Below, piece after piece: positions 1 to 64,000 of a DNA stretch of 64,000 bases. Made by a program: the position numbers and the translations under genes. The notes under the pieces were generated by a model, which was not told where the DNA came from, ran no database searches, and worked only from the letters and a program-made list of their open reading frames with translations. The stretch comes from a bacterium (GTDB lineage: Bacteria; Orphanbacterota; Orphanbacteria; Orphanbacterales; Orphanbacteraceae): NCBI GenBank assembly GCA_025782575.1, contig JALGYY010000017.1, positions 175,892 through 239,891 of the forward strand. Reading direction: 5' to 3'. Numbering within the stretch: the stretch's first letter is position 1; every line of letters begins with the position of its first letter.

Positions 1-1
1 C

Positions 2-1768
2 CCGGCGATCGCACTTCTGCTCGCATCGCTTATGGCCGGTTGCAGCGACGAGCCGACCCGTCCTCGGGCTTCGATCGATGAACCCATCGCCCCTTTGGGT
101 ATTGAGTGGCTCAACCCGCTGCCCGCGGCGGGGCGGCTCAATGCCATCGAGCACATCGGGGGAAATGTAGCTGTCGCCGTGGGCGACGATGGGCTGGTCC
201 TCATCAGGGAGAGTGGAGAATGGTCGGTATTACCTACACCCACAGGTACGGACATCGAGGAGATCGTGGGGCGGGACGGTCAGAATTTCGTAGTTACGGC
301 TCGAGAACGGTTCGTCGGTGACGAACTGGAAATCCACGGATATATCGATCACCGATGGACGGAGATTTCGACTCGATCAAGGCTCAGACCCTTTTCATTC
401 TCCGGCCTGTCTCACGACGACTTGTGGATCGAGGCATTTCAGGTCGGGGCCGAGTACGTCGGCCACTATGACGGCACCGGGTGGAGTGAAACGGCAACTA
501 CCACTGAGTGGCTGGACGATTTCTGGTCACCCGGCGAGAATACTGTATATGGCACTACCTCGAGAAGAATCCTCTATTATGATGGAGAAGACTGGGCCAC
601 TGCTTACGATGACACGGCCCGTGTCAGTCGAGTGGTCGACCTTGATGGGACAGCTGAAGGTATTGCAATCGGAATTGCCAACTTTGATTCCTCCAGTGCC
701 ATAATCCGCATGGAAGGGGCCTCATTTTCTATCGATACAGTGGGATTGCCCAGAAGTCTGAATCGGATTCTGTCGGCCGGCGATTCTGAAATCTGGATGA
801 TCGGATCCGAAGAAGGTGAATCCGGGAAGGTCCTCGTGCAGGTTTCCGGCTCCTCAAAGTCAATCGACACCCTTTCCGCGATCCCCGACGGGAGTTCGAT
901 CACAAGACTGGCTGACGGAACAATCGTCGGGTTCTGGCGGCATGGCCTGTTCTCTCTGAAAGACGGCGTGTACACGGAAGAATCCCGGGGAACGCGTACC
1001 GATTTCCGAACGGTGATCCGATGGAAGGACGGGATCCTTATGTCGTCCTTCGGGGATTCGCTTGTCTATTTCAATACGGAGACACGGGAGGTCTCCAGAA
1101 TCGGGGCAGGATTGGGAATCGGGAGGTGGGCGATTCTGGATGAGGACCGGATGTTTGCAGTCACATCGAGAGGGGTTGGTTGGCTTGACGACCTGGGGTG
1201 GCGGCCGGATAGAATCCCCGACTTCCCTTACCCGAACGACGCCTGGGCAAGCGGACCTGATGACATCTGGCTTGTGGGTGATGGAGGGAATATCTACCAC
1301 TACAATGGATCCGACTGGAAAAGCCACTCCGGAGCCTGGCGAGTCGATCTTTTTGCCGTAGCGGGGTTCGGACCTCGTGAAGTTTATGCCGTCGGTGAAT
1401 CTGGGTCCATTCTTCGCTTTGATGGTCAAACCTGGAGTTCAATGGCCTCACCAACGGAATTCAATCTGTACGATATCGCTGTAACCGAGTCCGGGGAAGC
1501 GATCGCTGTCGGAGAAGAGGGAACGATACTTTCCCTCCGTCATGGTACCTGGAAGCCAGTCGTTTCCGGAACGTCTACCAGACTGCGCCGAGTCGGGACG
1601 GACGACAATGGAGACCGATATGCCCTCGGCACCGAGATTCTGCTTCAATCCCACCTGGGCGTGTGGTCTTCCCAACCCGTCCCTCGGGGTACACGCGATC
1701 TCTGTGCCGAAGGGCCGGGCGATCTTATTCTTGTGGGAGATAGCGGGATGATTCTTCGACTTCATTGA
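2..1768 (+). CDS. Beta-propeller-like lipoprotein (5' end outside window)
   Basis: The frame is open to the left edge, so the gene is cut at its start. The first residues visible are hydrophobic (PAIALLLAS) and lead into LMAGC, a lipobox, so the mature protein should be a lipid-anchored envelope protein with the lipidated Cys at codon 14 of the window frame. The rest (about 575 residues) consists of repeated units of the type 'vwaVGegGtilryDG..W', about 40-50 residues each, typical of beta-propeller blades. No catalytic motif is visible. The next gene is a paralog in the same orientation 27 bases downstream, so the two are probably a tandem duplication in one transcript. The function is unknown; ligand or surface binding is only a guess. 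Confidence 0.8.
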   Translation, partial: PAIALLLASLMAGCSDEPTRPRASIDEPIAPLGIEWLNPLPAAGRLNAIEHIGGNVAVAVGDDGLVLIRESGEWSVLPTPTGTDIEEIVGRDGQNFVVTARERFVGDELEIHGYIDHRWTEISTRSRLRPFSFSGLSHDDLWIEAFQVGAEYVGHYDGTGWSETATTTEWLDDFWSPGENTVYGTTSRRILYYDGEDWATAYDDTARVSRVVDLDGTAEGIAIGIANFDSSSAIIRMEGASFSIDTVGLPRSLNRILSAGDSEIWMIGSEEGESGKVLVQVSGSSKSIDTLSAIPDGSSITRLADGTIVGFWRHGLFSLKDGVYTEESRGTRTDFRTVIRWKDGILMSSFGDSLVYFNTETREVSRIGAGLGIGRWAILDEDRMFAVTSRGVGWLDDLGWRPDRIPDFPYPNDAWASGPDDIWLVGDGGNIYHYNGSDWKSHSGAWRVDLFAVAGFGPREVYAVGESGSILRFDGQTWSSMASPTEFNLYDIAVTESGEAIAVGEEGTILSLRHGTWKPVVSGTSTRLRRVGTDDNGDRYALGTEILLQSHLGVWSSQPVPRGTRDLCAEGPGDLILVGDSGMILRLH

Positions 1769-1795
1769 TTGACCTGAAAAAGGACGTGGCTTGGA

Positions 1796-3592
1796 ATGAG
1801 ATCAACATGCTATCGATCAGCCGCCATGGTTCTGGCCGCATGTTTGACCATGGTTTCGGCATGCGGAGACGAATCGGTCCTTCCGATGAAACCGGCTCCA
1901 GCCGCCGGAAGCCCGAGTTTTCGATTCGACTGGCTGAACCCCTACCCTTCCGGTAATTCGTTAATTGATCTGACCTCACTGGATAGCGGAGAAATCGTGG
2001 CCGGCGGGACCGGAGGAGCCGTTCTCTTCCACACTCCGGAGGAGAGCTGGAGGGTGGATCAGGTTTCTGCTCACACCATTACCAAACTGACTGCACTACC
2101 AGGCGGTCACCTGGTCGCGGCTGACGATCGAGATTTCCTCTACCTCTATGATGGGGCCGATTGGCGGGAGTTGGGCGCACCTCCCGGTATTACCAATCAG
2201 TGGAGTTTGATCAACGACATCCACGGAACAAGCGACACCAACATCTGGGTTTGCGGAGACAGAGGAATAGCCCGATTTGATGGTTCTGGCTGGATTGAAA
2301 TCGATGACTCACAGGCAAGCCGGGTCTGGTCCTTCTCTCCCGATGTTACCTATGCGATCCGACAGTCCCGTGTATACCGCATCACTCAGGATAGCGTAAC
2401 ATGGGCGCTGGATGATACGTTGTTCCAGGCTAAGGCGCTGTTCGGGACCGGCGATGAGACCCTTATCGTGGCCGGCAGCGACGGTTTCGCCCAGACTCGT
2501 GCCTCATACTACACATATGATGGAGATGATTGGGCCCTCGGTGATTCACTCGATCGTCGCTTTCCATTAGCAGTCGACGGCACAGGTGAACACGATTTCT
2601 GGATTGCGTTCAGCAATGGCTACCACCATTGGAACGGCCAGAGGTGGAGCCACCCCCCCGACAACCCCTACCGTGTAAAAGAAAGCTCGATGGTGATCCA
2701 TAATGACGGTGCTCTCTGGGTACTCGGCTCGCAGTTCGGCATGTTTCACCTTGATTCCGACGGGTGGCTTCCCGGGTTCGGCGGATTCGGTGCAAGCCTG
2801 AGCCTCCCGTTCGAATGGCGGGGCGAACTCTACTGCTTCACCAGTCAGAGAGATACGCTCTTCCATCTCATTGGCAATCAAGCTGAGTTTCTCAATCTCG
2901 ACGATGAGTTCGCCGCATGGTCATTTGCGAACGATGTCCTGAGCCTTACCACAGACGAGATCTTTCTCGCCGGACACCTGGGCATCGCCTCCAGCCTTGG
3001 CTCCGGATGGGACGTCTACAAACCACCGTCCGACCTTTCACTCTATGCTATCGATGGATCGAGCAGAGAGTCGGTCTGGGCCGTCGGACGTACCGGTCTG
3101 GTCCTGCACTTTAACGGCCGAGAGTGGATCAACCGGTCCGGGTCTACGCGAGTCACGTTGAATAGCGTTTTGGTATCGGATGATAACGTTGTTTGGATAG
3201 GGGGAGCCGGAGGACACATCTCGCAGTTGGAGAACGATCAGTGGATCTTGAACGAAACACCCACCAACTCAGCCATATTTGACCTGCATGAAACCAGATC
3301 GGGAACGATCTATGCTCTAGGATTGGACGGTACGGTCCTCCTCTATTCGGGAAAAACCTGGCACCGGCAGTTCTTCCCGAATAGCGATCAACTTCGACAA
3401 ATGGCTGAGACCAGCGATGGACGACTCTTCATCCGTGGTAGCGATGGTATTTACGTCCTCGGTGAAAGCGGATGGCAATCAATCTTCCTCCCCGACCGCG
3501 CCTCGAGCTTCAACGATATCTATCCACTGGACGACGGGCAGTTCCTGCTTGTGGGTGACGCCGGCCGAGTCCTACTCGCCACACCGGAATAA
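1796..3592 (+). CDS. Beta-propeller-like lipoprotein, paralog of the preceding gene
   Basis: This encodes 598 residues. The N-terminus is a lipoprotein signal peptide; the lipobox is most likely VSAC (Cys23), with an alternative Cys16. The ATG is preceded by AAAAAGGA about 11 bases upstream. The body repeats blade-like units containing motifs such as 'vWaVGrtGlvlhfnGreW' and 'llvGdaGrvl', matching the repeats of the upstream protein, including the closing LVGDxGxxL at the C-terminus. Both proteins also share 'fdWLNPyPsgnslidl' near the start of the mature region, so they are clear paralogs. No enzyme motif is seen. An envelope-anchored propeller with an unknown ligand is the most that can be said. 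Confidence 0.8.
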   Translation: MRSTCYRSAAMVLAACLTMVSACGDESVLPMKPAPAAGSPSFRFDWLNPYPSGNSLIDLTSLDSGEIVAGGTGGAVLFHTPEESWRVDQVSAHTITKLTALPGGHLVAADDRDFLYLYDGADWRELGAPPGITNQWSLINDIHGTSDTNIWVCGDRGIARFDGSGWIEIDDSQASRVWSFSPDVTYAIRQSRVYRITQDSVTWALDDTLFQAKALFGTGDETLIVAGSDGFAQTRASYYTYDGDDWALGDSLDRRFPLAVDGTGEHDFWIAFSNGYHHWNGQRWSHPPDNPYRVKESSMVIHNDGALWVLGSQFGMFHLDSDGWLPGFGGFGASLSLPFEWRGELYCFTSQRDTLFHLIGNQAEFLNLDDEFAAWSFANDVLSLTTDEIFLAGHLGIASSLGSGWDVYKPPSDLSLYAIDGSSRESVWAVGRTGLVLHFNGREWINRSGSTRVTLNSVLVSDDNVVWIGGAGGHISQLENDQWILNETPTNSAIFDLHETRSGTIYALGLDGTVLLYSGKTWHRQFFPNSDQLRQMAETSDGRLFIRGSDGIYVLGESGWQSIFLPDRASSFNDIYPLDDGQFLLVGDAGRVLLATPE

Positions 3593-3615
3593 CCAATATC
3601 GCACGCACCCCCCCC

Positions 3616-3644
3616 TTGACCTGCCCATCCCCTCGTCATACGAT
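3616..3644 (+). promoter_or_regulatory. Sigma70-type promoter upstream of mmsA
   Basis: TTGACC (3616-3621) and TACGAT (3639-3644) are separated by exactly 17 bases. The expected start is near 3651, giving a leader of about 35 bases that contains the GGAGG ribosome-binding site at 3674-3678. This suggests the dehydrogenase is transcribed separately from the upstream lipoprotein genes. Confidence 0.6.
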
Positions 3645-3685
3645 CATGGTAGAGATTTTACACGACACTTTACGGAGGCAACCTG

Positions 3686-5137
3686 ATGAGCGTGGATCGT
3701 TTAAGAAACTATATCGGCGGCCGCTGGGTCGATTCGAAAGCGACTGAGACCGGCGACGTGTTTAACCCCGCCCTCGGCGAAAAAATCGCCGAAGTACCCT
3801 ACACTACCCCTGAGGAAACGAGGGCGGCCGTACAGGCGGCCCACGAGGCGTATCCTGCCTGGCGCCGCACCCCCCCTCTCGAACGCGCCCGTGTCCTGTT
3901 CAAATTGAAAAACCTGCTGGAAGAGAATTTTGAGGAGATCGCCCGGACGGTCACGATCGAGAACGGCAAGAATCTGCACGAGTCACGCGGAAGTGTTCGG
4001 CGGGGTATCGAGGTCGTGGAAGTGGCGACCGGTGTTCCGTCACTCATGCAGGGGCTCTATCTCGAAGACATCGCCCGCGGCATCGACAGCGAGGTAGTCT
4101 CCCAGCCGATCGGTGTCTTCACCGCGATCGCCCCTTTTAACTTTCCCGCCATGGTGCCCCTCTGGTTTCTTCCGATGGCGGTCGCCTGCGGAAATACGTT
4201 TATCGCCAAAGCATCTGACAAGAACCCGATGTCCCAGCAGAAGCTCTTCGAAATCATCGATCAGGCGGGATTCCCGCCGGGCGTCGTGAATCTGGTGAAC
4301 GGCGCGAAAGATACCGTGGACACTTTGATCGAGGATCCCCGCGTCAAGGGTGTTTCCTTCGTCGGATCGACAGCGGTAGCTCACGCCGTTTACAAAAAGG
4401 CGGCGGAACACGGCAAGCGGGTACAGGCACTCGGGGGGGCGAAGAATTTTCTGATCGTCATGCCGGATGCCGACATGGAAGCGTCCGTCCGGATCATCAC
4501 TGAGTCGTGCTACGGATGCGCCGGCGAGCGGTGCCTGGCAGGCAGCGTGATCGTCATGGTGGGCGACGCGTATGAGAAGTTTCGTGATCTGTTTGTCGAC
4601 GCTGCGAAGAGCCTCCGACTGGGGAACGGCCTTTCCGACGACACGGATCTCGGCCCGGTCGTTACCGCGTCACACAGGGAGCACGTGCTCGGCTTTATCG
4701 AGAAGGGTATCGCCGAAGGGGCCGACCTCATTCTGGATGGTCGGGATGGCCACGTGGAAGAGCACCCGAACGGCTTCTTTCTGGGGGCGAGCGTTTTCGA
4801 CGATGTGAAGCCGGACATGGCGATCGCCACAGAGGAAATTTTCGGCCCGGTCGCCACTCTTCTCCGTGCCCGTGACTTCGATCAGGCGATGGAATTCGCG
4901 ACGGCGAGCCGCTATGCCAACGCCAGCTCGATCTTCACGACAAGCGGGAAGTGGGCACGGGAATTCCGGTATCGTTCGCATGCGAGCATGCTAGGAGTGA
5001 ATATAGGGGTCGCGGCGCCAATGGCCTTCTTCCCGTTCGGCGGAAGCAAGGGCTCGTTCTTCGGAGACCGGAAAGCGACCGGCAAGCAGGCGATCGACTT
5101 CTACACCGATCAGAAAGTGGTCATCTCACGCTGGTAG
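3686..5137 (+). CDS. mmsA: CoA-acylating methylmalonate-semialdehyde dehydrogenase
   Basis: This 483-residue protein is of full family length. It belongs to the aldehyde dehydrogenase superfamily and oxidises methylmalonate or malonate semialdehyde to propionyl- or acetyl-CoA with NAD+ and CoA, late in valine and inositol breakdown, in the cytoplasm. The catalytic Cys is C283 in the motif GCAGERCLAGS, and the oxyanion Asn is in PFNFP (N152). As is typical of MmsA, the general-base Glu of ordinary ALDHs is missing and the segment reads ALGGAKNF. A GGAGG lies 7 bases before the ATG. The gene converges on the GH57 operon with 19 bases between stops. It stands alone, with no other valine or inositol genes beside it. 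Confidence 0.93.
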   Translation: MSVDRLRNYIGGRWVDSKATETGDVFNPALGEKIAEVPYTTPEETRAAVQAAHEAYPAWRRTPPLERARVLFKLKNLLEENFEEIARTVTIENGKNLHESRGSVRRGIEVVEVATGVPSLMQGLYLEDIARGIDSEVVSQPIGVFTAIAPFNFPAMVPLWFLPMAVACGNTFIAKASDKNPMSQQKLFEIIDQAGFPPGVVNLVNGAKDTVDTLIEDPRVKGVSFVGSTAVAHAVYKKAAEHGKRVQALGGAKNFLIVMPDADMEASVRIITESCYGCAGERCLAGSVIVMVGDAYEKFRDLFVDAAKSLRLGNGLSDDTDLGPVVTASHREHVLGFIEKGIAEGADLILDGRDGHVEEHPNGFFLGASVFDDVKPDMAIATEEIFGPVATLLRARDFDQAMEFATASRYANASSIFTTSGKWAREFRYRSHASMLGVNIGVAAPMAFFPFGGSKGSFFGDRKATGKQAIDFYTDQKVVISRW

Positions 5138-5156
5138 CGAACGGGGTCAGTCCGAG

Positions 5157-6707
5157 CTAGGGAGTAAACAGCCTGAAATCGATTTCGGAGAAGGGATTAT
5201 CCCGGGATTCCAGATCACTCATCCGGTTCTCGTCATAGGAACCCGTTTCGATCATCGAAAGAAGCTCCAGAAAGCGCGCGACATGTTCGCGCGTTTTCTT
5301 TTCGGCAAACTCCGGTGCTGTTTCCGAGGAAATCTGAAAAGCCCAGTCGCTCGCCTGAGCCAGCATCAACTCTCGCGCTGCCTGGTCGAGTGCTCGCCGC
5401 TCTCTTCCGGTGGCTCCCGCACGGTTCCGGGCCAATTCGACCAGTTTCCGCTCGGCGTTTCGAAGATGGGGATAGATCCAGTCATTCGAATCATTCAACC
5501 ATGTCGAAAACGCTCCTCCTTCCCCCCAGCTCGATCCCGGGGGTGAGACGACCCTGGCTTCTCCCCCACGTTCGAGCTGATCGCTGAGAGTGACGAGTCG
5601 GATCGCGTCGCTAGATTCGATGAGCCGGAAAAGCTCATTCAGAAACGTGATTCCCTCGAACCACCAGTGCCCGAACAGCTCGGCATCGAAAGCCGCGACG
5701 ATCAGCGGCGTGCTATCCCCCTTGTTTTCCAGGCACCTCTCTCCCAGATACCGGCAGAATTCCGCAGCATGCTCCCGAGCGACCTCTGAAGCGGTTGCAG
5801 GATCATATGGGTCTTTCGATTCGAGGGGGACTTCGCCGGTAATCCTGTGGTATTTCAGTCCTAATGCTTCGAAAACTCTCTCACTCCCGTTGCATCGCCT
5901 CAGGTAATCCCCGTCCCGGTCATACGCCGAGTCACGATGGAAATCCCGGTAACGACGATCGCCCGGGTAACCCGCTTCCCGGCTCCAGACAAGGGCGGCC
6001 GCTTCGATGTCCCGCGTAAAGAGCCCCAGTCCGTTCGCGAACCGGTACATTTCGTTCGCCCCGAATGCGTCATGTCCATCCAGAATAGAATAGAGAATTC
6101 CCTCTCCCGTGAGCTGCTCCTCGAACTCGGGGAGATAGCCGCATTCCGGGAGCCAGAACCCACGTGATTTACAGTGAAAGTGTTTCTCGTAATTATTCAT
6201 CGCTCCCAGGATCTGCGCTCTTCTTGAAGCACCAGTCGCCATGAGCGGCAGAAAGCCGTGGGTCACGCCGCAAGTGAGTATTTCAATCACGCCGTCTTCC
6301 TGAAGGTTACGAAATCGGTCGAGGGGCCGGCCGGAGCAGCGGTCCCGCCAGTACGTCCGACTCCGCTCGAACCGATCGAGAAGATCGGTCACGGCGCCTT
6401 GAAATACCACATCCACATGAACCGCTTCGCACTGGAGAAGGGAGATACGCCTGTCCAACCATCTCTCGAACCGCCCGATCAACAGCGGGTCGATCATCAT
6501 TTCAGAAAGTGTCGGTGAGAGTACGAGATTCATGAGAGCTATTCGGGACCGGACGTTCCTGCGCTCAAGAATCTCCAGGAGAGGGAGGTAACATTCCGCA
6601 AGTGATTCGAAGAGCCAGCATTCTTCCAGGAGGAACTCACAGTCCGGTTCGCGAACATAGGGAAGATGGGCGTGAAGGACGAGGGCAAGGTCGACAGCCC
6701 GGTTCAT
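5157..6707 (-). CDS. GH57 1,4-alpha-glucan branching enzyme
   Basis: This 516-residue GH57 protein starts with the family motif LVLHAHLPYVREP. The nucleophile is E188 in FWLPECGYLP and the acid Asp is D341 in FDAELFGHWWFEG, both as in archaeal and Thermus-type GH57 branching enzymes. The helical C-terminal third (DUF1957-like, residues about 400-510) fits this subfamily. It introduces alpha-1,6 branches into alpha-1,4-glucan, so it should act with GlgA encoded upstream in the same operon. The ATG overlaps the stop of the DUF4912 gene (ATGA), indicating coupled translation. It is the last gene of the minus-strand run. No signal peptide is present, so it is cytoplasmic. Confidence 0.9.
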   Translation of the reverse strand: MNRAVDLALVLHAHLPYVREPDCEFLLEECWLFESLAECYLPLLEILERRNVRSRIALMNLVLSPTLSEMMIDPLLIGRFERWLDRRISLLQCEAVHVDVVFQGAVTDLLDRFERSRTYWRDRCSGRPLDRFRNLQEDGVIEILTCGVTHGFLPLMATGASRRAQILGAMNNYEKHFHCKSRGFWLPECGYLPEFEEQLTGEGILYSILDGHDAFGANEMYRFANGLGLFTRDIEAAALVWSREAGYPGDRRYRDFHRDSAYDRDGDYLRRCNGSERVFEALGLKYHRITGEVPLESKDPYDPATASEVAREHAAEFCRYLGERCLENKGDSTPLIVAAFDAELFGHWWFEGITFLNELFRLIESSDAIRLVTLSDQLERGGEARVVSPPGSSWGEGGAFSTWLNDSNDWIYPHLRNAERKLVELARNRAGATGRERRALDQAARELMLAQASDWAFQISSETAPEFAEKKTREHVARFLELLSMIETGSYDENRMSDLESRDNPFSEIDFRLFTP

Positions 6708-7243
6708 CGCCGGCGTCGGCCGGGACTGGTGGAGTGAAGACTGGTGGGGCGGGGAAACCGGCCGGGACTCGAGATCCAGCGTGACACGTTATCTGGTAGT
6801 CCCCCGGGACTGGTAGGGACTCGCTTCCGGGAACCTGGGTCGACGCGAACCGCTCCCGGGCCGGGCACGTCATTCTTACTCTTCGGCCAGAAGCGCATCG
6901 ACGGGCTCTTCCCGGAATCGGCGATCGCATGATACAGGTCCCCCTCCTGATACCCGACAGACGCTTCGTAGCTGTAACCGGCGAGCACTGTCACATAGAG
7001 TTTTCTCGCATCGGAATCGACAGGAATGTCGAAACTCTCATCAGAATCGACTTTTCGGAGCCGGACCATCCATGATGTGCCCTGTCCTGCAAGGAGGGAG
7101 CGAGCTTTACGGCCCTTTTCGCCGTCGAGTGACCATTGCAGCAGAATTGATTGGGGCCCCCGGACGAGAACTTCGATTTGGTCTTCGCCGTAAGACTCGG
7201 GAAGAGCCGGACCTGCCCCCCCTGTCGAGTCATCAATCAGCAT
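6704..7243 (-). CDS. DUF4912 domain protein associated with glucan enzymes
   Basis: This is a small protein (179 residues from this start) with a DUF4912-like core of about 110 residues: the segment around EVLVRGPQSILLQWSL and the later YVTVLAGYSYEASVGY strand pair. The C-terminal 60 residues are basic, Pro/Ser-rich and look disordered. Two starts are possible. ATG 7243 has GAGGGGGT just upstream. GTG 7264 overlaps the stop of the upstream GH57 gene as GTGA. I prefer 7243 on ribosome-binding-site quality. DUF4912 proteins often sit next to polysaccharide enzymes, but their role is not known. Here the gene is sandwiched between two GH57 genes with overlaps at one or both ends, so a role in glucan metabolism is likely. 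Confidence 0.75.
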   Translation of the reverse strand: MLIDDSTGGAGPALPESYGEDQIEVLVRGPQSILLQWSLDGEKGRKARSLLAGQGTSWMVRLRKVDSDESFDIPVDSDARKLYVTVLAGYSYEASVGYQEGDLYHAIADSGKSPSMRFWPKSKNDVPGPGAVRVDPGSRKRVPTSPGGLPDNVSRWISSPGRFPRPTSLHSTSPGRRRR

Positions 7244-7260
7244 GAACGCCCCACCCCCTC

Positions 7261-9417
7261 TCACCGGACAGTCTCTTCCTCACCCGCGGCAAGAACGAAT
7301 CCGTTCAATTCGACGATCCACTCCTCGCCAGGGGGGAGATCGAGTTCCCAATGAGGTTGAAACACGGTCGCCTGAAAAACCGATTCGAATCCACCTTCCG
7401 AGAGTGAAACGGTCTGAATGGGGAAGATCCAACACCCCGCCTCCCGTGAGAATGAATACCCGGCGCTCAGTTCGAGATACTCATCCCTCGCGCCGATCAA
7501 TGTTGTCACGGCGATATCGTGCCTGCTGTTCAGGGGACCGAGATCTTCCCGTTGATCGAACAGACGCCGGTCGTGTGCGTCGCCGGCCAGTAGAGCCAGC
7601 AGAAATTCGATAGAGAAAAGGGCCCGGAGAGGCCGATCTCCCTCATTTCGAATGTTGTACCCGATTGAGAATCCCGGCTCACCGGCCCGGAGCCGAATCT
7701 CTTTCGTCAAGGCCACAGGAATCGCCGCGCCGTCACTCCTGACTGTTCCCGACCGGGAGAGAGTTACGGTTCGCTCTTCCTCCTCTCCTCCGGTAACCGC
7801 CTTGTACGCTCCTACAACAAAATCGCCGATTTCCTTATCCCCCCCCCCCGACGCCACATCGTCCAGCGTCGTTCCCGGCGCATGGAAATGATCGATCAGG
7901 CTCTCTCTTCTGTAGGTGTCGTATATAAGGAGCTTCTCCAGCCCTTCCTCTTTCAGTACCACACGATCGTGTATGCTGGCGACGCTGTCATCATCACCGC
8001 CACCGCCGTGGTTCGCCGCCTCAATAATCTTTCGATGATACGCTTCCGGGCGTCTCGACATAGCGGCGGTCAATGAAAAATCCCTCACAACGTCATTCAC
8101 CTCAATCAGGTGCCCTCCCCTCGCCGGATGGACGAGAAGACTCAAGAGGTCCGAAGAGAGAGCCACTTCCAGAAATCCGTCCCGATCCTGATCGACCGGA
8201 CGGACATTCACCCACGATTGATCGCCATGAATTTCTCTGTTTGCCAGTTTTTCGGCGGCAAGAAGCTTGTTGTATATAGCAAAACGGAGATGGGGGAGAT
8301 AGAGGCCTCCAAAAACGCCGTGCCAATAGGCGCAGTTGCACTGTGCCCGAAAGAGTTCCCGTTCGGCATTCTTTCTGGCGTCGCTCCCGGCCGGCAAGGT
8401 CGCCACCAGATTGCTCGTTTCCATCATGTGGCCATACATGTCACCCGACTCAGGATACTTTGCGAGAAACGTACGCCAGAATCCCCCCCGCAGAAACGGA
8501 GCAGCCCGCTCCGACAGATCGCCAAGATCGGCTTTCAGGTTTTCAAACTCTCTCTGTGCTTCCATTGGGAGCGCCCACTCGGTCATTTCGCGATAGCTCG
8601 CATCGGGCAGGTAGGCCTTGCCACGCGGGGGGATCGCAAGTGCGTCGGCCGCATGCCGGACATGGATCGTTTTCCGTTTCTCTCCGAGAGCCTTCAGAAA
8701 TGCCGCGAGCCACCCATTCTCGAAAACACGCTTGTGAGTGCCGGGCCAACCGCCGAATTTTTCAGCGTCATCGCCGTATACAAGAACACGGTCCCCATTC
8801 AAATCCCCTACGCTCTCGAGGAATTCGACCGTCTTGTGAGGCTCTTCGAACGGAATCAGATAGCGGAGCCGTTCGCTGATGGGAAAGATCCGGATTGTCT
8901 CGCCACGATCTTCCGCGATATAGGAATGGTAAAGGTCATCGCCTCGAAATCCGGCCGACCGGAAGATGGAATCATCGGTTTGCGTATATTCGATTCCGGC
9001 AGCCGCGATATCGCGCACGAGCGACTGTTCCCATACCCGTTCTGTCAGCCAGAGACCGCGCGGCCGCTTTCCGAAACGCCTTTCGAGAAAACCGCTCATC
9101 TCCGCAATCTGACGACTCCGGTCACGGTCGTTCAGCATGACAAGAACAGGCTCGCCGAATCCACCTCCGAGAAGCTCGATCTGCCCCGACTCCACCATCT
9201 CCCCCAGTTGATCGAGATAGCCAGATTCGTGCTCATCGAGCCACTCCAGTAGAATGCCGCTGTAGTGCAGGCTAACCGGGATGGCCGGGTGACGAGCGAT
9301 CTCCTCCAGGAGAGGGCGATAGCACTGATCAAATGTCTCCCGGAAGACGAAGTCGAAATTGCCTGTCGGTTGATGGGCGTGGAGAACGAGGGAAAATGTC
9401 ACATTCGATTCAGGCAT
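7261..9417 (-). CDS. GH57 4-alpha-glucanotransferase / alpha-amylase
   Basis: The 718 residues have the layout of Thermococcus-type 4-alpha-glucanotransferase: an N-terminal GH57 barrel (about 1-300), then DUF1925- and DUF1926-like domains. The motif LVLHAHQPTGNFDFVF is near the start, the nucleophile is E126 in LTERVWE and the acid/base is D217 in YGDDAEKFGGWP. It should transfer maltooligosaccharide units between alpha-1,4-glucans in the cytoplasm; amylase activity is also possible in this family. GAGG about 10 bases upstream supports the ATG. It follows glgA by 18 bases and overlaps the DUF4912 start, so it is part of one glycogen operon. Confidence 0.9.
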   Translation of the reverse strand: MPESNVTFSLVLHAHQPTGNFDFVFRETFDQCYRPLLEEIARHPAIPVSLHYSGILLEWLDEHESGYLDQLGEMVESGQIELLGGGFGEPVLVMLNDRDRSRQIAEMSGFLERRFGKRPRGLWLTERVWEQSLVRDIAAAGIEYTQTDDSIFRSAGFRGDDLYHSYIAEDRGETIRIFPISERLRYLIPFEEPHKTVEFLESVGDLNGDRVLVYGDDAEKFGGWPGTHKRVFENGWLAAFLKALGEKRKTIHVRHAADALAIPPRGKAYLPDASYREMTEWALPMEAQREFENLKADLGDLSERAAPFLRGGFWRTFLAKYPESGDMYGHMMETSNLVATLPAGSDARKNAERELFRAQCNCAYWHGVFGGLYLPHLRFAIYNKLLAAEKLANREIHGDQSWVNVRPVDQDRDGFLEVALSSDLLSLLVHPARGGHLIEVNDVVRDFSLTAAMSRRPEAYHRKIIEAANHGGGGDDDSVASIHDRVVLKEEGLEKLLIYDTYRRESLIDHFHAPGTTLDDVASGGGDKEIGDFVVGAYKAVTGGEEEERTVTLSRSGTVRSDGAAIPVALTKEIRLRAGEPGFSIGYNIRNEGDRPLRALFSIEFLLALLAGDAHDRRLFDQREDLGPLNSRHDIAVTTLIGARDEYLELSAGYSFSREAGCWIFPIQTVSLSEGGFESVFQATVFQPHWELDLPPGEEWIVELNGFVLAAGEEETVR

Positions 9418-9435
9418 AAAGACAATTCCTCAAAC

Positions 9436-10911
9436 TCAGACTTCCGGCCCACCGGGAACGAGTGATTGATAGAGTTCGACATATTGCGAGGCGCTTCTCT
9501 CCCACGACCAGTCCCGGCCCATTCCGTTCCGAGCCAGGCGGAGCCACTTCCTTCGATCGGAGAAGAGTAGAAACGCACGTCCGAGTGTGTGGGCCAGTGC
9601 TTCGGCCGAGTATTCCTGAAAAACGAATCCGTTTGAAGTTCCATCTTTCAAACCATCAGGTGTGTAGTCGACCACTGTATCGGCCAGGCCGCCGGTAGCC
9701 CGGACGACCGGGATGGTTCCGTACCGAAGACTGTACATCTGATTCAGTCCGCACGGTTCGTACCGCGACGGCATGAGAAAAATATCCGCCCCCGCTTCGA
9801 TTCTATGGGCGAGTTCATTATCGAACATGATCTGGGCGCTCACCTGGCCTGGATGCCGGGCCGCCAGATTTTGAAACCAGTTCTGGTAATCCGTATCGCC
9901 TGTACCGAGCAACAGGAACTGTGCTCCTTCAGACAGAATCGTCTCCATCGCGCCGGCTACCAGGTCAAAACCCTTCTGGGCGGCGAGCCGGCTGATCATG
10001 GCGACAAGAGGTTTGTCAGGCGTGTCATGAAGGCCGCAAAACTTCCGAAGCGCCTGCCTGTTCTTACGTTTGCCGGCAATGGACTCGGCCGAAAACTGGT
10101 GGGGAATCAATGGATCGGAAGCAGGATTCCAGACTTCGGTGTCGATCCCGTTCAGTATTCCTTGCAGCCGACCAGCCCGCTGTTGGATCACCCCTTCGAG
10201 TCCATAGCCCTGTTCCGGTGTCAGAATCTCCTGTGCATACGTCGGGCTGACAGTGGTAATGGCATCGGCGAATAGAATCCCCCCTTTAAGCAGATTCATG
10301 TGGCCATGGAACTCGAGACCGCTCTCCGTATGAAAAAAAACGTCGGGGAGTCCGGTCCGTGTGAACTGGTCCGCCGTAAAAAGACCCTGATAACCGATAT
10401 TGTGAATTGTGAGAACGGTCCGGGCACCGCCCAGTTCCGCAGTTCCATCGTACGAGAGCCTTCTGTAAATCGGGACGAGCGATGTCTGCCAGTCGTTGAT
10501 ATGTATAATGTCTACAAGCTGACCAAGGCGGCGCAGGAATTCGAGTGCCGCTTTACTGAAAAAGGCGAATCGTTCCAGATTGTCGGGAAGATCGCCGTAC
10601 TCTGTCGTGTAAAGTGCGTCGGAACGCTCATAAAAACCGGGATGAGCGATGAAGTAAACCGGGGGAGCGACTGTCTCTTGTGTCCGGAGTACGAAGGCCC
10701 GTTCGCCCCGTCCTTCCATGGGCACCTCAAAATGCATCCCGTTCGATTCGAGCTGAAATCCCTTGTCCCGCACCGCCCGGTAGAATGGCATGATCGTCAG
10801 GACATCATGGCCGAGATCGCGGAGCGCCGCAGGGAGCGCCCCGGCTACGTCAGCCAACCCGCCCGTTTTGGCATAGGGTGCCACTTCAGATGAGAGGAGT
10901 GCGATTCGCAT
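9436..10911 (-). CDS. glgA: Glycogen synthase, GT5
   Basis: The protein has 491 residues from the start chosen at MRIALLSSEVAPYAKTGGLADV, which is the canonical GlgA N-terminus with the substrate-binding KTGGL (Lys15). The open frame extends 34 codons further upstream, but that part overlaps the preceding gene and has no similarity to GlgA, so it is excluded. No good Shine-Dalgarno sequence precedes the chosen ATG. The C-terminal catalytic segment SRYEPCGLNQMYSLRYGTIPVVRATGGLADTV is intact. The enzyme adds glucose from ADP- or UDP-glucose to the growing alpha-1,4 chain. No glgC-type pyrophosphorylase is in the window, so the sugar-nucleotide donor is not determined. Confidence 0.95.
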   Translation of the reverse strand: MRIALLSSEVAPYAKTGGLADVAGALPAALRDLGHDVLTIMPFYRAVRDKGFQLESNGMHFEVPMEGRGERAFVLRTQETVAPPVYFIAHPGFYERSDALYTTEYGDLPDNLERFAFFSKAALEFLRRLGQLVDIIHINDWQTSLVPIYRRLSYDGTAELGGARTVLTIHNIGYQGLFTADQFTRTGLPDVFFHTESGLEFHGHMNLLKGGILFADAITTVSPTYAQEILTPEQGYGLEGVIQQRAGRLQGILNGIDTEVWNPASDPLIPHQFSAESIAGKRKNRQALRKFCGLHDTPDKPLVAMISRLAAQKGFDLVAGAMETILSEGAQFLLLGTGDTDYQNWFQNLAARHPGQVSAQIMFDNELAHRIEAGADIFLMPSRYEPCGLNQMYSLRYGTIPVVRATGGLADTVVDYTPDGLKDGTSNGFVFQEYSAEALAHTLGRAFLLFSDRRKWLRLARNGMGRDWSWERSASQYVELYQSLVPGGPEV

Positions 10912-10966
10912 GGGGGGAGTATAGCGGATATCAGCCGGCACTTCTCGCCAGCAATCGACGAGATTC

Positions 10967-11842
10967 TCAATCGGCGGCGAGACTGTTTCGGCGGAATTTC
11001 GCGAAGTCATCACTCAGGCTCCCCGTGACGGGCCCCGGTGGTTCGACCCTGGGGCGCCTGCCATCGATCGAGCTGACGGGAAGGATCTCGATCGACGTGG
11101 CCGTCAGGAATATTTCGTCAGCCAGGAACAACTCTTCCCGGCTCACCCGTCGTTCCTCCACCACCATTCCCGACTCTCTCCCGAGTTCGAGTACTACCTC
11201 TCGCGTAATGCCCGGAAGGAGTTCCCTGACTCGGGGGGTAACGAGCCGGCCGTCGATTGCCAGAAAGAGAGAGGTGGATGTTCCCTCGGTCATACGGGCC
11301 CGCTTGCCTGATCCACGGTAGAGAAGCGCTTCATAGGCGTTCTCTGCCGCCGCTTCCTGCCTGGAGAGTACGCTGCCCATGAGATTGGTGGTTTTGATCT
11401 CGGTCCGATGCCACCGGAGGTCGGGAAGGGTGATCACCGGCGCACCCTCTTTCCGGAATCGGCGCGGAACGGTCGTAAGACGACTTCGAAATGCGAACAC
11501 ATTGGGCAGGAGACCCAGGCCCGGTACGAGCCCTCGCGGTGCCGCCCCTCTGGTCCACTGCAGGTAGATGAGCCCGTCCTTATGACTTCCCCGTTCGATC
11601 AAGCCGGTTACGACAGCCTGGAGCTCCGCCCGATCGTAGCGAACAGGAAATCGAAGGGCTTCCGCGTTTTGAAATAGCCGGTCGAAGTGGCGGTCCGTCA
11701 GGAAGGGACGATTCCCGTAATACCGAACCGTTTCATAGAGAGCGTCACCGAACAGCACCCCCCGATCGAGAACCGGGATACGGGCATTCTGTTCATCCGT
11801 GAAGGCCCCGTTCAACCAGAAGCGTTCGCCAGGATCAGCCAT
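10967..11842 (-). CDS. Class IV aminotransferase, D-amino-acid transaminase-like
   Basis: This PLP enzyme of fold type IV has 291 residues from the chosen ATG. The motif 'ipvlDRGvlfGDalyEtvR' is at the N-terminus and the Schiff-base lysine is K150 in TEIKTTNLMGSVLSRQ, which resembles D-alanine aminotransferase (DIKSLNLL) more than IlvE. The late motif EIFLTATSIEILPV also fits. Likely substrates are D-amino acids or 4-amino-4-deoxychorismate; the sequence alone does not decide. The ATG overlaps the stop of the YceI gene by 8 bases (ATGGCTGA). An upstream ATG at 11860 exists but adds only six residues deeper in the previous gene. Its place in a glycogen and envelope operon is unexplained. Confidence 0.85.
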   Translation of the reverse strand: MADPGERFWLNGAFTDEQNARIPVLDRGVLFGDALYETVRYYGNRPFLTDRHFDRLFQNAEALRFPVRYDRAELQAVVTGLIERGSHKDGLIYLQWTRGAAPRGLVPGLGLLPNVFAFRSRLTTVPRRFRKEGAPVITLPDLRWHRTEIKTTNLMGSVLSRQEAAAENAYEALLYRGSGKRARMTEGTSTSLFLAIDGRLVTPRVRELLPGITREVVLELGRESGMVVEERRVSREELFLADEIFLTATSIEILPVSSIDGRRPRVEPPGPVTGSLSDDFAKFRRNSLAAD

Positions 11843-12443
11843 TCTGCTCCGGCGATGCAAAAGCCGTTACATCAAAATGAATCCGCTGTACTTCGTCGAG
11901 CTTCAGAATCAGGAACTGAGGACGTGCGATTCCATAGTCGGAAAGTTTGATCTGAAAGTCACTGATCACCCGAAGCGACACTCCCGCCTCCGTCGATTGA
12001 AAAGCGACAGTTACAGGGATCGTAACCTCTCGCGAAACTCCATGAAGCGTAAATGTTCCTGCCAGTTCCAGCTCGACACCGACCCCCGGATCGAGACGAT
12101 CGGGACCAAGTTTTCCCAGACCGGAACTGACGAACGTGGCTACCGGGAATTTATCAGTCTCCAGATGGTGTTCGCACATGTGCTTGTTCCGCAGCTTAAT
12201 TCCGGTATCGAGACTAGCCAGATCGACCTCGAGTGATACAGCTACGGGACTCGAAAGATCCGCCGGGTTGACTTCGATCGTCCCGGTAATCAGGGAAGTC
12301 TCCCCCCCGAACGACTCCATGGGGGCTTTGGATTCAAAACGAACCGAGCTCCCCTCCCCGGGAAGGATAACGAATTTTTCGGCCCGGGCAGCTCCCGCAA
12401 GAGAGAGCAGCACCACGACCGCTCCTATCACTTTCTGAACCAT
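11835..12443 (-). CDS. YceI-family periplasmic lipid-binding protein
   Basis: This 202-residue protein has a signal peptide (cleavage after ARA, near residue 21) followed by a single YceI lipocalin-like barrel. Diagnostic segments are SSVRFESKAP near the start, VSLEVDLASLDTGIKLRNKHM, the LETDKFPVATF strand and the TFTLHGVSREVTIPV strand. Family members bind polyisoprenoids or other amphiphiles in the periplasm. GAGGAG lies 6-7 bases before the ATG. The gene is 33 bases after the haem-motif porin and overlaps the aminotransferase start. YceI proteins sometimes accompany cytochrome or quinone-linked genes, which fits the neighbour but is only suggestive. Confidence 0.9.
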   Translation of the reverse strand: MVQKVIGAVVVLLSLAGAARAEKFVILPGEGSSVRFESKAPMESFGGETSLITGTIEVNPADLSSPVAVSLEVDLASLDTGIKLRNKHMCEHHLETDKFPVATFVSSGLGKLGPDRLDPGVGVELELAGTFTLHGVSREVTIPVTVAFQSTEAGVSLRVISDFQIKLSDYGIARPQFLILKLDEVQRIHFDVTAFASPEQNG

Positions 12444-12476
12444 GTCATGCTCCTCGAAACAAGGGGAGTCGATAGA

Positions 12477-13655
12477 TCAATAGAGAAAATGTCCCTGTAC
12501 TACAGTCTGAGTGTAGTCCGTCCGGCTCAGCGCCGGATCGATAATCGACCCATCCGGTTCGTCGATCACATACGTCTGGACGAGCAGGCTGAGCACGGCG
12601 AATGGATTGAGAAACAGATTAATCCCTGCACCCCACCGCGCTTCCGTGCCGGATTGAAGATCGAGATCAGGGTCGTGAAAACTGAAAGTTCCCACAAGAT
12701 CGAGTCCCTGCCGAACCTGGAAAGCCGCTTCGTGTGATGTAATGAACGTGGTGATCTCCTCGTCGCTTTCCGGAAGATTCCATCTGGTCCAATCCGCCTC
12801 TCCGAGCCAGGTGAATCGGTCCCAATGAAACGCGCCGAACGGTCCCCCCGTATTGCGTTCCCTCACCTCGTCCGACGGGAGAGACCGGTCATCATCCGAC
12901 TGATAGGAGCCGCCGAGAGTGACGCCCGTCCCCTTCAGGTGAAACCGCCAGGCACCTCTGGCAGCGAAAGAGAGTTCATCATTGAAATCCTGCGTCGCGC
13001 CCTGGTTCCCGTTCAGGAGCGAGAGATGCAATTCGGTATTCCCTGGATAGAGGCCGACCTCCACACCGACATCGGTATGGGCGGGGGGCTCGAAGCCGAG
13101 TACTTCACGGGTAAACGCGTTGTGATCGGCTAGCTTCCAGCCGAATGCGGGAGTGAAACGACCGACTTTGACGTAGCCGTTATGGGGGAGTACCTGGGCC
13201 ATCCCGAAGGCCTCATAGGTCGTGCTTGAACCCCGATCGAGATAGGCGGACCAGTGATCGTCCCCCTGGAAGGAGAGATAGAAATCGCTTTGCATATGAA
13301 AGAACCCGTTCTCCGATCGCAATGCGTCCTCGTCGGAGTAGCGTGCAATGGTCCGAAGATCGGCGCCGATCGTGATCCGATCGGCAATATGGGGATTGAT
13401 CTTTTCGATGTCCCCCATTCCCCAGGGGTTGTAAACCATTTCAGTGGGCACCAGGAACTGGCTTGCGTAGGTCGTTCTCATCCCCCCACCTGTAGGATTC
13501 ACATGACAGAGAGAACACTTCTGCTCGTATCGAGCCGAATAGCGGGGAAGACCGAATGCGGAGGAGACGGAGAACGGCCCCAGGTTCGTTTGGATCGCGC
13601 CGAGCGCCATCATCAGACTGAAAACCCTGACAACAACAGTCCCTTTGATTCTCAT
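12477..13655 (-). CDS. Outer-membrane porin-like barrel with N-terminal haem c motif
   Basis: There are 392 residues. After a long signal region (cleavage probably near residue 34) comes a CxxCH haem c motif, C47-C50-H51 in QKCSLCHVNPTGGGMR. From about residue 85 to the C-terminal Tyr the protein is made of alternating amphipathic strands rich in Trp/Tyr/Phe (for example GYVKVGRFTPAFGWKL, WRFHLKGTGVTLGGSY), ending ...VVQGHFLY, as in outer-membrane barrels. One covalent haem at the periplasmic mouth of a porin is the simplest reading. GGAAGGGGAAG precedes the ATG. It lies between the barrel-SppA gene and yceI in the same operon. Only one haem site is seen, so it is not a multihaem conduit by itself. 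Confidence 0.75.
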   Translation of the reverse strand: MRIKGTVVVRVFSLMMALGAIQTNLGPFSVSSAFGLPRYSARYEQKCSLCHVNPTGGGMRTTYASQFLVPTEMVYNPWGMGDIEKINPHIADRITIGADLRTIARYSDEDALRSENGFFHMQSDFYLSFQGDDHWSAYLDRGSSTTYEAFGMAQVLPHNGYVKVGRFTPAFGWKLADHNAFTREVLGFEPPAHTDVGVEVGLYPGNTELHLSLLNGNQGATQDFNDELSFAARGAWRFHLKGTGVTLGGSYQSDDDRSLPSDEVRERNTGGPFGAFHWDRFTWLGEADWTRWNLPESDEEITTFITSHEAAFQVRQGLDLVGTFSFHDPDLDLQSGTEARWGAGINLFLNPFAVLSLLVQTYVIDEPDGSIIDPALSRTDYTQTVVQGHFLY

Positions 13656-13691
13656 CGGTCGAACTTCCCCTTCCGCCGGTTCCTACCGGTC

Positions 13692-16271
13692 CTATTCCGT
13701 TATGTACCAACCCTCAGGAATCGCCTCGGGGGGAGTGAGCGTTTTGGGCGCTCCCGGAGTTTTCAGCAACTCTTCAATATACGTAATAGCATAGTCAGAA
13801 TTCGGGTCGTCCGTTATGACGTTCGGAGTCATCGGAAAGAGTCCGGCCAATCCACGGCCGATCATGCCCGCCCCGAGAAGGCGGCGGCCGACGGACGGGA
13901 ACTCGAATGCTTTACGCTTCGGGAATTCGGTCAGTATGATCTCGTCCTCCGGATTGATGCCCGCGAGGATACGAGCTTCCAGAATGGCGTCCGGCAGAGT
14001 TCCGAAGCCGTCCACCAGGCCGAGATCAAGGGCATCGCCCCCCATCCAGACCCTTCCCTGGGCGATTTCGCCAACCTCATCCGCTTCCATCCCTCTACTC
14101 TCTGCAACGGCGCCCACAAAATCCTCATACAGATTCAAAATGATCTTTTTGGTGTAGGCAAGTTCATCCTCTGAGAGCGCCCTCTCCGGAATCCGGCCGA
14201 GAAGGGGATACCGCACTCCGGTAAGGAGATCGCTATGCGATCCACGCTTGACGCCGCTCGCCGTGAAACCGGTCTTCTCCCCCAGGCCGTCATCCCAGGC
14301 CCAGCCGCCGATGACTCCGATCGAACCTGTCACGGTAAGCGGGCTCGTCAGGATCCGTGTCCCCGGCATGCTGATCCAGTAGCCTCCTGAAGCGGCCACG
14401 CTCCCCTGGCTTACGATCACCGGACGGCCTTTCTCTTTGTTTCTGGTCATGCCGTCGGCGACCAGGTCACTGGGCAGAGGATCCCCTCCCGGCGAGTCAG
14501 CCCGTAAAACGATCGCCGCTACGTCGTCATCATCCGCGAGATCACGCAGGTACTTGGAAGTCGCCCGGCCACGGATTCCCTCTTCCATCGCACAGATCCC
14601 GAGTGCATAGACAAGCGCGATTTCCGGTGGCCTTCCCCATTTTTCATCATAATGAATCGCGCGATTCGGATCGCGCCAATGCCTGCCCAGACTTGCGCCG
14701 TCACGCTCCTCCCGGATCCAGTCTTCCATGTCGTGCCATCTGCCGATCCGATCGACCAGATCCCGGTCGAGTGCCTCTTCAGCAATGAGGAGAGGGGTCT
14801 CTTCAACCATCCGGTCAAAGCTCGCGTTATTGAAGCCCCGCCCATCGGTGATCTGTTCACGAAAGACCTCATAGATCACATCCACGATTCGACCGATCTG
14901 CTCTCTGTCGGCGTCCGACATGTCGGTACGGCTGAGGGTCTCACTGGCGGTCTTGTACTTGAAGTGGCGGAGTTCCTGAAAACCGATGCCGATCTTTTCC
15001 AGAAGGCCTTTCATATAGGTTCTGTGCAGCGCGAGCCCGGGAATCAGCACCTGTCCGTGGGGATCGATCGAGATGTGATCAGCGACGGAAGCAAGCCCGT
15101 ATCCCCCCATGGTAACCCGCTCGATATGGATGATCACTTCCTTGCCTGCGAGTTTCAGTTCACCGAGCTTCTCGCGGAGTTCCCAGACCAGAGTGCCGCC
15201 CGCCCGAAAACCGGCCAGGTTCAGGACAACGCCGCGGACCGCCGGGTCGATTCGAATCTCCTCGAGATCCCGTGCAAGATCGATCCACGCGACACGCTCA
15301 TCGTCGAACCAGCGGGCCTTCCGATAGGTCAGCCTGCGATCGGAGAGATCCATTTTGACGTAGTGATTCTCATGGAAGAGTTTCCGCATGGTGTGGTGGA
15401 GAGGGAAACCCCTGTGGGGAGGCTCCAGTCTGACGAGATAGGTTGTCGGGAGCAGCCCGCCTGCCGGACGGTTCTTCCCGTCCTCGTCATAGGAAGGCAT
15501 GACGTGAATCCCAAAATCGTCGAAAGTCACGCCTAGATTCAGACTGTAGCCGAACTCATCGCTCCCCGTGGCGTCACGAAACTTCATACCCAAATGGATT
15601 CCATGGATCGGGCGGACTTCGAAGCCGGCGCCCCATCGTCCTTCATCGATCTGCTCATCGTCGGAGAGGGTGTAGTCGCCGAAGAATGTCAGCCACGGTT
15701 TCCCGAGGGGCCGAACACCGATATCGGCGCCCCCCTGTCTTGCATCGGTTTCGAGAGAGAAAACGCCGGCCGCCCCGTAGGATAGCCATGAGCGGGGCCG
15801 TTCGATCATACCCGCCACGATCGACCTCTCGTGGTCGATGACTTCGTTTCCACCGCGGGCCCACCGATAGGCCAGTCCGAAATGGCTCCGCCTGTTCCCG
15901 CCTGAAAGCCCGATCTGATAGTCGTAAAGACTTTCCGTATCACCTGCGATATCGCCGGGACCGATCGACCGCTGCATGGCGAAACCCAGATTTCGCCCCG
16001 AAGAAAAACCGTAGTTGTCGAGCGACCCGCTCCGGAGGCTGCGATCGTTCCACCAGAACGCGGTTTCTCCATGATCGCTCGTCGACCAGGCGGCCGGGTT
16101 GCTGAACGCGCCGGCCGCCCCTCCCGTCACGCTTGGTGTCTGGGGAAGGAACGCCGTTCCCGTCTGGTAATCGATCAGTCGTTCTTTGTCCTGATTCGCC
16201 CCTCCCGCAGTAGCAGTCAATCCCAGCACCGTGAAGGCGATGAATGCAACAAATCGCGCGGTACTTGTCAT
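13692..16271 (-). CDS. Outer-membrane barrel fused to SppA-type signal peptide peptidase
   Basis: The protein has 859 residues from the ATG with GGAGGAG upstream; a longer open frame lacks coding character. A signal peptide (1-23) is followed by residues about 30-285 that resemble a PorV/FadL-like barrel: the GGAAGAFSNPAAW motif, then short aromatic beta strands such as HFGLAYRWARGG and WGAGFEVRPIHGIHLGMKF. Residues about 300-530 and 545-770 are the two halves of a 67-kDa-type SppA. The catalytic lysine is K440 in HFKYKTASE (as K209 of E. coli) and the serine is S628 in SVAASGGYW (as S409), so both residues of the Ser-Lys dyad are present. E. coli SppA is an inner-membrane enzyme; this one looks outer-membrane attached and facing the periplasm. 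The exact substrate is unknown. Confidence 0.8.
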   Translation of the reverse strand: MTSTARFVAFIAFTVLGLTATAGGANQDKERLIDYQTGTAFLPQTPSVTGGAAGAFSNPAAWSTSDHGETAFWWNDRSLRSGSLDNYGFSSGRNLGFAMQRSIGPGDIAGDTESLYDYQIGLSGGNRRSHFGLAYRWARGGNEVIDHERSIVAGMIERPRSWLSYGAAGVFSLETDARQGGADIGVRPLGKPWLTFFGDYTLSDDEQIDEGRWGAGFEVRPIHGIHLGMKFRDATGSDEFGYSLNLGVTFDDFGIHVMPSYDEDGKNRPAGGLLPTTYLVRLEPPHRGFPLHHTMRKLFHENHYVKMDLSDRRLTYRKARWFDDERVAWIDLARDLEEIRIDPAVRGVVLNLAGFRAGGTLVWELREKLGELKLAGKEVIIHIERVTMGGYGLASVADHISIDPHGQVLIPGLALHRTYMKGLLEKIGIGFQELRHFKYKTASETLSRTDMSDADREQIGRIVDVIYEVFREQITDGRGFNNASFDRMVEETPLLIAEEALDRDLVDRIGRWHDMEDWIREERDGASLGRHWRDPNRAIHYDEKWGRPPEIALVYALGICAMEEGIRGRATSKYLRDLADDDDVAAIVLRADSPGGDPLPSDLVADGMTRNKEKGRPVIVSQGSVAASGGYWISMPGTRILTSPLTVTGSIGVIGGWAWDDGLGEKTGFTASGVKRGSHSDLLTGVRYPLLGRIPERALSEDELAYTKKIILNLYEDFVGAVAESRGMEADEVGEIAQGRVWMGGDALDLGLVDGFGTLPDAILEARILAGINPEDEIILTEFPKRKAFEFPSVGRRLLGAGMIGRGLAGLFPMTPNVITDDPNSDYAITYIEELLKTPGAPKTLTPPEAIPEGWYITE

Positions 16272-16306
16272 GGCGAACTCCTCCTCTATTCCGTCCCTGG
16301 TAGCGC

Positions 16307-16352
16307 AGACTCCAGGAGCACGGAGTCTATCCTGCAGAGCCTCCTCTGGCAA
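16307..16352 (-). promoter_or_regulatory. Promoter with inverted repeat upstream of the barrel-SppA operon
   Basis: On the minus strand TTGCCA (16352-16347) and TAGACT (16329-16324) are 17 bases apart. A 7-base inverted repeat, AGACTCC / GGAGTCT with an 8-base centre (16307-16328), overlaps the -10 box and the expected start site, the usual place for a repressor operator. It would drive the eight-gene run ending at 5157. The regulator is unknown. Confidence 0.4.
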
Positions 16353-16448
16353 CAACGGGGGGATGGCAGGCCTGGGTACGCCGCGGGGAGAGGAGAGGAG
16401 AGGCTTCATGCCCTCCACGGACGAATTCCGGCCTCAATCAGCCTTTGA

Positions 16449-16477
16449 TTGCATTTCCCCCTCAGAAATGGTACAAT
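16449..16477 (+). promoter_or_regulatory. Sigma70-type promoter upstream of the exported protein / amylase pair
   Basis: TTGCAT (16449-16454) and TACAAT (16472-16477) are spaced by 17 bases. The predicted start near 16484 leaves a leader of about 73 bases with AGAGGAG just before the ATG at 16557. The promoter is divergent from the barrel-SppA promoter. Confidence 0.6.
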
Positions 16478-16556
16478 TTTGCCAGTATTGTGAAGCATGC
16501 TTGAGCGTTGTTCGGGCTATTTGGACCGAGGTTTTCGGTAAAGAGGAGCAGATCGT

Positions 16557-17288
16557 ATGAAAAAGACCGTTATCATCCTCGCGGCTCTCGCCATTGCGGC
16601 GACCGCGTACGCCCAGCCCTGGCACGCCAAAGGGGACGTGTACTGCGTGCCGGGTTGCTGGAATTTTGATGCTGGCAACCTGTTGAATGACCTTGGCGTG
16701 AGTGGGGACGCTGTCTCAGGCGATGGGATCTACAGCGCTCTTGTCACCACAGATGTCGGCGCGATCGGCAAGTATTCGTGGAAAGCGGCCCGCGACGACT
16801 GGTCAGATGCTTATCCCGGCAGCAACCAGTTCGTCCATGTAGGCGTCTTGGCGGAGCAGATCCTGTTCACCCTCGACACGAACGCCAATGGTGACGGCTG
16901 GCTTCCGGATCAGAATATCGCCTGGTCCGATCATTACGCTCCGGCCGGTACCGCTTTCGAAGTAATCGGTGCGGCGGCCGAAATCGGCACCTGGGCTGAC
17001 GGCGTAGTCGCCACGAATGTGGGCGGGGTTCACTCCGTTACTGTCAATATCGCCACACTTGGCAGCTATGACTTCCTGTGGCGCGCCGACAATGACTGGG
17101 ACCTCCAGACCATGCGCGCCGACGGCGGCGCAAGCGGTGGCGGGAACCTGAACTTCACTACCGTTAATCCGAACACGAATGTTCTTTTCGAGTTCAATGC
17201 GAACACCGGCCGGACCCGGTCCACCGTGCTCACCAACACGGCGACCGAGAACTCGAGCTGGGGCTCGATGAAGCAGCTCTTCCGGTAG
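16557..17288 (+). CDS. Exported protein upstream of secreted amylase, function unknown
   Basis: This 243-residue protein has a clear signal peptide (MKKTVIILAALAIAATAYA). The mature part seems to hold two beta-sandwich domains of about 100 residues. The first (about 25-125) contains GVSGDAVSGDGIYSALV and ends in LFTLDTNANGDGW. The second (about 130-225) has FEVIGAAAEIGTW, similar to the 'ViGs.pelG.Wd' strand of starch-binding and pullulanase accessory domains, and a closing VLFEFNANTGRTRSTVL. No catalytic site is visible. Located 107 bases upstream of the secreted GH13 amylase on the same transcript, it may bind alpha-glucan at the surface or periplasm. This is inference from fold-like motifs and context. 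Confidence 0.75.
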   Translation: MKKTVIILAALAIAATAYAQPWHAKGDVYCVPGCWNFDAGNLLNDLGVSGDAVSGDGIYSALVTTDVGAIGKYSWKAARDDWSDAYPGSNQFVHVGVLAEQILFTLDTNANGDGWLPDQNIAWSDHYAPAGTAFEVIGAAAEIGTWADGVVATNVGGVHSVTVNIATLGSYDFLWRADNDWDLQTMRADGGASGGGNLNFTTVNPNTNVLFEFNANTGRTRSTVLTNTATENSSWGSMKQLFR

Positions 17289-17338
17289 ATTGACCGGAGG
17301 TCGTCCGATGATCGATCGGTGACCAAGATGTGCACAAG

Positions 17339-17371
17339 GGCGAGGGATCTTGACGGTCCCTCGCCTTTTCT
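17339..17371 (+). terminator. Intrinsic terminator between the exported protein gene and the amylase gene
   Basis: There is a perfect 9-bp stem, GGCGAGGGA (17339-17347) with TCCCTCGCC (17357-17365), a 9-base loop, then TTTTCT. Only 10 bases separate it from the GGAGG of the amylase and 24 from its start codon, leaving no room for a separate promoter. Confidence 0.8.
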
Positions 17372-17395
17372 CTGCTCCCCTGGAGGTTTCACCAC

Positions 17396-25427: not shown

Positions 25428-26501
25428 TCAGATGATCCTCCGTTCCGTCTCATGATCAAAGAAGTGCGCCTGCCCGGCCGGCATCCGAATGCGCACGTCA
25501 TCGCCCATTCGAAGTGAAGGAAGTCCGTCGACACGGGCAATGAGCCGGCGACCTCCCATTGTGAGATAGATATTGGACTCGCCCCCCATCGGTTCGACGA
25601 GTTCCACTCTCGCCGGGAGCCCCTCCCCCTCACTCTGAATCTCGACGAGCTCCGGGCGCACGCCGACGAAAACTTCCCGCCCCACATGGTTCGCCAGGAG
25701 TGTGATTGTCTCCGGTGTGGACGGGATACGCGACTCCCCCACCTGGAGCTCCGTCCCCGTCCATCGGGCAGGAAGGACATTCATCGGAGGGGACCCGATG
25801 AACTCTCCGACAAAACGATTGGCAGGGTTCGAGTAGAGGCCCATCGGCTTGTCCACCTGCTGCACAAGGCCATCGCGTAGGACAGTGATTCGCTCTCCCA
25901 TTGTCATCGCCTCCACTTGATCGTGGGTGACGTACAGGGTCGTGATCCGGAGCCGCTCATGAAGCGCGGAAATTTCCGCTCTCATCTGCACGCGAAGCTT
26001 CGCATCCAGATTCGAGAGCGGTTCGTCAAAGAGAAAAACCTTGGGCTTACGGACGATCGCCCGCCCGAGGGCAACGCGCTGCCGCTCCCCTCCGGAGAGT
26101 TGGCCGGGACGTTTTTCGAGCATGGAACTGAGACTTAAAGTATCAGCTGCTTCCCTCACAAGACCGTCGATCTTCTCTTTCGGGTGCTTTCTTACGCGAA
26201 GCCCGAACGCAATGTTTTCATAGACGGTCATGTGCGGGTAAAGGGCGTAGCTTTGAAAGACCATGGCGATATCCCGGTCCCTCGGCGGAACATCGTTCAC
26301 CACCCGGTCATCGATCAGGATCTCACCGTCATCGATATCTTCCAGACCCGACACAACTCTGAGGATTGTGGATTTGCCGCAACCGGAAGGCCCGACGAGA
26401 ACCATGAATTCCTGATCATGAACTTCCAGGTTGATTCCCTCGAGAACAGGCTCCCCCTTGCCGTAGCTCTTGGTGAGATTACGGAGAATGATACCAGCCA
26501 A
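25428..26501 (-). CDS. malK: Sugar ABC transporter ATPase, start at TTG
   Basis: The protein has 357 residues from TTG 26501, which has GAGGAGG 5 bases upstream and gives MAGIILRNLTKSYG, the normal MalK N-terminus. The frame continues 44 codons upstream to an ATG, but that part has no family similarity and contains the promoter. Walker A is GPSGCGKST, the Q-loop MVFQSYALYPH, signature LSGGERQRVALGRA, Walker B VFLFDEPLSNLD and the switch His in VTHDQVEAM. The C-terminal regulatory (TOBE/OB) region covers about 235-357. It energises MalFG import and may also take part in regulation, as MalK does elsewhere. Confidence 0.9.
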   Translation of the reverse strand: MAGIILRNLTKSYGKGEPVLEGINLEVHDQEFMVLVGPSGCGKSTILRVVSGLEDIDDGEILIDDRVVNDVPPRDRDIAMVFQSYALYPHMTVYENIAFGLRVRKHPKEKIDGLVREAADTLSLSSMLEKRPGQLSGGERQRVALGRAIVRKPKVFLFDEPLSNLDAKLRVQMRAEISALHERLRITTLYVTHDQVEAMTMGERITVLRDGLVQQVDKPMGLYSNPANRFVGEFIGSPPMNVLPARWTGTELQVGESRIPSTPETITLLANHVGREVFVGVRPELVEIQSEGEGLPARVELVEPMGGESNIYLTMGGRRLIARVDGLPSLRMGDDVRIRMPAGQAHFFDHETERRII

Positions 26502-26553
26502 GTTGACCTCCTCGATCGCAGGCGATTCGGCGCCGTGTCCGGGATGGGACCAA

Positions 26554-26582
26554 ATAGTAAGGAACGGGGCGAAGATGGTCAA
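26554..26582 (-). promoter_or_regulatory. Sigma70-type promoter of the malKEFG operon
   Basis: On the minus strand TTGACC (26582-26577) and TACTAT (26559-26554) are 17 bases apart. The expected start near 26547 gives a leader of about 45 bases ending in GAGGAGG and the TTG start. This supports excluding the upstream ATG of the malK frame. Confidence 0.6.
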
Positions 26583-26660
26583 CCGGAACGCTCGTCGAAG
26601 ACTTCTGGAATAATCTGGCCCAAGATGGTACACTGCATAGGGTTATTGTCCCGGAAAACC

Positions 26661-26675
26661 ACTGATTTAATCAGT
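26661..26675. promoter_or_regulatory. Perfect 15-base palindrome, likely operator
   Basis: ACTGATTTAATCAGT is perfectly symmetrical (7-bp arms, one central base). It lies 36-50 bases before the ATG of the exported protein gene at 26711, where a promoter -10 region would be (TTATTG 26643-26648 and TTTAAT 26666-26671 are 17 apart). It is about 80 bases upstream of the malK -35 box. It is a candidate site for a sugar-responsive regulator. Confidence 0.45.
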
Positions 26676-26710
26676 ATATGTTCTTTCTCTTTTCATCCTT
26701 GGAGGGCAAA

Positions 26711-28756
26711 ATGAGGAGAAGTTACACACTGCTGGCCATCCTGGCGGCTATTACGTTGGGCGCCGGATCGGTACATGCAGAGGGTTTTGGTACGCCGACG
26801 ATCGACGGAGTGATCGACGGGGTCTACGGAGCGGCGGAGGCGACAGACCCTTCAGGCGAACTCTGGAACGGACTCACCAACCTCGACCTCACCAATCTCT
26901 ATGTCTGTAACGACAATACGTTCTGGTACTTCGCCATCGAAGTGAACGCCGATATTGCCGCTACAGCCTGGGCAAAATACATCATCGACATCGATGTAAC
27001 CAACGATACCGACGGCGGGACGAGCGACGCGTGGGCCCGGCCGGTCCTGGTCAATGACCCGCATAAGCCGGAATACTCGCTTCGAAGCTGGGTGGATAAT
27101 CTGCCCTACGATCCGACTGACAGCCAGGTATGGGCGTGGACACAGGGTACGACTTCGTGGGCACAGACGAGCACACTTGACGACGTGGCTCTCGCCGCGG
27201 GCGCGACCTCCGTTCTCGAATGGAAAGTGGCGAAATCGAAGTTCGGTAATCCGAGCACGATCTGGGTGGAAGCCTGGACGACCGGAGGCGGAGGGGGCGA
27301 CAACGCCCAGGATACTTCGAACGATCCCGCAGGTGACTGGGATGCGATTGACTGGAGCAGTCCGGCGACGATCAGCGTTTCTACACAGGTAGCCGAGCAG
27401 TCCGGCGGAGACACGACCCCGCCTACGGTGACGGGCTACAGCTACGACGCCCTCGATCGGCTCGTGATGCACTTCAGCGAGCCGATCGATACGCTGACAG
27501 CTCAGATCGGCGCCAATTACTCCGTGACAGGTGAAGTCGTAATCGGGGCGGTCTTGAACGACGCCTCTTCCGTCGAGTTGATTCTCGGAAGCGACATGTC
27601 GCTCGGGAGCTGCATCGACGCTGAAGCGATCAACGTCAAAGATCTTGCCGGCAACGCCATTGTCGACAACAACGTGACAAACGTGACTTCACTCTTTCTG
27701 ACGGAACTCCACATCCGTGGTCAGATGAGCATTCATCTGCAATCCCATACGTTCTTCCCGGCAATCGATACTTTTGCAATTGAAGGGAGCATCTTCCCGC
27801 TCACATGGGATCCGACGTGTGATGATCTTCTGCTGGACGGCGGAACGGTCGACTCGGTCTACGAGGCTACGCTCGTCTTCGCATCCGATTGCGGCGTTGT
27901 GAGCAATGAACCTGACACGGTCACTCTCGAGTACAAGTTCACCCATCAGTGCACGGAATGGGAAGGCGTCAGCAACCACGTCTACGAGCTGAACATGGGT
28001 GTTCCGATCGATACTCTCGATATCTGGTGGGATAATCAGGCGCCGATTGACTTCACTGACAAAGATATCGATGTGATTTTCAATACGATCAGCAGTCTGC
28101 AGGCGCCGTTCGTTCCCGGCGATACTCTTGCCGTGAACGGGAGCATCTCGCCGCTCAGCTGGGACACACCCCCGTTTGCGACCAGCATCATGGCTGATGA
28201 CGGCGTTTTGCCGGACACGACAGCAGCCGACGGGAGATACACGAAACGGATGACATTCCCGGCGGGTTCGCTCAAGAACTTCGAGTACAAGTACTTGTTG
28301 AAGGAGATGGGTGACACTCTCTGGGTATTCGAGTGCGACTTTCAGCCGAACCGCTCGATCTTCCTGAATGACACGCTCTTTTCGACATCCTCGCCGATCG
28401 TTCTCGATCTGCAATGGTTCGACATCTGCCGGGACATCGTCGGAATCGATGCGGGTGAAGTTCCGAGCCGGTTCAGCCTTCTCCAGAACGTGCCGAACCC
28501 GTTCAACCCGACAACGGTGATCGAGTTCGAACTGCCGGAAGCGGCCAGAGTCAACCTGTCGATCTATGACGCCTCAGGCCGGCTCGTCCGCCGGCTCGTA
28601 GACCGGGAGCTTCCTGCCGGGACCTACTCGGGAAGCCGCGGTGTCATCTGGTCGGGGACCGATGACAGAGGCATGAGCGTTGCGAGTGGTGTTTACTTCT
28701 ACAGTCTCGATATGGGAGGCGAAAAGCAGACTCGTAAAATGGTGCTTGTCCGTTAG
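26711..28756 (+). CDS. Exported multi-domain protein with sorting domain, divergent from malK
   Basis: The protein has 681 residues from the ATG with GGAGGG 4 bases upstream; an earlier ATG adds 11 residues before the signal peptide and is rejected. The signal peptide ends at VHA. Residues about 22-235 look like a DOMON/CBM9-type ligand domain (GTPTIDGVIDGVYGAAEATD...). About 240-335 is an Ig-like 'Big_5' domain. Two related beta domains follow, each with a 'DT(F/L)A(I/V)xGSIxPLxWD' start (about 345-455 and 460-565), reminiscent of starch-binding modules. The last 85 residues are the FlgD-like sorting region (VPNPFNPTTVIEF ... GVYFYSL). No catalytic site is seen. Surface glycan binding is inferred. 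Confidence 0.82.
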   Translation: MRRSYTLLAILAAITLGAGSVHAEGFGTPTIDGVIDGVYGAAEATDPSGELWNGLTNLDLTNLYVCNDNTFWYFAIEVNADIAATAWAKYIIDIDVTNDTDGGTSDAWARPVLVNDPHKPEYSLRSWVDNLPYDPTDSQVWAWTQGTTSWAQTSTLDDVALAAGATSVLEWKVAKSKFGNPSTIWVEAWTTGGGGGDNAQDTSNDPAGDWDAIDWSSPATISVSTQVAEQSGGDTTPPTVTGYSYDALDRLVMHFSEPIDTLTAQIGANYSVTGEVVIGAVLNDASSVELILGSDMSLGSCIDAEAINVKDLAGNAIVDNNVTNVTSLFLTELHIRGQMSIHLQSHTFFPAIDTFAIEGSIFPLTWDPTCDDLLLDGGTVDSVYEATLVFASDCGVVSNEPDTVTLEYKFTHQCTEWEGVSNHVYELNMGVPIDTLDIWWDNQAPIDFTDKDIDVIFNTISSLQAPFVPGDTLAVNGSISPLSWDTPPFATSIMADDGVLPDTTAADGRYTKRMTFPAGSLKNFEYKYLLKEMGDTLWVFECDFQPNRSIFLNDTLFSTSSPIVLDLQWFDICRDIVGIDAGEVPSRFSLLQNVPNPFNPTTVIEFELPEAARVNLSIYDASGRLVRRLVDRELPAGTYSGSRGVIWSGTDDRGMSVASGVYFYSLDMGGEKQTRKMVLVR

Positions 28757-28782
28757 GTAAGCACTAGTACAAATTCAGAAGT

Positions 28783-28814
28783 GCGGGCGGGGCCTGAAGC
28801 TCCGCCCGCTTTTT
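28783..28814 (+). terminator. Intrinsic terminator after the exported multi-domain protein gene
   Basis: GCGGGCGGGGC (28783-28793) pairs with GCTCCGCCCGC (28799-28809): an 11-bp stem with one G-U pair, loop CTGAA, followed by TTTTT (28810-28814). It abuts the stop of the convergent dehydrogenase gene. Confidence 0.85.
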
Positions 28815-30028
28815 CATGTGATAATTCTGGTGATTCCGGCACGAAGGTGGGCGGCGTAGCTGCGGGAGATCGTGCGGGACAGCCCGCCTCTGATGATCCC
28901 CTTCCGGCGAAGCTGGAGACCCATGCGAATAATCCGGGAAGAGGGGGATCGCGCCACCTCCTCGAATCGCGCCTCCGCGGTCCGAACCGCCATTCCGAGT
29001 AGAACCCTGGAGTCCCCTCCCGAATGCTGGTAGAGCGCTTGAACGGCCGCTCCGACGATCTCCTCCACATGAGTCGCTACAGCGCTTCTTTCGAGCAGTC
29101 CATGTGTGAGTGCCCCCCCGATCACTCCTCCCGAATTCACGACAAAATCAGGGAGAACTGTCTTCCCCGATTCGAGGAGCGCCTCCTCCCCTCCTCCGGC
29201 AAACGGATTGTTGGCGCCGGGGATCAGGAGGGGGGCCCGTAGTTTGCGGGCGTCTTCCCCGTTGATCGAAAATGAGTGGGCACAGGGGAGAAAAGCGGTC
29301 GACGGGAGCTTCAGAAACGCTTCTCGCTCGATCGGCTCGACTCCGGCAAGTTCCCGGAGACTGGATGGGCCTCGCGCGCGTTCGTGATGGCGCCAGACCT
29401 CGTAGTCGATACCGGTTCGATGCTGAACCGCGCCATACCGATTCGCTATCCCGATTACTTTTACGCCCCGTTCCCTGAGCAGGCGGAACACGCAGGATCC
29501 TACAGAACCGAGCCCCTCAATCGTGGCACAACGATTCCCGGGTGAGATTCCGAGAGTATCGCAGATCGTCTCGAAAGCGGAGACCACACCGACTGCAGTA
29601 AAGAAGCCGGAGTCGGCAGTACTCCACTGGAGCTCCCTGGAGAGTGTTGACCCGCTTGCCGCGATCAGATGCCGGATGCGGTCGTCGCCCGTTCCCAGAT
29701 CGGGTCCGGGCACATAAGCCCGGCTGTCCATGAGAGGTCGGATCCCTTTTCCGAAAGAGGCGAGGATCGCCCTGATCTTCCCCTCATCACTCTCCGGATC
29801 GAATTGGATCCCCGATTTCGCCCCCCCCTTCGGCATGAAGCAGAATCCATACTTCAGTGACATGGTGCGGGCAAGTGAACTCAGCTCTTCGGCGTTTACA
29901 GTGGAGGTCATACGGAGGCCGCCGCTCGACTCACCACCTATCGTACGATCGATCACCACCCAGCCCTTCAGGCCGACGGAGTCATCGTTCACTTCGATTA
30001 CTCTAGGGGTATCAGTGGTGGAAACCAC
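28814..30028 (-). CDS. Glu/Leu/Phe/Val dehydrogenase-family protein
   Basis: This 404-residue protein starts at GTG with GAAGAGG upstream. It has the two-domain amino-acid dehydrogenase layout. The substrate domain has the MPKGGAKSGI motif with lysines K67 and K71 and VPGPDLGTGD. The Rossmann domain has EGLGSVGS (GxGxxG). Later ANNPF replaces the usual EGANGP, and DFVVNSGGVIGG is the conserved late motif. It likely deaminates an amino acid reductively/oxidatively with NAD(P). Glutamate is the common substrate in the family, but the divergence here means the substrate is open. It lies downstream of a strong terminator, so it is probably transcribed alone. Confidence 0.82.
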   Translation of the reverse strand: MVSTTDTPRVIEVNDDSVGLKGWVVIDRTIGGESSGGLRMTSTVNAEELSSLARTMSLKYGFCFMPKGGAKSGIQFDPESDEGKIRAILASFGKGIRPLMDSRAYVPGPDLGTGDDRIRHLIAASGSTLSRELQWSTADSGFFTAVGVVSAFETICDTLGISPGNRCATIEGLGSVGSCVFRLLRERGVKVIGIANRYGAVQHRTGIDYEVWRHHERARGPSSLRELAGVEPIEREAFLKLPSTAFLPCAHSFSINGEDARKLRAPLLIPGANNPFAGGGEEALLESGKTVLPDFVVNSGGVIGGALTHGLLERSAVATHVEEIVGAAVQALYQHSGGDSRVLLGMAVRTAEARFEEVARSPSSRIIRMGLQLRRKGIIRGGLSRTISRSYAAHLRAGITRIIT

Positions 30029-30057
30029 TTCGATGCCTCTTCTGATTCGCGCTCACT

Positions 30058-30089
30058 AAAAAAGGGGGAGGCCCGACCGGACCTCCCCC
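30058..30089 (-). terminator. Intrinsic terminator ending the CBM48 outer-membrane operon
   Basis: On the minus strand GGGGGAGG (30089-30082) pairs with CCTCCCCC (30071-30064), followed by TTTTTT (30063-30058). It starts 22 bases after the last stop codon of the six-gene operon and 30 bases before the dehydrogenase gene start. Confidence 0.85.
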
Positions 30090-30111
30090 CTCGCCAATCC
30101 GCTCAAACTCG

Positions 30112-31755
30112 CTAGTCGATCTTGGTGATCGAGTAGGTCAGTTTTCCTTCGTCCAAGCGGAACTCATATGTTCCGGATTCAGTGAAGTTCAGCTTACCGA
30201 GTGCCGTTCCGAAACCGGTGATGGAGCAGATGTCACCGGAGAGCGCGACCGAACACGTGTTGTCTTCCCCGGTACAGGTTCCGTAGTCGGCCGGGCTGTC
30301 GAAGCCGCCGTCCGTTACGAACTTCATCAGATAGCAGCCATGGCCGATCACCATCGTATCGACCCAGACACAGCTTTCAACTTGTATCATCGACGGCACT
30401 CCGGGCAGGTTCCAGTCATTGAATTCGCCCAGAACCTGAATCGCGCTGAATTCCGATTCGCAAGGAACTCCCGCAAGTGTCACTTCGCCGATCGGTGTCG
30501 TCTGTCCGGCAAATACCGTGACGCCTTCCACCACTACGTCCTGGAACGTTCGAGCGCTGACGAGAACGTCATACTGCCCGGGATTCAGTCCTTCCACCAG
30601 GAAGGTGGCCGTAGCACTGTCGGCGATTCCCGAAGCGATAACGACACTGTCGCCCGCTTCCCTCACTTCGAAGGTCACCGCGGGCACCGGATCGGGCGCT
30701 ACGTCGAACGTGTACGATCCTGCGAGACCGCCGGATCGTTCTAATGTGACCGTGGCGACGTTGGTCTCCTCCCCTGCGATGAATTCCACGCCCGGTAGCA
30801 GGGAGCTTACGTATCCGTCTGACTCGAATAACAGGTCGTACACGCCGTCAATCAAATCTTCAAACATGTAAGAAGTCTCGCCGGTCGTGAGCGAAAGCGT
30901 GTCGGCGACCGTCGACGTTCCGGTGGCGAACACGGTGATGTCCACGGAAGGAGTGGGGCTCGGCGAGTCGGCAAACGCCACCGATCCTCGGATGAAACCG
31001 GTGGCGATCACATCGATCGTCTCGAGATCGGTACCCGATTCCGCGCTGACTCGAACATTACGTACGAAGCGCACGGGGTAAGTATCCTCTTCGCCGGGCA
31101 CTTCAATAACGACAGTGTATATGCCTGCGGTGAGATTCTCGATGGTGAACCGTGAGCTGTCGACGCCGACCGTGTCCCAGGGAACCTCCGAGGGGAGGGC
31201 GATCTGGAAAAAGCCCGGGTCGATGGACGTGTTCAACAGGAACCAGTAGTCCCCGTCTTCATCGATCGGAATCTTGATGTCGTCTTCGTTTCCGCTTGTG
31301 ACTTCGCCGCGACGGGTGTCCTCGTCAATATCGCAGTCTCCGCACTGAGCGAAACTTCCTCCCCATGATGCATTGGTCACGAATTTCCAGGCGAAGGCGT
31401 CGTCACTCTGCACATCGATCAGTTCCTGCGTCCAGAAACAGGGAAAAGCCTCTATCATCCCCTCGGTTTCGAGCCAGGCGTCCTCACTCCAGTCATTGTA
31501 TGTGCCGGTAATATGGACGGAAGTCTCCGGGCCGACGCAGGAAGGATTGTAGTTCTGGAGAGCATAAACAACCGTTTCCGGATAGGGCGGAGCGATCCCC
31601 CAATCGAGAGTTCCCGTGATGACACCCTCGATAACACCGCTCGTGGGAGGCGTGAGTAGCGGTGATTCGTCATTGTCCCCGCACTGGAGCGAGAGAAATG
31701 CGGCCAACACCGTCAGACCAGCGAGAATCGTCCGAGTCTTGTTTCTTCGTCCCAT
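30112..31755 (-). CDS. Lipoprotein with two CBM48-like modules and carboxypeptidase-regulatory-like repeats
   Basis: This is 547 residues from the ATG with GGAG upstream; a longer frame begins inside the previous gene. The lipobox is LSLQC. Residues about 50-190 contain a starch/glycogen-binding-like module (VHITGTYNDWSED ... FAWKFVTNASWGG). About 255-420 hold two CarboxypepD_reg-like repeats (GFIRGSVAFADSP; GGLAGSYTFDVAP). About 430-547 hold a second module (IQVLGEFNDWNLPG ... YLMKFVTDGGFD). No enzyme motif is present. In position and build it resembles SusE/SusF surface starch-binding lipoproteins, though not by direct sequence match. It is the last gene of the operon. Confidence 0.82.
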   Translation of the reverse strand: MGRRNKTRTILAGLTVLAAFLSLQCGDNDESPLLTPPTSGVIEGVITGTLDWGIAPPYPETVVYALQNYNPSCVGPETSVHITGTYNDWSEDAWLETEGMIEAFPCFWTQELIDVQSDDAFAWKFVTNASWGGSFAQCGDCDIDEDTRRGEVTSGNEDDIKIPIDEDGDYWFLLNTSIDPGFFQIALPSEVPWDTVGVDSSRFTIENLTAGIYTVVIEVPGEEDTYPVRFVRNVRVSAESGTDLETIDVIATGFIRGSVAFADSPSPTPSVDITVFATGTSTVADTLSLTTGETSYMFEDLIDGVYDLLFESDGYVSSLLPGVEFIAGEETNVATVTLERSGGLAGSYTFDVAPDPVPAVTFEVREAGDSVVIASGIADSATATFLVEGLNPGQYDVLVSARTFQDVVVEGVTVFAGQTTPIGEVTLAGVPCESEFSAIQVLGEFNDWNLPGVPSMIQVESCVWVDTMVIGHGCYLMKFVTDGGFDSPADYGTCTGEDNTCSVALSGDICSITGFGTALGKLNFTESGTYEFRLDEGKLTYSITKID

Positions 31756-31765
31756 GATGTGACTC

Positions 31766-32176
31766 CTACTTGACGATGAGCAGTGAGTTGAATCCGCCGT
31801 ATCCGTCGTCGACACGAAGCGGATTATTGGGATCCTCTTTCCAGGTCTGCTCGTCGATCACAAACTTATACTGATAGCGGCCTTCGGGCAGATCGACGAC
31901 CTTGGTCCATACTCCATCGCCGTCTTCATCTTCCATGAGTCCGATAAGGTAGCTTCCCGTCTCCGCCTGCCCCTGCAGCCAGTTATTCCATTCCCAGTTA
32001 CCCGCAAGCTGCACCCGGGATGCCGAGAGAGCTTCGAACTGGAATCGCATTCCCTCACCCACTTCGTAGGGCGGCGGAAGGCGGCGCTTGATAAAGTCGA
32101 GATTGATGCAACCGCTCATCACTGCCGGGATCAGAAGCGCGCCAATCAGGATTCTGGTTTTATTCCATTTGATCAT
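31766..32176 (-). CDS. Small lipoprotein made of one CBM48 glycogen-binding domain
   Basis: The protein has 136 residues with a signal peptide and lipobox VMSGC. The mature part is a single AMPK/isoamylase-N type E-set domain: VQLAGNWEWNNWLQG, GVWTKVVDLPEGRYQYKFVID and the closing EDPNNPLRVDDGYGGFNSLLIVK. These are the same landmarks as in the CBM48 modules of the divergent GH13 enzyme. It sits between the CBM48-porin and the larger CBM48 lipoprotein, with gaps of 18 and 10 bases. It probably tethers alpha-glucan at the outer membrane. Confidence 0.87.
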   Translation of the reverse strand: MIKWNKTRILIGALLIPAVMSGCINLDFIKRRLPPPYEVGEGMRFQFEALSASRVQLAGNWEWNNWLQGQAETGSYLIGLMEDEDGDGVWTKVVDLPEGRYQYKFVIDEQTWKEDPNNPLRVDDGYGGFNSLLIVK

Positions 32177-32194
32177 GTTGACTCCCAGGGGACG

Positions 32195-34348
32195 CTAAAA
32201 TCGAACGATCCCCTCAACCTGGAAGCGCTCTTCGTCTTCGAGCGCCTGCTCGGCTTGGGGGATCAGAGACCCCAGGTTGGTAAAGTCCTTACGCGCCGCG
32301 TCTCCGTTCGCACCCAGATCGAATAGGAATTCATCTCTTCCGATGTACCCGTATTCGTTCGTGGTCTCATCGATAACATACGGATCGACACCGTATGAGA
32401 ACGCCAATTCGAGACCGGCGCCGAATTCATAGGCCACTTCGAAAAACGTCGACCAATAGGAGCTGAACAGGTCGAGCACAGGGTCATTGTACTTCACGAG
32501 CCGCGTGTCCGAATAGAGTCGAAAGCTCTTGTACGGCCGTGACAGAAGTTGCAAGAGGGTCTCGACGTACTTGGGATCGTTTCCTGTCACCCCGGCGATC
32601 TGGCCGAGATAGGTGAACCGGACATCCCGAGCTTCCCAGACATCGAATGAAATCTCAGGCCGCAGGATCGTCGCGTCCCGCCCGCCAAGAAGAGTCATCC
32701 TGTCGAACGACACTTCATGCTCGGCATGTTCCAGCCAGAAGTTTCGCGTATCGAACCAGAGTTGATTCTCCCAGGGGGTTCGATCGTCGTAGTCGAACGA
32801 GAAGAAATCGCCGGCCAGTCCGACCCGGAGATCGTGCCAGGCTTCGTATTCTTTATGATAATCGAACCGGATCAGATTCACACTGTTATCGATGTCGCCA
32901 TGAATTCCGGTGGCGTAGAACGTCTGCTCGTGGGTTTCGAGTTCCCAACTGAGCGCCAGAGTCCGGCGACCTTCATCGGAACGCCACTCCCCACCGACGA
33001 AAAAGCGATTGGAGTTATCGAGATCGAAGTCCGCTCCCTCGATCAGAAGCTGGCCCGATGTGGAGACTATCTCCGCATCATACGTGGTTTCCTGCAGGAA
33101 GGGATCGACCTCTCCCGACGTGCGGAGTACGACATCGGTCACAGTCCCGTCCCTGCCGGCCACGTGGGCAGAGCCACGCAGGTATTCAAAGCGAAGCCGA
33201 TACGGAACCTCCTCGCCGCCGTAGGAAACGTCTCCTCCCCATGCGGTCCACTGCTCAACTGTTTTCGCGTAGTCACGTCTTGTTCCAACAGTATCTCCCT
33301 CTGCCGCATCGATAATAGAGAGGCTGCCCGGATTGTGACCACGGTCATAGCGGAATGAGGAGCCGAAGGTAAAGTCATCGTAAGGGAGCTTCAGTCTTGC
33401 GGCGAAAATATCTTTGTCGTTGTCGATAATGTCAGCATTGTAAGTAACTACGTCCCCCAGGCTGAACCGGAATCCAGTGGCGGAACTGTCAAAAACGGTT
33501 CCTGTCTCGGCTGCGCTCACACTGTCAATGCCCGGCGTGGTCGTTCCGCCGTTCTCAAAATCATCTGAGTATAGAAGAGTGAGGCCGAGATCTCTGTACC
33601 AGGTACTGGCAATTGCCCCCTGCTGGCGAAAACCGAAATCGTGGTCGTAAATACCAATCCCGCCGACCAGCTCCAACGGATCGTCCCAGCGACCGGCCGA
33701 TTCGTTGTCATAGAGCATCCCCTCGATTTCATCCGTGTGGAGCTTGATCGATCCCCGATCGAATCGCATATTGGTCCGCCAGAAATCCGTTTCGGTCGCC
33801 TCATTCTCGTTATTGATCGTCGTGAGTAAGTGCACATCGGTCACTTCGTTAACGCGGATACTCCAATCGAGATCGATGTCCATGGTCGGTCGGGTCAGCT
33901 CGAATTGATCGCCACGCCCCTCGTTGGTCGCCGACTTGTAGAGGCCGATGAACCGGCCGCCGAGAAGGATCTTAGGGGAAAAGGCGGTGTTGGATGTCGC
34001 CGCATGCTTCACCTCGCCCCCCCCTGTACCGATTTCGACGAGGGAGTTCCCGTACGCGCCGGATGTGACAGGGTTATCAGGATCGGCCATCCATTGTCCG
34101 TCCACGACAAACTTATATTCGTGCTTTCCGGGAGGAAGCTCCACGGTCACCGTCCAGACACCCTCCTTCTTCTCCATGAGAGTCGCGCCGGTATTCCAGT
34201 TGTTGAACTCACCGGCAATTGCCACGCTGCCTGCATTCTCATCAACGTAAGTAAAAACGACACCGTCCGGCGTTACTTCGAACGCCGCGTGAACGGGTAA
34301 GAATGTTAAAGCGAGCAGACCGATTATCAGGAGCGCCTTGATTCTCAT
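32195..34348 (-). CDS. CBM48 domain fused to an outer-membrane beta-barrel
   Basis: This encodes 717 residues. A signal peptide (1-21) is followed by a CBM48 module at about 22-110 (VAIAGEFNNWNTGATLM, PPGKHEYKFVVDGQWMADPDN). From about 130 to the end the protein is a large barrel of some 20 or more amphipathic strands (ILLGGRFIGLY, DLDWSIRVNEVTDVHLLTTIN, LGLTLLYSDDF), ending EERFQVEGIVRF with a C-terminal Phe, the usual outer-membrane insertion signal. It therefore looks like a porin with its own glucan-binding module in the periplasm or at the surface. No match to LamB or SusC is apparent. It is the fourth gene of the operon. Confidence 0.82.
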   Translation of the reverse strand: MRIKALLIIGLLALTFLPVHAAFEVTPDGVVFTYVDENAGSVAIAGEFNNWNTGATLMEKKEGVWTVTVELPPGKHEYKFVVDGQWMADPDNPVTSGAYGNSLVEIGTGGGEVKHAATSNTAFSPKILLGGRFIGLYKSATNEGRGDQFELTRPTMDIDLDWSIRVNEVTDVHLLTTINNENEATETDFWRTNMRFDRGSIKLHTDEIEGMLYDNESAGRWDDPLELVGGIGIYDHDFGFRQQGAIASTWYRDLGLTLLYSDDFENGGTTTPGIDSVSAAETGTVFDSSATGFRFSLGDVVTYNADIIDNDKDIFAARLKLPYDDFTFGSSFRYDRGHNPGSLSIIDAAEGDTVGTRRDYAKTVEQWTAWGGDVSYGGEEVPYRLRFEYLRGSAHVAGRDGTVTDVVLRTSGEVDPFLQETTYDAEIVSTSGQLLIEGADFDLDNSNRFFVGGEWRSDEGRRTLALSWELETHEQTFYATGIHGDIDNSVNLIRFDYHKEYEAWHDLRVGLAGDFFSFDYDDRTPWENQLWFDTRNFWLEHAEHEVSFDRMTLLGGRDATILRPEISFDVWEARDVRFTYLGQIAGVTGNDPKYVETLLQLLSRPYKSFRLYSDTRLVKYNDPVLDLFSSYWSTFFEVAYEFGAGLELAFSYGVDPYVIDETTNEYGYIGRDEFLFDLGANGDAARKDFTNLGSLIPQAEQALEDEERFQVEGIVRF

Positions 34349-34359
34349 ATTCAGGACCT

Positions 34360-35895
34360 CTAAAAGTTTCCTTTAACTATTACTCGAATAATGTCTTTGT
34401 TATCCGCGCCGCCGGCGAGATCGCCGTCGTTCACCGGGTTAGCGTCGTCTCCGATCCACCAGGGACCGTACGACAGAAAGATGTCCATATTATCCCGCGG
34501 CCGGTACTGGATTTCAGAGAACAGCCCCTTCCGCAATCTCGCAGGATCGTTCCCGAACACATAGCGGTTGTATACCTTGAGCACCTGGGGAATAATGTTG
34601 ATCGAGGTTTCCAGAGATGCGAGTTCCTTTCTTCTCTTTGTGTCCAGATCCTTGATCTTCCCCTGAACCCGCATCCAGGCGAGGCGGCTCTCCACCTGCA
34701 CTTCTGCGAAGAAATCGAAGTTCTTCGTCTCCTCATCGAACAGCTCGTTCGAGAAATCAACTGTCAATTGGCGATCGTACCAGAACTTGCTCGTAAAACC
34801 GTTCACATACTCGGTGTAGATCTCGGTACGGAACCGTGTGTATTTCTTCTGCTCGAATACGCTTCGCCGGTTCTCTTCCCAGTCGAGCGTCACGGTGACG
34901 GCTCTTCCCGGAACGAGATACCAGGTGTTGATCTTGTATCCGACCAGGTCGTTGGTCCCCTCGCCAAGGAACGAAGCGTAGTCCTCTCCAAAGTAGTAAT
35001 AAGATGGGGCGATGTTGTAGAACCCGACTTTGGGACTGCCGAACCGGATGGAACGAAACTCCGCTTTGAACGCGGCGTCCCGCGGTAGAATGCGGTGGAA
35101 TTCGTCGATCTCATAGTCACCGAACTCCCATGTACCATCCGGTTTTCTGTTCTCCCCCGCTCCCTCGACCCTGCTGTCGGCGAACTCGACAAAGAGATCC
35201 GTGTTTCGAACCGTAAACCGGAAATCAACCGCATACACCTGGTTGAAACCCTGCTCACCGTCCTGGGCTTCAAGCTTCCTGGTATAAGTCATTCCAGCCC
35301 GCATGGCGTTGTCTAAGAAGTTACGGCGTAGCCGAAAGACGTGCGCATCATCGGAGGGGGGTGGTGTCGTTACGCTGCCCCCCACTTTCGACTGGCTCGA
35401 GAAGTCACTCACGATGTAGGTGGCGTCCAGTCCTTTCCAGCGGCGAATATCGACACGGGCACCCTGCGCGTTCCCGCCGTCAGTAGTCCCACCCCCCTGC
35501 ACCGGCTGGAGGAGATGGTTGTCGACCCAGAAGCGGTCTTCCCGAGAAAAGAGATAGGCGTCGAACTCGGAATCACCGAAATTCCGCCTGAATCGAAGGT
35601 GAGCTTCACGGTATTGATAGACAGGGCGCTCTTCGTTGTTCGAACCTGTGTTCCAATCCGCCTCCAGGCGAACGTACGCCTCGACCCCCTCGCGGGGAGA
35701 GCTGAATATCCGAAACTGACTCGCCGCCCAGGTATCGTCATGGTTGGATTCGAAATCCCACGGAAAGGCGCGATCCTGTTTCCGGATGTCGAGTTGGAGC
35801 TGATATTCCCCTTCCACCTTGGTAACAGCATTTACGTCGACAACAGCGGCGCCAAGCCCCACCAGGATAATCGAGAGAATCCGTCCTGGTTTCAT
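34360..35895 (-). CDS. Outer-membrane beta-barrel protein, unknown ligand
   Basis: This 511-residue protein has a signal peptide (cleavage near VNA, residue 23). The body is rich in alternating aromatic strands (YQLQLDIRKQD, AYVRLEADWNTG, AHLRFRRNFGDSEFDAYLFSRED) and ends in VIVKGNF, a C-terminal Phe signature. It contains no plug or binding domain and no CBM48. It overlaps the PorV-like gene by 4 bases (ATGA) and precedes the CBM48-porin by 11 bases. It may be a sugar porin or a structural partner of the next barrel. Confidence 0.78.
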   Translation of the reverse strand: MKPGRILSIILVGLGAAVVDVNAVTKVEGEYQLQLDIRKQDRAFPWDFESNHDDTWAASQFRIFSSPREGVEAYVRLEADWNTGSNNEERPVYQYREAHLRFRRNFGDSEFDAYLFSREDRFWVDNHLLQPVQGGGTTDGGNAQGARVDIRRWKGLDATYIVSDFSSQSKVGGSVTTPPPSDDAHVFRLRRNFLDNAMRAGMTYTRKLEAQDGEQGFNQVYAVDFRFTVRNTDLFVEFADSRVEGAGENRKPDGTWEFGDYEIDEFHRILPRDAAFKAEFRSIRFGSPKVGFYNIAPSYYYFGEDYASFLGEGTNDLVGYKINTWYLVPGRAVTVTLDWEENRRSVFEQKKYTRFRTEIYTEYVNGFTSKFWYDRQLTVDFSNELFDEETKNFDFFAEVQVESRLAWMRVQGKIKDLDTKRRKELASLETSINIIPQVLKVYNRYVFGNDPARLRKGLFSEIQYRPRDNMDIFLSYGPWWIGDDANPVNDGDLAGGADNKDIIRVIVKGNF

Positions 35896-36770
35896 TCACT
35901 CCCTCCGAACGGCACGGTGAGCGAAGCCATGTAGGAGATGCCGAGAGTCTTGTGAGTCGAGAACCCCGTGTCGAGGAACCAGCCCTGGCCCAGAAGACCG
36001 AAGCCCCCCCAGAACTCGGCGTCGAACACCCCGCTTCGAAGCGCGAACACTTCAAAGAAGCTGATTTCACCGCCAAGGGAGAGGGCGATTTCATCGATAT
36101 CATTGTGAACCAATCCCGCTGTTACGATCGAATTCTGGTGCCACTGGTAAGCGAGCGAGCCTTCCCACTCCGCCTCCACAACCGTGCCGCCATTTCCAGG
36201 AACGAAGTCGAATTCGGGTTCCACGATGTTACGTACGATTGTGCCGATCGAGAGCTTGGGGGTGGGACGATACAACAGCCCCGCATCGGCGGTGATTTCG
36301 GTCTGCGCCCCATAGTCGCCCGTCCCGATATCATCGAGCCGGGAGAAGTCACTATACGAAACCCGGAGCGCTTTCAGTGTCACGCCGAGTGCCACCGATC
36401 CGAGTGCGGGAAGCCGTCTTTCTTTTGAAACAGAGAGTGAGAAAACATCTTCGGATTGCACGCCGGAAAGACCGAGATGATGCCAGGCCATACCCACATG
36501 GACGATCTTGTTCGGCCAGGTGAGCGCAACATAGTTGGCGGACAGGTCGGGAACGACAAAGGGGCGCGAGTGATTCAGTAGAACGGCCGGGCGATCCTGC
36601 AGTGCGAGGCCGGCCGGGTTCCAGTAAACCGCTGAGGGGTCGTCTGCAATGGCGTGAAATGCCTGGCCCATGGCGAGCGCCCGGCCACCCACTTCGAGCC
36701 GCTCATAATAGGCGCCTGCGGGAGCGGCCAACATGAGTAACACTAACAGTGCTGCCCCGCGAATCATCAT
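35892..36770 (-). CDS. PorV/UPF0164-like outer-membrane protein
   Basis: The 292-residue protein has a signal peptide (MMIRGAALLVLLMLAAPAGA) and the hallmark 'GGRALAMGQAFHAIADDPSAVYWNPAGLAL' of the PorV/PorQ branch of FadL-like barrels. The rest is a barrel of about 14 strands. PorV proteins help deliver or attach Type IX cargo at the cell surface. Here the preceding gene encodes a protein with the FlgD-like sorting region, and the two genes overlap by 4 bases, which fits a dedicated cargo-carrier pair. That pairing is inferred. Confidence 0.85.
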   Translation of the reverse strand: MMIRGAALLVLLMLAAPAGAYYERLEVGGRALAMGQAFHAIADDPSAVYWNPAGLALQDRPAVLLNHSRPFVVPDLSANYVALTWPNKIVHVGMAWHHLGLSGVQSEDVFSLSVSKERRLPALGSVALGVTLKALRVSYSDFSRLDDIGTGDYGAQTEITADAGLLYRPTPKLSIGTIVRNIVEPEFDFVPGNGGTVVEAEWEGSLAYQWHQNSIVTAGLVHNDIDEIALSLGGEISFFEVFALRSGVFDAEFWGGFGLLGQGWFLDTGFSTHKTLGISYMASLTVPFGGSE

Positions 36771-38194
36771 CGGACCACCGAAAAGCCACGGATTTCACTG
36801 CTCACACCGGGCTCGATTACAAGTCGAAGGAGATAGATTCCGCCGGGAACCATGTGGCCGCTGTCGTCAAGACCGTCCCAGCGGTTTTCGTCCAGGAGAT
36901 TGGATTCGGAGTTCACAAGCTCCCCGATCCTGCGTGCGATTTCCCGGTAGAGCGTTTTTACCAGAAGGCCCCTCATGTTGTAGATCTCGGCCGTAAGCGT
37001 CACGTTCCGATCCCGTTCATCAATCGACTCCGCCGACGGATCGAGAGTGAACCAGAATCGAAGCTCATCCCCCTCTTCCGGAGAGAGAATGGGACGGTCG
37101 AACGAGATCTCATTCATGGCGAAAGTGATTCCCCGAACCGGAGGATCGGCGAGGAACCGCACCCGGTTCTTGATTCGCACATCCTGCAGATCGGGCGCTC
37201 CGTCGGCTAGAATCGTGTCGACCACAGGATCGGGAATCGTATCGACCACAATGCCCCCACCCACCTCGGTTGTGTCCAGCCGAAAGGTGTCCGTTACATC
37301 GTAGATCTGCCGGCCGGACTCGGTCAGAAAGAAGGTCGTATCCAAGGGAACAATGGCGTAGTTGTCGATTGAAACCTGGTCAGATGATTCAATCGTATGG
37401 CCGCTGAAGTTATCGGGCGCCGAGTCGGGCCCTCCTGTGCCGTCAGCGCCGGCGGTAACAATGGCGCAGAAGCGAATGGGACGGGACGGGCTGAGACCTC
37501 CCGGAAGGAGCCAGCTGGAATCCCTAACAGACTCATCGAAGAATCGCGTCAAACCATCCGCGTAAAAGACGTCCCATGGAATCGCCGCTTCCATCGAGCG
37601 GCCCGTGATGGACTGGTCGAACTTGGCCTCTGTTTCGATCGTGTTGTTGTCGATCTCCACGACCGTATTCTCACCGGAGGCACGCCAGAGCTGGGGCGTC
37701 GTGTTCCCGTCCCACGTAGCGAGGAAGAGATCGGGACGAAAACCGTTGGAAAAGACGAAGTTACGGCGCCAGGAATTCAGCTCCGTCATCTTCTCGAGAC
37801 CACCGGGAAGGTAGTCCATCAATAAAATAATATTGTTATCCCAGCTGATTCCGTCGACAGCGACGTAGATGTTCTCAGCGTCCCATGTCACTTTGATCTG
37901 ATTGATGTCGTTATTAAAACCCCACTTGGAGTCGTTGTTGGGCTCCTCATCAAGTACGATCGGCCGGCCGTCGAGCAACCGTGTCACCTGGCCGAAGAGC
38001 TGCTCATCGTCTTCAAAATCCCGAACAATCTCCCCCGCCCGCCCCTCATGAGTGGGAAAACCATCGATCTCGATGCGGCCGGACAGATTGCGGCCGGTCT
38101 CACCCCATGCGGGGAGAGCGGCGCATAGGAAAATGACTGTGAGGGCGAACGAGACACCCGTCAGTCCGGTGTAATTCTTTGGATTCAGCTTCAT
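36767..38194 (-). CDS. Exported protein with CBM9/DOMON-like region and FlgD-like sorting end
   Basis: The protein is 475 residues from ATG 38194; the open frame begins 13 codons earlier, but the signal peptide (MKLNPKNYTGLTGVSFALTV...) fits this start. No Shine-Dalgarno sequence precedes it. Residues about 35-260 have the pattern of a glycan-binding or sugar-sensing exported domain (INQIKVTWDAENIYVAVDGISWDNNIILLMDYLPGG). About 360-475 form the FlgD-like region (RFWFTLDP ... AEIYNMRGLLVKTL ... GGIYLLRLVI), although the 'PNPFNPTT' box is absent. It is the first gene of the six-gene operon, divergent from the GH13 gene. Confidence 0.78.
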   Translation of the reverse strand: MKLNPKNYTGLTGVSFALTVIFLCAALPAWGETGRNLSGRIEIDGFPTHEGRAGEIVRDFEDDEQLFGQVTRLLDGRPIVLDEEPNNDSKWGFNNDINQIKVTWDAENIYVAVDGISWDNNIILLMDYLPGGLEKMTELNSWRRNFVFSNGFRPDLFLATWDGNTTPQLWRASGENTVVEIDNNTIETEAKFDQSITGRSMEAAIPWDVFYADGLTRFFDESVRDSSWLLPGGLSPSRPIRFCAIVTAGADGTGGPDSAPDNFSGHTIESSDQVSIDNYAIVPLDTTFFLTESGRQIYDVTDTFRLDTTEVGGGIVVDTIPDPVVDTILADGAPDLQDVRIKNRVRFLADPPVRGITFAMNEISFDRPILSPEEGDELRFWFTLDPSAESIDERDRNVTLTAEIYNMRGLLVKTLYREIARRIGELVNSESNLLDENRWDGLDDSGHMVPGGIYLLRLVIEPGVSSEIRGFSVVR

Positions 38195-38204
38195 GACATC
38201 GCGG

Positions 38205-38233
38205 ATACTAGCATCCGGGGCAAACCTGATCAA
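38205..38233 (-). promoter_or_regulatory. Promoter of the CBM48 outer-membrane operon
   Basis: On the minus strand TTGATC (38233-38228) and TAGTAT (38210-38205) are 17 bases apart. The expected start near 38198 is only about 4 bases before the ATG at 38194, which has no ribosome-binding site, so a leaderless message is possible. Confidence 0.5.
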
Positions 38234-38247
38234 CTGTTCCAGCTCTG

Positions 38248-38276
38248 TTGTCTTTACTCCTCGACGGGCCTAGTAT
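38248..38276 (+). promoter_or_regulatory. Promoter of the CBM48-GH13 gene
   Basis: TTGTCT (38248-38253) and TAGTAT (38271-38276) are 17 bases apart, with the same -10 hexamer as the divergent operon promoter 15 bases away. The shared 120-base region suggests joint control. Confidence 0.5.
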
Positions 38277-38314
38277 TATGGCTCAGATTTCTATCCCTCC
38301 GGAAAGGAGCCAGA

Positions 38315-41300
38315 ATGCGTCTCGCCATCCCTTCGATTCTTACCCTGCTGGCCATGCTGGTCTCTGCATCGCCGTCTTCAGCCGCAGTTTCCGTTCATTT
38401 CACCTACCGGCCGGACACTTCCGATCCGGGCCAGATATCGGTAGCAGGGGAGTTCAATAACTGGAACGCCTCCGCCGATCTCATGTCCGATGATGACGGA
38501 GACGGCGTCTTCGAGGCCACGATCGAGATCGAACCAGGACGCTACGAATACAAAATCGTAGTCGACAATGTCTGGATGGAAGATCCGGTGGCCACAGAGC
38601 AGACGGCCAACCCGTTCGGCGAATTCAATTCGGTTATCACCATCCCGGAAGGCGTTCTGGCCATCGAATCATCCGGAGAGGGGGCGATCGCGGGTCCCTC
38701 TACCGGGGCCGCAGCTGGTGGAAAAACACCGGTACGGTTCACATTTACTCCACCCACCACCAACCCGAGCCTCGTTACCGTGGCGGGCGAGTGGAACGGC
38801 TGGAGTATGGGGACAGACTACCTGGCCGATGGTGATGGGGACGGCACGTTTGACGGAACGGTCAAACTGGAGCCGGGCCGGTATGAATACAAGTTCGTGG
38901 TGGATGGCGTCTGGTTTGAAGACCCCCTGGCCATGGAGCAAGTGGACGACCCTCATGGCGGCTTGAACTCCGTGGTCATCGTGACGGCCGGCGACGGTTC
39001 ATCGGAGCCCCCCCCCACGCCCGCCAAGCCCCAAACTCCCATGGCCATCGAATATCGGATCACGGCAGCGTCGAACGAGCCAACGGAAGAGGGAAACGAG
39101 CTGCGGATAGTCACGTTCCGGTTCGTCCCCGAAAGCGCGGCATCAGAAGTTTTTCTCGCGGGGACGTTCAACGAATGGAACCCAACCGGAAATCTGATGG
39201 AAGGGCCGGGCGAGGATGGCGCCTGGACTCTGAACCTGACCCTCGTGCCAGGTGAGCATCGTTACAAATTCGTTGCCGACGGCAACTGGATTCATGATCC
39301 GAACGCGGAAGATTTGGTGGACGACGGATTCGGCGGCTCGAACTCGGTGATCATCGTGGACGATCGCTACGAGTCGATCGCCATCGCGGAAGGGGACGGG
39401 CAGTTTCGAACAGAGGGGCTCTTTCTCTCTCGGGAGCAGATTCTGTTGACACGGGTCTCTCCTGAACGGGTGATGGTTACCGCCCGGGCTTTCAGGAACG
39501 ATGTTGAGTCAGTATCGGCGAGAGTATTGGGGCCGACCGGCCAGGCTGAGTTCCCCCTCACCCGGATCGGCGATGACGGTCAGTTCGCCTACTACCAAGG
39601 CGATGTCGCCGTCGGAACAGAAGAAGAAGCACGGCTTGCCATTTTGCTTCATGACGGAGGCGTCACCTACCTGCTCGGCTCGGATGACGGCAAGGGAGTT
39701 TCGAACGAGAATCTGCTGCTCATCAACTCGGAATCAGTCCCCCCATTCGAAACGCCTGACTGGGTAGCCGACGGCGTGGTGTACCAGATCTTCCCGGACA
39801 GATTCCGGAACGGGAACCCTGACAACGATCCCGATTTTTTAGAGGACTATTACGACGGCGCCAGGGACCTTCCCAGGAGCGGGAAGCGGAACGGCGAGTA
39901 TTTTCATCTCATGGAGAGTTGGAACGATCACACAGGACTGGTAAAGAGCCCGTACCGGACAGACGGGAAGCCCGACTACTACTCCTTTTACGGTGGTGAT
40001 CTGGAGGGTGTGACCGAGAAACTGGACCACCTTCGTGATCTGGGTGTCACCATCCTCTACTTCAATCCGCTCCATCAGGCACAGTCCAATCACAAATATG
40101 ATGCGATCGACTATGCCCGAGTGGATCCTCACTTTGGCGGAGACGACGCGTTCCGCGAACTCGTCAGCCATGCCCATGACCGCGGCATTCGCGTGATCAT
40201 CGACGGCGTGTTCAACCACACGGGCAAGTATCATTACGCTTTTCTTGACACGAAGGAGAAGGGGAGTAAGTCCAAGTACTGGAGCTGGTACGACTGGAAG
40301 GAATGGCCCCTTCCCCCGGGACCGATTCCAGAAGATCAATATATGAACTACTACGATTGCTGGTGGGGTTACGGCTCGCTCCCCAATCTCAGCTTTGATC
40401 TGTCGCTGTATGGCGAAGACGAAATGAAAGCCAAGCGAATCGAGGATGCCGACCCGAATCAGGATCTTATTAATCACATCAATGACGTCATTCAATTCTG
40501 GATGGGAGAGATGGACGCGGATGGAATCCGGCTGGACGTAGCAAACGAAGTACCGGTCTGGTACTGGGAAATCTTTCGAGACCAGGTTCGCTCCGTTCGA
40601 CCTGACGGCGGCTGGGTAATCGCCGAGCTCTGGGGGAACGCCGCCTCTGATCTGGGGCCCCATCGTTTCGACGCCACTATGAACTACAAGTACTTCCGCG
40701 ATCCGGTGCTTTCATTTATCGCGCGTGGGGCTGTGGACGCCGATGCGTTCGACAATCTGCTGGCGGGGGGCCGATACGGCTATCCCCTCCCATCGGCCTG
40801 GGGGAGCATGAACCTGCTCGATTCCCACGATACGGAAAGATTTCTGACAACTGCGGGAAGGGACACAAGAAGGCTCACTCTGGCGGCTACTTTCATGGCC
40901 TGCTATGTCGGGATGCCTCACATTTATTATGGCGACGAGATCGGCATGGAGGGAGGCCCCGACCCTGATTGCAGGCGGCCCTACCGGTGGGATGAGGAGG
41001 ATGAGCCGTCTCGCGCGGCCATTCGCGACCACTACAAATCAGTGCTCGCCATACGCGCCGCCCACCCGGCTCTTCGCCGAGGCGGGTTCCGCTCCATCTT
41101 CACCGATGGCAATCTTTATGTGTTCACCCGGGAACTGGGTGACGACCGGATCGCCGTCGTGCTGAACGCCGATCGCGCGCCGGCTGCGGTTCAATTGGAA
41201 GGGGCGGCGATTTCGATGACCGGGACATCGGCAAGAGAGCTCCTGACAGAGAGTGATATTCGCCTGGAAGGGGGCGTCCTCAATCTGAGTCTCGAGCCTT

Positions 41301-41326
41301 ACAGCGCGGCGGTGATCGCCTACTAG
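38315..41326 (+). CDS. Exported GH13 amylase/neopullulanase-like enzyme with three CBM48 modules
   Basis: This encodes 1003 residues. GGAAAGGAG precedes the ATG and a signal peptide ends near SAA (24). Three CBM48 modules lie at about 27-112 (AGEFNNWNASADLM), 138-225 (AGEWNGWSMGTDYL) and 262-348 (AGTFNEWNPTGNLM), followed by an N-domain-like region (about 355-475) and a GH13 barrel from about 483. Catalytic residues are intact: D741 (DGIRLDVANE), E771 (VIAELWGNA), D839 (LLDSHDTERF). The overall build is like cyclomaltodextrinase/neopullulanase (GH13_20-like). No sorting region is present, so it is probably periplasmic or released. It is divergent from the CBM48 outer-membrane operon and probably co-regulated with it. 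Confidence 0.92.
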   Translation: MRLAIPSILTLLAMLVSASPSSAAVSVHFTYRPDTSDPGQISVAGEFNNWNASADLMSDDDGDGVFEATIEIEPGRYEYKIVVDNVWMEDPVATEQTANPFGEFNSVITIPEGVLAIESSGEGAIAGPSTGAAAGGKTPVRFTFTPPTTNPSLVTVAGEWNGWSMGTDYLADGDGDGTFDGTVKLEPGRYEYKFVVDGVWFEDPLAMEQVDDPHGGLNSVVIVTAGDGSSEPPPTPAKPQTPMAIEYRITAASNEPTEEGNELRIVTFRFVPESAASEVFLAGTFNEWNPTGNLMEGPGEDGAWTLNLTLVPGEHRYKFVADGNWIHDPNAEDLVDDGFGGSNSVIIVDDRYESIAIAEGDGQFRTEGLFLSREQILLTRVSPERVMVTARAFRNDVESVSARVLGPTGQAEFPLTRIGDDGQFAYYQGDVAVGTEEEARLAILLHDGGVTYLLGSDDGKGVSNENLLLINSESVPPFETPDWVADGVVYQIFPDRFRNGNPDNDPDFLEDYYDGARDLPRSGKRNGEYFHLMESWNDHTGLVKSPYRTDGKPDYYSFYGGDLEGVTEKLDHLRDLGVTILYFNPLHQAQSNHKYDAIDYARVDPHFGGDDAFRELVSHAHDRGIRVIIDGVFNHTGKYHYAFLDTKEKGSKSKYWSWYDWKEWPLPPGPIPEDQYMNYYDCWWGYGSLPNLSFDLSLYGEDEMKAKRIEDADPNQDLINHINDVIQFWMGEMDADGIRLDVANEVPVWYWEIFRDQVRSVRPDGGWVIAELWGNAASDLGPHRFDATMNYKYFRDPVLSFIARGAVDADAFDNLLAGGRYGYPLPSAWGSMNLLDSHDTERFLTTAGRDTRRLTLAATFMACYVGMPHIYYGDEIGMEGGPDPDCRRPYRWDEEDEPSRAAIRDHYKSVLAIRAAHPALRRGGFRSIFTDGNLYVFTRELGDDRIAVVLNADRAPAAVQLEGAAISMTGTSARELLTESDIRLEGGVLNLSLEPYSAAVIAY

Positions 41327-41371
41327 AACGATTTCAGGACCGTCCACAAAAGCCCAGGAAAGCCTCGGAAC

Positions 41372-41399
41372 GCCCCCGCAGTCCCCCAGCTGCCGGGGC
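41372..41399 (+). terminator. Possible terminator hairpin after the CBM48-GH13 gene
   Basis: GCCCCCGCAG (41372-41381) and CTGCCGGGGC (41390-41399) form a 10-bp stem with one mismatch and an 8-base loop, 45 bases after the stop. There is no T-run, so it may only stabilise the 3' end. Confidence 0.3.
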
Positions 41400-41486
41400 G
41401 CTTCCATATAGTGCGCCGAACCCATCTTTCCCCCTTCGGAACTGCCGAAAAGAGGGGTGGAATACTCCACCGGGTCTGGGAGGAAT

Positions 41487-42695
41487 ATGCGCATTCTGAT
41501 CGCCGATGACGCCGCTGATTCGCGGCTGATTCTCCAGCGTCTGCTGAAGAAATGGGGACACGAGGTTCTTGTTGCCGAGGATGGTGCCGAGGCCTGGCAA
41601 ATCCTGGAAAAAGATCCTGTGAGTTTTGTCATCACTGATTGGATGATGCCCCACATGGACGGTGCCGAACTTTGCCGGCGCATTCGCGGAAGTAAGCGCC
41701 CCAACTATGTCTACGTCATTCTCCTGACCGCGAAGGACGGCAAGGGGGATCTTGTCGAGGGGATGGAGTGTGGGGCTGACGATTTTCTTAATAAACCGTT
41801 CGACAGAGGAGAGCTCCAGGTTCGCATTCGCGCGGGTGAGAGGATCCTGCGACTCGAGAAGCGCCTTGAAGATCGAAATAACGAGCTACAAGAAACCAAT
41901 CTGAATCTTGGAAGAGCATATAAGCGGATCGAAAAAGATCTCCAGGCCACGGCCGATATGCAGCGCAGGCTTCTTCCCGACAAAGACAAGGAAGTTCCCG
42001 GCGTCAATTTCAGCTGGCTGTTCACACCCAGTACGTTTGTCGGCGGCGATATCTTTAACTTCTTCATGCTGGACAAAGGGAAACTGGGATTTTATCACCT
42101 CGACGTGAGCGGCCACGGGGTCCCCTCCGCCATGCTCTCGGTCACACTCAGTAAGGTCCTGTCCCCTGATCCGGCGCAAGGGAGTTTTCTTCTCGGAGTC
42201 GGGGAGGGAGTAAGCAGCCGGGACGTTACCCCGCCGAACGAGGTCGTTGCGGAGTTGAATCGCCGCTTTCAGAATGATGAAAGCATGCTTTACTTCACGA
42301 TGGTCTACGGGGTCCTTGACCTCCTAACCGGAAAGCTGGAATTCACACAGGCCGGCCATCCCTGTCCGGTACATCTGAGAAAGGGATTTCCGCCAGCCCT
42401 ACTCGGCAATGGCGGCTACCCCGTCGGCATGTTGCCCGATGTCGAATATGATCTGAAAGTCACAAACATCGAGATCGGCGAGAAGCTCCTTCTATACTCG
42501 GATGGAATCTCCGAGTGTAAAAATGACGCGCGAGAAGAGTATGGGGAAGGTCGCATTCTGGAATTGGTTGCAGGGGAATCCGCCGGCCCGATCGACCACC
42601 TGACCGCATTGTTGGAAAAGGATCTACGACAGTGGCGGGGAGACAAACAATACGACGATGATATTTCTCTTCTGGTGATTGAACGATCCTGCTGA
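41487..42695 (+). CDS. Response regulator with SpoIIE/PP2C phosphatase output
   Basis: This is 402 residues from the ATG that follows GGGAGGAAT; an earlier ATG adds 10 residues. Residues 1-120 are a receiver domain: acidic pair D7-D8, phospho-acceptor D51 (VITDWMMP), K in FLNKPFD. A short coiled coil (about 125-165) links to a PP2C-type phosphatase with VGGDIFNFFML, YHLDVSGHGVPSAMLS, TQAGHPCPV and a C-terminal DDDISLLVI; the metal-binding Asp residues are present. Such proteins (RsbU-like) usually dephosphorylate anti-sigma-factor antagonists. No partner kinase, RsbV or RsbW is in the window. It is a cytoplasmic regulator. Confidence 0.92.
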   Translation: MRILIADDAADSRLILQRLLKKWGHEVLVAEDGAEAWQILEKDPVSFVITDWMMPHMDGAELCRRIRGSKRPNYVYVILLTAKDGKGDLVEGMECGADDFLNKPFDRGELQVRIRAGERILRLEKRLEDRNNELQETNLNLGRAYKRIEKDLQATADMQRRLLPDKDKEVPGVNFSWLFTPSTFVGGDIFNFFMLDKGKLGFYHLDVSGHGVPSAMLSVTLSKVLSPDPAQGSFLLGVGEGVSSRDVTPPNEVVAELNRRFQNDESMLYFTMVYGVLDLLTGKLEFTQAGHPCPVHLRKGFPPALLGNGGYPVGMLPDVEYDLKVTNIEIGEKLLLYSDGISECKNDAREEYGEGRILELVAGESAGPIDHLTALLEKDLRQWRGDKQYDDDISLLVIERSC

Positions 42696-42757
42696 CCATT
42701 TCTTTCCCCCCTTCGTGTACAATCGGCCTCGTCCTTCAAGCCCCGACGAGGAGCGCC

Positions 42758-43561
42758 ATGAGTTACTACCCGCGATCGTCTCGCAACCTGTTCCGCATCG
42801 ACCGGATGATTCTGATTCTCACGATTGCCGGTATCGGCGCCATAGGGGTTCCGGTCGTTCAGGTGGAAGCGCAGGAACGGCGAACGATTATACCGATAGT
42901 GGAGCCCATTCCCCTCGAAGTTCAACTTCGCGAGATTTTCTATGCCGTCATGGAGACGATCCCTTTCGACCGTCTGCTGGTGTATCAGGAGGCGATTGAC
43001 CGGCTCGCACAATCAGGGATCCCGGATGGCGCGCTCGGCGTGGGGGACCGGTCCCCCTCGTTCACGCTGGAGACAGCGGCCGGCGAGAAGATCAGGCTCA
43101 ATGAACTTCGAGAGTCAGGGCCTGTCGTTCTGACTTGGTATAGGGGCGGCTGGTGCCCCTACTGCAATCTGACATTGCGCGTATGGGACGAGTACCTCAC
43201 CCGGACCCGCGCCCTCGGCGCCACGTTGGTCGCTATCACACCGGAACAGCCCGACAGCATTCAGGTCACCACCGAACGGGATTCGGTCTCCTTTCAGATC
43301 CTCTGGGATCGAGGAAACGAACTCGCCCGCCAGTTCGGAATCGCCTATGAACTGGATGACGATGTGCTCCGCCTCATGCACGAGGGGGGGCTCGACCTGA
43401 AAGGCTACAACAGAGGCGAAGGGAGAGAACTCCCCCTCCCGGCAACCTATGTAATCGATTCGGATGGTGTGATTCGCCACGCCTTCGTGAGCGCGGACTA
43501 TCGTAAGCGCGCCGAACCGGCGGATGTGATTCGCGTTCTTGAAAGCCTGGCGGGACACTAG
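42758..43561 (+). CDS. Exported peroxiredoxin-like (AhpC/TSA) protein
   Basis: The 267 residues begin with a signal-like hydrophobic segment (about 15-38, ending VEA), then a helix-rich linker, then a thioredoxin-fold domain (about 95-265). The active site is CPYC in WYRGGWCPYCNLTLR, as in the AhpC/TSA-related 'peroxiredoxin-like' group. The domain ends with ATYVIDSDGVIRHAFV, the usual penultimate strands. It may reduce peroxides or disulfides in the periplasm. GAGGAGCGCC precedes the ATG. TACAAT at 42718-42723 could be a -10 box but lacks a good -35. Confidence 0.85.
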   Translation: MSYYPRSSRNLFRIDRMILILTIAGIGAIGVPVVQVEAQERRTIIPIVEPIPLEVQLREIFYAVMETIPFDRLLVYQEAIDRLAQSGIPDGALGVGDRSPSFTLETAAGEKIRLNELRESGPVVLTWYRGGWCPYCNLTLRVWDEYLTRTRALGATLVAITPEQPDSIQVTTERDSVSFQILWDRGNELARQFGIAYELDDDVLRLMHEGGLDLKGYNRGEGRELPLPATYVIDSDGVIRHAFVSADYRKRAEPADVIRVLESLAGH

Positions 43562-43633
43562 GCCGCATCTCTCATCAGGTTTCGTTGTATCACTTGGCAG
43601 CCAGGCCTGAGACCGACGGAAAGGGGGTTCTTC

Positions 43634-45079
43634 ATCGGGGATCCTGCGACCGGTATCGTACTATTCGGCCTGTTCATCGCGACTTCCGGAGCAGCGTGGT
43701 ATTTCGGCCATAGGGGACGGATCGCCCTTTCGATCTTCCTCGTTCTCGCCGGCGGAGTCTCGCTCCGCTGGCACTCTTCGGGCGATCGATTCCTGCACGA
43801 CTGGGATGAGAGATACCATGCCCTTGTCGCCAGGAATCTGATCGATCACCCCGCCACTCCCACGCTCTACGACGACCCCGTACTTCCATTCGACTTCAAG
43901 AACTGGGGATCCAATCATGTCTGGCTTCACAAACCCCCGCTGACCCTCTGGTTGATGGCCGGGAGCATCAGGATTTTCGGCGCCCATGAGAGGTCGGTCC
44001 GGTTGCCGAGTCTTCTGTTCGGCACGCTCGGGATCGGAATGACGTTTTTAATCGGCCGACGTCTCTTTCGCTCCTCCACGGCACTCATCGCCGCCTGGCT
44101 CCACGCGGGTAACGGATTCCTGATCGACCTCGAGGCGGGACGTCGCGCCGGTGATCACGTCGACGCACTCTTCATATTCCTCGTGGAACTGGGCGTCCTG
44201 TTTGCCGTGATTATCGCCGGGCGATGGAAGAGCGCCGCACTGTGCGGGATCGTGACCGGTCTGGCAGTGCTTACCAAGTGGGCATCGGCTCTCATCATCC
44301 TGCCCCTCTGGATCTTGAATCGAGGAAGCGGACGAAGTATCTTCCCTACTCTCTCTGCCGCCACTCTTCTCATTCTTCTTACCCTCGCAATCTCATTCCC
44401 CTGGCAGCGATCGATCGAAATCAGATTTCCCGATGAAACGGCCTGGGAACAGGAATACAACTTACGGCATCTGTCCGAAGTCCTCGAGGGACACGGAGGA
44501 GGTCCGCTCACTCACGTGATCCGGATGGGGAGATACTACGGGGAATTGGTTTATGTCGCGATTCTTTATCTGTTCGTGTCGATTATTCGAGATCGCCGTT
44601 CCAAGCCCCTTCAACTCCTGACTTTCTGGATCACGATCCCCTATCTGATCTTTTCAATCGCCGCTACAAAAATGCCTGGGTACGTAATGATGTCCGCGCC
44701 GGCAGTGTTTCTCGCCGTTGCCAGGATCATCACATCATTGCAAAGCCTCAAAACCCGCAGGTGGCGACGGCTCGCACCGGTTCTCGTCGCCGCCATGCTC
44801 CTCCTGCCGTTACGATACGGGATCGAACGGGTCAAACCGATGGCAGGCCCCGAAGAGCAATCGCGGGAATGGGCGAAGCGCTACCGGCTGATTGATGAAC
44901 GGACAGGTGGGGGACCGATCGTTCTCTTTGGTATGGACCGGCCGATCGAAGCGATGTTCTACTCTTCGGCCGTCGCCTATTCCCGGGATCCCCGCCCTGA
45001 ACTCGTCAGCGATCTCAGGCGACGCGGCTACCGTGTACTGGTAACAGAATCGGACGGGGAGAGCTTTTCGGAGCCTTGA
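43634..45079 (+). CDS. ArnT/GT39-like membrane glycosyltransferase, non-standard start
   Basis: The 481-residue frame carries the ArnT/PMT pattern: a first membrane helix, then the acidic motif HDWDERYHALVARNL, then NWGSNHVWLHKPPL and many membrane helices with a final periplasmic tail. Those conserved residues all lie upstream of the first ATG (43952), so that ATG cannot be the start. From the previous stop (43559-43561) to 43949 the frame contains no ATG, GTG or TTG. The best candidate is ATC at 43634, with AGGGGG (43622-43627) 6 bases upstream; CTG 43607 is an alternative. It probably transfers a sugar from a polyprenyl carrier at the outer face of the inner membrane. Its 3' end overlaps the next gene on the opposite strand by 52 bases. 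Confidence 0.75.
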   Translation: MGDPATGIVLFGLFIATSGAAWYFGHRGRIALSIFLVLAGGVSLRWHSSGDRFLHDWDERYHALVARNLIDHPATPTLYDDPVLPFDFKNWGSNHVWLHKPPLTLWLMAGSIRIFGAHERSVRLPSLLFGTLGIGMTFLIGRRLFRSSTALIAAWLHAGNGFLIDLEAGRRAGDHVDALFIFLVELGVLFAVIIAGRWKSAALCGIVTGLAVLTKWASALIILPLWILNRGSGRSIFPTLSAATLLILLTLAISFPWQRSIEIRFPDETAWEQEYNLRHLSEVLEGHGGGPLTHVIRMGRYYGELVYVAILYLFVSIIRDRRSKPLQLLTFWITIPYLIFSIAATKMPGYVMMSAPAVFLAVARIITSLQSLKTRRWRRLAPVLVAAMLLLPLRYGIERVKPMAGPEEQSREWAKRYRLIDERTGGGPIVLFGMDRPIEAMFYSSAVAYSRDPRPELVSDLRRRGYRVLVTESDGESFSEP

Positions 45080-45927
45080 TCAGGAAAGAGAGCGAGAGGA
45101 GTGTGAATCGTCACTTGTTTCTTCCACTCGTCATCCAGGGGAAGCGACAGGAACTGATCGAGGTTATGGCGTAAACTTCTGACTCCCGGACTGGGCCAGT
45201 CGGTACCCCAGAGAATCCGATCACCCAGTTCGGTAATCCTGGGAAATGACTCGAGTAATTTCTTCGGCGGGATTCCTGACACGTCCAGATACATGCTCCT
45301 ATGACGCCGGAGCAGGAAGAAGGCCTCCTCCGTCCGAAGGGGCCTCCCCCCATGGGCCATGATGATCCGAAGATCAGGGAAATCGATCGCTACATCGTCA
45401 AGCTCCATAGGATTGCCGTACTTGCAGCGTGCACCCGGGAATATGCTTGTCCCCGTATGCACCATGATCGGAAGACCTCGCTCCTCCGCCCTCTTGTAAA
45501 TCCGTCCCAGGTTATCGAGCCCCGTCGTGTAGGCATTCGCCGGGAATCCCTGGTGAGGGGGATGAATCTTTAGGCAGACAATACCAAGATCGATCAATCG
45601 ATCGACCGCCCCTTCGGGATCGTCTGTAAAGCGGGGATGAACGCTCCCGAACGGCAGGAGCCGGGTCCGATCATGGTCCGCGTAGCGTGAGACGAAATCG
45701 TTCGTACTGTCTGTGAATCCCATGACATCAGGGCTGACATAATTGATCAGACCTACGCGCCAGATTCCCGCCCGGTCCAGATGATCGATAAGAAGCGAAG
45801 GACTCTCCATCAGGGAAATGAGAAATTCCCAGTGATCCTCGTGCCCTTGCCGTATGGCTTCCCGAACGGCCGGCTTCATCTGATCCCACGGCTGGATATG
45901 GATATGAATGTCTGTTATTCGTTCCAA
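45028..45927 (-). CDS. Amidohydrolase-2 family metal-dependent hydrolase/decarboxylase
   Basis: The protein has 299 residues of the ACMSD-like amidohydrolase_2 family. Metal ligands are visible: ITDIHIHI (HxH) at the start, LKIHPPHQGF, IMVHTGT, IIMAHGG and the late Asp in ILWGTDWPSP. It may hydrolyse or decarboxylate an aromatic or ring-cleaved intermediate. It is the last gene of the benzoyl-CoA operon and overlaps the hydroxyacyl-CoA dehydrogenase stop by 13 bases. A direct role in the box pathway is not established. Its 3' end overlaps the convergent glycosyltransferase. Confidence 0.85.
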   Translation of the reverse strand: MERITDIHIHIQPWDQMKPAVREAIRQGHEDHWEFLISLMESPSLLIDHLDRAGIWRVGLINYVSPDVMGFTDSTNDFVSRYADHDRTRLLPFGSVHPRFTDDPEGAVDRLIDLGIVCLKIHPPHQGFPANAYTTGLDNLGRIYKRAEERGLPIMVHTGTSIFPGARCKYGNPMELDDVAIDFPDLRIIMAHGGRPLRTEEAFFLLRRHRSMYLDVSGIPPKKLLESFPRITELGDRILWGTDWPSPGVRSLRHNLDQFLSLPLDDEWKKQVTIHTPLALFPDQGSEKLSPSDSVTSTR

Positions 45928-46778
45928 TCGTAAAATCCCCTGCCCGATTTTCTCCCCAGCTCACCTCTCGCCACTTTTTCAGATAGAAGCGCGGGAGGCT
46001 CGTACTGATCGCCTCCCAGTTCCTCAGAGAGAGTCTTCGCAATGGCGAGCCTGACGTCGAGCCCGACGAGATCGGTCAGCCGCAAGGGACCCATGGGGTG
46101 TTTGTAACCGAGCGCCATCGCCTTGTCTATGTCCTCTGCAGAGGCGACCCCCTGTTCAAGCATGCGAATCGCTTCGAGTCCGAGCACCACGCCGAGTCTG
46201 CTCGTCGCGAAGCCGGGAGAATCCTTGACCACGATCGACTCTTTGCCGAGCGCCTCGACCATTCCAATTACGGATAAACGCGTCTCTTCACTCGTTCCTT
46301 CGTGAACGACCAGTTCCACCAGCTTCATAATATGGACCGGATTAAAGAAGTGCATCCCGATTACTCTCTCCGGGTGGGCAGTCGCTTCGGCAATCATCCC
46401 GATCGGCACTGAAGATGTATTGGAGGCAAGAATCGCGCTCCCACCGGCCCAGAGTTCCATGTCGGCGAAGAGCTTCTGTTTGATTTCCTTGTTTTCGACG
46501 ATTGCCTCGATACAGAGATCCGCATCCTGTACCGCTGACTCCAGATCATCTACTGCCGACAGCCGCGCAAGGGCGCCGTCCCTCGCTTCCTCCGTCAACT
46601 TCCCGCGCGCGATCCCGCCATCCAGATTTTTCCTCACTTTTTCCATGGCGAGTTGAATCGCGCTGTCGTCAAGATCCGTAATCGTAACTTCGTAGCCGGC
46701 GAGAGCCGATACCTGTGCGATCCCGTGTCCCATCGTGCCGGCACCGATCACGGCGACTTTGTTAATCGACTGGCTCAT
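45915..46778 (-). CDS. 3-hydroxyacyl-CoA dehydrogenase (3-hydroxybutyryl/3-hydroxyadipyl-CoA type)
   Basis: This single-domain 287-residue enzyme of the Hbd/PaaH family has the NAD-binding site VAVIGAGTMGHGIAQ at the start, the catalytic His in IGMHFFNPVHIMKLVELV, and the helical dimer domain at the C-terminus. In this operon it should oxidise 3-hydroxyadipyl-CoA to 3-oxoadipyl-CoA. It starts within the stop of the upstream crotonase gene (ATGA). It is cytoplasmic. Confidence 0.92.
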   Translation of the reverse strand: MSQSINKVAVIGAGTMGHGIAQVSALAGYEVTITDLDDSAIQLAMEKVRKNLDGGIARGKLTEEARDGALARLSAVDDLESAVQDADLCIEAIVENKEIKQKLFADMELWAGGSAILASNTSSVPIGMIAEATAHPERVIGMHFFNPVHIMKLVELVVHEGTSEETRLSVIGMVEALGKESIVVKDSPGFATSRLGVVLGLEAIRMLEQGVASAEDIDKAMALGYKHPMGPLRLTDLVGLDVRLAIAKTLSEELGGDQYEPPALLSEKVARGELGRKSGRGFYDWNE

Positions 46779-47575
46779 GCCGAAGGCTTCCTTCCATTTC
46801 GATTGAGTCGATCGGCCGCTCGAGCGAGAGCCGAGCGGGCTTCAGGAGTAGCAAAGAGCTCGCTCTGCATCTCTTCTTCCCAGGTCAGCATGGCGTCCAG
46901 ATCACGGTCAAGTGAACCGTACGCCATTCGCTTGACCGCCGTGAGAGCGGCGCGAGGTCTTGTAGTCAGTTCGGCTGCCACCCGTAAGGCCTCTTCCTGC
47001 AAGCGTTCCGGTGGGACCACCCGATTGACCAAGCCCGCTTCGTATGCTGCTTCCGCACTGAGTGCCGCCCCGTGGGCAAGGATTTCGAACGCCCGCGCGG
47101 GACCGACGATACGTGGAATGAAATAGGAGCCGCCCCACGCAGGTGCGAGCCCGAGTTTCGCGTAGGTAAAGTGGAACCGTGCGTCGGTAGAGGCGAGTCG
47201 AATGTCGCAGGCAAGCGCGAGGCTAGCCCCCCCGCCTACAGCAACACCGTTGACCGCCGCCACAACAGGGATAGGGGCTGCGTGAATCGCCCGCACGATT
47301 CGGCACCCTCCGTAGACGAGCGTCATGGCGTCGTCGATCCGACCTTCACTGATGCATGCGTTCATGTAACGCACATCACCGCCTGCGCAGAAGGATCGTC
47401 CCGACCCGGTGAGCACGAGAGCTCGCGCCCCCTCGGCGGCGAAGACCGTGCCAAAGGCCTCCTCCATTTCGCCCACCATCCTGTCGTCGAATGCGTGAAA
47501 CGCCTCCGGACGGTTTAGCGTGAGGACCACTACCCGATCAATCGTTTTTACATGAATCGTCTGGAACGTTTTCAA
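46775..47575 (-). CDS. PaaG-like enoyl-CoA hydratase/isomerase, TTG start
   Basis: There are 266 residues from TTG 47575, whose TTGA overlaps the thiolase stop; this gives [23 protein letters not shown], the expected crotonase start. The oxyanion segments are SFCAGGDVR and [16 protein letters not shown]. Neither hydratase Glu is present: S118 and Y138 occupy those positions. The third motif [11 protein letters not shown] resembles PaaG isomerases but has Ala146 where they have Asp. An isomerase acting on dehydroadipyl-CoA would fit the pathway, but activity is uncertain because of the missing residues. It overlaps both neighbours. Confidence 0.82.
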
Positions 47576-48765
47576 TCGTCGACCGATTCTACAAGCATGG
47601 CGATCCCCTGCCCCACTCCGATACACATGGTAACAAGCCCCAGCTTACCACCCGTTCTCTTGAGCCCATGGATGAGTGAGACAAGGATCTTGGCGCCTGT
47701 AGCCCCGAGGGGATGGCCGAGCGCGATTCCCCCTCCCGAAATATTGACCTTGGCCGGATCGAGGGAGAGTTCGCGAATGCATGCGAGTGACTGCGCGGCG
47801 AAAGCCTCGTTCAGTTCGATCAGATCGATTTCCTCTATTTTGATACCGGTTCGTTCCAGTAGTTTCCGGGTAGCGGGGATCGGCCCGAGTCCCATGCAGG
47901 AGGGATCAACGCCGGCAACAGCCGATCCGATCACACGGGCGAGGCGCTTATTCAGCCCCCCACCCTCCCGGGCAACTACAAGTGCGGCGGCACCGTCGTT
48001 GATTCCGCTGGAAGTCCCGGCCGTTACCGTTCCGCCCCGCCGGAAAGCCGGTTTCAGCCGTGTGAGATCTTCTCGCTTCACACCAATTCTGGGATGTTCG
48101 TCGGTATCGAAAATCTTGGGAGAGCTTTTGCGGACGGGGACCTCGACCGGCACAATCTCGCTCTTGAAGTGGCCGTCTCGTATCGCCAGAGCCGCCCGAC
48201 GCTGGCTCTCGAGTGCAAACGCCTCTTGATCCTCCCGGGTAATACCGTATTGATCGGCCACTACCTCTGCGGTCTCTCCGAGCGAGATCGTCCATTCCTT
48301 CCGAAATTGGGTATTCACGAACCGCCACCCGACAGAAGTCTCCGCCATGGTCGGCGCGGCACGATCAAACGGGCGACTGCATTTCAGCATCACATAAGGA
48401 GCGCGGGTCATGCTCTCCACGCCTCCCGCCAGGAAGAGTTCCCCCTCTCCGGCGTGAATCGCGTGAGCAGCGCTTATGACAGCTTGGAGCCCTGAGCCGC
48501 AAAGCCTGTTGATCGTCATCCCCGGAACTTCGACCGGGAGACCGGCAAGGAGGAGCGCCATTCGTCCGACGTTCCGGTTGTCCTCCCCCGCGCCGTTCGT
48601 GCACCCCAGAATGACATCGTCCACGGCGGCCGGATCGAGCCCGCTCTTTTCGACGACCGCGCGGATCGGTATCGCCGCGAGATCGTCGGGCCGGATCGAA
48701 GCCAGACCACCTCCAACCCGACCGACCGCGGTTCTTAGAGCTTCGTAAATATAGACATCAGCCAA
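47572..48765 (-). CDS. 3-oxoadipyl-CoA/acetyl-CoA thiolase
   Basis: This 397-residue thiolase of degradative type has the nucleophile C89 in [13 protein letters not shown]351 in [15 protein letters not shown] and C381 in TMCIGVGQG. The [17 protein letters not shown] segment resembles PcaF/PaaJ ([17 protein letters not shown]), favouring 3-oxoadipyl-CoA cleavage to succinyl-CoA and acetyl-CoA. That is the last step of the benzoyl-CoA epoxide route. Its ATG overlaps the aldehyde dehydrogenase stop by 8 bases. Confidence 0.9.
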
Positions 48766-50194
48766 GATTCACCCATACTGTTTTGGTTTCCAGAAAAGCG
48801 TCGAGCGCTTCGCCACCCAGTTCCCGTCCGAAACCGGAAGCCTTGAACCCGCCGAAGGGGGCGGCCGTATCGTAGTAGTTGTAGGCGTTGATCCAGACCG
48901 TGCCTGCTTTCACACGATCCGCCACACGATGGGCCTTTGCAATATCGCTCGTCCAGATCCCGGCAGCGAGGCCGTAGAGTGTTTCATTGGCGAGTTCTAC
49001 CGCCCCCTCTTCCCCCTCGAAGGAAAGAACGGAAAGGACAGGGCCGAAGATCTCTTCCCGGGAGATCGTCATCTCCGGGGTGACATCATCGAACACCGTC
49101 GCTTCCAGAAAGTAGCCTTTGCCGTTCACGGCGACCGGATTGCCTCCGGCCACAAGACGAGCCCCTTCCTTCTTTCCCCTGGCGATGTATTCCAACACCG
49201 AGTCTCTCTGCGACTTCGAAACGAGGGCGCCCATGCGCGTCCCCTTTTCCAGGGGATCACCAGGAATCAATTTGGCCGCGCGAGCAGCAAGCTTGTCCAC
49301 CACCTCTTCCCGAACGCTCTCTTCCACCAGCAGGCGTGAACCGGCCGCGCACACCTCGCCCTTACCATAAAAGATACCGGTCAGCGCACCTCGAACAGCT
49401 GCGTCGATGTCGGCATCGGCGAAGACAATATTGGGACTCTTCCCTCCGAGTTCCAGCGATACTCTCTTATTGCTCTTGGCCGCTTCCTGCATGATGAGCC
49501 GGCCCACTTCGGTTGATCCCGTGAACGCGATCTTGTCCACTCCCGGATGGCGAACGAGGGCCATGCCTGCCGTCGACCCGCCTCCGCTTACCACGTTGAA
49601 AGCGCCCGGCGGGAAGCCCGCTTCCGCGATTACCTCCCCGAACAGGAGCGCCGTCAACGGTGTTTCGGACGCCGGCTTCAGGACGACCGTACAACCGGCC
49701 GCGAGAGCAGGTGCATATTTCCACGACGCAAGGTTCAGAGGGAAATTCCACGGCACGATCGCGCCGACCACACCGATCGGTTCCCGGCGTGTGCTGACGA
49801 AAAACGGTCCTTCCACAGGAATTGTCTTGCCTTCGATCTTATCCGCCCAGCCGGCGTAATATCGGAGCGTCGATACAGACATAAAGACTTCAATTTTGGC
49901 TTCAAAAAGGGTCTTCCCATTGTGAATCGACTCGAGCTCGGCGAACTCCCCCAGCCGGGACTGCAGAATATCAGCCGCTTTCGCCAGCAGCTTTCCCCGC
50001 TTCCGGCCCGACATCTTTCGCCATTCCTCCGAGTCGAAACAACTCCGGGCCGCAGCGACGGCAGCATCGATGTCCGCTTCGCCTCCCTTGGCGACCTGGG
50101 CGATTACTTCCTCCGTAGCTGGATTCACCACTTCGAAAGTCTCTCCCGAGTCGGCCGCAATCCATTCATTTCCTACAAACAGTTCGGTTTTCAT
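48758..50194 (-). CDS. NAD(P)-dependent aldehyde dehydrogenase, probable dehydroadipyl-CoA semialdehyde dehydrogenase
   Basis: The protein has 478 residues of the ALDH superfamily with N150 (VPWNFP), general base E248 (SLELGGKSP) and nucleophile C282 (KGEVCAAGSR), all intact. By sequence it is closest in style to betaine/phenylacetaldehyde dehydrogenases. Its position between boxBC and the thiolase suggests that it oxidises 3,4-dehydroadipyl-CoA semialdehyde, the job of BoxD, but this is inferred from context. It overlaps neighbours at both ends (4 and 8 bases). Confidence 0.88.
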   Translation of the reverse strand: MKTELFVGNEWIAADSGETFEVVNPATEEVIAQVAKGGEADIDAAVAAARSCFDSEEWRKMSGRKRGKLLAKAADILQSRLGEFAELESIHNGKTLFEAKIEVFMSVSTLRYYAGWADKIEGKTIPVEGPFFVSTRREPIGVVGAIVPWNFPLNLASWKYAPALAAGCTVVLKPASETPLTALLFGEVIAEAGFPPGAFNVVSGGGSTAGMALVRHPGVDKIAFTGSTEVGRLIMQEAAKSNKRVSLELGGKSPNIVFADADIDAAVRGALTGIFYGKGEVCAAGSRLLVEESVREEVVDKLAARAAKLIPGDPLEKGTRMGALVSKSQRDSVLEYIARGKKEGARLVAGGNPVAVNGKGYFLEATVFDDVTPEMTISREEIFGPVLSVLSFEGEEGAVELANETLYGLAAGIWTSDIAKAHRVADRVKAGTVWINAYNYYDTAAPFGGFKASGFGRELGGEALDAFLETKTVWVNLG

Positions 50195-50994
50195 TTCCCT
50201 TTGAACTCCGGTTTTCGTTTTTCCATATAGGCAGCGAGGCCCTCTGCAGCATCGCTGCTTTGAAAGAGCTGTTGTTGCAGTTCCCGCTCCAGCGCAAGGC
50301 CCGATTCGATCGGTACTTCAGCGCCGGAAGTAACGGCTCGCTTGATAAAGCCCACTGCTTTCGACGCTCGCCCCGGCGGGACAAACATCTCTGCATAATC
50401 TCTGACCGCATCATCGAACGAATCGGCGTCGAAGATCTGATTGATCAGCCCCATCTCGAGCGCATCATCGAAGGAGAAGATCGAGCCGGTCGCCATCAAC
50501 TCGATCGATTTCGATTTGCCCAGAATGCGACTGAGCCGCTGGGTGCCACCCGTTCCGGGAAGAACCCCCAGATTCACTTCCGGCATCCCGATCCGGCCAC
50601 CATCTCTGCGCGCCACTCGAAGGTCGCATGCCAGTGCGATTTCAAGCCCACCTCCTACCGTATGACCGTTCAAGGCTGCGATCGTCAATTTCGGCGTCTG
50701 CTCGAGACGGATCATCGTCTCGTTCGCGTGGAGACAGAAGTAATATTTGAACGTGGGCGTTACTTCGCTCAACATGGCGATTTCCGCGCCGGCCGAGAAG
50801 AACTTCTCTCCCCCTCCACGAACGACAATCACGTGAACGGAGTCATCCATGCGGGCACTCAGGATCGCTTCGTCAAGCTGGCGCATCATTTCATAAGTAT
50901 AGGTATTAGCCGGCGGATCATTCATTTCGATCGTACCGATACCGCCTCTTACCTGAAAGTTCACCAGCCGCTCTCCGGCTGAGCCTTTCTTCTC
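50191..50994 (-). CDS. Enoyl-CoA hydratase/isomerase (crotonase)
   Basis: This is 267 residues from the ATG with GGAGG about 9 bases upstream; a longer frame lacks crotonase character. Both catalytic Glu residues are present (E119 in GGGLEIALACD, E140 in MPEVNLGVLPGTGG), so it is a competent hydratase. It would hydrate a dehydroadipyl-CoA to 3-hydroxyadipyl-CoA. A 142-base gap separates it from the upstream exonuclease gene, with no clear promoter. Its stop overlaps the ALDH start by 4 bases. Confidence 0.9.
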   Translation of the reverse strand, partial: EKKGSAGERLVNFQVRGGIGTIEMNDPPANTYTYEMMRQLDEAILSARMDDSVHVIVVRGGGEKFFSAGAEIAMLSEVTPTFKYYFCLHANETMIRLEQTPKLTIAALNGHTVGGGLEIALACDLRVARRDGGRIGMPEVNLGVLPGTGGTQRLSRILGKSKSIELMATGSIFSFDDALEMGLINQIFDADSFDDAVRDYAEMFVPPGRASKAVGFIKRAVTSGAEVPIESGLALERELQQQLFQSSDAAEGLAAYMEKRKPEFKGK

Positions 50995-51136
50995 CATTCC
51001 CCTGATCCTCCGTCTGATGAGTCTTCCGAGTGTGGGCTGGAGCACCGATTGTAGGGTCGCTCCCTGAGGAGAGCAAGGAGATTCCCTGTTCCGGAGTCAT
51101 GGAACGTTCGCTGCCTCCCCCCATTCCGACGGGGGC

Positions 51137-51736
51137 TCAAATATCCACGGCTCCGTTATGGAAGTGCTGCAGAATCGCCGCGCCCGCCCGGGCATCATCG
51201 AGCGCCCGATGGTACCCCAGGTCGAGATCGAGCCCCATTCGATCGATGACGCGATCGAGAGTGATGCCGGATGTGGTGATGCCGTTCTCGGCAAGCCAGA
51301 GAAGGGCCACGGTGCGAACATCGAGCGCTCCACCTACGAAATTCTTTCGATAGTTGACATCAAAGAGGCCACACTCCTTTCGAAGGAGAGGCATGTCGTA
51401 GTAAACCCCGTATGCCGCAAACATCGCCTTGTTTCTCGGTCCGAACCAACTGATGAACCGGCTGATTACACGATCGAACGTGTCGCAGGACGCGACCGAC
51501 TCCGGTGTGATACCCGTCATCTCCGTGATGAAAGGCGTAATCGGCCAATCCCGAGGGCGAACCAGTTCGGAGAATGTGTCGAGCGATTCGAGCGTCCGGC
51601 CATGTAGCCTGACCGCACCGATTTCGATGATATTGCTCTGGTCGAGCCGGAAGAGACCCCGCCCCTCGCAGGTCGCTTCGAGATCGATGACGACGATATC
51701 CGTACTGTATCGGGCCGGTCTCCGACGGTCACTCAA
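51137..51736 (-). CDS. DEDDh 3'-5' exonuclease (ERI-1/KapD-like)
   Basis: The protein has 199 residues with the DEDDh fold. Exo I is VIDLEATCE (D18, E20), Exo II lies around AAYGVYYDMPLL, and Exo III is YHRALDDARAGA with the catalytic His and Asp. The CEG after DLEAT and SNIIEIGAV resemble the ERI-1/KapD branch that processes RNA, rather than the polymerase proofreading subunit. It begins within the stop of the amidohydrolase gene (ATGA). A nuclease inside a benzoyl-CoA operon is odd; co-transcription may be accidental. Confidence 0.9.
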   Translation of the reverse strand: MSDRRRPARYSTDIVVIDLEATCEGRGLFRLDQSNIIEIGAVRLHGRTLESLDTFSELVRPRDWPITPFITEMTGITPESVASCDTFDRVISRFISWFGPRNKAMFAAYGVYYDMPLLRKECGLFDVNYRKNFVGGALDVRTVALLWLAENGITTSGITLDRVIDRMGLDLDLGYHRALDDARAGAAILQHFHNGAVDI

Positions 51737-53463
51737 TGGGCACCCTCCTTCATCCTTTCGATCTTATCAGCCCGGCCCGTCTCATGTCCGCGCCATCCCC
51801 TCCCCCGGATCGATCGGCCGGGACGCGCGCCTGTCGGCTCCCCTGACCTGATCGCAAACTCCCCGTTCACGATTACATGCACCATCCCCTCCGCATACTG
51901 GTGGGGCTCTTCATAGGTCGCATTATCGTGAACTTGTGCCGGATCGAATATCGCGAGGTCAGCATAGGCTCCCTCCTCGATCTGCCCCCTGTCCTTCAGT
52001 TGAAGAATTTCGGCGGGGAGTAATGTGAGCTTCCTGACGGCCTCCTCGAGAGTCATCACATGTTCTTCACGTACAAACTGCCCGATTACCCGAGCAAAGT
52101 TGCCATACGCACGGGGGTGGGCGCTTTTTTTCAGAAAGGCTCCCTCGGCAGCCATCGAACGTTCATCCGAGCAGAAACCGACCCAGGGAAGAACCAGTTT
52201 TCGGCGAAGGTTTTTTTCTGACATGACAAAGTAGACAGCTCCCACACGGCTCCCGTCTTTTCTAACGAGATCGATGATCGCCTCGGGAGGTGTCATGTCC
52301 CAGCGTTCGGCGATTGCAGCGAGAGTCATTCCGGTTAAGGGTCGAAGACCGCTCGATTGAAACCCGACCAACCGAATACGATCCGCCGAACCGGCCGCGA
52401 GATAGTAATTCTCCCAATCACCGCCGGGGGTCTCGATTTCACTGGCCACGCGGGAACGAATCTCCGGATCGTCCAGCCTTTCCAGCCAGGCTCTATTTCC
52501 CCCCTCCTGCACCCAGGGAGGCATCGCCGCATCGAGACCGGTCCAGGCCGCCGTGTACGCATACATGCTCGCGGTCACTTTGATGCCTTCACCCCGTGCC
52601 TCTTCGATCGCCTCGACCGCCCGGTCCAGAGTCGGCCAGTTGCTCTCCCCCGATGCTTTCAGATGATGAATGTGTACCGCCGTCTCCCCTTCACGGCCGA
52701 TCCTGAATAACTCATCGAGCGCTTCAAGAAGACGATGGGACTCGCTCCGCAGATGAGTCGCGTAAATACCGCCCGACTCCGCCGAGATCCGGGCGAGCGC
52801 TATCAGCTCTTCCGTATCCGCGTACGAACCGGGCGCGTAGATAAGCGCCGAAGAGAGACCGAGCGCTCCCTCTTCCACGGATCGCCTGACCAGGTTCTGC
52901 ATGCGGCGGAGTTCCTCTTCGGTTGCTCGCCGGTTACCGTTTCCGACCACCTGCAACCGGACCGAACCGGCCCCGACAAAAGAGGCAAGATTGCACGCCA
53001 TACCTCGGCGTTCCATATGATCGAGGAACTCTTCCATTGTAGTCCAATTTACGTCGTACCTGGCCCGGCCGCGGCGCTGAAGTAATCGCTCGCGGAGGGC
53101 ATCGTTCAGAGGGGCCATCGATAATCCCTCGCCGATGACTTCGAGTGTCACACCTTGATAGAGGTCGCCGAGAGATCGGCTGTCTGCAAGGAGGGTTTCG
53201 TCCGCCTGGCTCAACATGTTTATGAAACCGGGAGCGATCGCCAGACCGTCGACATCAAGCATCTCAAGGCCGATCAGTCGCCCTGGCGGTGCGATCGCAC
53301 TGATTCGATCACCCACTACAGCAACGTCGGCCGCCACAGGCGGGCGACCACTGCCGTCATACACGATCCCTCCCCTGAGGACGAGATCATGGGCCGAGGA
53401 ACTACCGGCAATCAGGAACCAGGAAAGAACGAAAACGATCCGGATCGAGGATCGCTGATTCAT
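51733..53463 (-). CDS. D-aminoacylase-like amidohydrolase, exported, altered metal site
   Basis: The protein has 576 residues with a signal peptide ending near SSA (23). The overall pattern is N-acyl-D-amino-acid deacylase (QGVTLEVIGEG, ALGLSSALIYAPGSYADTEELIAL, HLRSES, IHHLKASG). At the usual metal-binding motif I-D-x-H-x-H-x-D the sequence reads INMLSQAD, so both His are replaced (L84, Q86). The usual Cys of VVGNCG is also absent (GEGLS). It is either a variant subfamily using other ligands or a non-hydrolytic protein. It touches the boxB stop as TGATG and overlaps the exonuclease start. Confidence 0.82.
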   Translation of the reverse strand: MNQRSSIRIVFVLSWFLIAGSSSAHDLVLRGGIVYDGSGRPPVAADVAVVGDRISAIAPPGRLIGLEMLDVDGLAIAPGFINMLSQADETLLADSRSLGDLYQGVTLEVIGEGLSMAPLNDALRERLLQRRGRARYDVNWTTMEEFLDHMERRGMACNLASFVGAGSVRLQVVGNGNRRATEEELRRMQNLVRRSVEEGALGLSSALIYAPGSYADTEELIALARISAESGGIYATHLRSESHRLLEALDELFRIGREGETAVHIHHLKASGESNWPTLDRAVEAIEEARGEGIKVTASMYAYTAAWTGLDAAMPPWVQEGGNRAWLERLDDPEIRSRVASEIETPGGDWENYYLAAGSADRIRLVGFQSSGLRPLTGMTLAAIAERWDMTPPEAIIDLVRKDGSRVGAVYFVMSEKNLRRKLVLPWVGFCSDERSMAAEGAFLKKSAHPRAYGNFARVIGQFVREEHVMTLEEAVRKLTLLPAEILQLKDRGQIEEGAYADLAIFDPAQVHDNATYEEPHQYAEGMVHVIVNGEFAIRSGEPTGARPGRSIRGRGWRGHETGRADKIERMKEGAH

Positions 53464-54884
53464 CAGGCTTCTACGCGAACGTACTCGAAATTAATCGGTT
53501 TACCGTCGATTCCCTTTTTGGGTGCTGCAATCCAGTTCGCCATCTTGTCGGGCTCATAGATAGGCTCTACTTGAAGGCTTTCGATGTACTCTTTGTCCTC
53601 CGGCGACGGCAACCATTCATCACATCCGGCAATCCATTCCTCTTCGGTCAATGGATTCCCTTTGGGATCGAAGTGATGCCCTGCGTAAATGCCGATCTTG
53701 CGGTTGAATCGACGATGGGGAAGGTAGAGCCGGTCAGAGAGACCGTTCCGCTCCAGGATTTTGTTCCAGCGAGTGACCCCCTTCTCACAGTCGGCGAGAT
53801 ATCCGTCCCGGTGAATTTCGTTCATGGCGTTTCGTGTAGGAACCTCTTCGATCGACATCCTTCCATTTTCGCACACCGGCAGTTCGTAGATTCCTTCTTT
53901 GGCGAGATGCTCATCGTAGCGATACTCGTAGACGCGCCCTTTGAGACCGTTCGCGAAGAAGTTGGCGGCGTTCGAAGAGATCTCCCCGCCGAACAGATCA
54001 ATGCTGAGCGATACCCATAGATTCAAGTGCTTCTGAATCGTCGGGAGATCGATCCCCCCCATTTTTCGGACGTCCTCCGATACACCGCCCATCTCTTTCA
54101 GGAGGTCACAGCACCGCTGAATGACCCGTCCAATTCCAGACTCACCGACGAACATATGATGGGCTTCTTCCGTCAGCATGAACCGAGTCGTTCGTGAAAG
54201 GGGATCAAAGCCGCTCTCGGCAAGCGCCAGAAGCTGAAACTTGCCGTCCCGATCGGTAAACATCGTAAACATGAAGAAATCGAGCCAGTTCGTGACCGGC
54301 TCATTGAAGGTACTCAGGATTCGGGGCTTATCCTCGTTTCCGCTCCGCCGCTCCAGAAGGGCGTCCCCCTCATCGCGGCCATCCCGCCCGAAATGGCTGT
54401 GCAACAGATAGACCATCGCCCAGAGGTGGCGGCCTTCCTCGACATTGACCTGGAACAGATTGCGCAGATCGTAAATACTCGGACAACATTGCCCGAGGAG
54501 GCGTTGCTGCTCCACACTGGCAGGCTCGGTATCACCCTGCGTCACGATCAGCCGGCGCAGAGGATTGCGAAACTCGCCCGGAACTTCCTGCCATGCCGGT
54601 TTTCCCATGAAATCACCGAACCCGATCTTGCGATCCTTCTCGGGTTCGGACATGAAAATTCCCCAACGGTACTCCGGCATGGTGACATATTCGAAGTGAG
54701 CCCAGCCTCGCGAGTCGGCGCTGATCGCCGTTCGAAGCCAGACGCGATGATGGTCCTGAAATCCGTCGGGTCCCATCTCTTTCCACCAATCAATAAATTT
54801 CGGTTGCCAGCGCTCGAGTGCTCGCTGCAACCGGCGATCACTTCCGAGATCAACATTATTCGGAATCTTCTCGGCGGAAATCAT
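53463..54884 (-). CDS. boxB: Benzoyl-CoA 2,3-epoxidase, oxygenase component
   Basis: The 473 residues match the BoxB di-iron protein throughout. The iron ligands fall at E120, E150, H153, D211, E240 and H243 (NVEEGRHLW; LTEEAHHMF), the positions expected for the characterised enzyme. It uses O2 and electrons from the reductase BoxA to make 2,3-epoxybenzoyl-CoA in the cytoplasm. BoxA is not encoded in this window. The gene follows boxC with no gap. This is the strongest evidence that the operon is for aerobic benzoate-type degradation. Confidence 0.95.
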   Translation of the reverse strand: MISAEKIPNNVDLGSDRRLQRALERWQPKFIDWWKEMGPDGFQDHHRVWLRTAISADSRGWAHFEYVTMPEYRWGIFMSEPEKDRKIGFGDFMGKPAWQEVPGEFRNPLRRLIVTQGDTEPASVEQQRLLGQCCPSIYDLRNLFQVNVEEGRHLWAMVYLLHSHFGRDGRDEGDALLERRSGNEDKPRILSTFNEPVTNWLDFFMFTMFTDRDGKFQLLALAESGFDPLSRTTRFMLTEEAHHMFVGESGIGRVIQRCCDLLKEMGGVSEDVRKMGGIDLPTIQKHLNLWVSLSIDLFGGEISSNAANFFANGLKGRVYEYRYDEHLAKEGIYELPVCENGRMSIEEVPTRNAMNEIHRDGYLADCEKGVTRWNKILERNGLSDRLYLPHRRFNRKIGIYAGHHFDPKGNPLTEEEWIAGCDEWLPSPEDKEYIESLQVEPIYEPDKMANWIAAPKKGIDGKPINFEYVRVEA

Positions 54885-56525
54885 CTACGTCCTCCTCCAA
54901 TCGAACTCCGGTCTCATGCCCGCTTTCCCGTAAACTTTGAGGGCCCCTTTGTCGCCAACGGCGTTCGGGCGTTGAAAGATCCAGTTCTGCCAGGCCGAAA
55001 GCCTGCCGAAGATTTTTGTTTCAAGCGTTTCCGGTCCCGGAAAGCGTAGATTCGCCTCCATTCCGGTAAGGGCGTCCGGGGAGAAAGAGCTTCTCTCCTC
55101 AATTGCGATCCGCACTTCGTCTTCCCAGTCGATGTCGTCGGGTGACAGAGTGACGAGACCCGCCTCTTCCGCCTCGACCGGCCCGTAAGACTTGCCTCCG
55201 GCCAGAATGTCAGCGACACGCCCCGGATCTCTGAGAAACCGCGTCTCCAGCCTGGTAAGCCCGTTCCCCATGGGAAGCGCACCACCGTTCATCGACGACA
55301 GCTGAATTGTCACCGGCTTGTCCGGATCATCCATCATGTAAGAGCGGTCAGCAGCGAGTGCGATTTCGAACAGCGTGCCGGCGAAGCAGGATCCAGGATC
55401 GATAAGAGCGATCAGGCTCTTCGAGCTTACATCCAGACGCTTCAAAGTCCTCTTCATATAATGCCGGATCTCCCTCACAAGCCAATCGCCCTTGTGCTCC
55501 TCCAGGACGCGATCCACAGCCAGCACCTGATTACCGTCCCCATTTGTCCGAAGGAGCAGTGTACCGATTTCGGGTTCATTCAGTCTGATATGATAAAGAG
55601 CGTCGGTCAGTTCGCGAAACGCCCGAAGGGGCCAGTATTCGCTTCCGGCGAGCCTGATCTCATCCGGTGTGGAAGGCTGCTCGCCTTCCGGGCCCTTGAC
55701 CGTTAAATTGCCGAGTCGGCGACCCCTGTCAAGTCGGAGGTCCACATAGCGGTAGCTGACGCCGTCTTCGCTTCGTTCCGGGTCGAGTCGACCGAGGCTG
55801 ATCCCGGGACCGATTGCCGGTCGGTCGGACTGCGATGCGAGTTCTTCAGCACGGGCCGTAACGACCTCATCGAATTTGCTTCGAGGAAACAAGCCGTCTA
55901 CGAGTTTCCATTCGACCGCGCGCTTACCCTTCACCCCTTCGGCCACCGTGCAGAAGATGTCGGCATGGTCCCGTCGGACCTTTCGCTTGTCCACGACCCG
56001 CGTCAGACCGCCGGTCCCCGGTAACACACCGAGCAGAGGAACTTCGGGAAGGCTTACAGTCGAATTACCGTCATCAACCAGATAGATTTCGTCACACGCG
56101 AGGGCAAGCTCGTATCCGCCTCCCGCACAGACCCCGTTTACCGCAGCAATAAATTTGATTCCTGAATTTTCGCTGGCATCTTCGATCCCGAGGCGGGTTT
56201 CGTTGGTGAACTTACAGAAGTTAACTTTGAACCCATGTTCCGCCCCGCCGAGCATGAAGATATTCGCCCCGGCACAGAAGATTTTATTGAGCGCGCTCGC
56301 GATAAGCACCGCATGGACTTCAGGATGCTCGAAACGAATCCGCTCGATGGCGTCGGCCAGTTCGATATCCACTCCGAGATCGTAGGAGTTCAGCTTCAGC
56401 TTGTACCCCTCGTGAAGCCCGGCATCCTCATCCACACTCATGCTGAGGGTCGCCAGATTCCCGTCGAAGTCGAGCTTCCAGTGTTTGTACCGATCCGGGT
56501 GCGTCTCGAATCGAATCGGATCCAT
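54885..56525 (-). CDS. boxC: 2,3-epoxybenzoyl-CoA dihydrolase
   Basis: There are 546 residues from the ATG that has GGAGGGAG upstream; the ATG five codons earlier is part of that ribosome-binding site. This is a long, divergent crotonase: GGYELALACDEIYL and SLPEVPLLGVLPGTGGLTRV in the N-terminal half, and a second crotonase-like half with FAGTLFEIALAADRSYMM. Size and sequence match BoxC, which opens the epoxide ring to 3,4-dehydroadipyl-CoA semialdehyde and formate. It is directly followed by boxB. Confidence 0.95.
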   Translation of the reverse strand: MDPIRFETHPDRYKHWKLDFDGNLATLSMSVDEDAGLHEGYKLKLNSYDLGVDIELADAIERIRFEHPEVHAVLIASALNKIFCAGANIFMLGGAEHGFKVNFCKFTNETRLGIEDASENSGIKFIAAVNGVCAGGGYELALACDEIYLVDDGNSTVSLPEVPLLGVLPGTGGLTRVVDKRKVRRDHADIFCTVAEGVKGKRAVEWKLVDGLFPRSKFDEVVTARAEELASQSDRPAIGPGISLGRLDPERSEDGVSYRYVDLRLDRGRRLGNLTVKGPEGEQPSTPDEIRLAGSEYWPLRAFRELTDALYHIRLNEPEIGTLLLRTNGDGNQVLAVDRVLEEHKGDWLVREIRHYMKRTLKRLDVSSKSLIALIDPGSCFAGTLFEIALAADRSYMMDDPDKPVTIQLSSMNGGALPMGNGLTRLETRFLRDPGRVADILAGGKSYGPVEAEEAGLVTLSPDDIDWEDEVRIAIEERSSFSPDALTGMEANLRFPGPETLETKIFGRLSAWQNWIFQRPNAVGDKGALKVYGKAGMRPEFDWRRT

Positions 56526-56551
56526 CCCCACTCCCTCCATTCTTGCTTCCT

Positions 56552-57316
56552 CTACTTTTTTCGATCAAGAAACGCGGTCATGCGTTCCCGCTTTTCCTTA
56601 TCATCGAAAAGAAGGGCCTGTGCCGCTGACTCGAATGCCATGCCCGCATCGGTACCCGATTCCTGTCCGGTATTCAGCGCAACTTTTGCAAGCCGCACGG
56701 CAAGATCGCCGTTCTTCATTACAGATTTCCCGAGCTTGACAGCTTCAGACATGACGTGCTCGTCCGCCACAACACGATTGGCAAGACCGATCGAAAACGC
56801 TTCCATCCCGCCGATTACCCTGCCGGAAAGAATCATATCCTTCGCTCGTCCGAGTCCGATGATCCGGGGCAATCGGTAGGTGGCTCCCGCTCCCGGGATG
56901 ATGCCCAGTCCTACTTCAGGTTGGCCCAGACGGCTACCCTCTCCGCAAACACGCAGATCGCAGGCGAGTGCGAACTCGAGTCCACCGCCAAGCGCGATCC
57001 CGCGAATCGCGGCAATCGTAGGCAAGGGATACTGTTCGACTTCCCGAAAGAGCGAACTGTTGATCCGCCTCAGCGCATCGACGCTCGACCGGTCGCGGAG
57101 TTCGGCGATGTCGGCACCGGACAGGAACGCCTTCTCCCCTGCACCTGTAAAGATAACCAGCCGGGAAACTCCGTCGCCGTGCGTCGCATCCAGAAACCGT
57201 CGAATGTCGGCGATCATTGCCTCATTCAGAGCATGGCGAACTTCCGGGCGGTCAAAAGTACAGGTGACGAGTCCCGTCTCCGATCGATCAACCCTGATAG
57301 TGGAGTAGCCGCCCAA
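56552..57316 (-). CDS. Enoyl-CoA hydratase
   Basis: This 254-residue crotonase has both catalytic Glu (E114 in GGGLEFALACD; E134 in QPEVGLGIIPGAGA) and the oxyanion FLSGADIAEL. It is a true hydratase by residues. It could act on dehydroadipyl-CoA in the box route or on general enoyl-CoA. It follows the zinc dehydrogenase gene by 9 bases and precedes boxC by 26. With two further crotonases in the operon, the division of labour is unclear. Confidence 0.92.
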   Translation of the reverse strand: MGGYSTIRVDRSETGLVTCTFDRPEVRHALNEAMIADIRRFLDATHGDGVSRLVIFTGAGEKAFLSGADIAELRDRSSVDALRRINSSLFREVEQYPLPTIAAIRGIALGGGLEFALACDLRVCGEGSRLGQPEVGLGIIPGAGATYRLPRIIGLGRAKDMILSGRVIGGMEAFSIGLANRVVADEHVMSEAVKLGKSVMKNGDLAVRLAKVALNTGQESGTDAGMAFESAAQALLFDDKEKRERMTAFLDRKK

Positions 57317-57325
57317 CGGGACCCC

Positions 57326-58354
57326 TTAAATTGCGAGAATGATCTTGCCGAACACAGCGCGCTCTTCGATCAACCGGTGTGCGTTACGAACCTCGGCGAG
57401 AGGCATCACCCGATCGATGACAGGCCGGAATCGTCCGTCCTCGGCATGTCCAAGTACTTCACGAAGATCCGCCCGGCTTCCCATGGTCGAACCAAGAATG
57501 CTGAGTGACTTGAAGAACAGATGTTTCAAGTCGATCGAGACTCGAGATCCTGTCGTCGCTCCGCAGGTGACGAGCCGCCCCCGCCACGACAGCGCCCGGA
57601 GACTCTGCTTCCAGGTCGCCTCGCCGACGTGCTCGAACACGACGTCGGCCCCCCGCTTCCCGGTTATCTCATGAACTCGAGCGGCCACGTCCTCACTCAG
57701 GTAGTCGATGACGTGGTCGGCGCCAAGCTCGGCGGCCAGCCTCGTCTTCCTCTTCCCTCCGGCCGTGGCGATCACCCGTGCGTTCCAGAGCTTGGCGATC
57801 TGGACCGCCGCGCTCCCGACGCCGCTGCCGGCCGCTTGAACCAGAACAGTCTCGCCCGGTCGAATTTCCGCACGATTGACGAGCATGTGCCATGCGGTGA
57901 GGAAAGCAAGCGGCATTGCTGCCGCTTCCTCCATCGTGAGCCCTTTCGGTTTGGGCATCACGTTCCGTCCCGGCACGACGATCATCTCGGCGTAGCCGCC
58001 GTTCCGAGTCTCCCCGAGGATGCCGTACTGCGAGCAATGGTGGTCCCGCCCGGAGTCACAGGCCATGCAATGCCCGCAACTGACTCCCGGCGCGATCACC
58101 ACTTCGTCCCCCGGCGACACGGAACGGACGCATTCGCCCGCTTCGAGAACTGTTCCGGCCACGTCGTTTCCCGGAATGAGGGGGAGCGGAAAACTGTGTC
58201 CCGGCACCCCTCGTCTCACCCAGAGGTCGAGGTGATTGACGGCGGTCGCCTGGACACGGACAAGGACTTCATCTGCGGCAGGCGATGGATCTGCAACGTC
58301 TTCATGGAGGAGTGCGTCCACTCCGCCGTGGGACCGAACGATTACCGCTTTCAT
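57326..58354 (-). CDS. Zinc-type medium-chain dehydrogenase/reductase
   Basis: The protein has 342 residues of the MDR superfamily. It has a GroES-like N-domain with PLIPGNDVAGTV, a structural zinc cluster CGHCMACDSGRDHHC, and a Rossmann domain with AAGSGVGSAAVQIAKLW. It resembles zinc-binding alcohol dehydrogenases and quinone oxidoreductase-like enzymes. It may reduce or oxidise an alcohol, aldehyde or enoyl-CoA in aromatic degradation; the substrate is unknown. It is the first gene of the operon and has its own promoter. Confidence 0.88.
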   Translation of the reverse strand: MKAVIVRSHGGVDALLHEDVADPSPAADEVLVRVQATAVNHLDLWVRRGVPGHSFPLPLIPGNDVAGTVLEAGECVRSVSPGDEVVIAPGVSCGHCMACDSGRDHHCSQYGILGETRNGGYAEMIVVPGRNVMPKPKGLTMEEAAAMPLAFLTAWHMLVNRAEIRPGETVLVQAAGSGVGSAAVQIAKLWNARVIATAGGKRKTRLAAELGADHVIDYLSEDVAARVHEITGKRGADVVFEHVGEATWKQSLRALSWRGRLVTCGATTGSRVSIDLKHLFFKSLSILGSTMGSRADLREVLGHAEDGRFRPVIDRVMPLAEVRNAHRLIEERAVFGKIILAI

Positions 58355-58378
58355 CTCTCTTTGTCCTTGGTCGCCGTT

Positions 58379-58407
58379 ATTTTACACAGGGAGGCCTCGG
58401 GAGGCAA
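58379..58407 (-). promoter_or_regulatory. Promoter of the benzoyl-CoA degradation operon
   Basis: On the minus strand TTGCCT (58407-58402) and TAAAAT (58384-58379) are 17 bases apart. The expected start near 58372 leaves about 18 bases to the ATG at 58354, preceded by AAAGAGAG. Confidence 0.55.
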
Positions 58408-58481
58408 GCCGCCAGGATCTCCCGTGTTACTCACTCACCTCCCGCGATCGGGATCGAGCGCCCACGAGGTTTCAGGTCTGA

Positions 58482-58847
58482 TCACAACATCGAGTCGCCA
58501 AGCTGGGCTTCGAAGTTTTCTCCACTGAGATCATAGTGACTTCCATGCCAGACGAACTCTCCCCCTCGAAAGAGGAGTGCCTGGGGGGATTCGTGGCGGA
58601 TACCCAGTTCCGCCGATAGACCGCGGGCAAGATCCCGATCAGCTACGACATCAACCAGGGCGAGATGAAATGGCTGGCCCTCGCCCCCGCTGCTCAGCCA
58701 CTTCTGAAAATCCTCTTCCACGTAACCGCTTACACCGCATCGGGGGCTCGTTTTAAGCACGAGTGCGGGCATGCTCTCTGAAGAACTCTTCAGGAGACGC
58801 ACCGCCTCCTCCGGATCCTCCGGTAGTTTCAATTCGATCGCTTCCAT
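58482..58847 (-). CDS. YtxJ-like monothiol bacilliredoxin
   Basis: The protein is 121 residues from the ATG with AGGAG upstream; the longer frame runs back into the previous gene. It has a thioredoxin fold of the YtxJ/BrxC family with a single active Cys (C37) in LKTSPRCGVSG, then LALVDVVADRDLARGLSAELGI and ESPQALLFRGGEFVWHGSHYDL. Family members remove bacillithiol from proteins. This hints at a bacillithiol-like thiol in the host. It overlaps the upstream aspartoacylase-like gene by 19 bases and is last in its operon. Confidence 0.85.
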   Translation of the reverse strand: MEAIELKLPEDPEEAVRLLKSSSESMPALVLKTSPRCGVSGYVEEDFQKWLSSGGEGQPFHLALVDVVADRDLARGLSAELGIRHESPQALLFRGGEFVWHGSHYDLSGENFEAQLGDSML

Positions 58848-60082
58848 GGTTCTCCTGAATCGGGATCGGAGTTCTCTGCGAGTCCTCGATAGAAACCTGC
58901 ATCGATTCGCTCTGGAGCGGTCAGATCGTGACATCTCTTCCGATAGGTCCAGCCTCGCCCCATACGGCGTTCTTTCCGGAAACCAAGAAGATGGAAGACC
59001 TGCCGCACGAGCCACCGCGCCACCCGTCCGTTTATATGAACATAACCGGGATGACTCTCGAGGCGCCGCACGCCCGGTAGAAAAGGGACGAGCCGAGGTA
59101 GTCCGATTCTCCTTAGGAATTCGGAAAAAACGAGCCAGAATCCCTTGAAAGGCCTGGCGACAAAAAAACCGTCATTGCCGAGCGCCTGATAGAGGGGAAG
59201 TAGAATCCGACCGTTTTCCGGCGACCGGATCGACTCGCCATTATCATGGGCGAGCACCTCATCTTTACGGATCGTTCGAAAATTAAAGTAGCCGGGATTC
59301 ATCTCGAACCGGCTTCGATTCTCGATTGCATGACGATAACGGATTTCGAGGATATGCGGCACACCCCGGGCGGCACGCCTGAGCATCTGACGAGACTGAT
59401 CGATGCCGGGGACATTCGAATCGGCCAGCATCCCTGCCGCGATCAGAAGAACCCATATGGCGGCTTCGATCTGATCCACCGACGAATCCTTGCCGTGCTG
59501 GCCCCCCTCAATTCCAACAGTGAGACACCCCCTGTCCCCGAGATACTCGTTCAGTCCCCCATCAAGTTGCTCTTCGAGGCCGAGAATCACCGGCAGAGGT
59601 AATTTAAATGCCAGCTTTCTATTCCGAATCGTATCGCCGATAAATGCGAACGGCTCTCCATCAGCGGAACTCGTATGAAGATCAAAAAAAATGACCTCCC
59701 CTTGTGCCGCTGAAAACAACTCCTCCAGTTTTTCGAGGATGCGCAGTAGCTCCTCTTCCTCGGCGGTTGTCCTGCGTCCGATCGATCCGTCCTTCAGTGC
59801 CAGAATACGCTTGGGGAACCAAATCCTGTTGATATCGTTTTCTAGAAACCGGACCCCCTCCCGGAGAGCGGGTACATTGCCCGCCAGGCCGTGGAACACG
59901 CCTTTCAGCGGCAGTTTTTGCTGCTCCATGCTTGCAAGAACACGCTCGACCGCGTAAATACCTGCCGGTTCGTTTCCATGGAGCCCGCCCATACAGATGA
60001 AAGTGGGGCCGGGCTTCCCGGACGTATAGCTTCCGATCTCCCGCTGGAACGGGGCGCTCGCCTGCAAATTTACTTTGATCAA
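58829..60082 (-). CDS. Succinylglutamate desuccinylase/aspartoacylase-like zinc hydrolase, TTG start
   Basis: The start TTG 60082 overlaps the ligase stop as TTGA, giving 417 residues; the open frame extends further into the ligase gene, where the other frame is clearly the real one. The zinc site is GGLHGNEPAG with a later DLHTSS, and the catalytic Glu is in VGIEGGQHG. This is the AstE/AspA family (M14-like), which removes acyl groups from amino acids or small peptides. A C-terminal extension of about 100 basic residues is unusual. Coupling to an amide-forming ligase suggests that the two make and trim the same compound. Confidence 0.85.
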   Translation of the reverse strand: MIKVNLQASAPFQREIGSYTSGKPGPTFICMGGLHGNEPAGIYAVERVLASMEQQKLPLKGVFHGLAGNVPALREGVRFLENDINRIWFPKRILALKDGSIGRRTTAEEEELLRILEKLEELFSAAQGEVIFFDLHTSSADGEPFAFIGDTIRNRKLAFKLPLPVILGLEEQLDGGLNEYLGDRGCLTVGIEGGQHGKDSSVDQIEAAIWVLLIAAGMLADSNVPGIDQSRQMLRRAARGVPHILEIRYRHAIENRSRFEMNPGYFNFRTIRKDEVLAHDNGESIRSPENGRILLPLYQALGNDGFFVARPFKGFWLVFSEFLRRIGLPRLVPFLPGVRRLESHPGYVHINGRVARWLVRQVFHLLGFRKERRMGRGWTYRKRCHDLTAPERIDAGFYRGLAENSDPDSGEPWKRSN

Positions 60083-62001
60083 CTTGTATTCTCTTTCAGC
60101 TTCTCTTCGATCAGCTGGCCGGCAATCTCCATGAAGTCCCGCTCCGTGAGGAGCCCGACAAGACGGCCGTCCATCACTACCGGCAAGCAACCGATTTTCT
60201 CTCGGCGCATGGTGTCCATTGCCTCCAGAGATGATGTGTGGGGAGTGGTTGTAATCGGATTTTTCTGCATGATCTGGCTGACCGGAACGGTCTGGTCCTT
60301 GCCCCGCGGCAGATCATGAGCGAGGAATCGAAGGAGTGATCGGTGGGAAACGAGTCCCACAAGGCGGCCCTTGTCATCCTCGACAGGAACGTGACGAATT
60401 CTCTCCCAGTCCATGAGATTGGCGACGAGATCGATCACCTCGTCCTGGCTCACGGTCATGACATCGGTCCGCATGAGCTGCTCGACTCTCAGATAGTTCA
60501 GTTTCCAGGCACCGCTTTCCTGAAGCTCCGCCAGCTCCCACTCGTGTACGGGCCGGCCCTCCTTCTGACGCGAGACCATTGCCGCCGTCAGCGATGTGAG
60601 ACGATCCCCGATCGTCGCCTTGTCTTTCATCGCAGCCAGAGAACTCAAAATCCAGCGAGACCCTGTCATCTTAGACTTCACTCGTTCCTCGATGATTCCG
60701 AGATAGCGATCGATGTCTTCACTGTCGATGCCCCGCGTCTTCAGTCCTTCTCGAGAGAGAGGCAAGAACACCTTGCAAATAAGGTCTTCGGCCGGCACTG
60801 ACCTCCCTTCGGTCCATGTAAGCTGGGCATCAAGGCCGAGCCTGGCCGCGGCCGTGAAGTCACTTCGAACGTCGTCGAAATCGAGAACCTCGCGAATGTC
60901 CGGATACTCGTCCGACACCCCGGACATCAGTCCGAACCAGAACGCCGCATTGGCCACTTCGTCCACTACGGTAGGTCCGGACGGAAAAAGTCGGTTTTCG
61001 ATACGGATGTGGGCCTTGCCGTCCATCACACCGTAGCATGGGCGATTCCAACGATAGACTGTGCCGTTGTGCAGCCGAAGGGCGTTCAAAGTCGGCGCCC
61101 GGCCCGCCCGCAGTTCCTCGAATGGATCAGAAGGAATATCCCCACCCAGAAGCACACGAAAACGGGCGATGTCCTCCCGGAAAATCTCGAGTACTGAATC
61201 GTCGATCCATCTTTTGCCGAACGTGACTCGAGGTTCCCGTTCCTGGGCATGGCTGCCGGAGCTTCGCGTATCCACAGCCTGCTGGAAGAGTGCGATGCGG
61301 GTCTCACGCCAGAGGCGCCGCCCGAACAGGACCGGTGAGTTCGTCGCCGCGGCCAGCACAGGCGGTGAGACTGCCTGGGCGATATTATAGAGGCGGGCGA
61401 ATTCCTCCGGTCCAACTTGGAAGTGAGCCTGGAAGCTCGTGTTGCACGACTCGAACATTACTGAATCGTGCTCTACAGCAAGCTCGTCAGTCCCTTTGAG
61501 GTGAACGCGATAGGTACCGCCTCTCAGATTGGTCATCGCATCATTCAGCGCGAAATAGCGGGGATTGGGCGTCATGTTCTCGAGGCCGAGATCACTTTGA
61601 CGAAGGGTGGGCAGGATACCGACAAGGGCGACTTCGGTGTTCATGGACGCCGCTACATCGCGGAGGCGCCCGAGGAAGTCGTTTAGCTGTTTTTCCATTT
61701 CGGAAAGACAGGGACCTCCGAAGATAACGGGATCGAGATTGAATTCAAGATTGAAGAGAGCGAGTTCGGTAGTGAAATGCTCATCTTTGATCGCGTCGAG
61801 GATATGGGTCGACTTGGGCGCCGGATTCCAGTCCTTATCGACCAGGAAGAGTTCCTGCTCCGCCCCGATCCGGCGGACACCAGACTCGATCCGGCCGCTT
61901 CCGAGCATTTCCTCCAGAGCGCGGACGTCGTTCAGAAGCGCCTTCATGAACGCACGCCGTTCCTCTATGCCCAGCCCTTTTCTGACTTCGTGTTCACCCA
62001 T
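60079..62001 (-). CDS. Glutamate-cysteine ligase-like (GCS2) enzyme fused to two CBS domains
   Basis: This encodes 640 residues. Residues about 20-450 are a GCS2-type carboxylate-amine ligase: GVRRIGAEQELFLV, LFNLEFNLDP, the YFALNDAMTNLRGGTYRVHLKG stretch and HIRIENRLFPSGPTVVDEVANAAFWFG. After a helical linker, residues about 505-560 and 570-630 form a CBS pair (VEQLMRTDVMTV; VSQIMQKNPITT). CBS pairs usually bind adenine nucleotides, so the ligase may be regulated by energy state. The substrate need not be Glu + Cys; this family also makes other amides. It is the first gene of a three-gene operon. Confidence 0.87.
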   Translation of the reverse strand: MGEHEVRKGLGIEERRAFMKALLNDVRALEEMLGSGRIESGVRRIGAEQELFLVDKDWNPAPKSTHILDAIKDEHFTTELALFNLEFNLDPVIFGGPCLSEMEKQLNDFLGRLRDVAASMNTEVALVGILPTLRQSDLGLENMTPNPRYFALNDAMTNLRGGTYRVHLKGTDELAVEHDSVMFESCNTSFQAHFQVGPEEFARLYNIAQAVSPPVLAAATNSPVLFGRRLWRETRIALFQQAVDTRSSGSHAQEREPRVTFGKRWIDDSVLEIFREDIARFRVLLGGDIPSDPFEELRAGRAPTLNALRLHNGTVYRWNRPCYGVMDGKAHIRIENRLFPSGPTVVDEVANAAFWFGLMSGVSDEYPDIREVLDFDDVRSDFTAAARLGLDAQLTWTEGRSVPAEDLICKVFLPLSREGLKTRGIDSEDIDRYLGIIEERVKSKMTGSRWILSSLAAMKDKATIGDRLTSLTAAMVSRQKEGRPVHEWELAELQESGAWKLNYLRVEQLMRTDVMTVSQDEVIDLVANLMDWERIRHVPVEDDKGRLVGLVSHRSLLRFLAHDLPRGKDQTVPVSQIMQKNPITTTPHTSSLEAMDTMRREKIGCLPVVMDGRLVGLLTERDFMEIAGQLIEEKLKENTS

Positions 62002-62025
62002 GAATTGCCTCGGTAGATTTTCGCA

Positions 62026-62055
62026 ATTTTATCAGTTCAATTTCACAAGTGTCAA
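62026..62055 (-). promoter_or_regulatory. Promoter of the ligase/aspartoacylase/bacilliredoxin operon
   Basis: On the minus strand TTGACA (62055-62050) and TAAAAT (62031-62026) are 18 bases apart. The start near 62019 leaves a leader of about 18 bases with GAGG before the ATG at 62001. Confidence 0.65.
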
Positions 62056-62097
62056 GATACCGACCACCTCCGGCGATCCCGTCCGAATCGGTCTCCG

Positions 62098-64000
62098 TCA
62101 GCTTTTAAGAGGTTCGATCGTCGTCTCCCCTCGATCATCCGACGGCGCATCGATATTCAGCTCCCGATCGTAGTCGATGGCATAGGCGGGGGGATCCCCT
62201 CCGGGCCCCTGCAGGTAGTGGTCCATCCAGCGCATCAGGCGAACGCTGTAGTCGAACCGAGCCGCTGCCCGCGTGTTGCCGTGCGCTTCTTCCGGATAGT
62301 ACACAAGTCGTACCGGAGCCGACCCTCTCCACTTGAGATGGCGATAGAGTTCGAGTGACTGACTTGGATTGACCCGGGTATCTTTTTCACCGTGCATGAT
62401 GAGCAGTGGTGTTTTCGAGCGGTCAGCATAGTAGACCGGACTCCGCTCCATTACGTAGTCGTAATCTTCCCAGGGTAACTTGAGATCATGGACCATATAA
62501 ATCTCGTTAGGGATATCGGTTTCTCCCCACTTCGAAGCCCTGTTCGACACACCTATGTTCATGACCGCGGCGGCGAATCGATCGGAATAGTAAGTGGCGG
62601 CCCATGCCGAAGCGTAGCCACCGTAAGACCCGCCGGTAATCCCCACGCGATCCCCGTCGACAATTCCTTTATTCATCAGATGATCCACTGCGTCCACATA
62701 GTCGTCGAACTCCGCTCCGGCGGCGTCTCCCTGGCTCAGTTTGGAAAACGCGACACCCCGGCCCGTACTTCCCCTGTAATTGGGAAAGAAAACGGCATAA
62801 CCCCGCGCAGCCGCTGTCTGCCCGGGTCGGGCATAGCTTGTGGACCAGCCGTTCCGGTAGTGTGATTCGGGACCGCCATGAATGACAAGAACCAGCGGGT
62901 ACTTCTCGCCAGGACGCTCTTGAAGCGGCCTTATCAGAATCCCCTCGAGGTCGAGACCGTCTCTCGCTTTATAGGAGACAACTTCCTGGGTGGCGAGTTC
63001 GACCTGATCAAGCCAGGGGTTACTGTTCGTGAGGCGCCGGGGGGGATCACGGCCCACATCATAAAGATAGACCTCCCGGGGATGCCGTGGAGTTTCGGCA
63101 ATCAGAGCGGCCCGTCCCCCGTTCTTCGAGAGCGAAAAGCCCCGCACAATCGGCCCGCCCGTGTGGACAAGCTGTGTCCGGTCTCCTCCCGATCGATTCA
63201 CCTCGCCGATCGTCGTCCAGACACCCTCATCGACAACGAAGAGCAGATGGTCATCGCCGCGCCATCCGACAAACGCAATGTGTCCCTCAATACCGGGCAG
63301 GAGATCGACCAGATCACCGCCGGAAGCTGAAGCGACGGTCAATCGACCTTCACGTGGGTCATGAGCATCTTCCCCTGTGATCGCCATGACATGTTCGGAG
63401 TCCGTGCTCCAGCGAAGGGCACCCAGTTTCCCGGGATTATCAATGCGGGTCAGGATCTCTCCTGTTTCGACATCAAGGAGATGTATTTTTCGCTTCATGT
63501 ATCGATCATCGATATGGGGAGTCGGTGCGAGCCCCACGACCAGAGTGGTGCCGTCTGGGCTCCAGCGCAAGCCGGACGCCGAGCCCTCGTGATCAAGAGG
63601 TTCCGGATGTAAACCGCCTGAATCCATCGAACCGATCCAGATCTGAACGCGCTTCTTGGTCTCTTCATAAACCTTGGCGTTAAAACCCTTGTCCTTATAT
63701 TTCTCAGTTTTCTCATCCTCGGGAATCGTCGCAAGGAACGCGATCCGCTCCCCGTTCGGACTCAGCGCGAACTCCTTGATATCCTCATCCCAGCAGACAA
63801 CCAGGTTCGATTCGCCACCGTCTATGGGGATCAGATGGACTCCCTTCTTCTGACAGTCACCCCGTTTGGCGAGAAAGGCGACTCCCGCTCCGTCCGCCGA
63901 CCAGGCAATACGGCTCACCTGGACATCCCCCCCCACGAATGTGCGGTCATTCCCTTCGCCATCCACAATATGGAGTTCGGTCCATGCTTTGCCGTCCTCA
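62098..64000 (-). CDS. S9 prolyl-oligopeptidase family peptidase (5' end outside window)
   Basis: The frame is open to the right edge of the window (in-frame codons EDGKAWTELHIV continue upstream of the first GTG at 63966), so the N-terminus is missing. About 634 residues are visible. The N-terminal part is a WD40-like propeller (repeated 'lrWSpDgttlvv' blades). The C-terminal alpha/beta hydrolase has the serine in GGSYGGYASAW, Asp in HGEKDTRV and His in EEAHGN, a complete triad. It resembles acylaminoacyl-peptidases and dipeptidyl peptidases of clan SC. Localisation cannot be judged without the start. Confidence 0.92.
   Translation of the reverse strand, partial: EDGKAWTELHIVDGEGNDRTFVGGDVQVSRIAWSADGAGVAFLAKRGDCQKKGVHLIPIDGGESNLVVCWDEDIKEFALSPNGERIAFLATIPEDEKTEKYKDKGFNAKVYEETKKRVQIWIGSMDSGGLHPEPLDHEGSASGLRWSPDGTTLVVGLAPTPHIDDRYMKRKIHLLDVETGEILTRIDNPGKLGALRWSTDSEHVMAITGEDAHDPREGRLTVASASGGDLVDLLPGIEGHIAFVGWRGDDHLLFVVDEGVWTTIGEVNRSGGDRTQLVHTGGPIVRGFSLSKNGGRAALIAETPRHPREVYLYDVGRDPPRRLTNSNPWLDQVELATQEVVSYKARDGLDLEGILIRPLQERPGEKYPLVLVIHGGPESHYRNGWSTSYARPGQTAAARGYAVFFPNYRGSTGRGVAFSKLSQGDAAGAEFDDYVDAVDHLMNKGIVDGDRVGITGGSYGGYASAWAATYYSDRFAAAVMNIGVSNRASKWGETDIPNEIYMVHDLKLPWEDYDYVMERSPVYYADRSKTPLLIMHGEKDTRVNPSQSLELYRHLKWRGSAPVRLVYYPEEAHGNTRAAARFDYSVRLMRWMDHYLQGPGGDPPAYAIDYDRELNIDAPSDDRGETTIEPLKS

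Follow-up and report, generated by a model that had tools for sequence, protein, structure and literature searches.

SppA enzymes are usually regarded as inner membrane proteins that clear signal peptides. What, then, should we make of a gene that appears to put an SppA peptidase behind an outer membrane barrel? The gene lies in a 64,000-nucleotide stretch of an Orphanbacterota genome (assembly GCA_025782575.1, contig JALGYY010000017.1), referred to here as the window. A sequence-only reading had described such a fusion at 13692-16271; these coordinates are correct, and we add the strand, minus, which that reading did not give. Read directly, the gene is a single uninterrupted frame of 859 amino acids, starting with an ATG at 16271 and running to 13692, and its full length is kept in relatives. 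It comprises a signal peptide, a FadL/PorV-type barrel, and a two-domain SppA peptidase, and all of the features given below for it are on the minus strand. A likely ribosome-binding site, GAGGAGGAG, lies upstream of the start codon at 16278-16286. The first 25 or so residues (16197-16271) are predicted to be a signal peptide, and no part of the barrel half is strongly hydrophobic apart from residues 5-23. Based on the sequence comparisons described below, we consider the gene product likely to be an outer membrane-anchored SppA-type peptidase, with the barrel substituting for the inner membrane anchor.

The assignment of the C-terminal part to SppA is based on several models and on alignment to a solved structure. 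Pfam Peptidase_S49 matches the 859-amino-acid protein in two stretches (E 2.6e-56), and TIGR00705 (SppA_67K) spans residues 327-770 with an E value of 1.5e-71, scoring 241.5 bits, below its curated cut-off of 311.45; the TIGR00706 domain model, at 188.5 bits, exceeds its own cut-off of 155.45. A phmmer comparison with Escherichia coli SppA (3bez) gives E 2.3e-47 over residues 329-772, and aligns K440 (in YKSAVEP) and S628 (in AASGGYW) with the Lys and Ser of that enzyme. Thus, both the tandem S49 domains and the Ser-Lys dyad of the 67K-type SppA are present: an N-terminal domain at residues 300-540 (14652-15374), with the catalytic Lys codon at 14952-14954, and a C-terminal domain at residues 541-775 (13947-14651), with the nucleophile Ser codon at 14388-14390. 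K440 and S628 are invariant in all 95 aligned homologous fusions. The S49 matches and the 3bez alignment bear out the earlier description of a two-domain SppA with both catalytic residues.

The best-known enzyme of this type is E. coli SppA, or protease IV (67K type, MEROPS S49; PDB 3BEZ and 3BF0), which has the same arrangement as the fusion, i.e., tandem S49 domains with the Lys in the N-terminal and the Ser in the C-terminal domain. It is a tetramer with an N-terminal transmembrane anchor and periplasmic active sites, and it is for the E. coli enzyme only that tetrameric assembly and signal-peptide hydrolysis are established (PMC9360617). One difference lies in what precedes the peptidase. 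E. coli SppA has an N-terminal transmembrane segment in the inner membrane (PMC9360617), whereas the fusion has a signal peptide and an outer membrane-type barrel of ∼260 residues in that position; the N-terminal inner membrane anchor typical of 67K-type SppA was not found, and the barrel part is without helices. The fusion also differs from E. coli SppA in a hydrophobic insertion of 12 residues in the C-terminal domain, at about residues 683-694 (14190-14225). Insertions like it, hydrophobic and mostly 12 to 13 residues long, occur in 52 of the 95 fusions, while the other 43 lack them.

The barrel half is less readily recognized. The barrel part of the window protein has no significant match to any Pfam or NCBIfam model, so automatic annotation would overlook it. 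Other members of the fused set match TraF_2, FadL/Toluene_X, OMP_b-brl, and PorV_fam weakly; PF03349 is matched, again weakly, by 3 of 94 barrel members, and four fusions match PorV_fam directly (best E 1.9e-5). Profile comparison is more telling. When a 94-row profile of the barrel was aligned by hhalign with a PorV-like family, built around a stand-alone protein at window positions 35892-36770, the match had a probability of 99.2% and an E value of 1.4e-19 over 207 columns, while controls using the SppA domains or column-shuffled profiles gave 0.26 or worse. A reversed barrel profile reached E 2.9e-6 with the barrel itself and 0.0065 with PorV, indicating that repeated strands inflate hhalign scores, but by much less than the observed match would require. 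In addition, the HMM of the PorV-like family matches fusions down to E 2.3e-22. A search of the PDB with a 19-row barrel profile gave no match, and the 94-row profile gave a lone weak one, to the outer membrane transporter BtuB1 (E 0.032), with none of the solved FadL-type chains among its matches. Altogether, the profile evidence supports homology between the barrel part and PorV-like proteins.

The pattern of residues within this half also points to a barrel. Averaged over the family, hydrophobicity shows a residue-by-residue alternation at 11 places from residue 66 to residue 260. In the same analysis, the SppA part favors helical periodicity and is without strand alternation. We propose 14 strands within residues 66-284 (15420-16076); the positions of strands 2, 13, and 14 were judged by eye, and the alternation and turn spacing are compatible with this count. 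The connections between strands alternate strictly between short (mean 12.3, standard deviation 0.86) and long (mean 17.8, standard deviation 3.05), which resembles the periplasmic turns and outer loops of a barrel. No helical transmembrane segment was found in the barrel part of any of 101 fusions, while 32 of 39 unfused SppA proteins have such a segment before the peptidase. Taken together, these features suggest a barrel, probably of 14 strands. Ahead of it is a hatch-like segment of about residues 26-65 (16077-16196), containing the motif N58-P59(-A60) at 16100-16095. N58 and P59 are invariant in the 95 fusions and A60 is found in 90 of them; R158, R187, and G132 are kept in 89 to 93. In FadL, NPA is the conserved hatch motif, required for substrate-induced opening (PMC8407342). 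The profile match, the strand and turn pattern, and the lack of helices all favor the PorV/FadL-type barrel that had been proposed from the sequence.

Three sets of known proteins can be compared with this half of the fusion. The PorV/PorQ, UPF0164, and TraF_2 barrels share the Asn-Pro-Ala motif and are homologous along about 207 columns, but they are stand-alone proteins of about 290 to 400 amino acids without an enzyme domain. The FadL/TodX transporters and BamG likewise have the NPA motif, the 14 strands proposed for the fusion, and periplasmic termini as predicted for the fusion, but no peptidase. Treponema pallidum TP0548, TP0859, and TP0865 are modeled as a FadL-type barrel with a C-terminal periplasmic domain; in these, a helical TPR-like bundle has been added, where the fusion has an enzyme (PMC8407342). 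Stand-alone relatives of the fused barrel also occur in the genome under study. The protein at 35892-36770 (minus strand) is a PorV/PorQ-like barrel of 292 amino acids and a distant relative, matching TraF_2 above the cut-off (E 7.6e-9) and both PorV_fam (E 2.7e-13) and FadL below it. Another, L049 (G000:C13:481135-481917), is without a peptidase domain and, by eye, without Asn-Pro; similar stand-alone copies are found in G003, G004, G005, and G006.

How widespread is the fusion, and how old? A whole-genome search recovered it at full length, with 52 to 58% identity, from each of the six other family members searched, and all seven genomes surveyed from the phylum have it. Among 386 bacterial genomes searched with barrel profile A2, about 65 are clear carriers, having a clear barrel match inside a frame of SppA-fusion size; six weaker cases bring the count to 71, and the carriers in this survey span roughly 45 families. 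A scan of named genomes with the single window protein found no relative, and carriers emerged when alignment A3 was the query. These include Krumholzibacteriota, Eisenbacteria, KSB1, Calditrichota, Zixibacteria, and Ignavibacteria, as well as Balneolales, Rhodothermota, Salinivenus, Gemmatimonadota, and Myxococcales, with one named isolate, the gammaproteobacterium Natronospirillum operosum. Eisenbacteria are among the groups in which a search had been suggested. Wherever both parts were read in these named records, an SppA domain directly follows the barrel. The fusion is old, and it is widespread among bacterial groups that have received little study; at the level of sequence it is intact and conserved. 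No description of an SppA joined to a barrel came up in our search of the open-access literature.

The two halves appear to have a common history. Distances between barrels correlate with distances between SppA parts (r = 0.77, a value reached by 0 of 500 permutations), and the corresponding figure for the two SppA domains, 0.84, is close to this; the barrel and SppA halves have thus traveled together. Within the phylum, the mean identity of the barrel is 0.56, versus 0.52 and 0.64 for the enzyme. In an SppA tree of 140 rows, built by a quick method, 54 fusions, the window protein among them, form a clade with good support; the remaining fusions are spread below it, and six state changes suffice for the fusion. 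A single old origin followed by losses is plausible. On an RpoB tree, in which row G126 was probably read in the wrong frame and from which trimming removed seven genomes, the pattern requires at least 23 gains or losses, which means that many lineages manage without the fusion.

Carriers of the fusion generally have other SppA-type genes. The genome studied here also encodes an ordinary SppA of 620 amino acids with an N-terminal transmembrane anchor, at residues 24-59 of its open frame, and 58 of 65 carriers have at least one further S49 gene, which may in some cases be a short SppA, an SohB form, or a second fusion. In most carriers, the fusion thus supplements the ordinary enzyme and does not substitute for it. 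It had been argued that a tie to the outer membrane implies a different substrate. That both location and substrate differ from those of inner membrane SppA is a reasonable inference, strengthened by the ordinary transmembrane-anchored SppA alongside and by the further S49 genes of other carriers, but neither of the substrates then suggested, cleaved sorting sequences and misassembled outer membrane proteins, is supported, as discussed below.

The surrounding genes give no pointer to a substrate: across 110 loci from different phyla, no conserved partner gene was found beside the fusion. Within the phylum, its neighbor is a cluster of glycogen/starch genes, to which no functional link is evident, and in the window it lies between this cluster and an alpha-amylase gene. 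The alpha-amylase-type protein (17396-20476, plus strand, 1,026 amino acids), encoded two genes away from the fusion, ends in a tail of the type IX secretion system (T9SS) sorting type at about 20213-20464 (G000:C2:196104-196355). The next gene downstream of the fusion (12477-13655, minus strand) encodes a porin-like protein of 392 amino acids with no Pfam match. It has a CSLCH motif near its N-terminus, perhaps a cytochrome c-like heme site on a barrel.

We propose that the fusion represents a swap of anchors. A signal peptide would export the protein, and residues ∼66-284 would insert into the outer membrane as a barrel of the FadL/PorV type, probably with 14 strands. With an even number of strands, both ends of the barrel, and the peptidase with them, would be in the periplasm. 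The two-domain S49 peptidase (K440/S628) at the C-terminus would be held close to the outer membrane on its periplasmic side, tethered by a barrel instead of the N-terminal transmembrane helix that tethers ordinary SppA in the inner membrane. It is predicted to be active there, and may oligomerize as E. coli SppA does. Its role would be to break down short, partly hydrophobic peptides that gather at the outer membrane or elsewhere in the periplasm. Such clearance at the outer membrane, as a second site besides the inner membrane SppA of the same cell, is what we consider the most likely function, a proposal made less firmly than that of the anchor itself.

It is tempting to connect a PorV-like barrel to type IX secretion, in that it could dock near the T9SS while the peptidase clears by-products such as cleaved sorting sequences. 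PorV is after all a relative of the fused barrel, and the genome under study has an SprA homolog (C21:307573-308742) and about 148 hits to Por-type sorting tails. SprA is also found in 62 of 71 fusion carriers, versus 40 of 315 other genomes. However, of 10 supported independent pairs on the RpoB tree, a mere 0.7 or so show a difference in SprA, and there is no SprA hit in nine of the 71 carriers (G034, G111, G133, G156, G181, G245, G263, G267, and G369), while those 40 genomes have SprA without the fusion. With so few informative pairs and nine carriers without an SprA hit, the raw co-occurrence is not evidence of function. Furthermore, cleavage of T9SS tails takes place at the cell surface, while the peptidase would be periplasmic. 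The sorting-sequence substrate put forward by the sequence-only reading is thus not upheld, as the association of the fusion with SprA is not separable from shared ancestry, and we consider a role in type IX secretion improbable. As an observation apart, the type IX secretion repertoire of this little-known phylum is apparently large (G000). The barrel could instead be more than an anchor, with FadL-type gating that passes hydrophobic or peptide molecules across the outer membrane to the peptidase beneath, whether to import and digest them or as a sink for peptides dissolved in that membrane. The invariant Asn-Pro is consistent with this, NPA being essential to FadL hatch opening, as are the conservation of the barrel, which matches that of the enzyme within the phylum, and the proposal that the T. 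pallidum FadL-like proteins with periplasmic C-terminal domains hand on cargo (PMC8407342). However, PorV-like relatives also have the motif, which may be structural, and no transport partner or conserved neighbor was found; a gating role is possible, but we think it unlikely. It is rather doubtful that a gated FadL-type barrel and SppA form one machine, in which peptides are admitted or collected at the outer membrane and digested as they emerge. To our knowledge, there is no self-contained device for import and digestion, or for membrane cleaning, among outer membrane proteins.

Another idea, which extends the misassembled outer membrane proteins of the first description, is quality control of outer membrane protein assembly, in which the peptidase would degrade misassembled barrels near the BAM machinery. 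SppA-type enzymes are known for acting on short peptides rather than folded barrels, and we found no direct link between the fusion and BAM, so we give this little credence, even though some findings would suit it. BamG, a FadL-type barrel of 14 strands, belongs to the core of the BAM complex in Bacteroidota and in most of the FCB group (PMC12611786), which means that FadL-type barrels do serve as docking parts there, and deletion of the ordinary sppA of Flavobacterium columnare raised vesicle output 3.8-fold (PMC13236525). Finally, the N-terminal part might not be a barrel at all, or the gene might be a chimera produced by a frameshift or an assembly error. The failure of curated barrel families to match the window protein alone would agree with this, but a one-frame fusion recurs in dozens of independent, unrelated genomes, and the profile match, the strand and turn pattern, and the absence of helices from all 101 fusions argue for a membrane barrel over a soluble domain. 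We therefore regard a non-barrel or an artifactual join as highly improbable, and the barrel-SppA gene as real.

In all, the comparisons support viewing the fusion as a known type of SppA peptidase in which an outer membrane-type barrel replaces the usual anchor. If this is true, genes annotated as plain SppA on the basis of their S49 domains would include a class with a different location, and many diderm bacteria would keep a second, separately placed peptide-clearing enzyme.

Follow-up and report, generated by a model that had tools for sequence, protein, structure and literature searches.

The locus studied here raises the question of how a bacterium might bring alpha-glucans across its outer membrane with neither a Sus nor a LamB system. 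It lies in a 64,000-nucleotide stretch of DNA, which we refer to as the window. The sequence-only reading of this stretch had described six minus-strand genes divergent from an exported GH13 enzyme with three CBM48 modules. Both the open reading frames and the Pfam matches bore this out: a packed minus-strand set, F-E-D-C-B-A, lies divergent from gene G, and all seven frames lie where they had been placed. The starts of A and F were picked by eye, giving A = 30112-31755 and F = 36767-38194, and the export signals and lipoboxes of all locus genes were likewise assigned by eye rather than with a signal-peptide predictor. The features are as follows.

16557 to 17288, plus strand: X25-like protein, a recurrent neighbour of the cluster in relatives
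17396 to 20476, plus strand: second GH13, with a Big_5 and FlgD_ig tail; probable surface amylase
22441 to 26633, minus strand: malG, malF, malE and malK, a maltodextrin-type ABC importer
26678 to 28756, plus strand: sorting-domain protein with a T9SS type A tail, near A and malK in relatives
30112 to 31755, minus strand: gene A, predicted lipoprotein with two degenerate CBM48-like modules, one on either side of CarboxypepD_reg domains
31766 to 32176, minus strand: gene B, lipoprotein (lipobox by eye) with one CBM48
32195 to 34348, minus strand: gene C, with a signal peptide (by eye), a CBM48 at about residues 25-105, a large beta-barrel at about 126-717 and a final Phe
34360 to 35895, minus strand: gene D, beta-barrel of 24 predicted strands with a final Phe and no Pfam match
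35892 to 36770, minus strand: gene E, PorV/PorQ/FadL-like outer-membrane protein
36767 to 38194, minus strand: gene F, exported, with a T9SS-type tail that is weakly FlgD_ig-like
38315 to 41326, plus strand: gene G, exported GH13 of the neopullulanase/cyclomaltodextrinase type with three N-terminal CBM48 modules

The genes are tightly spaced, with 4-bp overlaps between F and E and between E and D, and gaps of 11 bp (D-C), 18 bp (C-B) and 10 bp (B-A). F is separated from G by 120 bp; a search of 38000-38500 gave no sigma-70-like promoter, a result of little weight in this lineage. Between the mal genes and A there are one sorting-domain gene and one glutamate dehydrogenase-like gene.

We examined the CBM48 modules of the locus. 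Pfam placed one AMPK1_CBM module in each of C (2.5e-19) and B (2.2e-8) and three in G (2.8e-39), and in all three proteins AMPK1_CBM or CBM_48 scored over its curated cut-off. The match in A was weak (0.0039, under the curated cut-off) and lay beside CarboxypepD_reg domains. A profile made from the window and its named relatives recovered seven modules: three in G, one in C, one in B and two in A. Five of these carry every glucan-contact landmark and satisfy all of the Trp, Lys and Asn patterns; both modules of A are degenerate and fail them, the second having Phe in place of the second Trp. The earlier count of about seven CBM48-like modules is thus better given as five clear modules and two weak ones. 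In the whole genome (4.88 Mb) AMPK1_CBM was found at nine places, of which five are in this locus, and the gene order is kept in relatives (see below), indicating that the clustering is not due to chance.

Aligned with PDB entries of AMPK beta subunits, the module of C matches them at the tryptophans of its FNNW and DGQW motifs. Passages of PMC4339375 describe Trp100 and Trp133 of AMPK beta as key glucan-binding residues and report that altering the counterparts of this pair in PTST abolished starch binding. Across 82 modules, which are the same set that trained the module profile, the equivalent of Trp100 was present in 81, that of Trp133 in 78 and the Lys in all 82. Simple patterns were also applied to 66 modules, 7 of them the window's own and the other 59 taken from held-out loci (L103, a contig of L054, was omitted from the held-out count). 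The first-Trp pattern was found in 56/66, the Lys-to-second-Trp pattern in 53/66 and the following Asn, a residue with a role in glucan contact, in 43/66. These residues suggest that the modules of the locus likely bind glucan. Against such binding, passages of PMC8040265 report that CBM48 domains on CE1 esterases failed to bind starch, and that CBM48-CE1 enzymes have predicted signal peptides and bound none of the glycans assayed. To judge from those passages, the export of CBM48 is by itself no rarity, so the earlier remark that its use across exported proteins is unusual holds in a narrower form: the unusual feature is the fusion of CBM48 to barrels and to MalG.

Next, we modelled the two barrels as monomers, with moderate confidence. 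C was modelled as a CBM48 followed by a large barrel (mean pLDDT 70.6) and D as a barrel of 24 strands (mean pLDDT 76.6). The best fold matches of D were pilus ushers (Z 16.5, rmsd 4.4, 388 residues aligned), followed by many porins and exporters with close scores; an usher identity for D was dropped, the resemblance being one of fold only. From residue 125, C matched TonB-receptor barrels at the top of its list (Z 16.5, rmsd 4.4, 365 residues). The SusC-type structure 5t3r_D (Z 16.0, rmsd 8.2, 405 residues) was tied with other TonB-receptor barrels. AlgE, an alginate exporter, was among the matches of both proteins, and Z scores of 13-16 are common to many unrelated barrels, AlgE and ushers included. 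Because the top rows contained many close-scoring barrels, we took no function for C or D from their fold matches and rejected the search as a guide to it. The sequence-only reading had proposed this modelling and fold search; both proteins did model as barrels, and no decisive relative emerged among known folds.

Sequence comparison gave no closer relative. D has no Pfam match, and the sole Pfam hit among 11 aligned D members was one weak Porin_4 (0.0091). All of the 11 aligned C members contain AMPK1_CBM and none matches a barrel family in Pfam. No Pfam match to the TonB Plug domain was found in C, in D or in the 11 aligned members of each. Two sequences were omitted from the alignment sets: L050's D gene, which has an in-frame stop and comes from the record of L029, from A3, and L058, whose start is uncertain, from A4. 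A profile of D matched six solved-structure sequences, all weakly and implausibly, and hhalign gave an unconvincing probability of 42% for a relationship between C and D. No plasmid record was found to encode D.

These results bear on the possibility that one of the barrels, D or C, is a divergent form of maltoporin or of a TonB receptor, in which case the system would be an ordinary one with no new mechanism. Maltoporin 1mpr does occur in both fold lists (Z 14.6, rmsd 6.8 for C; Z 13.9, rmsd 7.1 for D), and TonB-receptor barrels head that of C. However, neither protein, nor any of the 11 members aligned with each, matched LamB, a TonB receptor or Plug by sequence in Pfam, and the model of D has 24 strands, where maltoporin has 18 and TonB receptors have 22. 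We regard this explanation as unlikely. Outer-membrane proteins usually end in Phe, and both termini of such barrels are normally periplasmic. By this standard topology the N-terminal CBM48 of C would face the periplasm, and it is therefore not obviously the surface capture module that had been envisaged.

We then searched the genome for other glucan routes. There was no match to SusD (PF07980), for which Bacteroides was the only positive among 14 control genomes. SusC-type proteins (TIGR04056) gave seven sub-threshold N-terminal matches and none over the cut-off. LamB (PF02264) likewise had no match in the genome, with E. coli and Bacteroides positive among the controls. No clear SusC/SusD pair was found elsewhere in the genome. 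Membership in Sus was rejected, SusD being unmatched, SusC under the cut-off and the locus barrels without a plug match, and membership in LamB was rejected by sequence. The label 'Sus-like' given to the locus earlier therefore stands as an analogy; its other half, that the parts are not Sus parts, agrees with the lack of a SusC/SusD homologue at the locus. TonB-receptor barrels matched at nine places genome-wide, none of them on the window's contig, C2. As a separate observation, contig C20 (L131:4943-7225, 7215-8183 and 11000-14329) contains a TonB receptor, a DUF4249-like neighbour just under its cut-off and a PulA-type CBM48 pullulanase. The receptor gene encodes 760 aa with CarboxypepD_reg and lies about 4 kb from the pullulanase, and the two may constitute a second alpha-glucan route.

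Conservation was examined first within the family, the phylum set comprising seven genomes of one family with the window's own included. D was present in six of the seven. The complete order F-E-D-C-B-A, whose conservation in related genomes the sequence-only reading had left to be checked, was kept in 5/6 same-family relatives, with the G004 copy spanning two contigs; the G005 contig, from the sixth relative, starts partway through C. G001 keeps the complete order, with an in-frame stop in its D gene. The stop in D (L050 near 10163, on the same contig as L029 near 9551) represents either an assembly error or decay. B was the most conserved of the set (72-82% identity, 6/6 same-family genomes). 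C was matched in all six relatives at 53-60% identity, once partially, and A in all six at 38-44%, four of the copies having a third module. A GH13 gene is divergent from F in four of the six, and the other two have a 38-40% identical copy elsewhere.

The gene order also extends to distant lineages. Scanning the named genomes with the D alignment revealed at least 11 loci, a lower bound since a single peptide pattern was used. The records with a D locus are titled Candidatus Eisenbacteria, Gemmatimonadetes/Gemmatimonadota, Candidatus Krumholzibacteriota and Candidatus Lindowbacteria, together with unnamed bacteria. The D profile alone matched in 28 of 386 genomes (own included), and in 8 of 17 genomes around G157. 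Profiles derived from the window together with the named loci were used to read their neighbourhoods. Two genomes were set aside, G154 (D undetected at 1e-4 in the six-frame pieces) and G348 (contig ends after D). In all 26 readable genomes a same-strand CBM48 module was found 63-777 bp past the end of the D match, at 252 bp or less in 24; the two longer gaps may hold small genes. The search used D by itself, a protein without CBM48, and 19 of the 26 genomes are outside the profile training set, so for these 19 the linkage is an independent result. The CBM48 gene after D also matched the C-barrel profile in 20/26. In the six without this match (G074, G078, G215, G219, G275 and G296, the last at a contig edge) the identity of C was assigned by position and module. 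At four distant loci the Pfam-scanned enzymes combined CBM48 with GH57 (three) or GH13 (one).

Linkage to a maltodextrin importer was found in many of these genomes. In the window, MalE matched NF007011 (5.3e-34) under its cut-off. MalE/F/G/K genes were found on the fetched stretch in 15 of the 28 D genomes and were not detected in the other 13, where some stretches are short contigs. In nine (G035, G074, G075, G078, G140, G157, G215, G216 and G345) the detected mal genes run on the same strand as D. A Lindowbacteria locus (L059, MFPR01000021.1) has the order multi-CBM48 protein, malK, two GGDEF-type genes, malF, malG, malE, D, C, E, B. Its multi-CBM48 protein has five stretches in a partial copy and six modules in a longer frame on the same contig. 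MalG of this locus (7203-8579) contains AMPK1_CBM (6.5e-13) at residues 81-139 and the transporter domain at 258-448. MalG topology puts the region of this CBM48 in the periplasm, where the module would accordingly lie. The two GGDEF-type genes within this Mal/CBM48 run (L059:3125-4822 and 4815-6272), recognised by eye, are probably signalling genes.

Enzyme G aligned closely with alpha-amylase II, 1jf6 (E 4.3e-104), with its D, E and D stretches intact; we take these to be the GH13 catalytic residues. The catalytic domain and these stretches place G with the neopullulanases/cyclomaltodextrinases of GH13. No sorting tail is visible in G. Together, the comparisons of genome neighbourhoods give the route of capture, degradation and import proposed earlier strong comparative support, through the order and the linked Mal and CBM48 enzymes of distant lineages, and its function is read from sequence.

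The neighbours of the barrels point to secretion as well. E matched TraF_2 in Pfam (7.6e-9) and NF033709 PorV_fam (2.7e-13, 50.2 of 90 bits), and F matched FlgD_ig (0.053) and the PorU tail (1.2e-4); neither the PorV score of E nor the sorting-tail score of F reached its curated cut-off. Against solved-structure sequences E had one match, of no note. The protein at 26678-28756 does pass the TIGR04183 cut-off. E was detected in 23 of 27 confirmed D clusters, one of the other four being at a contig edge, and at distant loci two large proteins with Glucodextran_C and a CHU_C or FlgD_ig tail lie just upstream of E. The genome encodes a homologue of the SprA translocon (525.4 bits summed in a single 2037-aa frame, cut-off 200; none of 14 controls), suggesting that type IX secretion may deliver the sorting-tail proteins to the surface. 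From this it could be argued that proteins A to E assemble into a complex of a T9SS branch that secretes sorting-domain proteins or attaches them to the surface, the CBM48-like folds being structural and binding no glucan. PorV-like E, the SprA homologue and the recurrence of sorting-tail proteins beside E across D clusters fit this idea, as do the non-binding domains described in passages of PMC8040265. However, the glucan-contact tryptophans are retained in nearly all modules, Mal genes and amylolytic enzymes are linked, CBM48 is fused to MalG, and E is undetected in those four clusters, which together make such a complex improbable. Equally doubtful is export of an alpha-glucan through the barrels, be it an exopolysaccharide or stored glycogen, with CBM48 proteins guiding it outward and Mal genes recycling fragments: AlgE is among the fold matches and the lack of a TonB plug in C and D leaves no obvious energy source for import, but AlgE is one of many close-scoring barrels, the Pfam-scanned cluster proteins (a subset of the genes) showed neither a recognisable glucan synthase nor a polymerase, and those proteins include hydrolases (GH13, GH57) and importer genes.

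We return to import. The gene order, domain content, conservation and linkage are observed; binding, pore function, direction and location are what we infer from them. On this footing the locus probably encodes a conserved route from the outer membrane to an ABC importer for alpha-glucans (glycogen, starch, maltodextrins), with two plug-less barrels and CBM48 modules. Outside the cell, sorting-domain proteins and the surface GH13 would bind and trim the glucan. Long maltodextrins could then traverse the outer membrane via D and C without a TonB plug, the chain being held by the CBM48 of C, probably at the periplasmic mouth, and by lipoproteins B and A. Exported G, with its three CBM48 modules and no sorting tail, would cleave the chain in the periplasm, and MalEFGK would import the products. 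More tentatively, and with our judgement tipping slightly against it, this may be a third architecture for outer-membrane polysaccharide uptake, apart from SusCD and LamB and common to many uncultured lineages. Here a wide plug-less barrel pair would feed a periplasmic relay of CBM48 modules leading to the importer, with modules on barrel C, on the two lipoproteins (A and B), on enzyme G and even on MalG.

Comparison with known systems shows what is shared. Like the Sus loci and PULs of Bacteroidota, the locus clusters an outer-membrane barrel, lipid-anchored, probably glucan-binding proteins that resemble SusE/SusF in presumed role, and a GH13 enzyme; unlike them, it occurs in a genome without a SusD match or a SusC over the cut-off, its barrels lack a plug match, and it has CBM48 modules and a linked MalEFGK-type ABC importer. 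The enterobacterial maltose system (LamB, MalEFGK, MalS) shares that type of importer, a channel in the outer membrane and GH13 hydrolysis that is probably periplasmic, whereas here there is no LamB match, the two barrels have no Pfam family and one is fused to CBM48, lipoproteins carry CBM48 as well, and the MalG of one lineage does too. The catalytic region of G is close to alpha-amylase II, neopullulanases and cyclomaltodextrinases, but three CBM48 modules and a signal peptide (by eye) precede it. The glycogen-binding module of AMPK beta and the CBM48 of plant PTST belong to the same module family, with two contact tryptophans, yet those of the locus belong to exported proteins, where they are joined to outer-membrane barrels or to lipoproteins of the envelope. 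The 24-stranded barrel of the ushers PapC and FimD is the best fold match of D, at about 6% identity, but D has just 511 aa and no Pfam match to usher domains. We see in the locus a variant of known glycan-utilisation loci, one that could even stand as a third architecture next to Sus and LamB. By title, no published description of this CBM48-barrel system was among the matches listed from open-licence literature. If the model is true, two outer-membrane barrel families that Pfam leaves unassigned would acquire a substrate and a role open to testing, and a diet would be predicted for uncultured lineages (Eisenbacteria, Krumholzibacteriota, Gemmatimonadetes/Gemmatimonadota and Lindowbacteria by record title). 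It would also be a further bacterial solution to outer-membrane polysaccharide import, in which an AMPK-type glycogen-binding module replaces SusD-type capture proteins.

CBM48 was also found in a different setting. A ParA/MinD-like ATPase with a C-terminal CBM48 is encoded at L045:8850-9941 (on C2 of the window's own genome, near 753.9 kb) and at L041:6575-7660 (G030, of another family), and in both genomes it is followed by a gene for 241-245 aa without a Pfam match. By analogy with ParA-type proteins, which position other cargo, this protein could position glycogen granules.

Follow-up and report, generated by a model that had tools for sequence, protein, structure and literature searches.

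Alpha-glucan uptake through the outer membrane is already known, and the maltoporin LamB (PF02264) and the SusCDEFG system of Bacteroides are the described systems closest to the one considered here. We describe a protein, encoded in a bacterial DNA stretch of 64,000 nucleotides (the window), in which a starch-binding domain of the CBM48 type is fused to a predicted outer-membrane barrel. This protein family and its locus with two predicted barrels appear to be undescribed. LamB is similar in the proposed passage of maltodextrins through the outer membrane and in the adjoining MalEFGK genes, but it has about 420 residues and lacks a carbohydrate-binding module (CBM), whereas the barrel described here would comprise about 600 residues and follows an N-terminal CBM. 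In SusCDEFG an outer-membrane barrel, starch-binding lipoproteins and an amylase likewise belong to one locus. It differs in that here CBM and barrel form one polypeptide and the inner-membrane step is that of a Mal ABC transporter. No SusC plug or TonB-receptor domain is among the Pfam matches listed for eight family members at E values up to 5.

Other known proteins resemble this one in part. The glycogen-binding domain of AMPK beta subunits and the CBM48 of GH13 enzymes are homologous to its N-terminal domain, but they belong to kinases or soluble enzymes and not to membrane proteins. Barrels of the LptD and BcsC type have an N-terminal periplasmic domain followed by a large C-terminal barrel, and LptD has a lipoprotein partner, LptE. 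The predicted plan of our protein is similar in all three respects; the cargo differs, however, and Pfam gives no sequence relation. Finally, in DUF5916 proteins a domain that binds carbohydrate likewise precedes a predicted barrel. We take this binding domain to be CBM9-like and the C-terminal part to be a barrel. Here the binding domain is a different one and the barrels have no profile similarity. Kinship with DUF5916 was considered and rejected (PF19313 is unmatched and the hhalign probability is 0.3%). Such CBM9-like and DUF5916 proteins occur in all seven sampled genomes of the window's family (L055:691-3456 and L052-L059).

The relevant features of the window are as follows.

22441 to 26633, minus strand: maltose-type ABC transporter genes MalG, MalF, MalE and MalK (NCBIfam and Pfam)
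30112 to 31815, minus strand: predicted lipoprotein, 567 aa, with CarboxypepD_reg repeats and a weak CBM48-like match (Pfam, synteny)
31766 to 32176, minus strand: small CBM48 protein, 136 aa, with a lipobox-like start, MSGC (Pfam AMPK1_CBM, E 2.2e-8; synteny; lipobox by eye)
32195 to 34348, minus strand: CBM48-barrel gene, an intact ORF of 717 aa
32198 to 33997, minus strand: predicted C-terminal beta-barrel, residues 118-717, with a final Phe (classifier, periodicity, conservation)
34043 to 34258, minus strand: CBM48/AMPK1_CBM domain, residues 31-102 (Pfam E 2.5e-19; AMPK beta alignment)
34286 to 34348, minus strand: residues 1-21, read as a signal peptide cut after VHA (translation, by eye)
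34360 to 35895, minus strand: second predicted outer-membrane barrel, 511 aa, ending in KGNF (classifier, alternation, profile, synteny)
35892 to 36770, minus strand: 292-aa barrel protein resembling PorV/PorQ (NCBIfam PorV_fam below cut-off, E 2.7e-13; Pfam TraF_2; synteny)
36767 to 38233, minus strand: secreted protein whose C-terminal tail weakly resembles the FlgD type (profile matches, synteny)
38315 to 41326, plus strand: divergent GH13 alpha-amylase, 1003 aa, with three CBM48 domains (Pfam)

The N-terminal domain is certainly a CBM48 by sequence. In Pfam, AMPK1_CBM covers residues 31-102, with 69.7 bits where the cut-off is 26.8 (E 2.5e-19), and CBM_48 covers residues 26-86, with 38.7 bits where it is 22.4 (E 1.3e-9). 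The span of about 22-110 given in the initial annotation was thus about right, and the same annotation read correctly both the final Phe and, as far as can be judged by eye, the signal peptide (MRIKALLIIGLLALTFLPVHA). Matches in PDB sequences are confined to the CBM and are chiefly AMPK beta subunits. W51, K79, W86 and N101 align with the glycogen-binding residues of AMPK beta-2, positions which we take to be ligand residues. In an alignment of 25 family sequences W51 is kept in all 25, K79 and W86 in 24 each and N101 in 21. A CBM48 need not bind glucan, as is seen in Bacteroides ovatus SusG, whose CBM48 shows no glucan binding (PMC11633381).

There is another CBM48 fusion. Four or more genomes of the window's family, its own included, encode a ParA/Soj-type ATPase with a C-terminal CBM48/AMPK1_CBM domain (L004:1477-2568 in its own genome; L018:676-1773, L020:1489-2580 and L025:682-1764). 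This protein may serve to position glycogen granules.

The CBM48-barrel gene is present in all seven sampled genomes of the window's family, which are also the whole sample for its class and phylum. It occurs once in the window's own genome; the copies in the other six are 53-60% identical, one being cut by a contig end. A scan of genome contigs added one named relative, in Gemmatimonadota bacterium DHS20C21 (L035), whose group supplied G008; two of five genomes there have the barrel. With the CBM left out, a barrel profile (A3) matched 17 of 290 genomes, and a broader one of the C-terminal region (A9) matched 26 of 386, across 17 families. Contigs and positions indicate that G077 is identical with G008, and G348 with G007. 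The viral contigs searched contained no relative.

A starch-binding domain stands ahead of the barrel in every one of the 25 copies with a readable N-terminus (Pfam); the copy in G001 is left out of this count, its contig ending before the CBM. The search profiles contained no CBM sequence, and hence the constancy of the fusion does not stem from the way in which the proteins were collected. This domain-architecture search, which the initial annotation had proposed, bears out the fusion design that it described in a single protein; what it took for one protein is a family with its own locus in many bacterial families. The fused domain is CBM48 in 24 copies, doubled in two of them (L088 and L089); the matches in L091 (26.3 bits) and L116 (24.2 bits) fall just below the AMPK1_CBM cut-off of 26.8. 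In the remaining copy, from a distant genome (L087:727-3243), two CBM20 domains replace CBM48, an exchange that keeps the predicted specificity for starch.

The neighbours are conserved as well. The second barrel gene lies 11 bases upstream of the CBM48-barrel gene and the gene of the small CBM48 lipoprotein is the next one downstream. In the window the operon sits between MalGFEK (22441-26633) and the divergent amylase (38315-41326); further left are GH57 enzymes, a glycogen synthase and another amylase. We compared eight near loci (L035, L043, L044, L046-L050) and 17 distant ones (L120-L136). The rows of L046 in the alignments of the FlgD-tail protein and the amylase are wrong genes and were excluded from all counts. 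All eight near loci have the CBM48 lipoprotein downstream and all eight the 567-aa lipoprotein; the second barrel is upstream in seven, the PorV-like protein is present in six and the FlgD-tail protein in five, every miss falling at a contig end. Among the distant loci the CBM48 lipoprotein is found in 15 of 17, the two misses having only 47 and 1,911 bases downstream. The second barrel is found in 12, and a profile places it directly upstream in three more (G079, G083, G220). The PorV-like protein is found in ten, in one of which it is a partial copy on the downstream side. At least one of MalE, MalF and MalG accompanies 11 of the 17, and an amylase five; Mal genes were not seen near the other six copies, some of whose regions are short. 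The CBM48-barrel thus belongs to a conserved locus of two barrels, lipoproteins and a Mal transporter in many families.

The second barrel occurs in 30 of the 386 genomes, and 24 of these are among the 26 with the CBM48-barrel, against 2.0 expected (Fisher p 2e-30), a figure that is inflated because the genomes are related and because profiles A9 and A10 draw in part on loci in which both barrels had already been recognised. At the level of families 16 are shared, out of 17 for the CBM48-barrel and 18 for the second barrel. All 19 second-barrel ORFs that were read end in an aromatic residue. Compared with each other, the two operon barrels align over 48 columns with a probability of 16-19%, no more than a hint of homology. 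One second-barrel gene (L141, G004:C27:17457-18899) has a single in-frame TAG, which is either a sequencing error or the mark of a broken copy.

What might such a protein do? Judging by its domains and its gene neighbourhood, we think it probable that the CBM48-barrel is the outer-membrane channel of an uptake system for alpha-glucans, that is, for fragments of starch or glycogen. A secreted amylase would cut the glucan polymer, and the C-terminal barrel, probably of some 24-28 strands, would admit maltodextrins across the outer membrane. The N-terminal CBM48, at the periplasmic mouth of the barrel or in its lumen, would bind the incoming chain. It might then either gate a wide pore or pass the chain on in the direction of MalE and MalFGK. 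Its partners would be the second barrel and the CBM48 lipoprotein encoded alongside. The module might concentrate oligosaccharides at the channel, as the initial annotation proposed. As a rule both termini of a barrel are periplasmic, and so are the N-terminal domains of ordinary barrels. By this analogy the CBM is more likely to lie inside the lumen or at the mouth on the periplasmic side than on the surface, and is probably not surface-facing. The glycogen synthesis genes nearby make other roles possible. Of the initial annotation, then, the fusion of a starch-binding module with a barrel and the role in alpha-glucan handling are well supported. Fusions of a CBM with a barrel are not confined to this family, as CBM9-like domains fused to DUF5916 barrels also occur.

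A bolder proposal would make the locus a third, undescribed outer-membrane route for alpha-glucans in many lineages without LamB and SusD. It would be a machine of two barrels, one with its own starch-binding gate, together with the CBM48 lipoprotein, feeding the Mal ABC transporter. We advance it tentatively, as a little less probable than not. PF02264 matches neither the CBM48-barrel protein nor anything in the 26 barrel-carrying genomes (the E. coli control is positive), and SusD (PF07980) is found in none of the 26 (the Bacteroides control is positive). LamB and SusD are both rare outside certain groups. Given that rarity, and with no base rate to set against it, their absence shows only that these genomes lack the described routes; it is no evidence that the CBM48-barrel has taken their place.

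The barrel might instead only anchor the starch-binding module outside the cell, as SusE and SusF do in Bacteroides, with the sugar entering elsewhere, for example through the second barrel. The near-constant presence of that second predicted barrel alongside would suit this arrangement, as would the tandem CBMs of L088, L089 and L087. Yet a barrel of 600 residues is a costly anchor when predicted lipoproteins share the operon, and N-terminal domains of ordinary barrels point to the periplasm. We regard such anchoring as unlikely.

If the barrels and the PorV-like protein were instead a secretion device that brings amylase or starch-binding proteins to the cell surface, the cargo could be guided or tethered by the CBM. 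The PorV-like neighbour and the secreted proteins with FlgD-type tails would fit export or assembly of this kind. On the other side, Mal uptake genes are linked in 11 of the 17 distant loci and a glucan-binding domain is always linked to the barrel; moreover, PorV-like proteins occur outside type IX secretion as well. We regard an export function as quite improbable. Apart from the question of what the CBM48-barrel does, FlgD-type C-terminal tails are present on three secreted proteins of the window (26678-28756, 17396-20476 and, weakly, 36767-38233), and together with the PorV-like protein they hint at a sorting route of the type IX kind.

We infer the barrel fold by indirect tests, since an AlphaFold model from two input sequences (the window protein and L035) has a mean pLDDT of 28 and is unusable. 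The roughly 600 residues after the CBM48 match no Pfam family, and a profile of this region alone matched no PDB chain up to E 10. We trained a logistic classifier on composition and periodicity, using 16 E. coli barrels or barrel domains as positives and 124 further E. coli proteins as negatives. It separated the training sets fully (AUC 1.0, related barrels held out together). Residues 118-717 score 0.94, and their two halves 0.97 and 0.89; the full ORF, at 0.91, has the top score among the 42 window ORFs scored. Other family members (the set of profile A3 and L042) score 0.61-0.86. Secreted beta-rich proteins of the window score in between (0.63 for that at 26678, 0.52 for that at 30115), so that the classifier alone is no proof of a barrel. 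Two further window ORFs, 12477-13655 and 16557-17288, look barrel-like to it (0.78 and 0.82).

The hydrophobic pattern of the region points the same way. Over the 25-sequence alignment its beta-type alternation (beta/alpha ratio) is 1.45, with z 6.0 against column shuffles, while non-barrel controls made alike give 0.84 (MalE), 0.82 (MalF), 0.96 (MalK) and 0.98 (the FlgD-tail protein), with z from -1.0 to 0.3. The PorV-like barrel (1.35, z 3.1) and the second barrel (1.16, z 2.2) are higher than these controls. A single-sequence strand score does not separate the region cleanly from controls. The final residue is Phe in 24 of the 25 proteins; in L091, the exception, a short stretch follows the aligned Phe, so that the Phe column is kept in all 25 rows. 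At the 90th percentile of the shuffles the profile shows 27 amphipathic peaks, where shuffled profiles give 15.9, and the figure of 24-28 strands is a rough guess from this. The barrel claimed at the outset thus gains from the classifier, the alternation and the terminal Phe. A beta-rich fold that is soluble or at the surface, as the poor two-sequence model and the middling scores of two secreted beta-rich proteins might allow, is very improbable for the region, given its alternation next to that of four non-barrel controls, the barrel-like scores of both halves and the invariant Phe column.

In the open-licence PubMed Central literature we found no description of the CBM48-barrel protein, in agreement with the initial annotation, which knew of no porin of such design. 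LamB and SusCD are confined to a few groups and do not explain how starch fragments cross the outer membrane in most little-studied Gram-negative phyla. The nearness of the CBM48-barrel to sugar-import genes suggests another bacterial way to take in starch fragments. The family offers a specific and testable candidate for it: one gene with a defined binding domain and a conserved locus, in 17 families of the 386-genome sample. As the barrels match no Pfam family, the predicted channel is missed by routine annotation, and a handle for annotating such barrels would follow.
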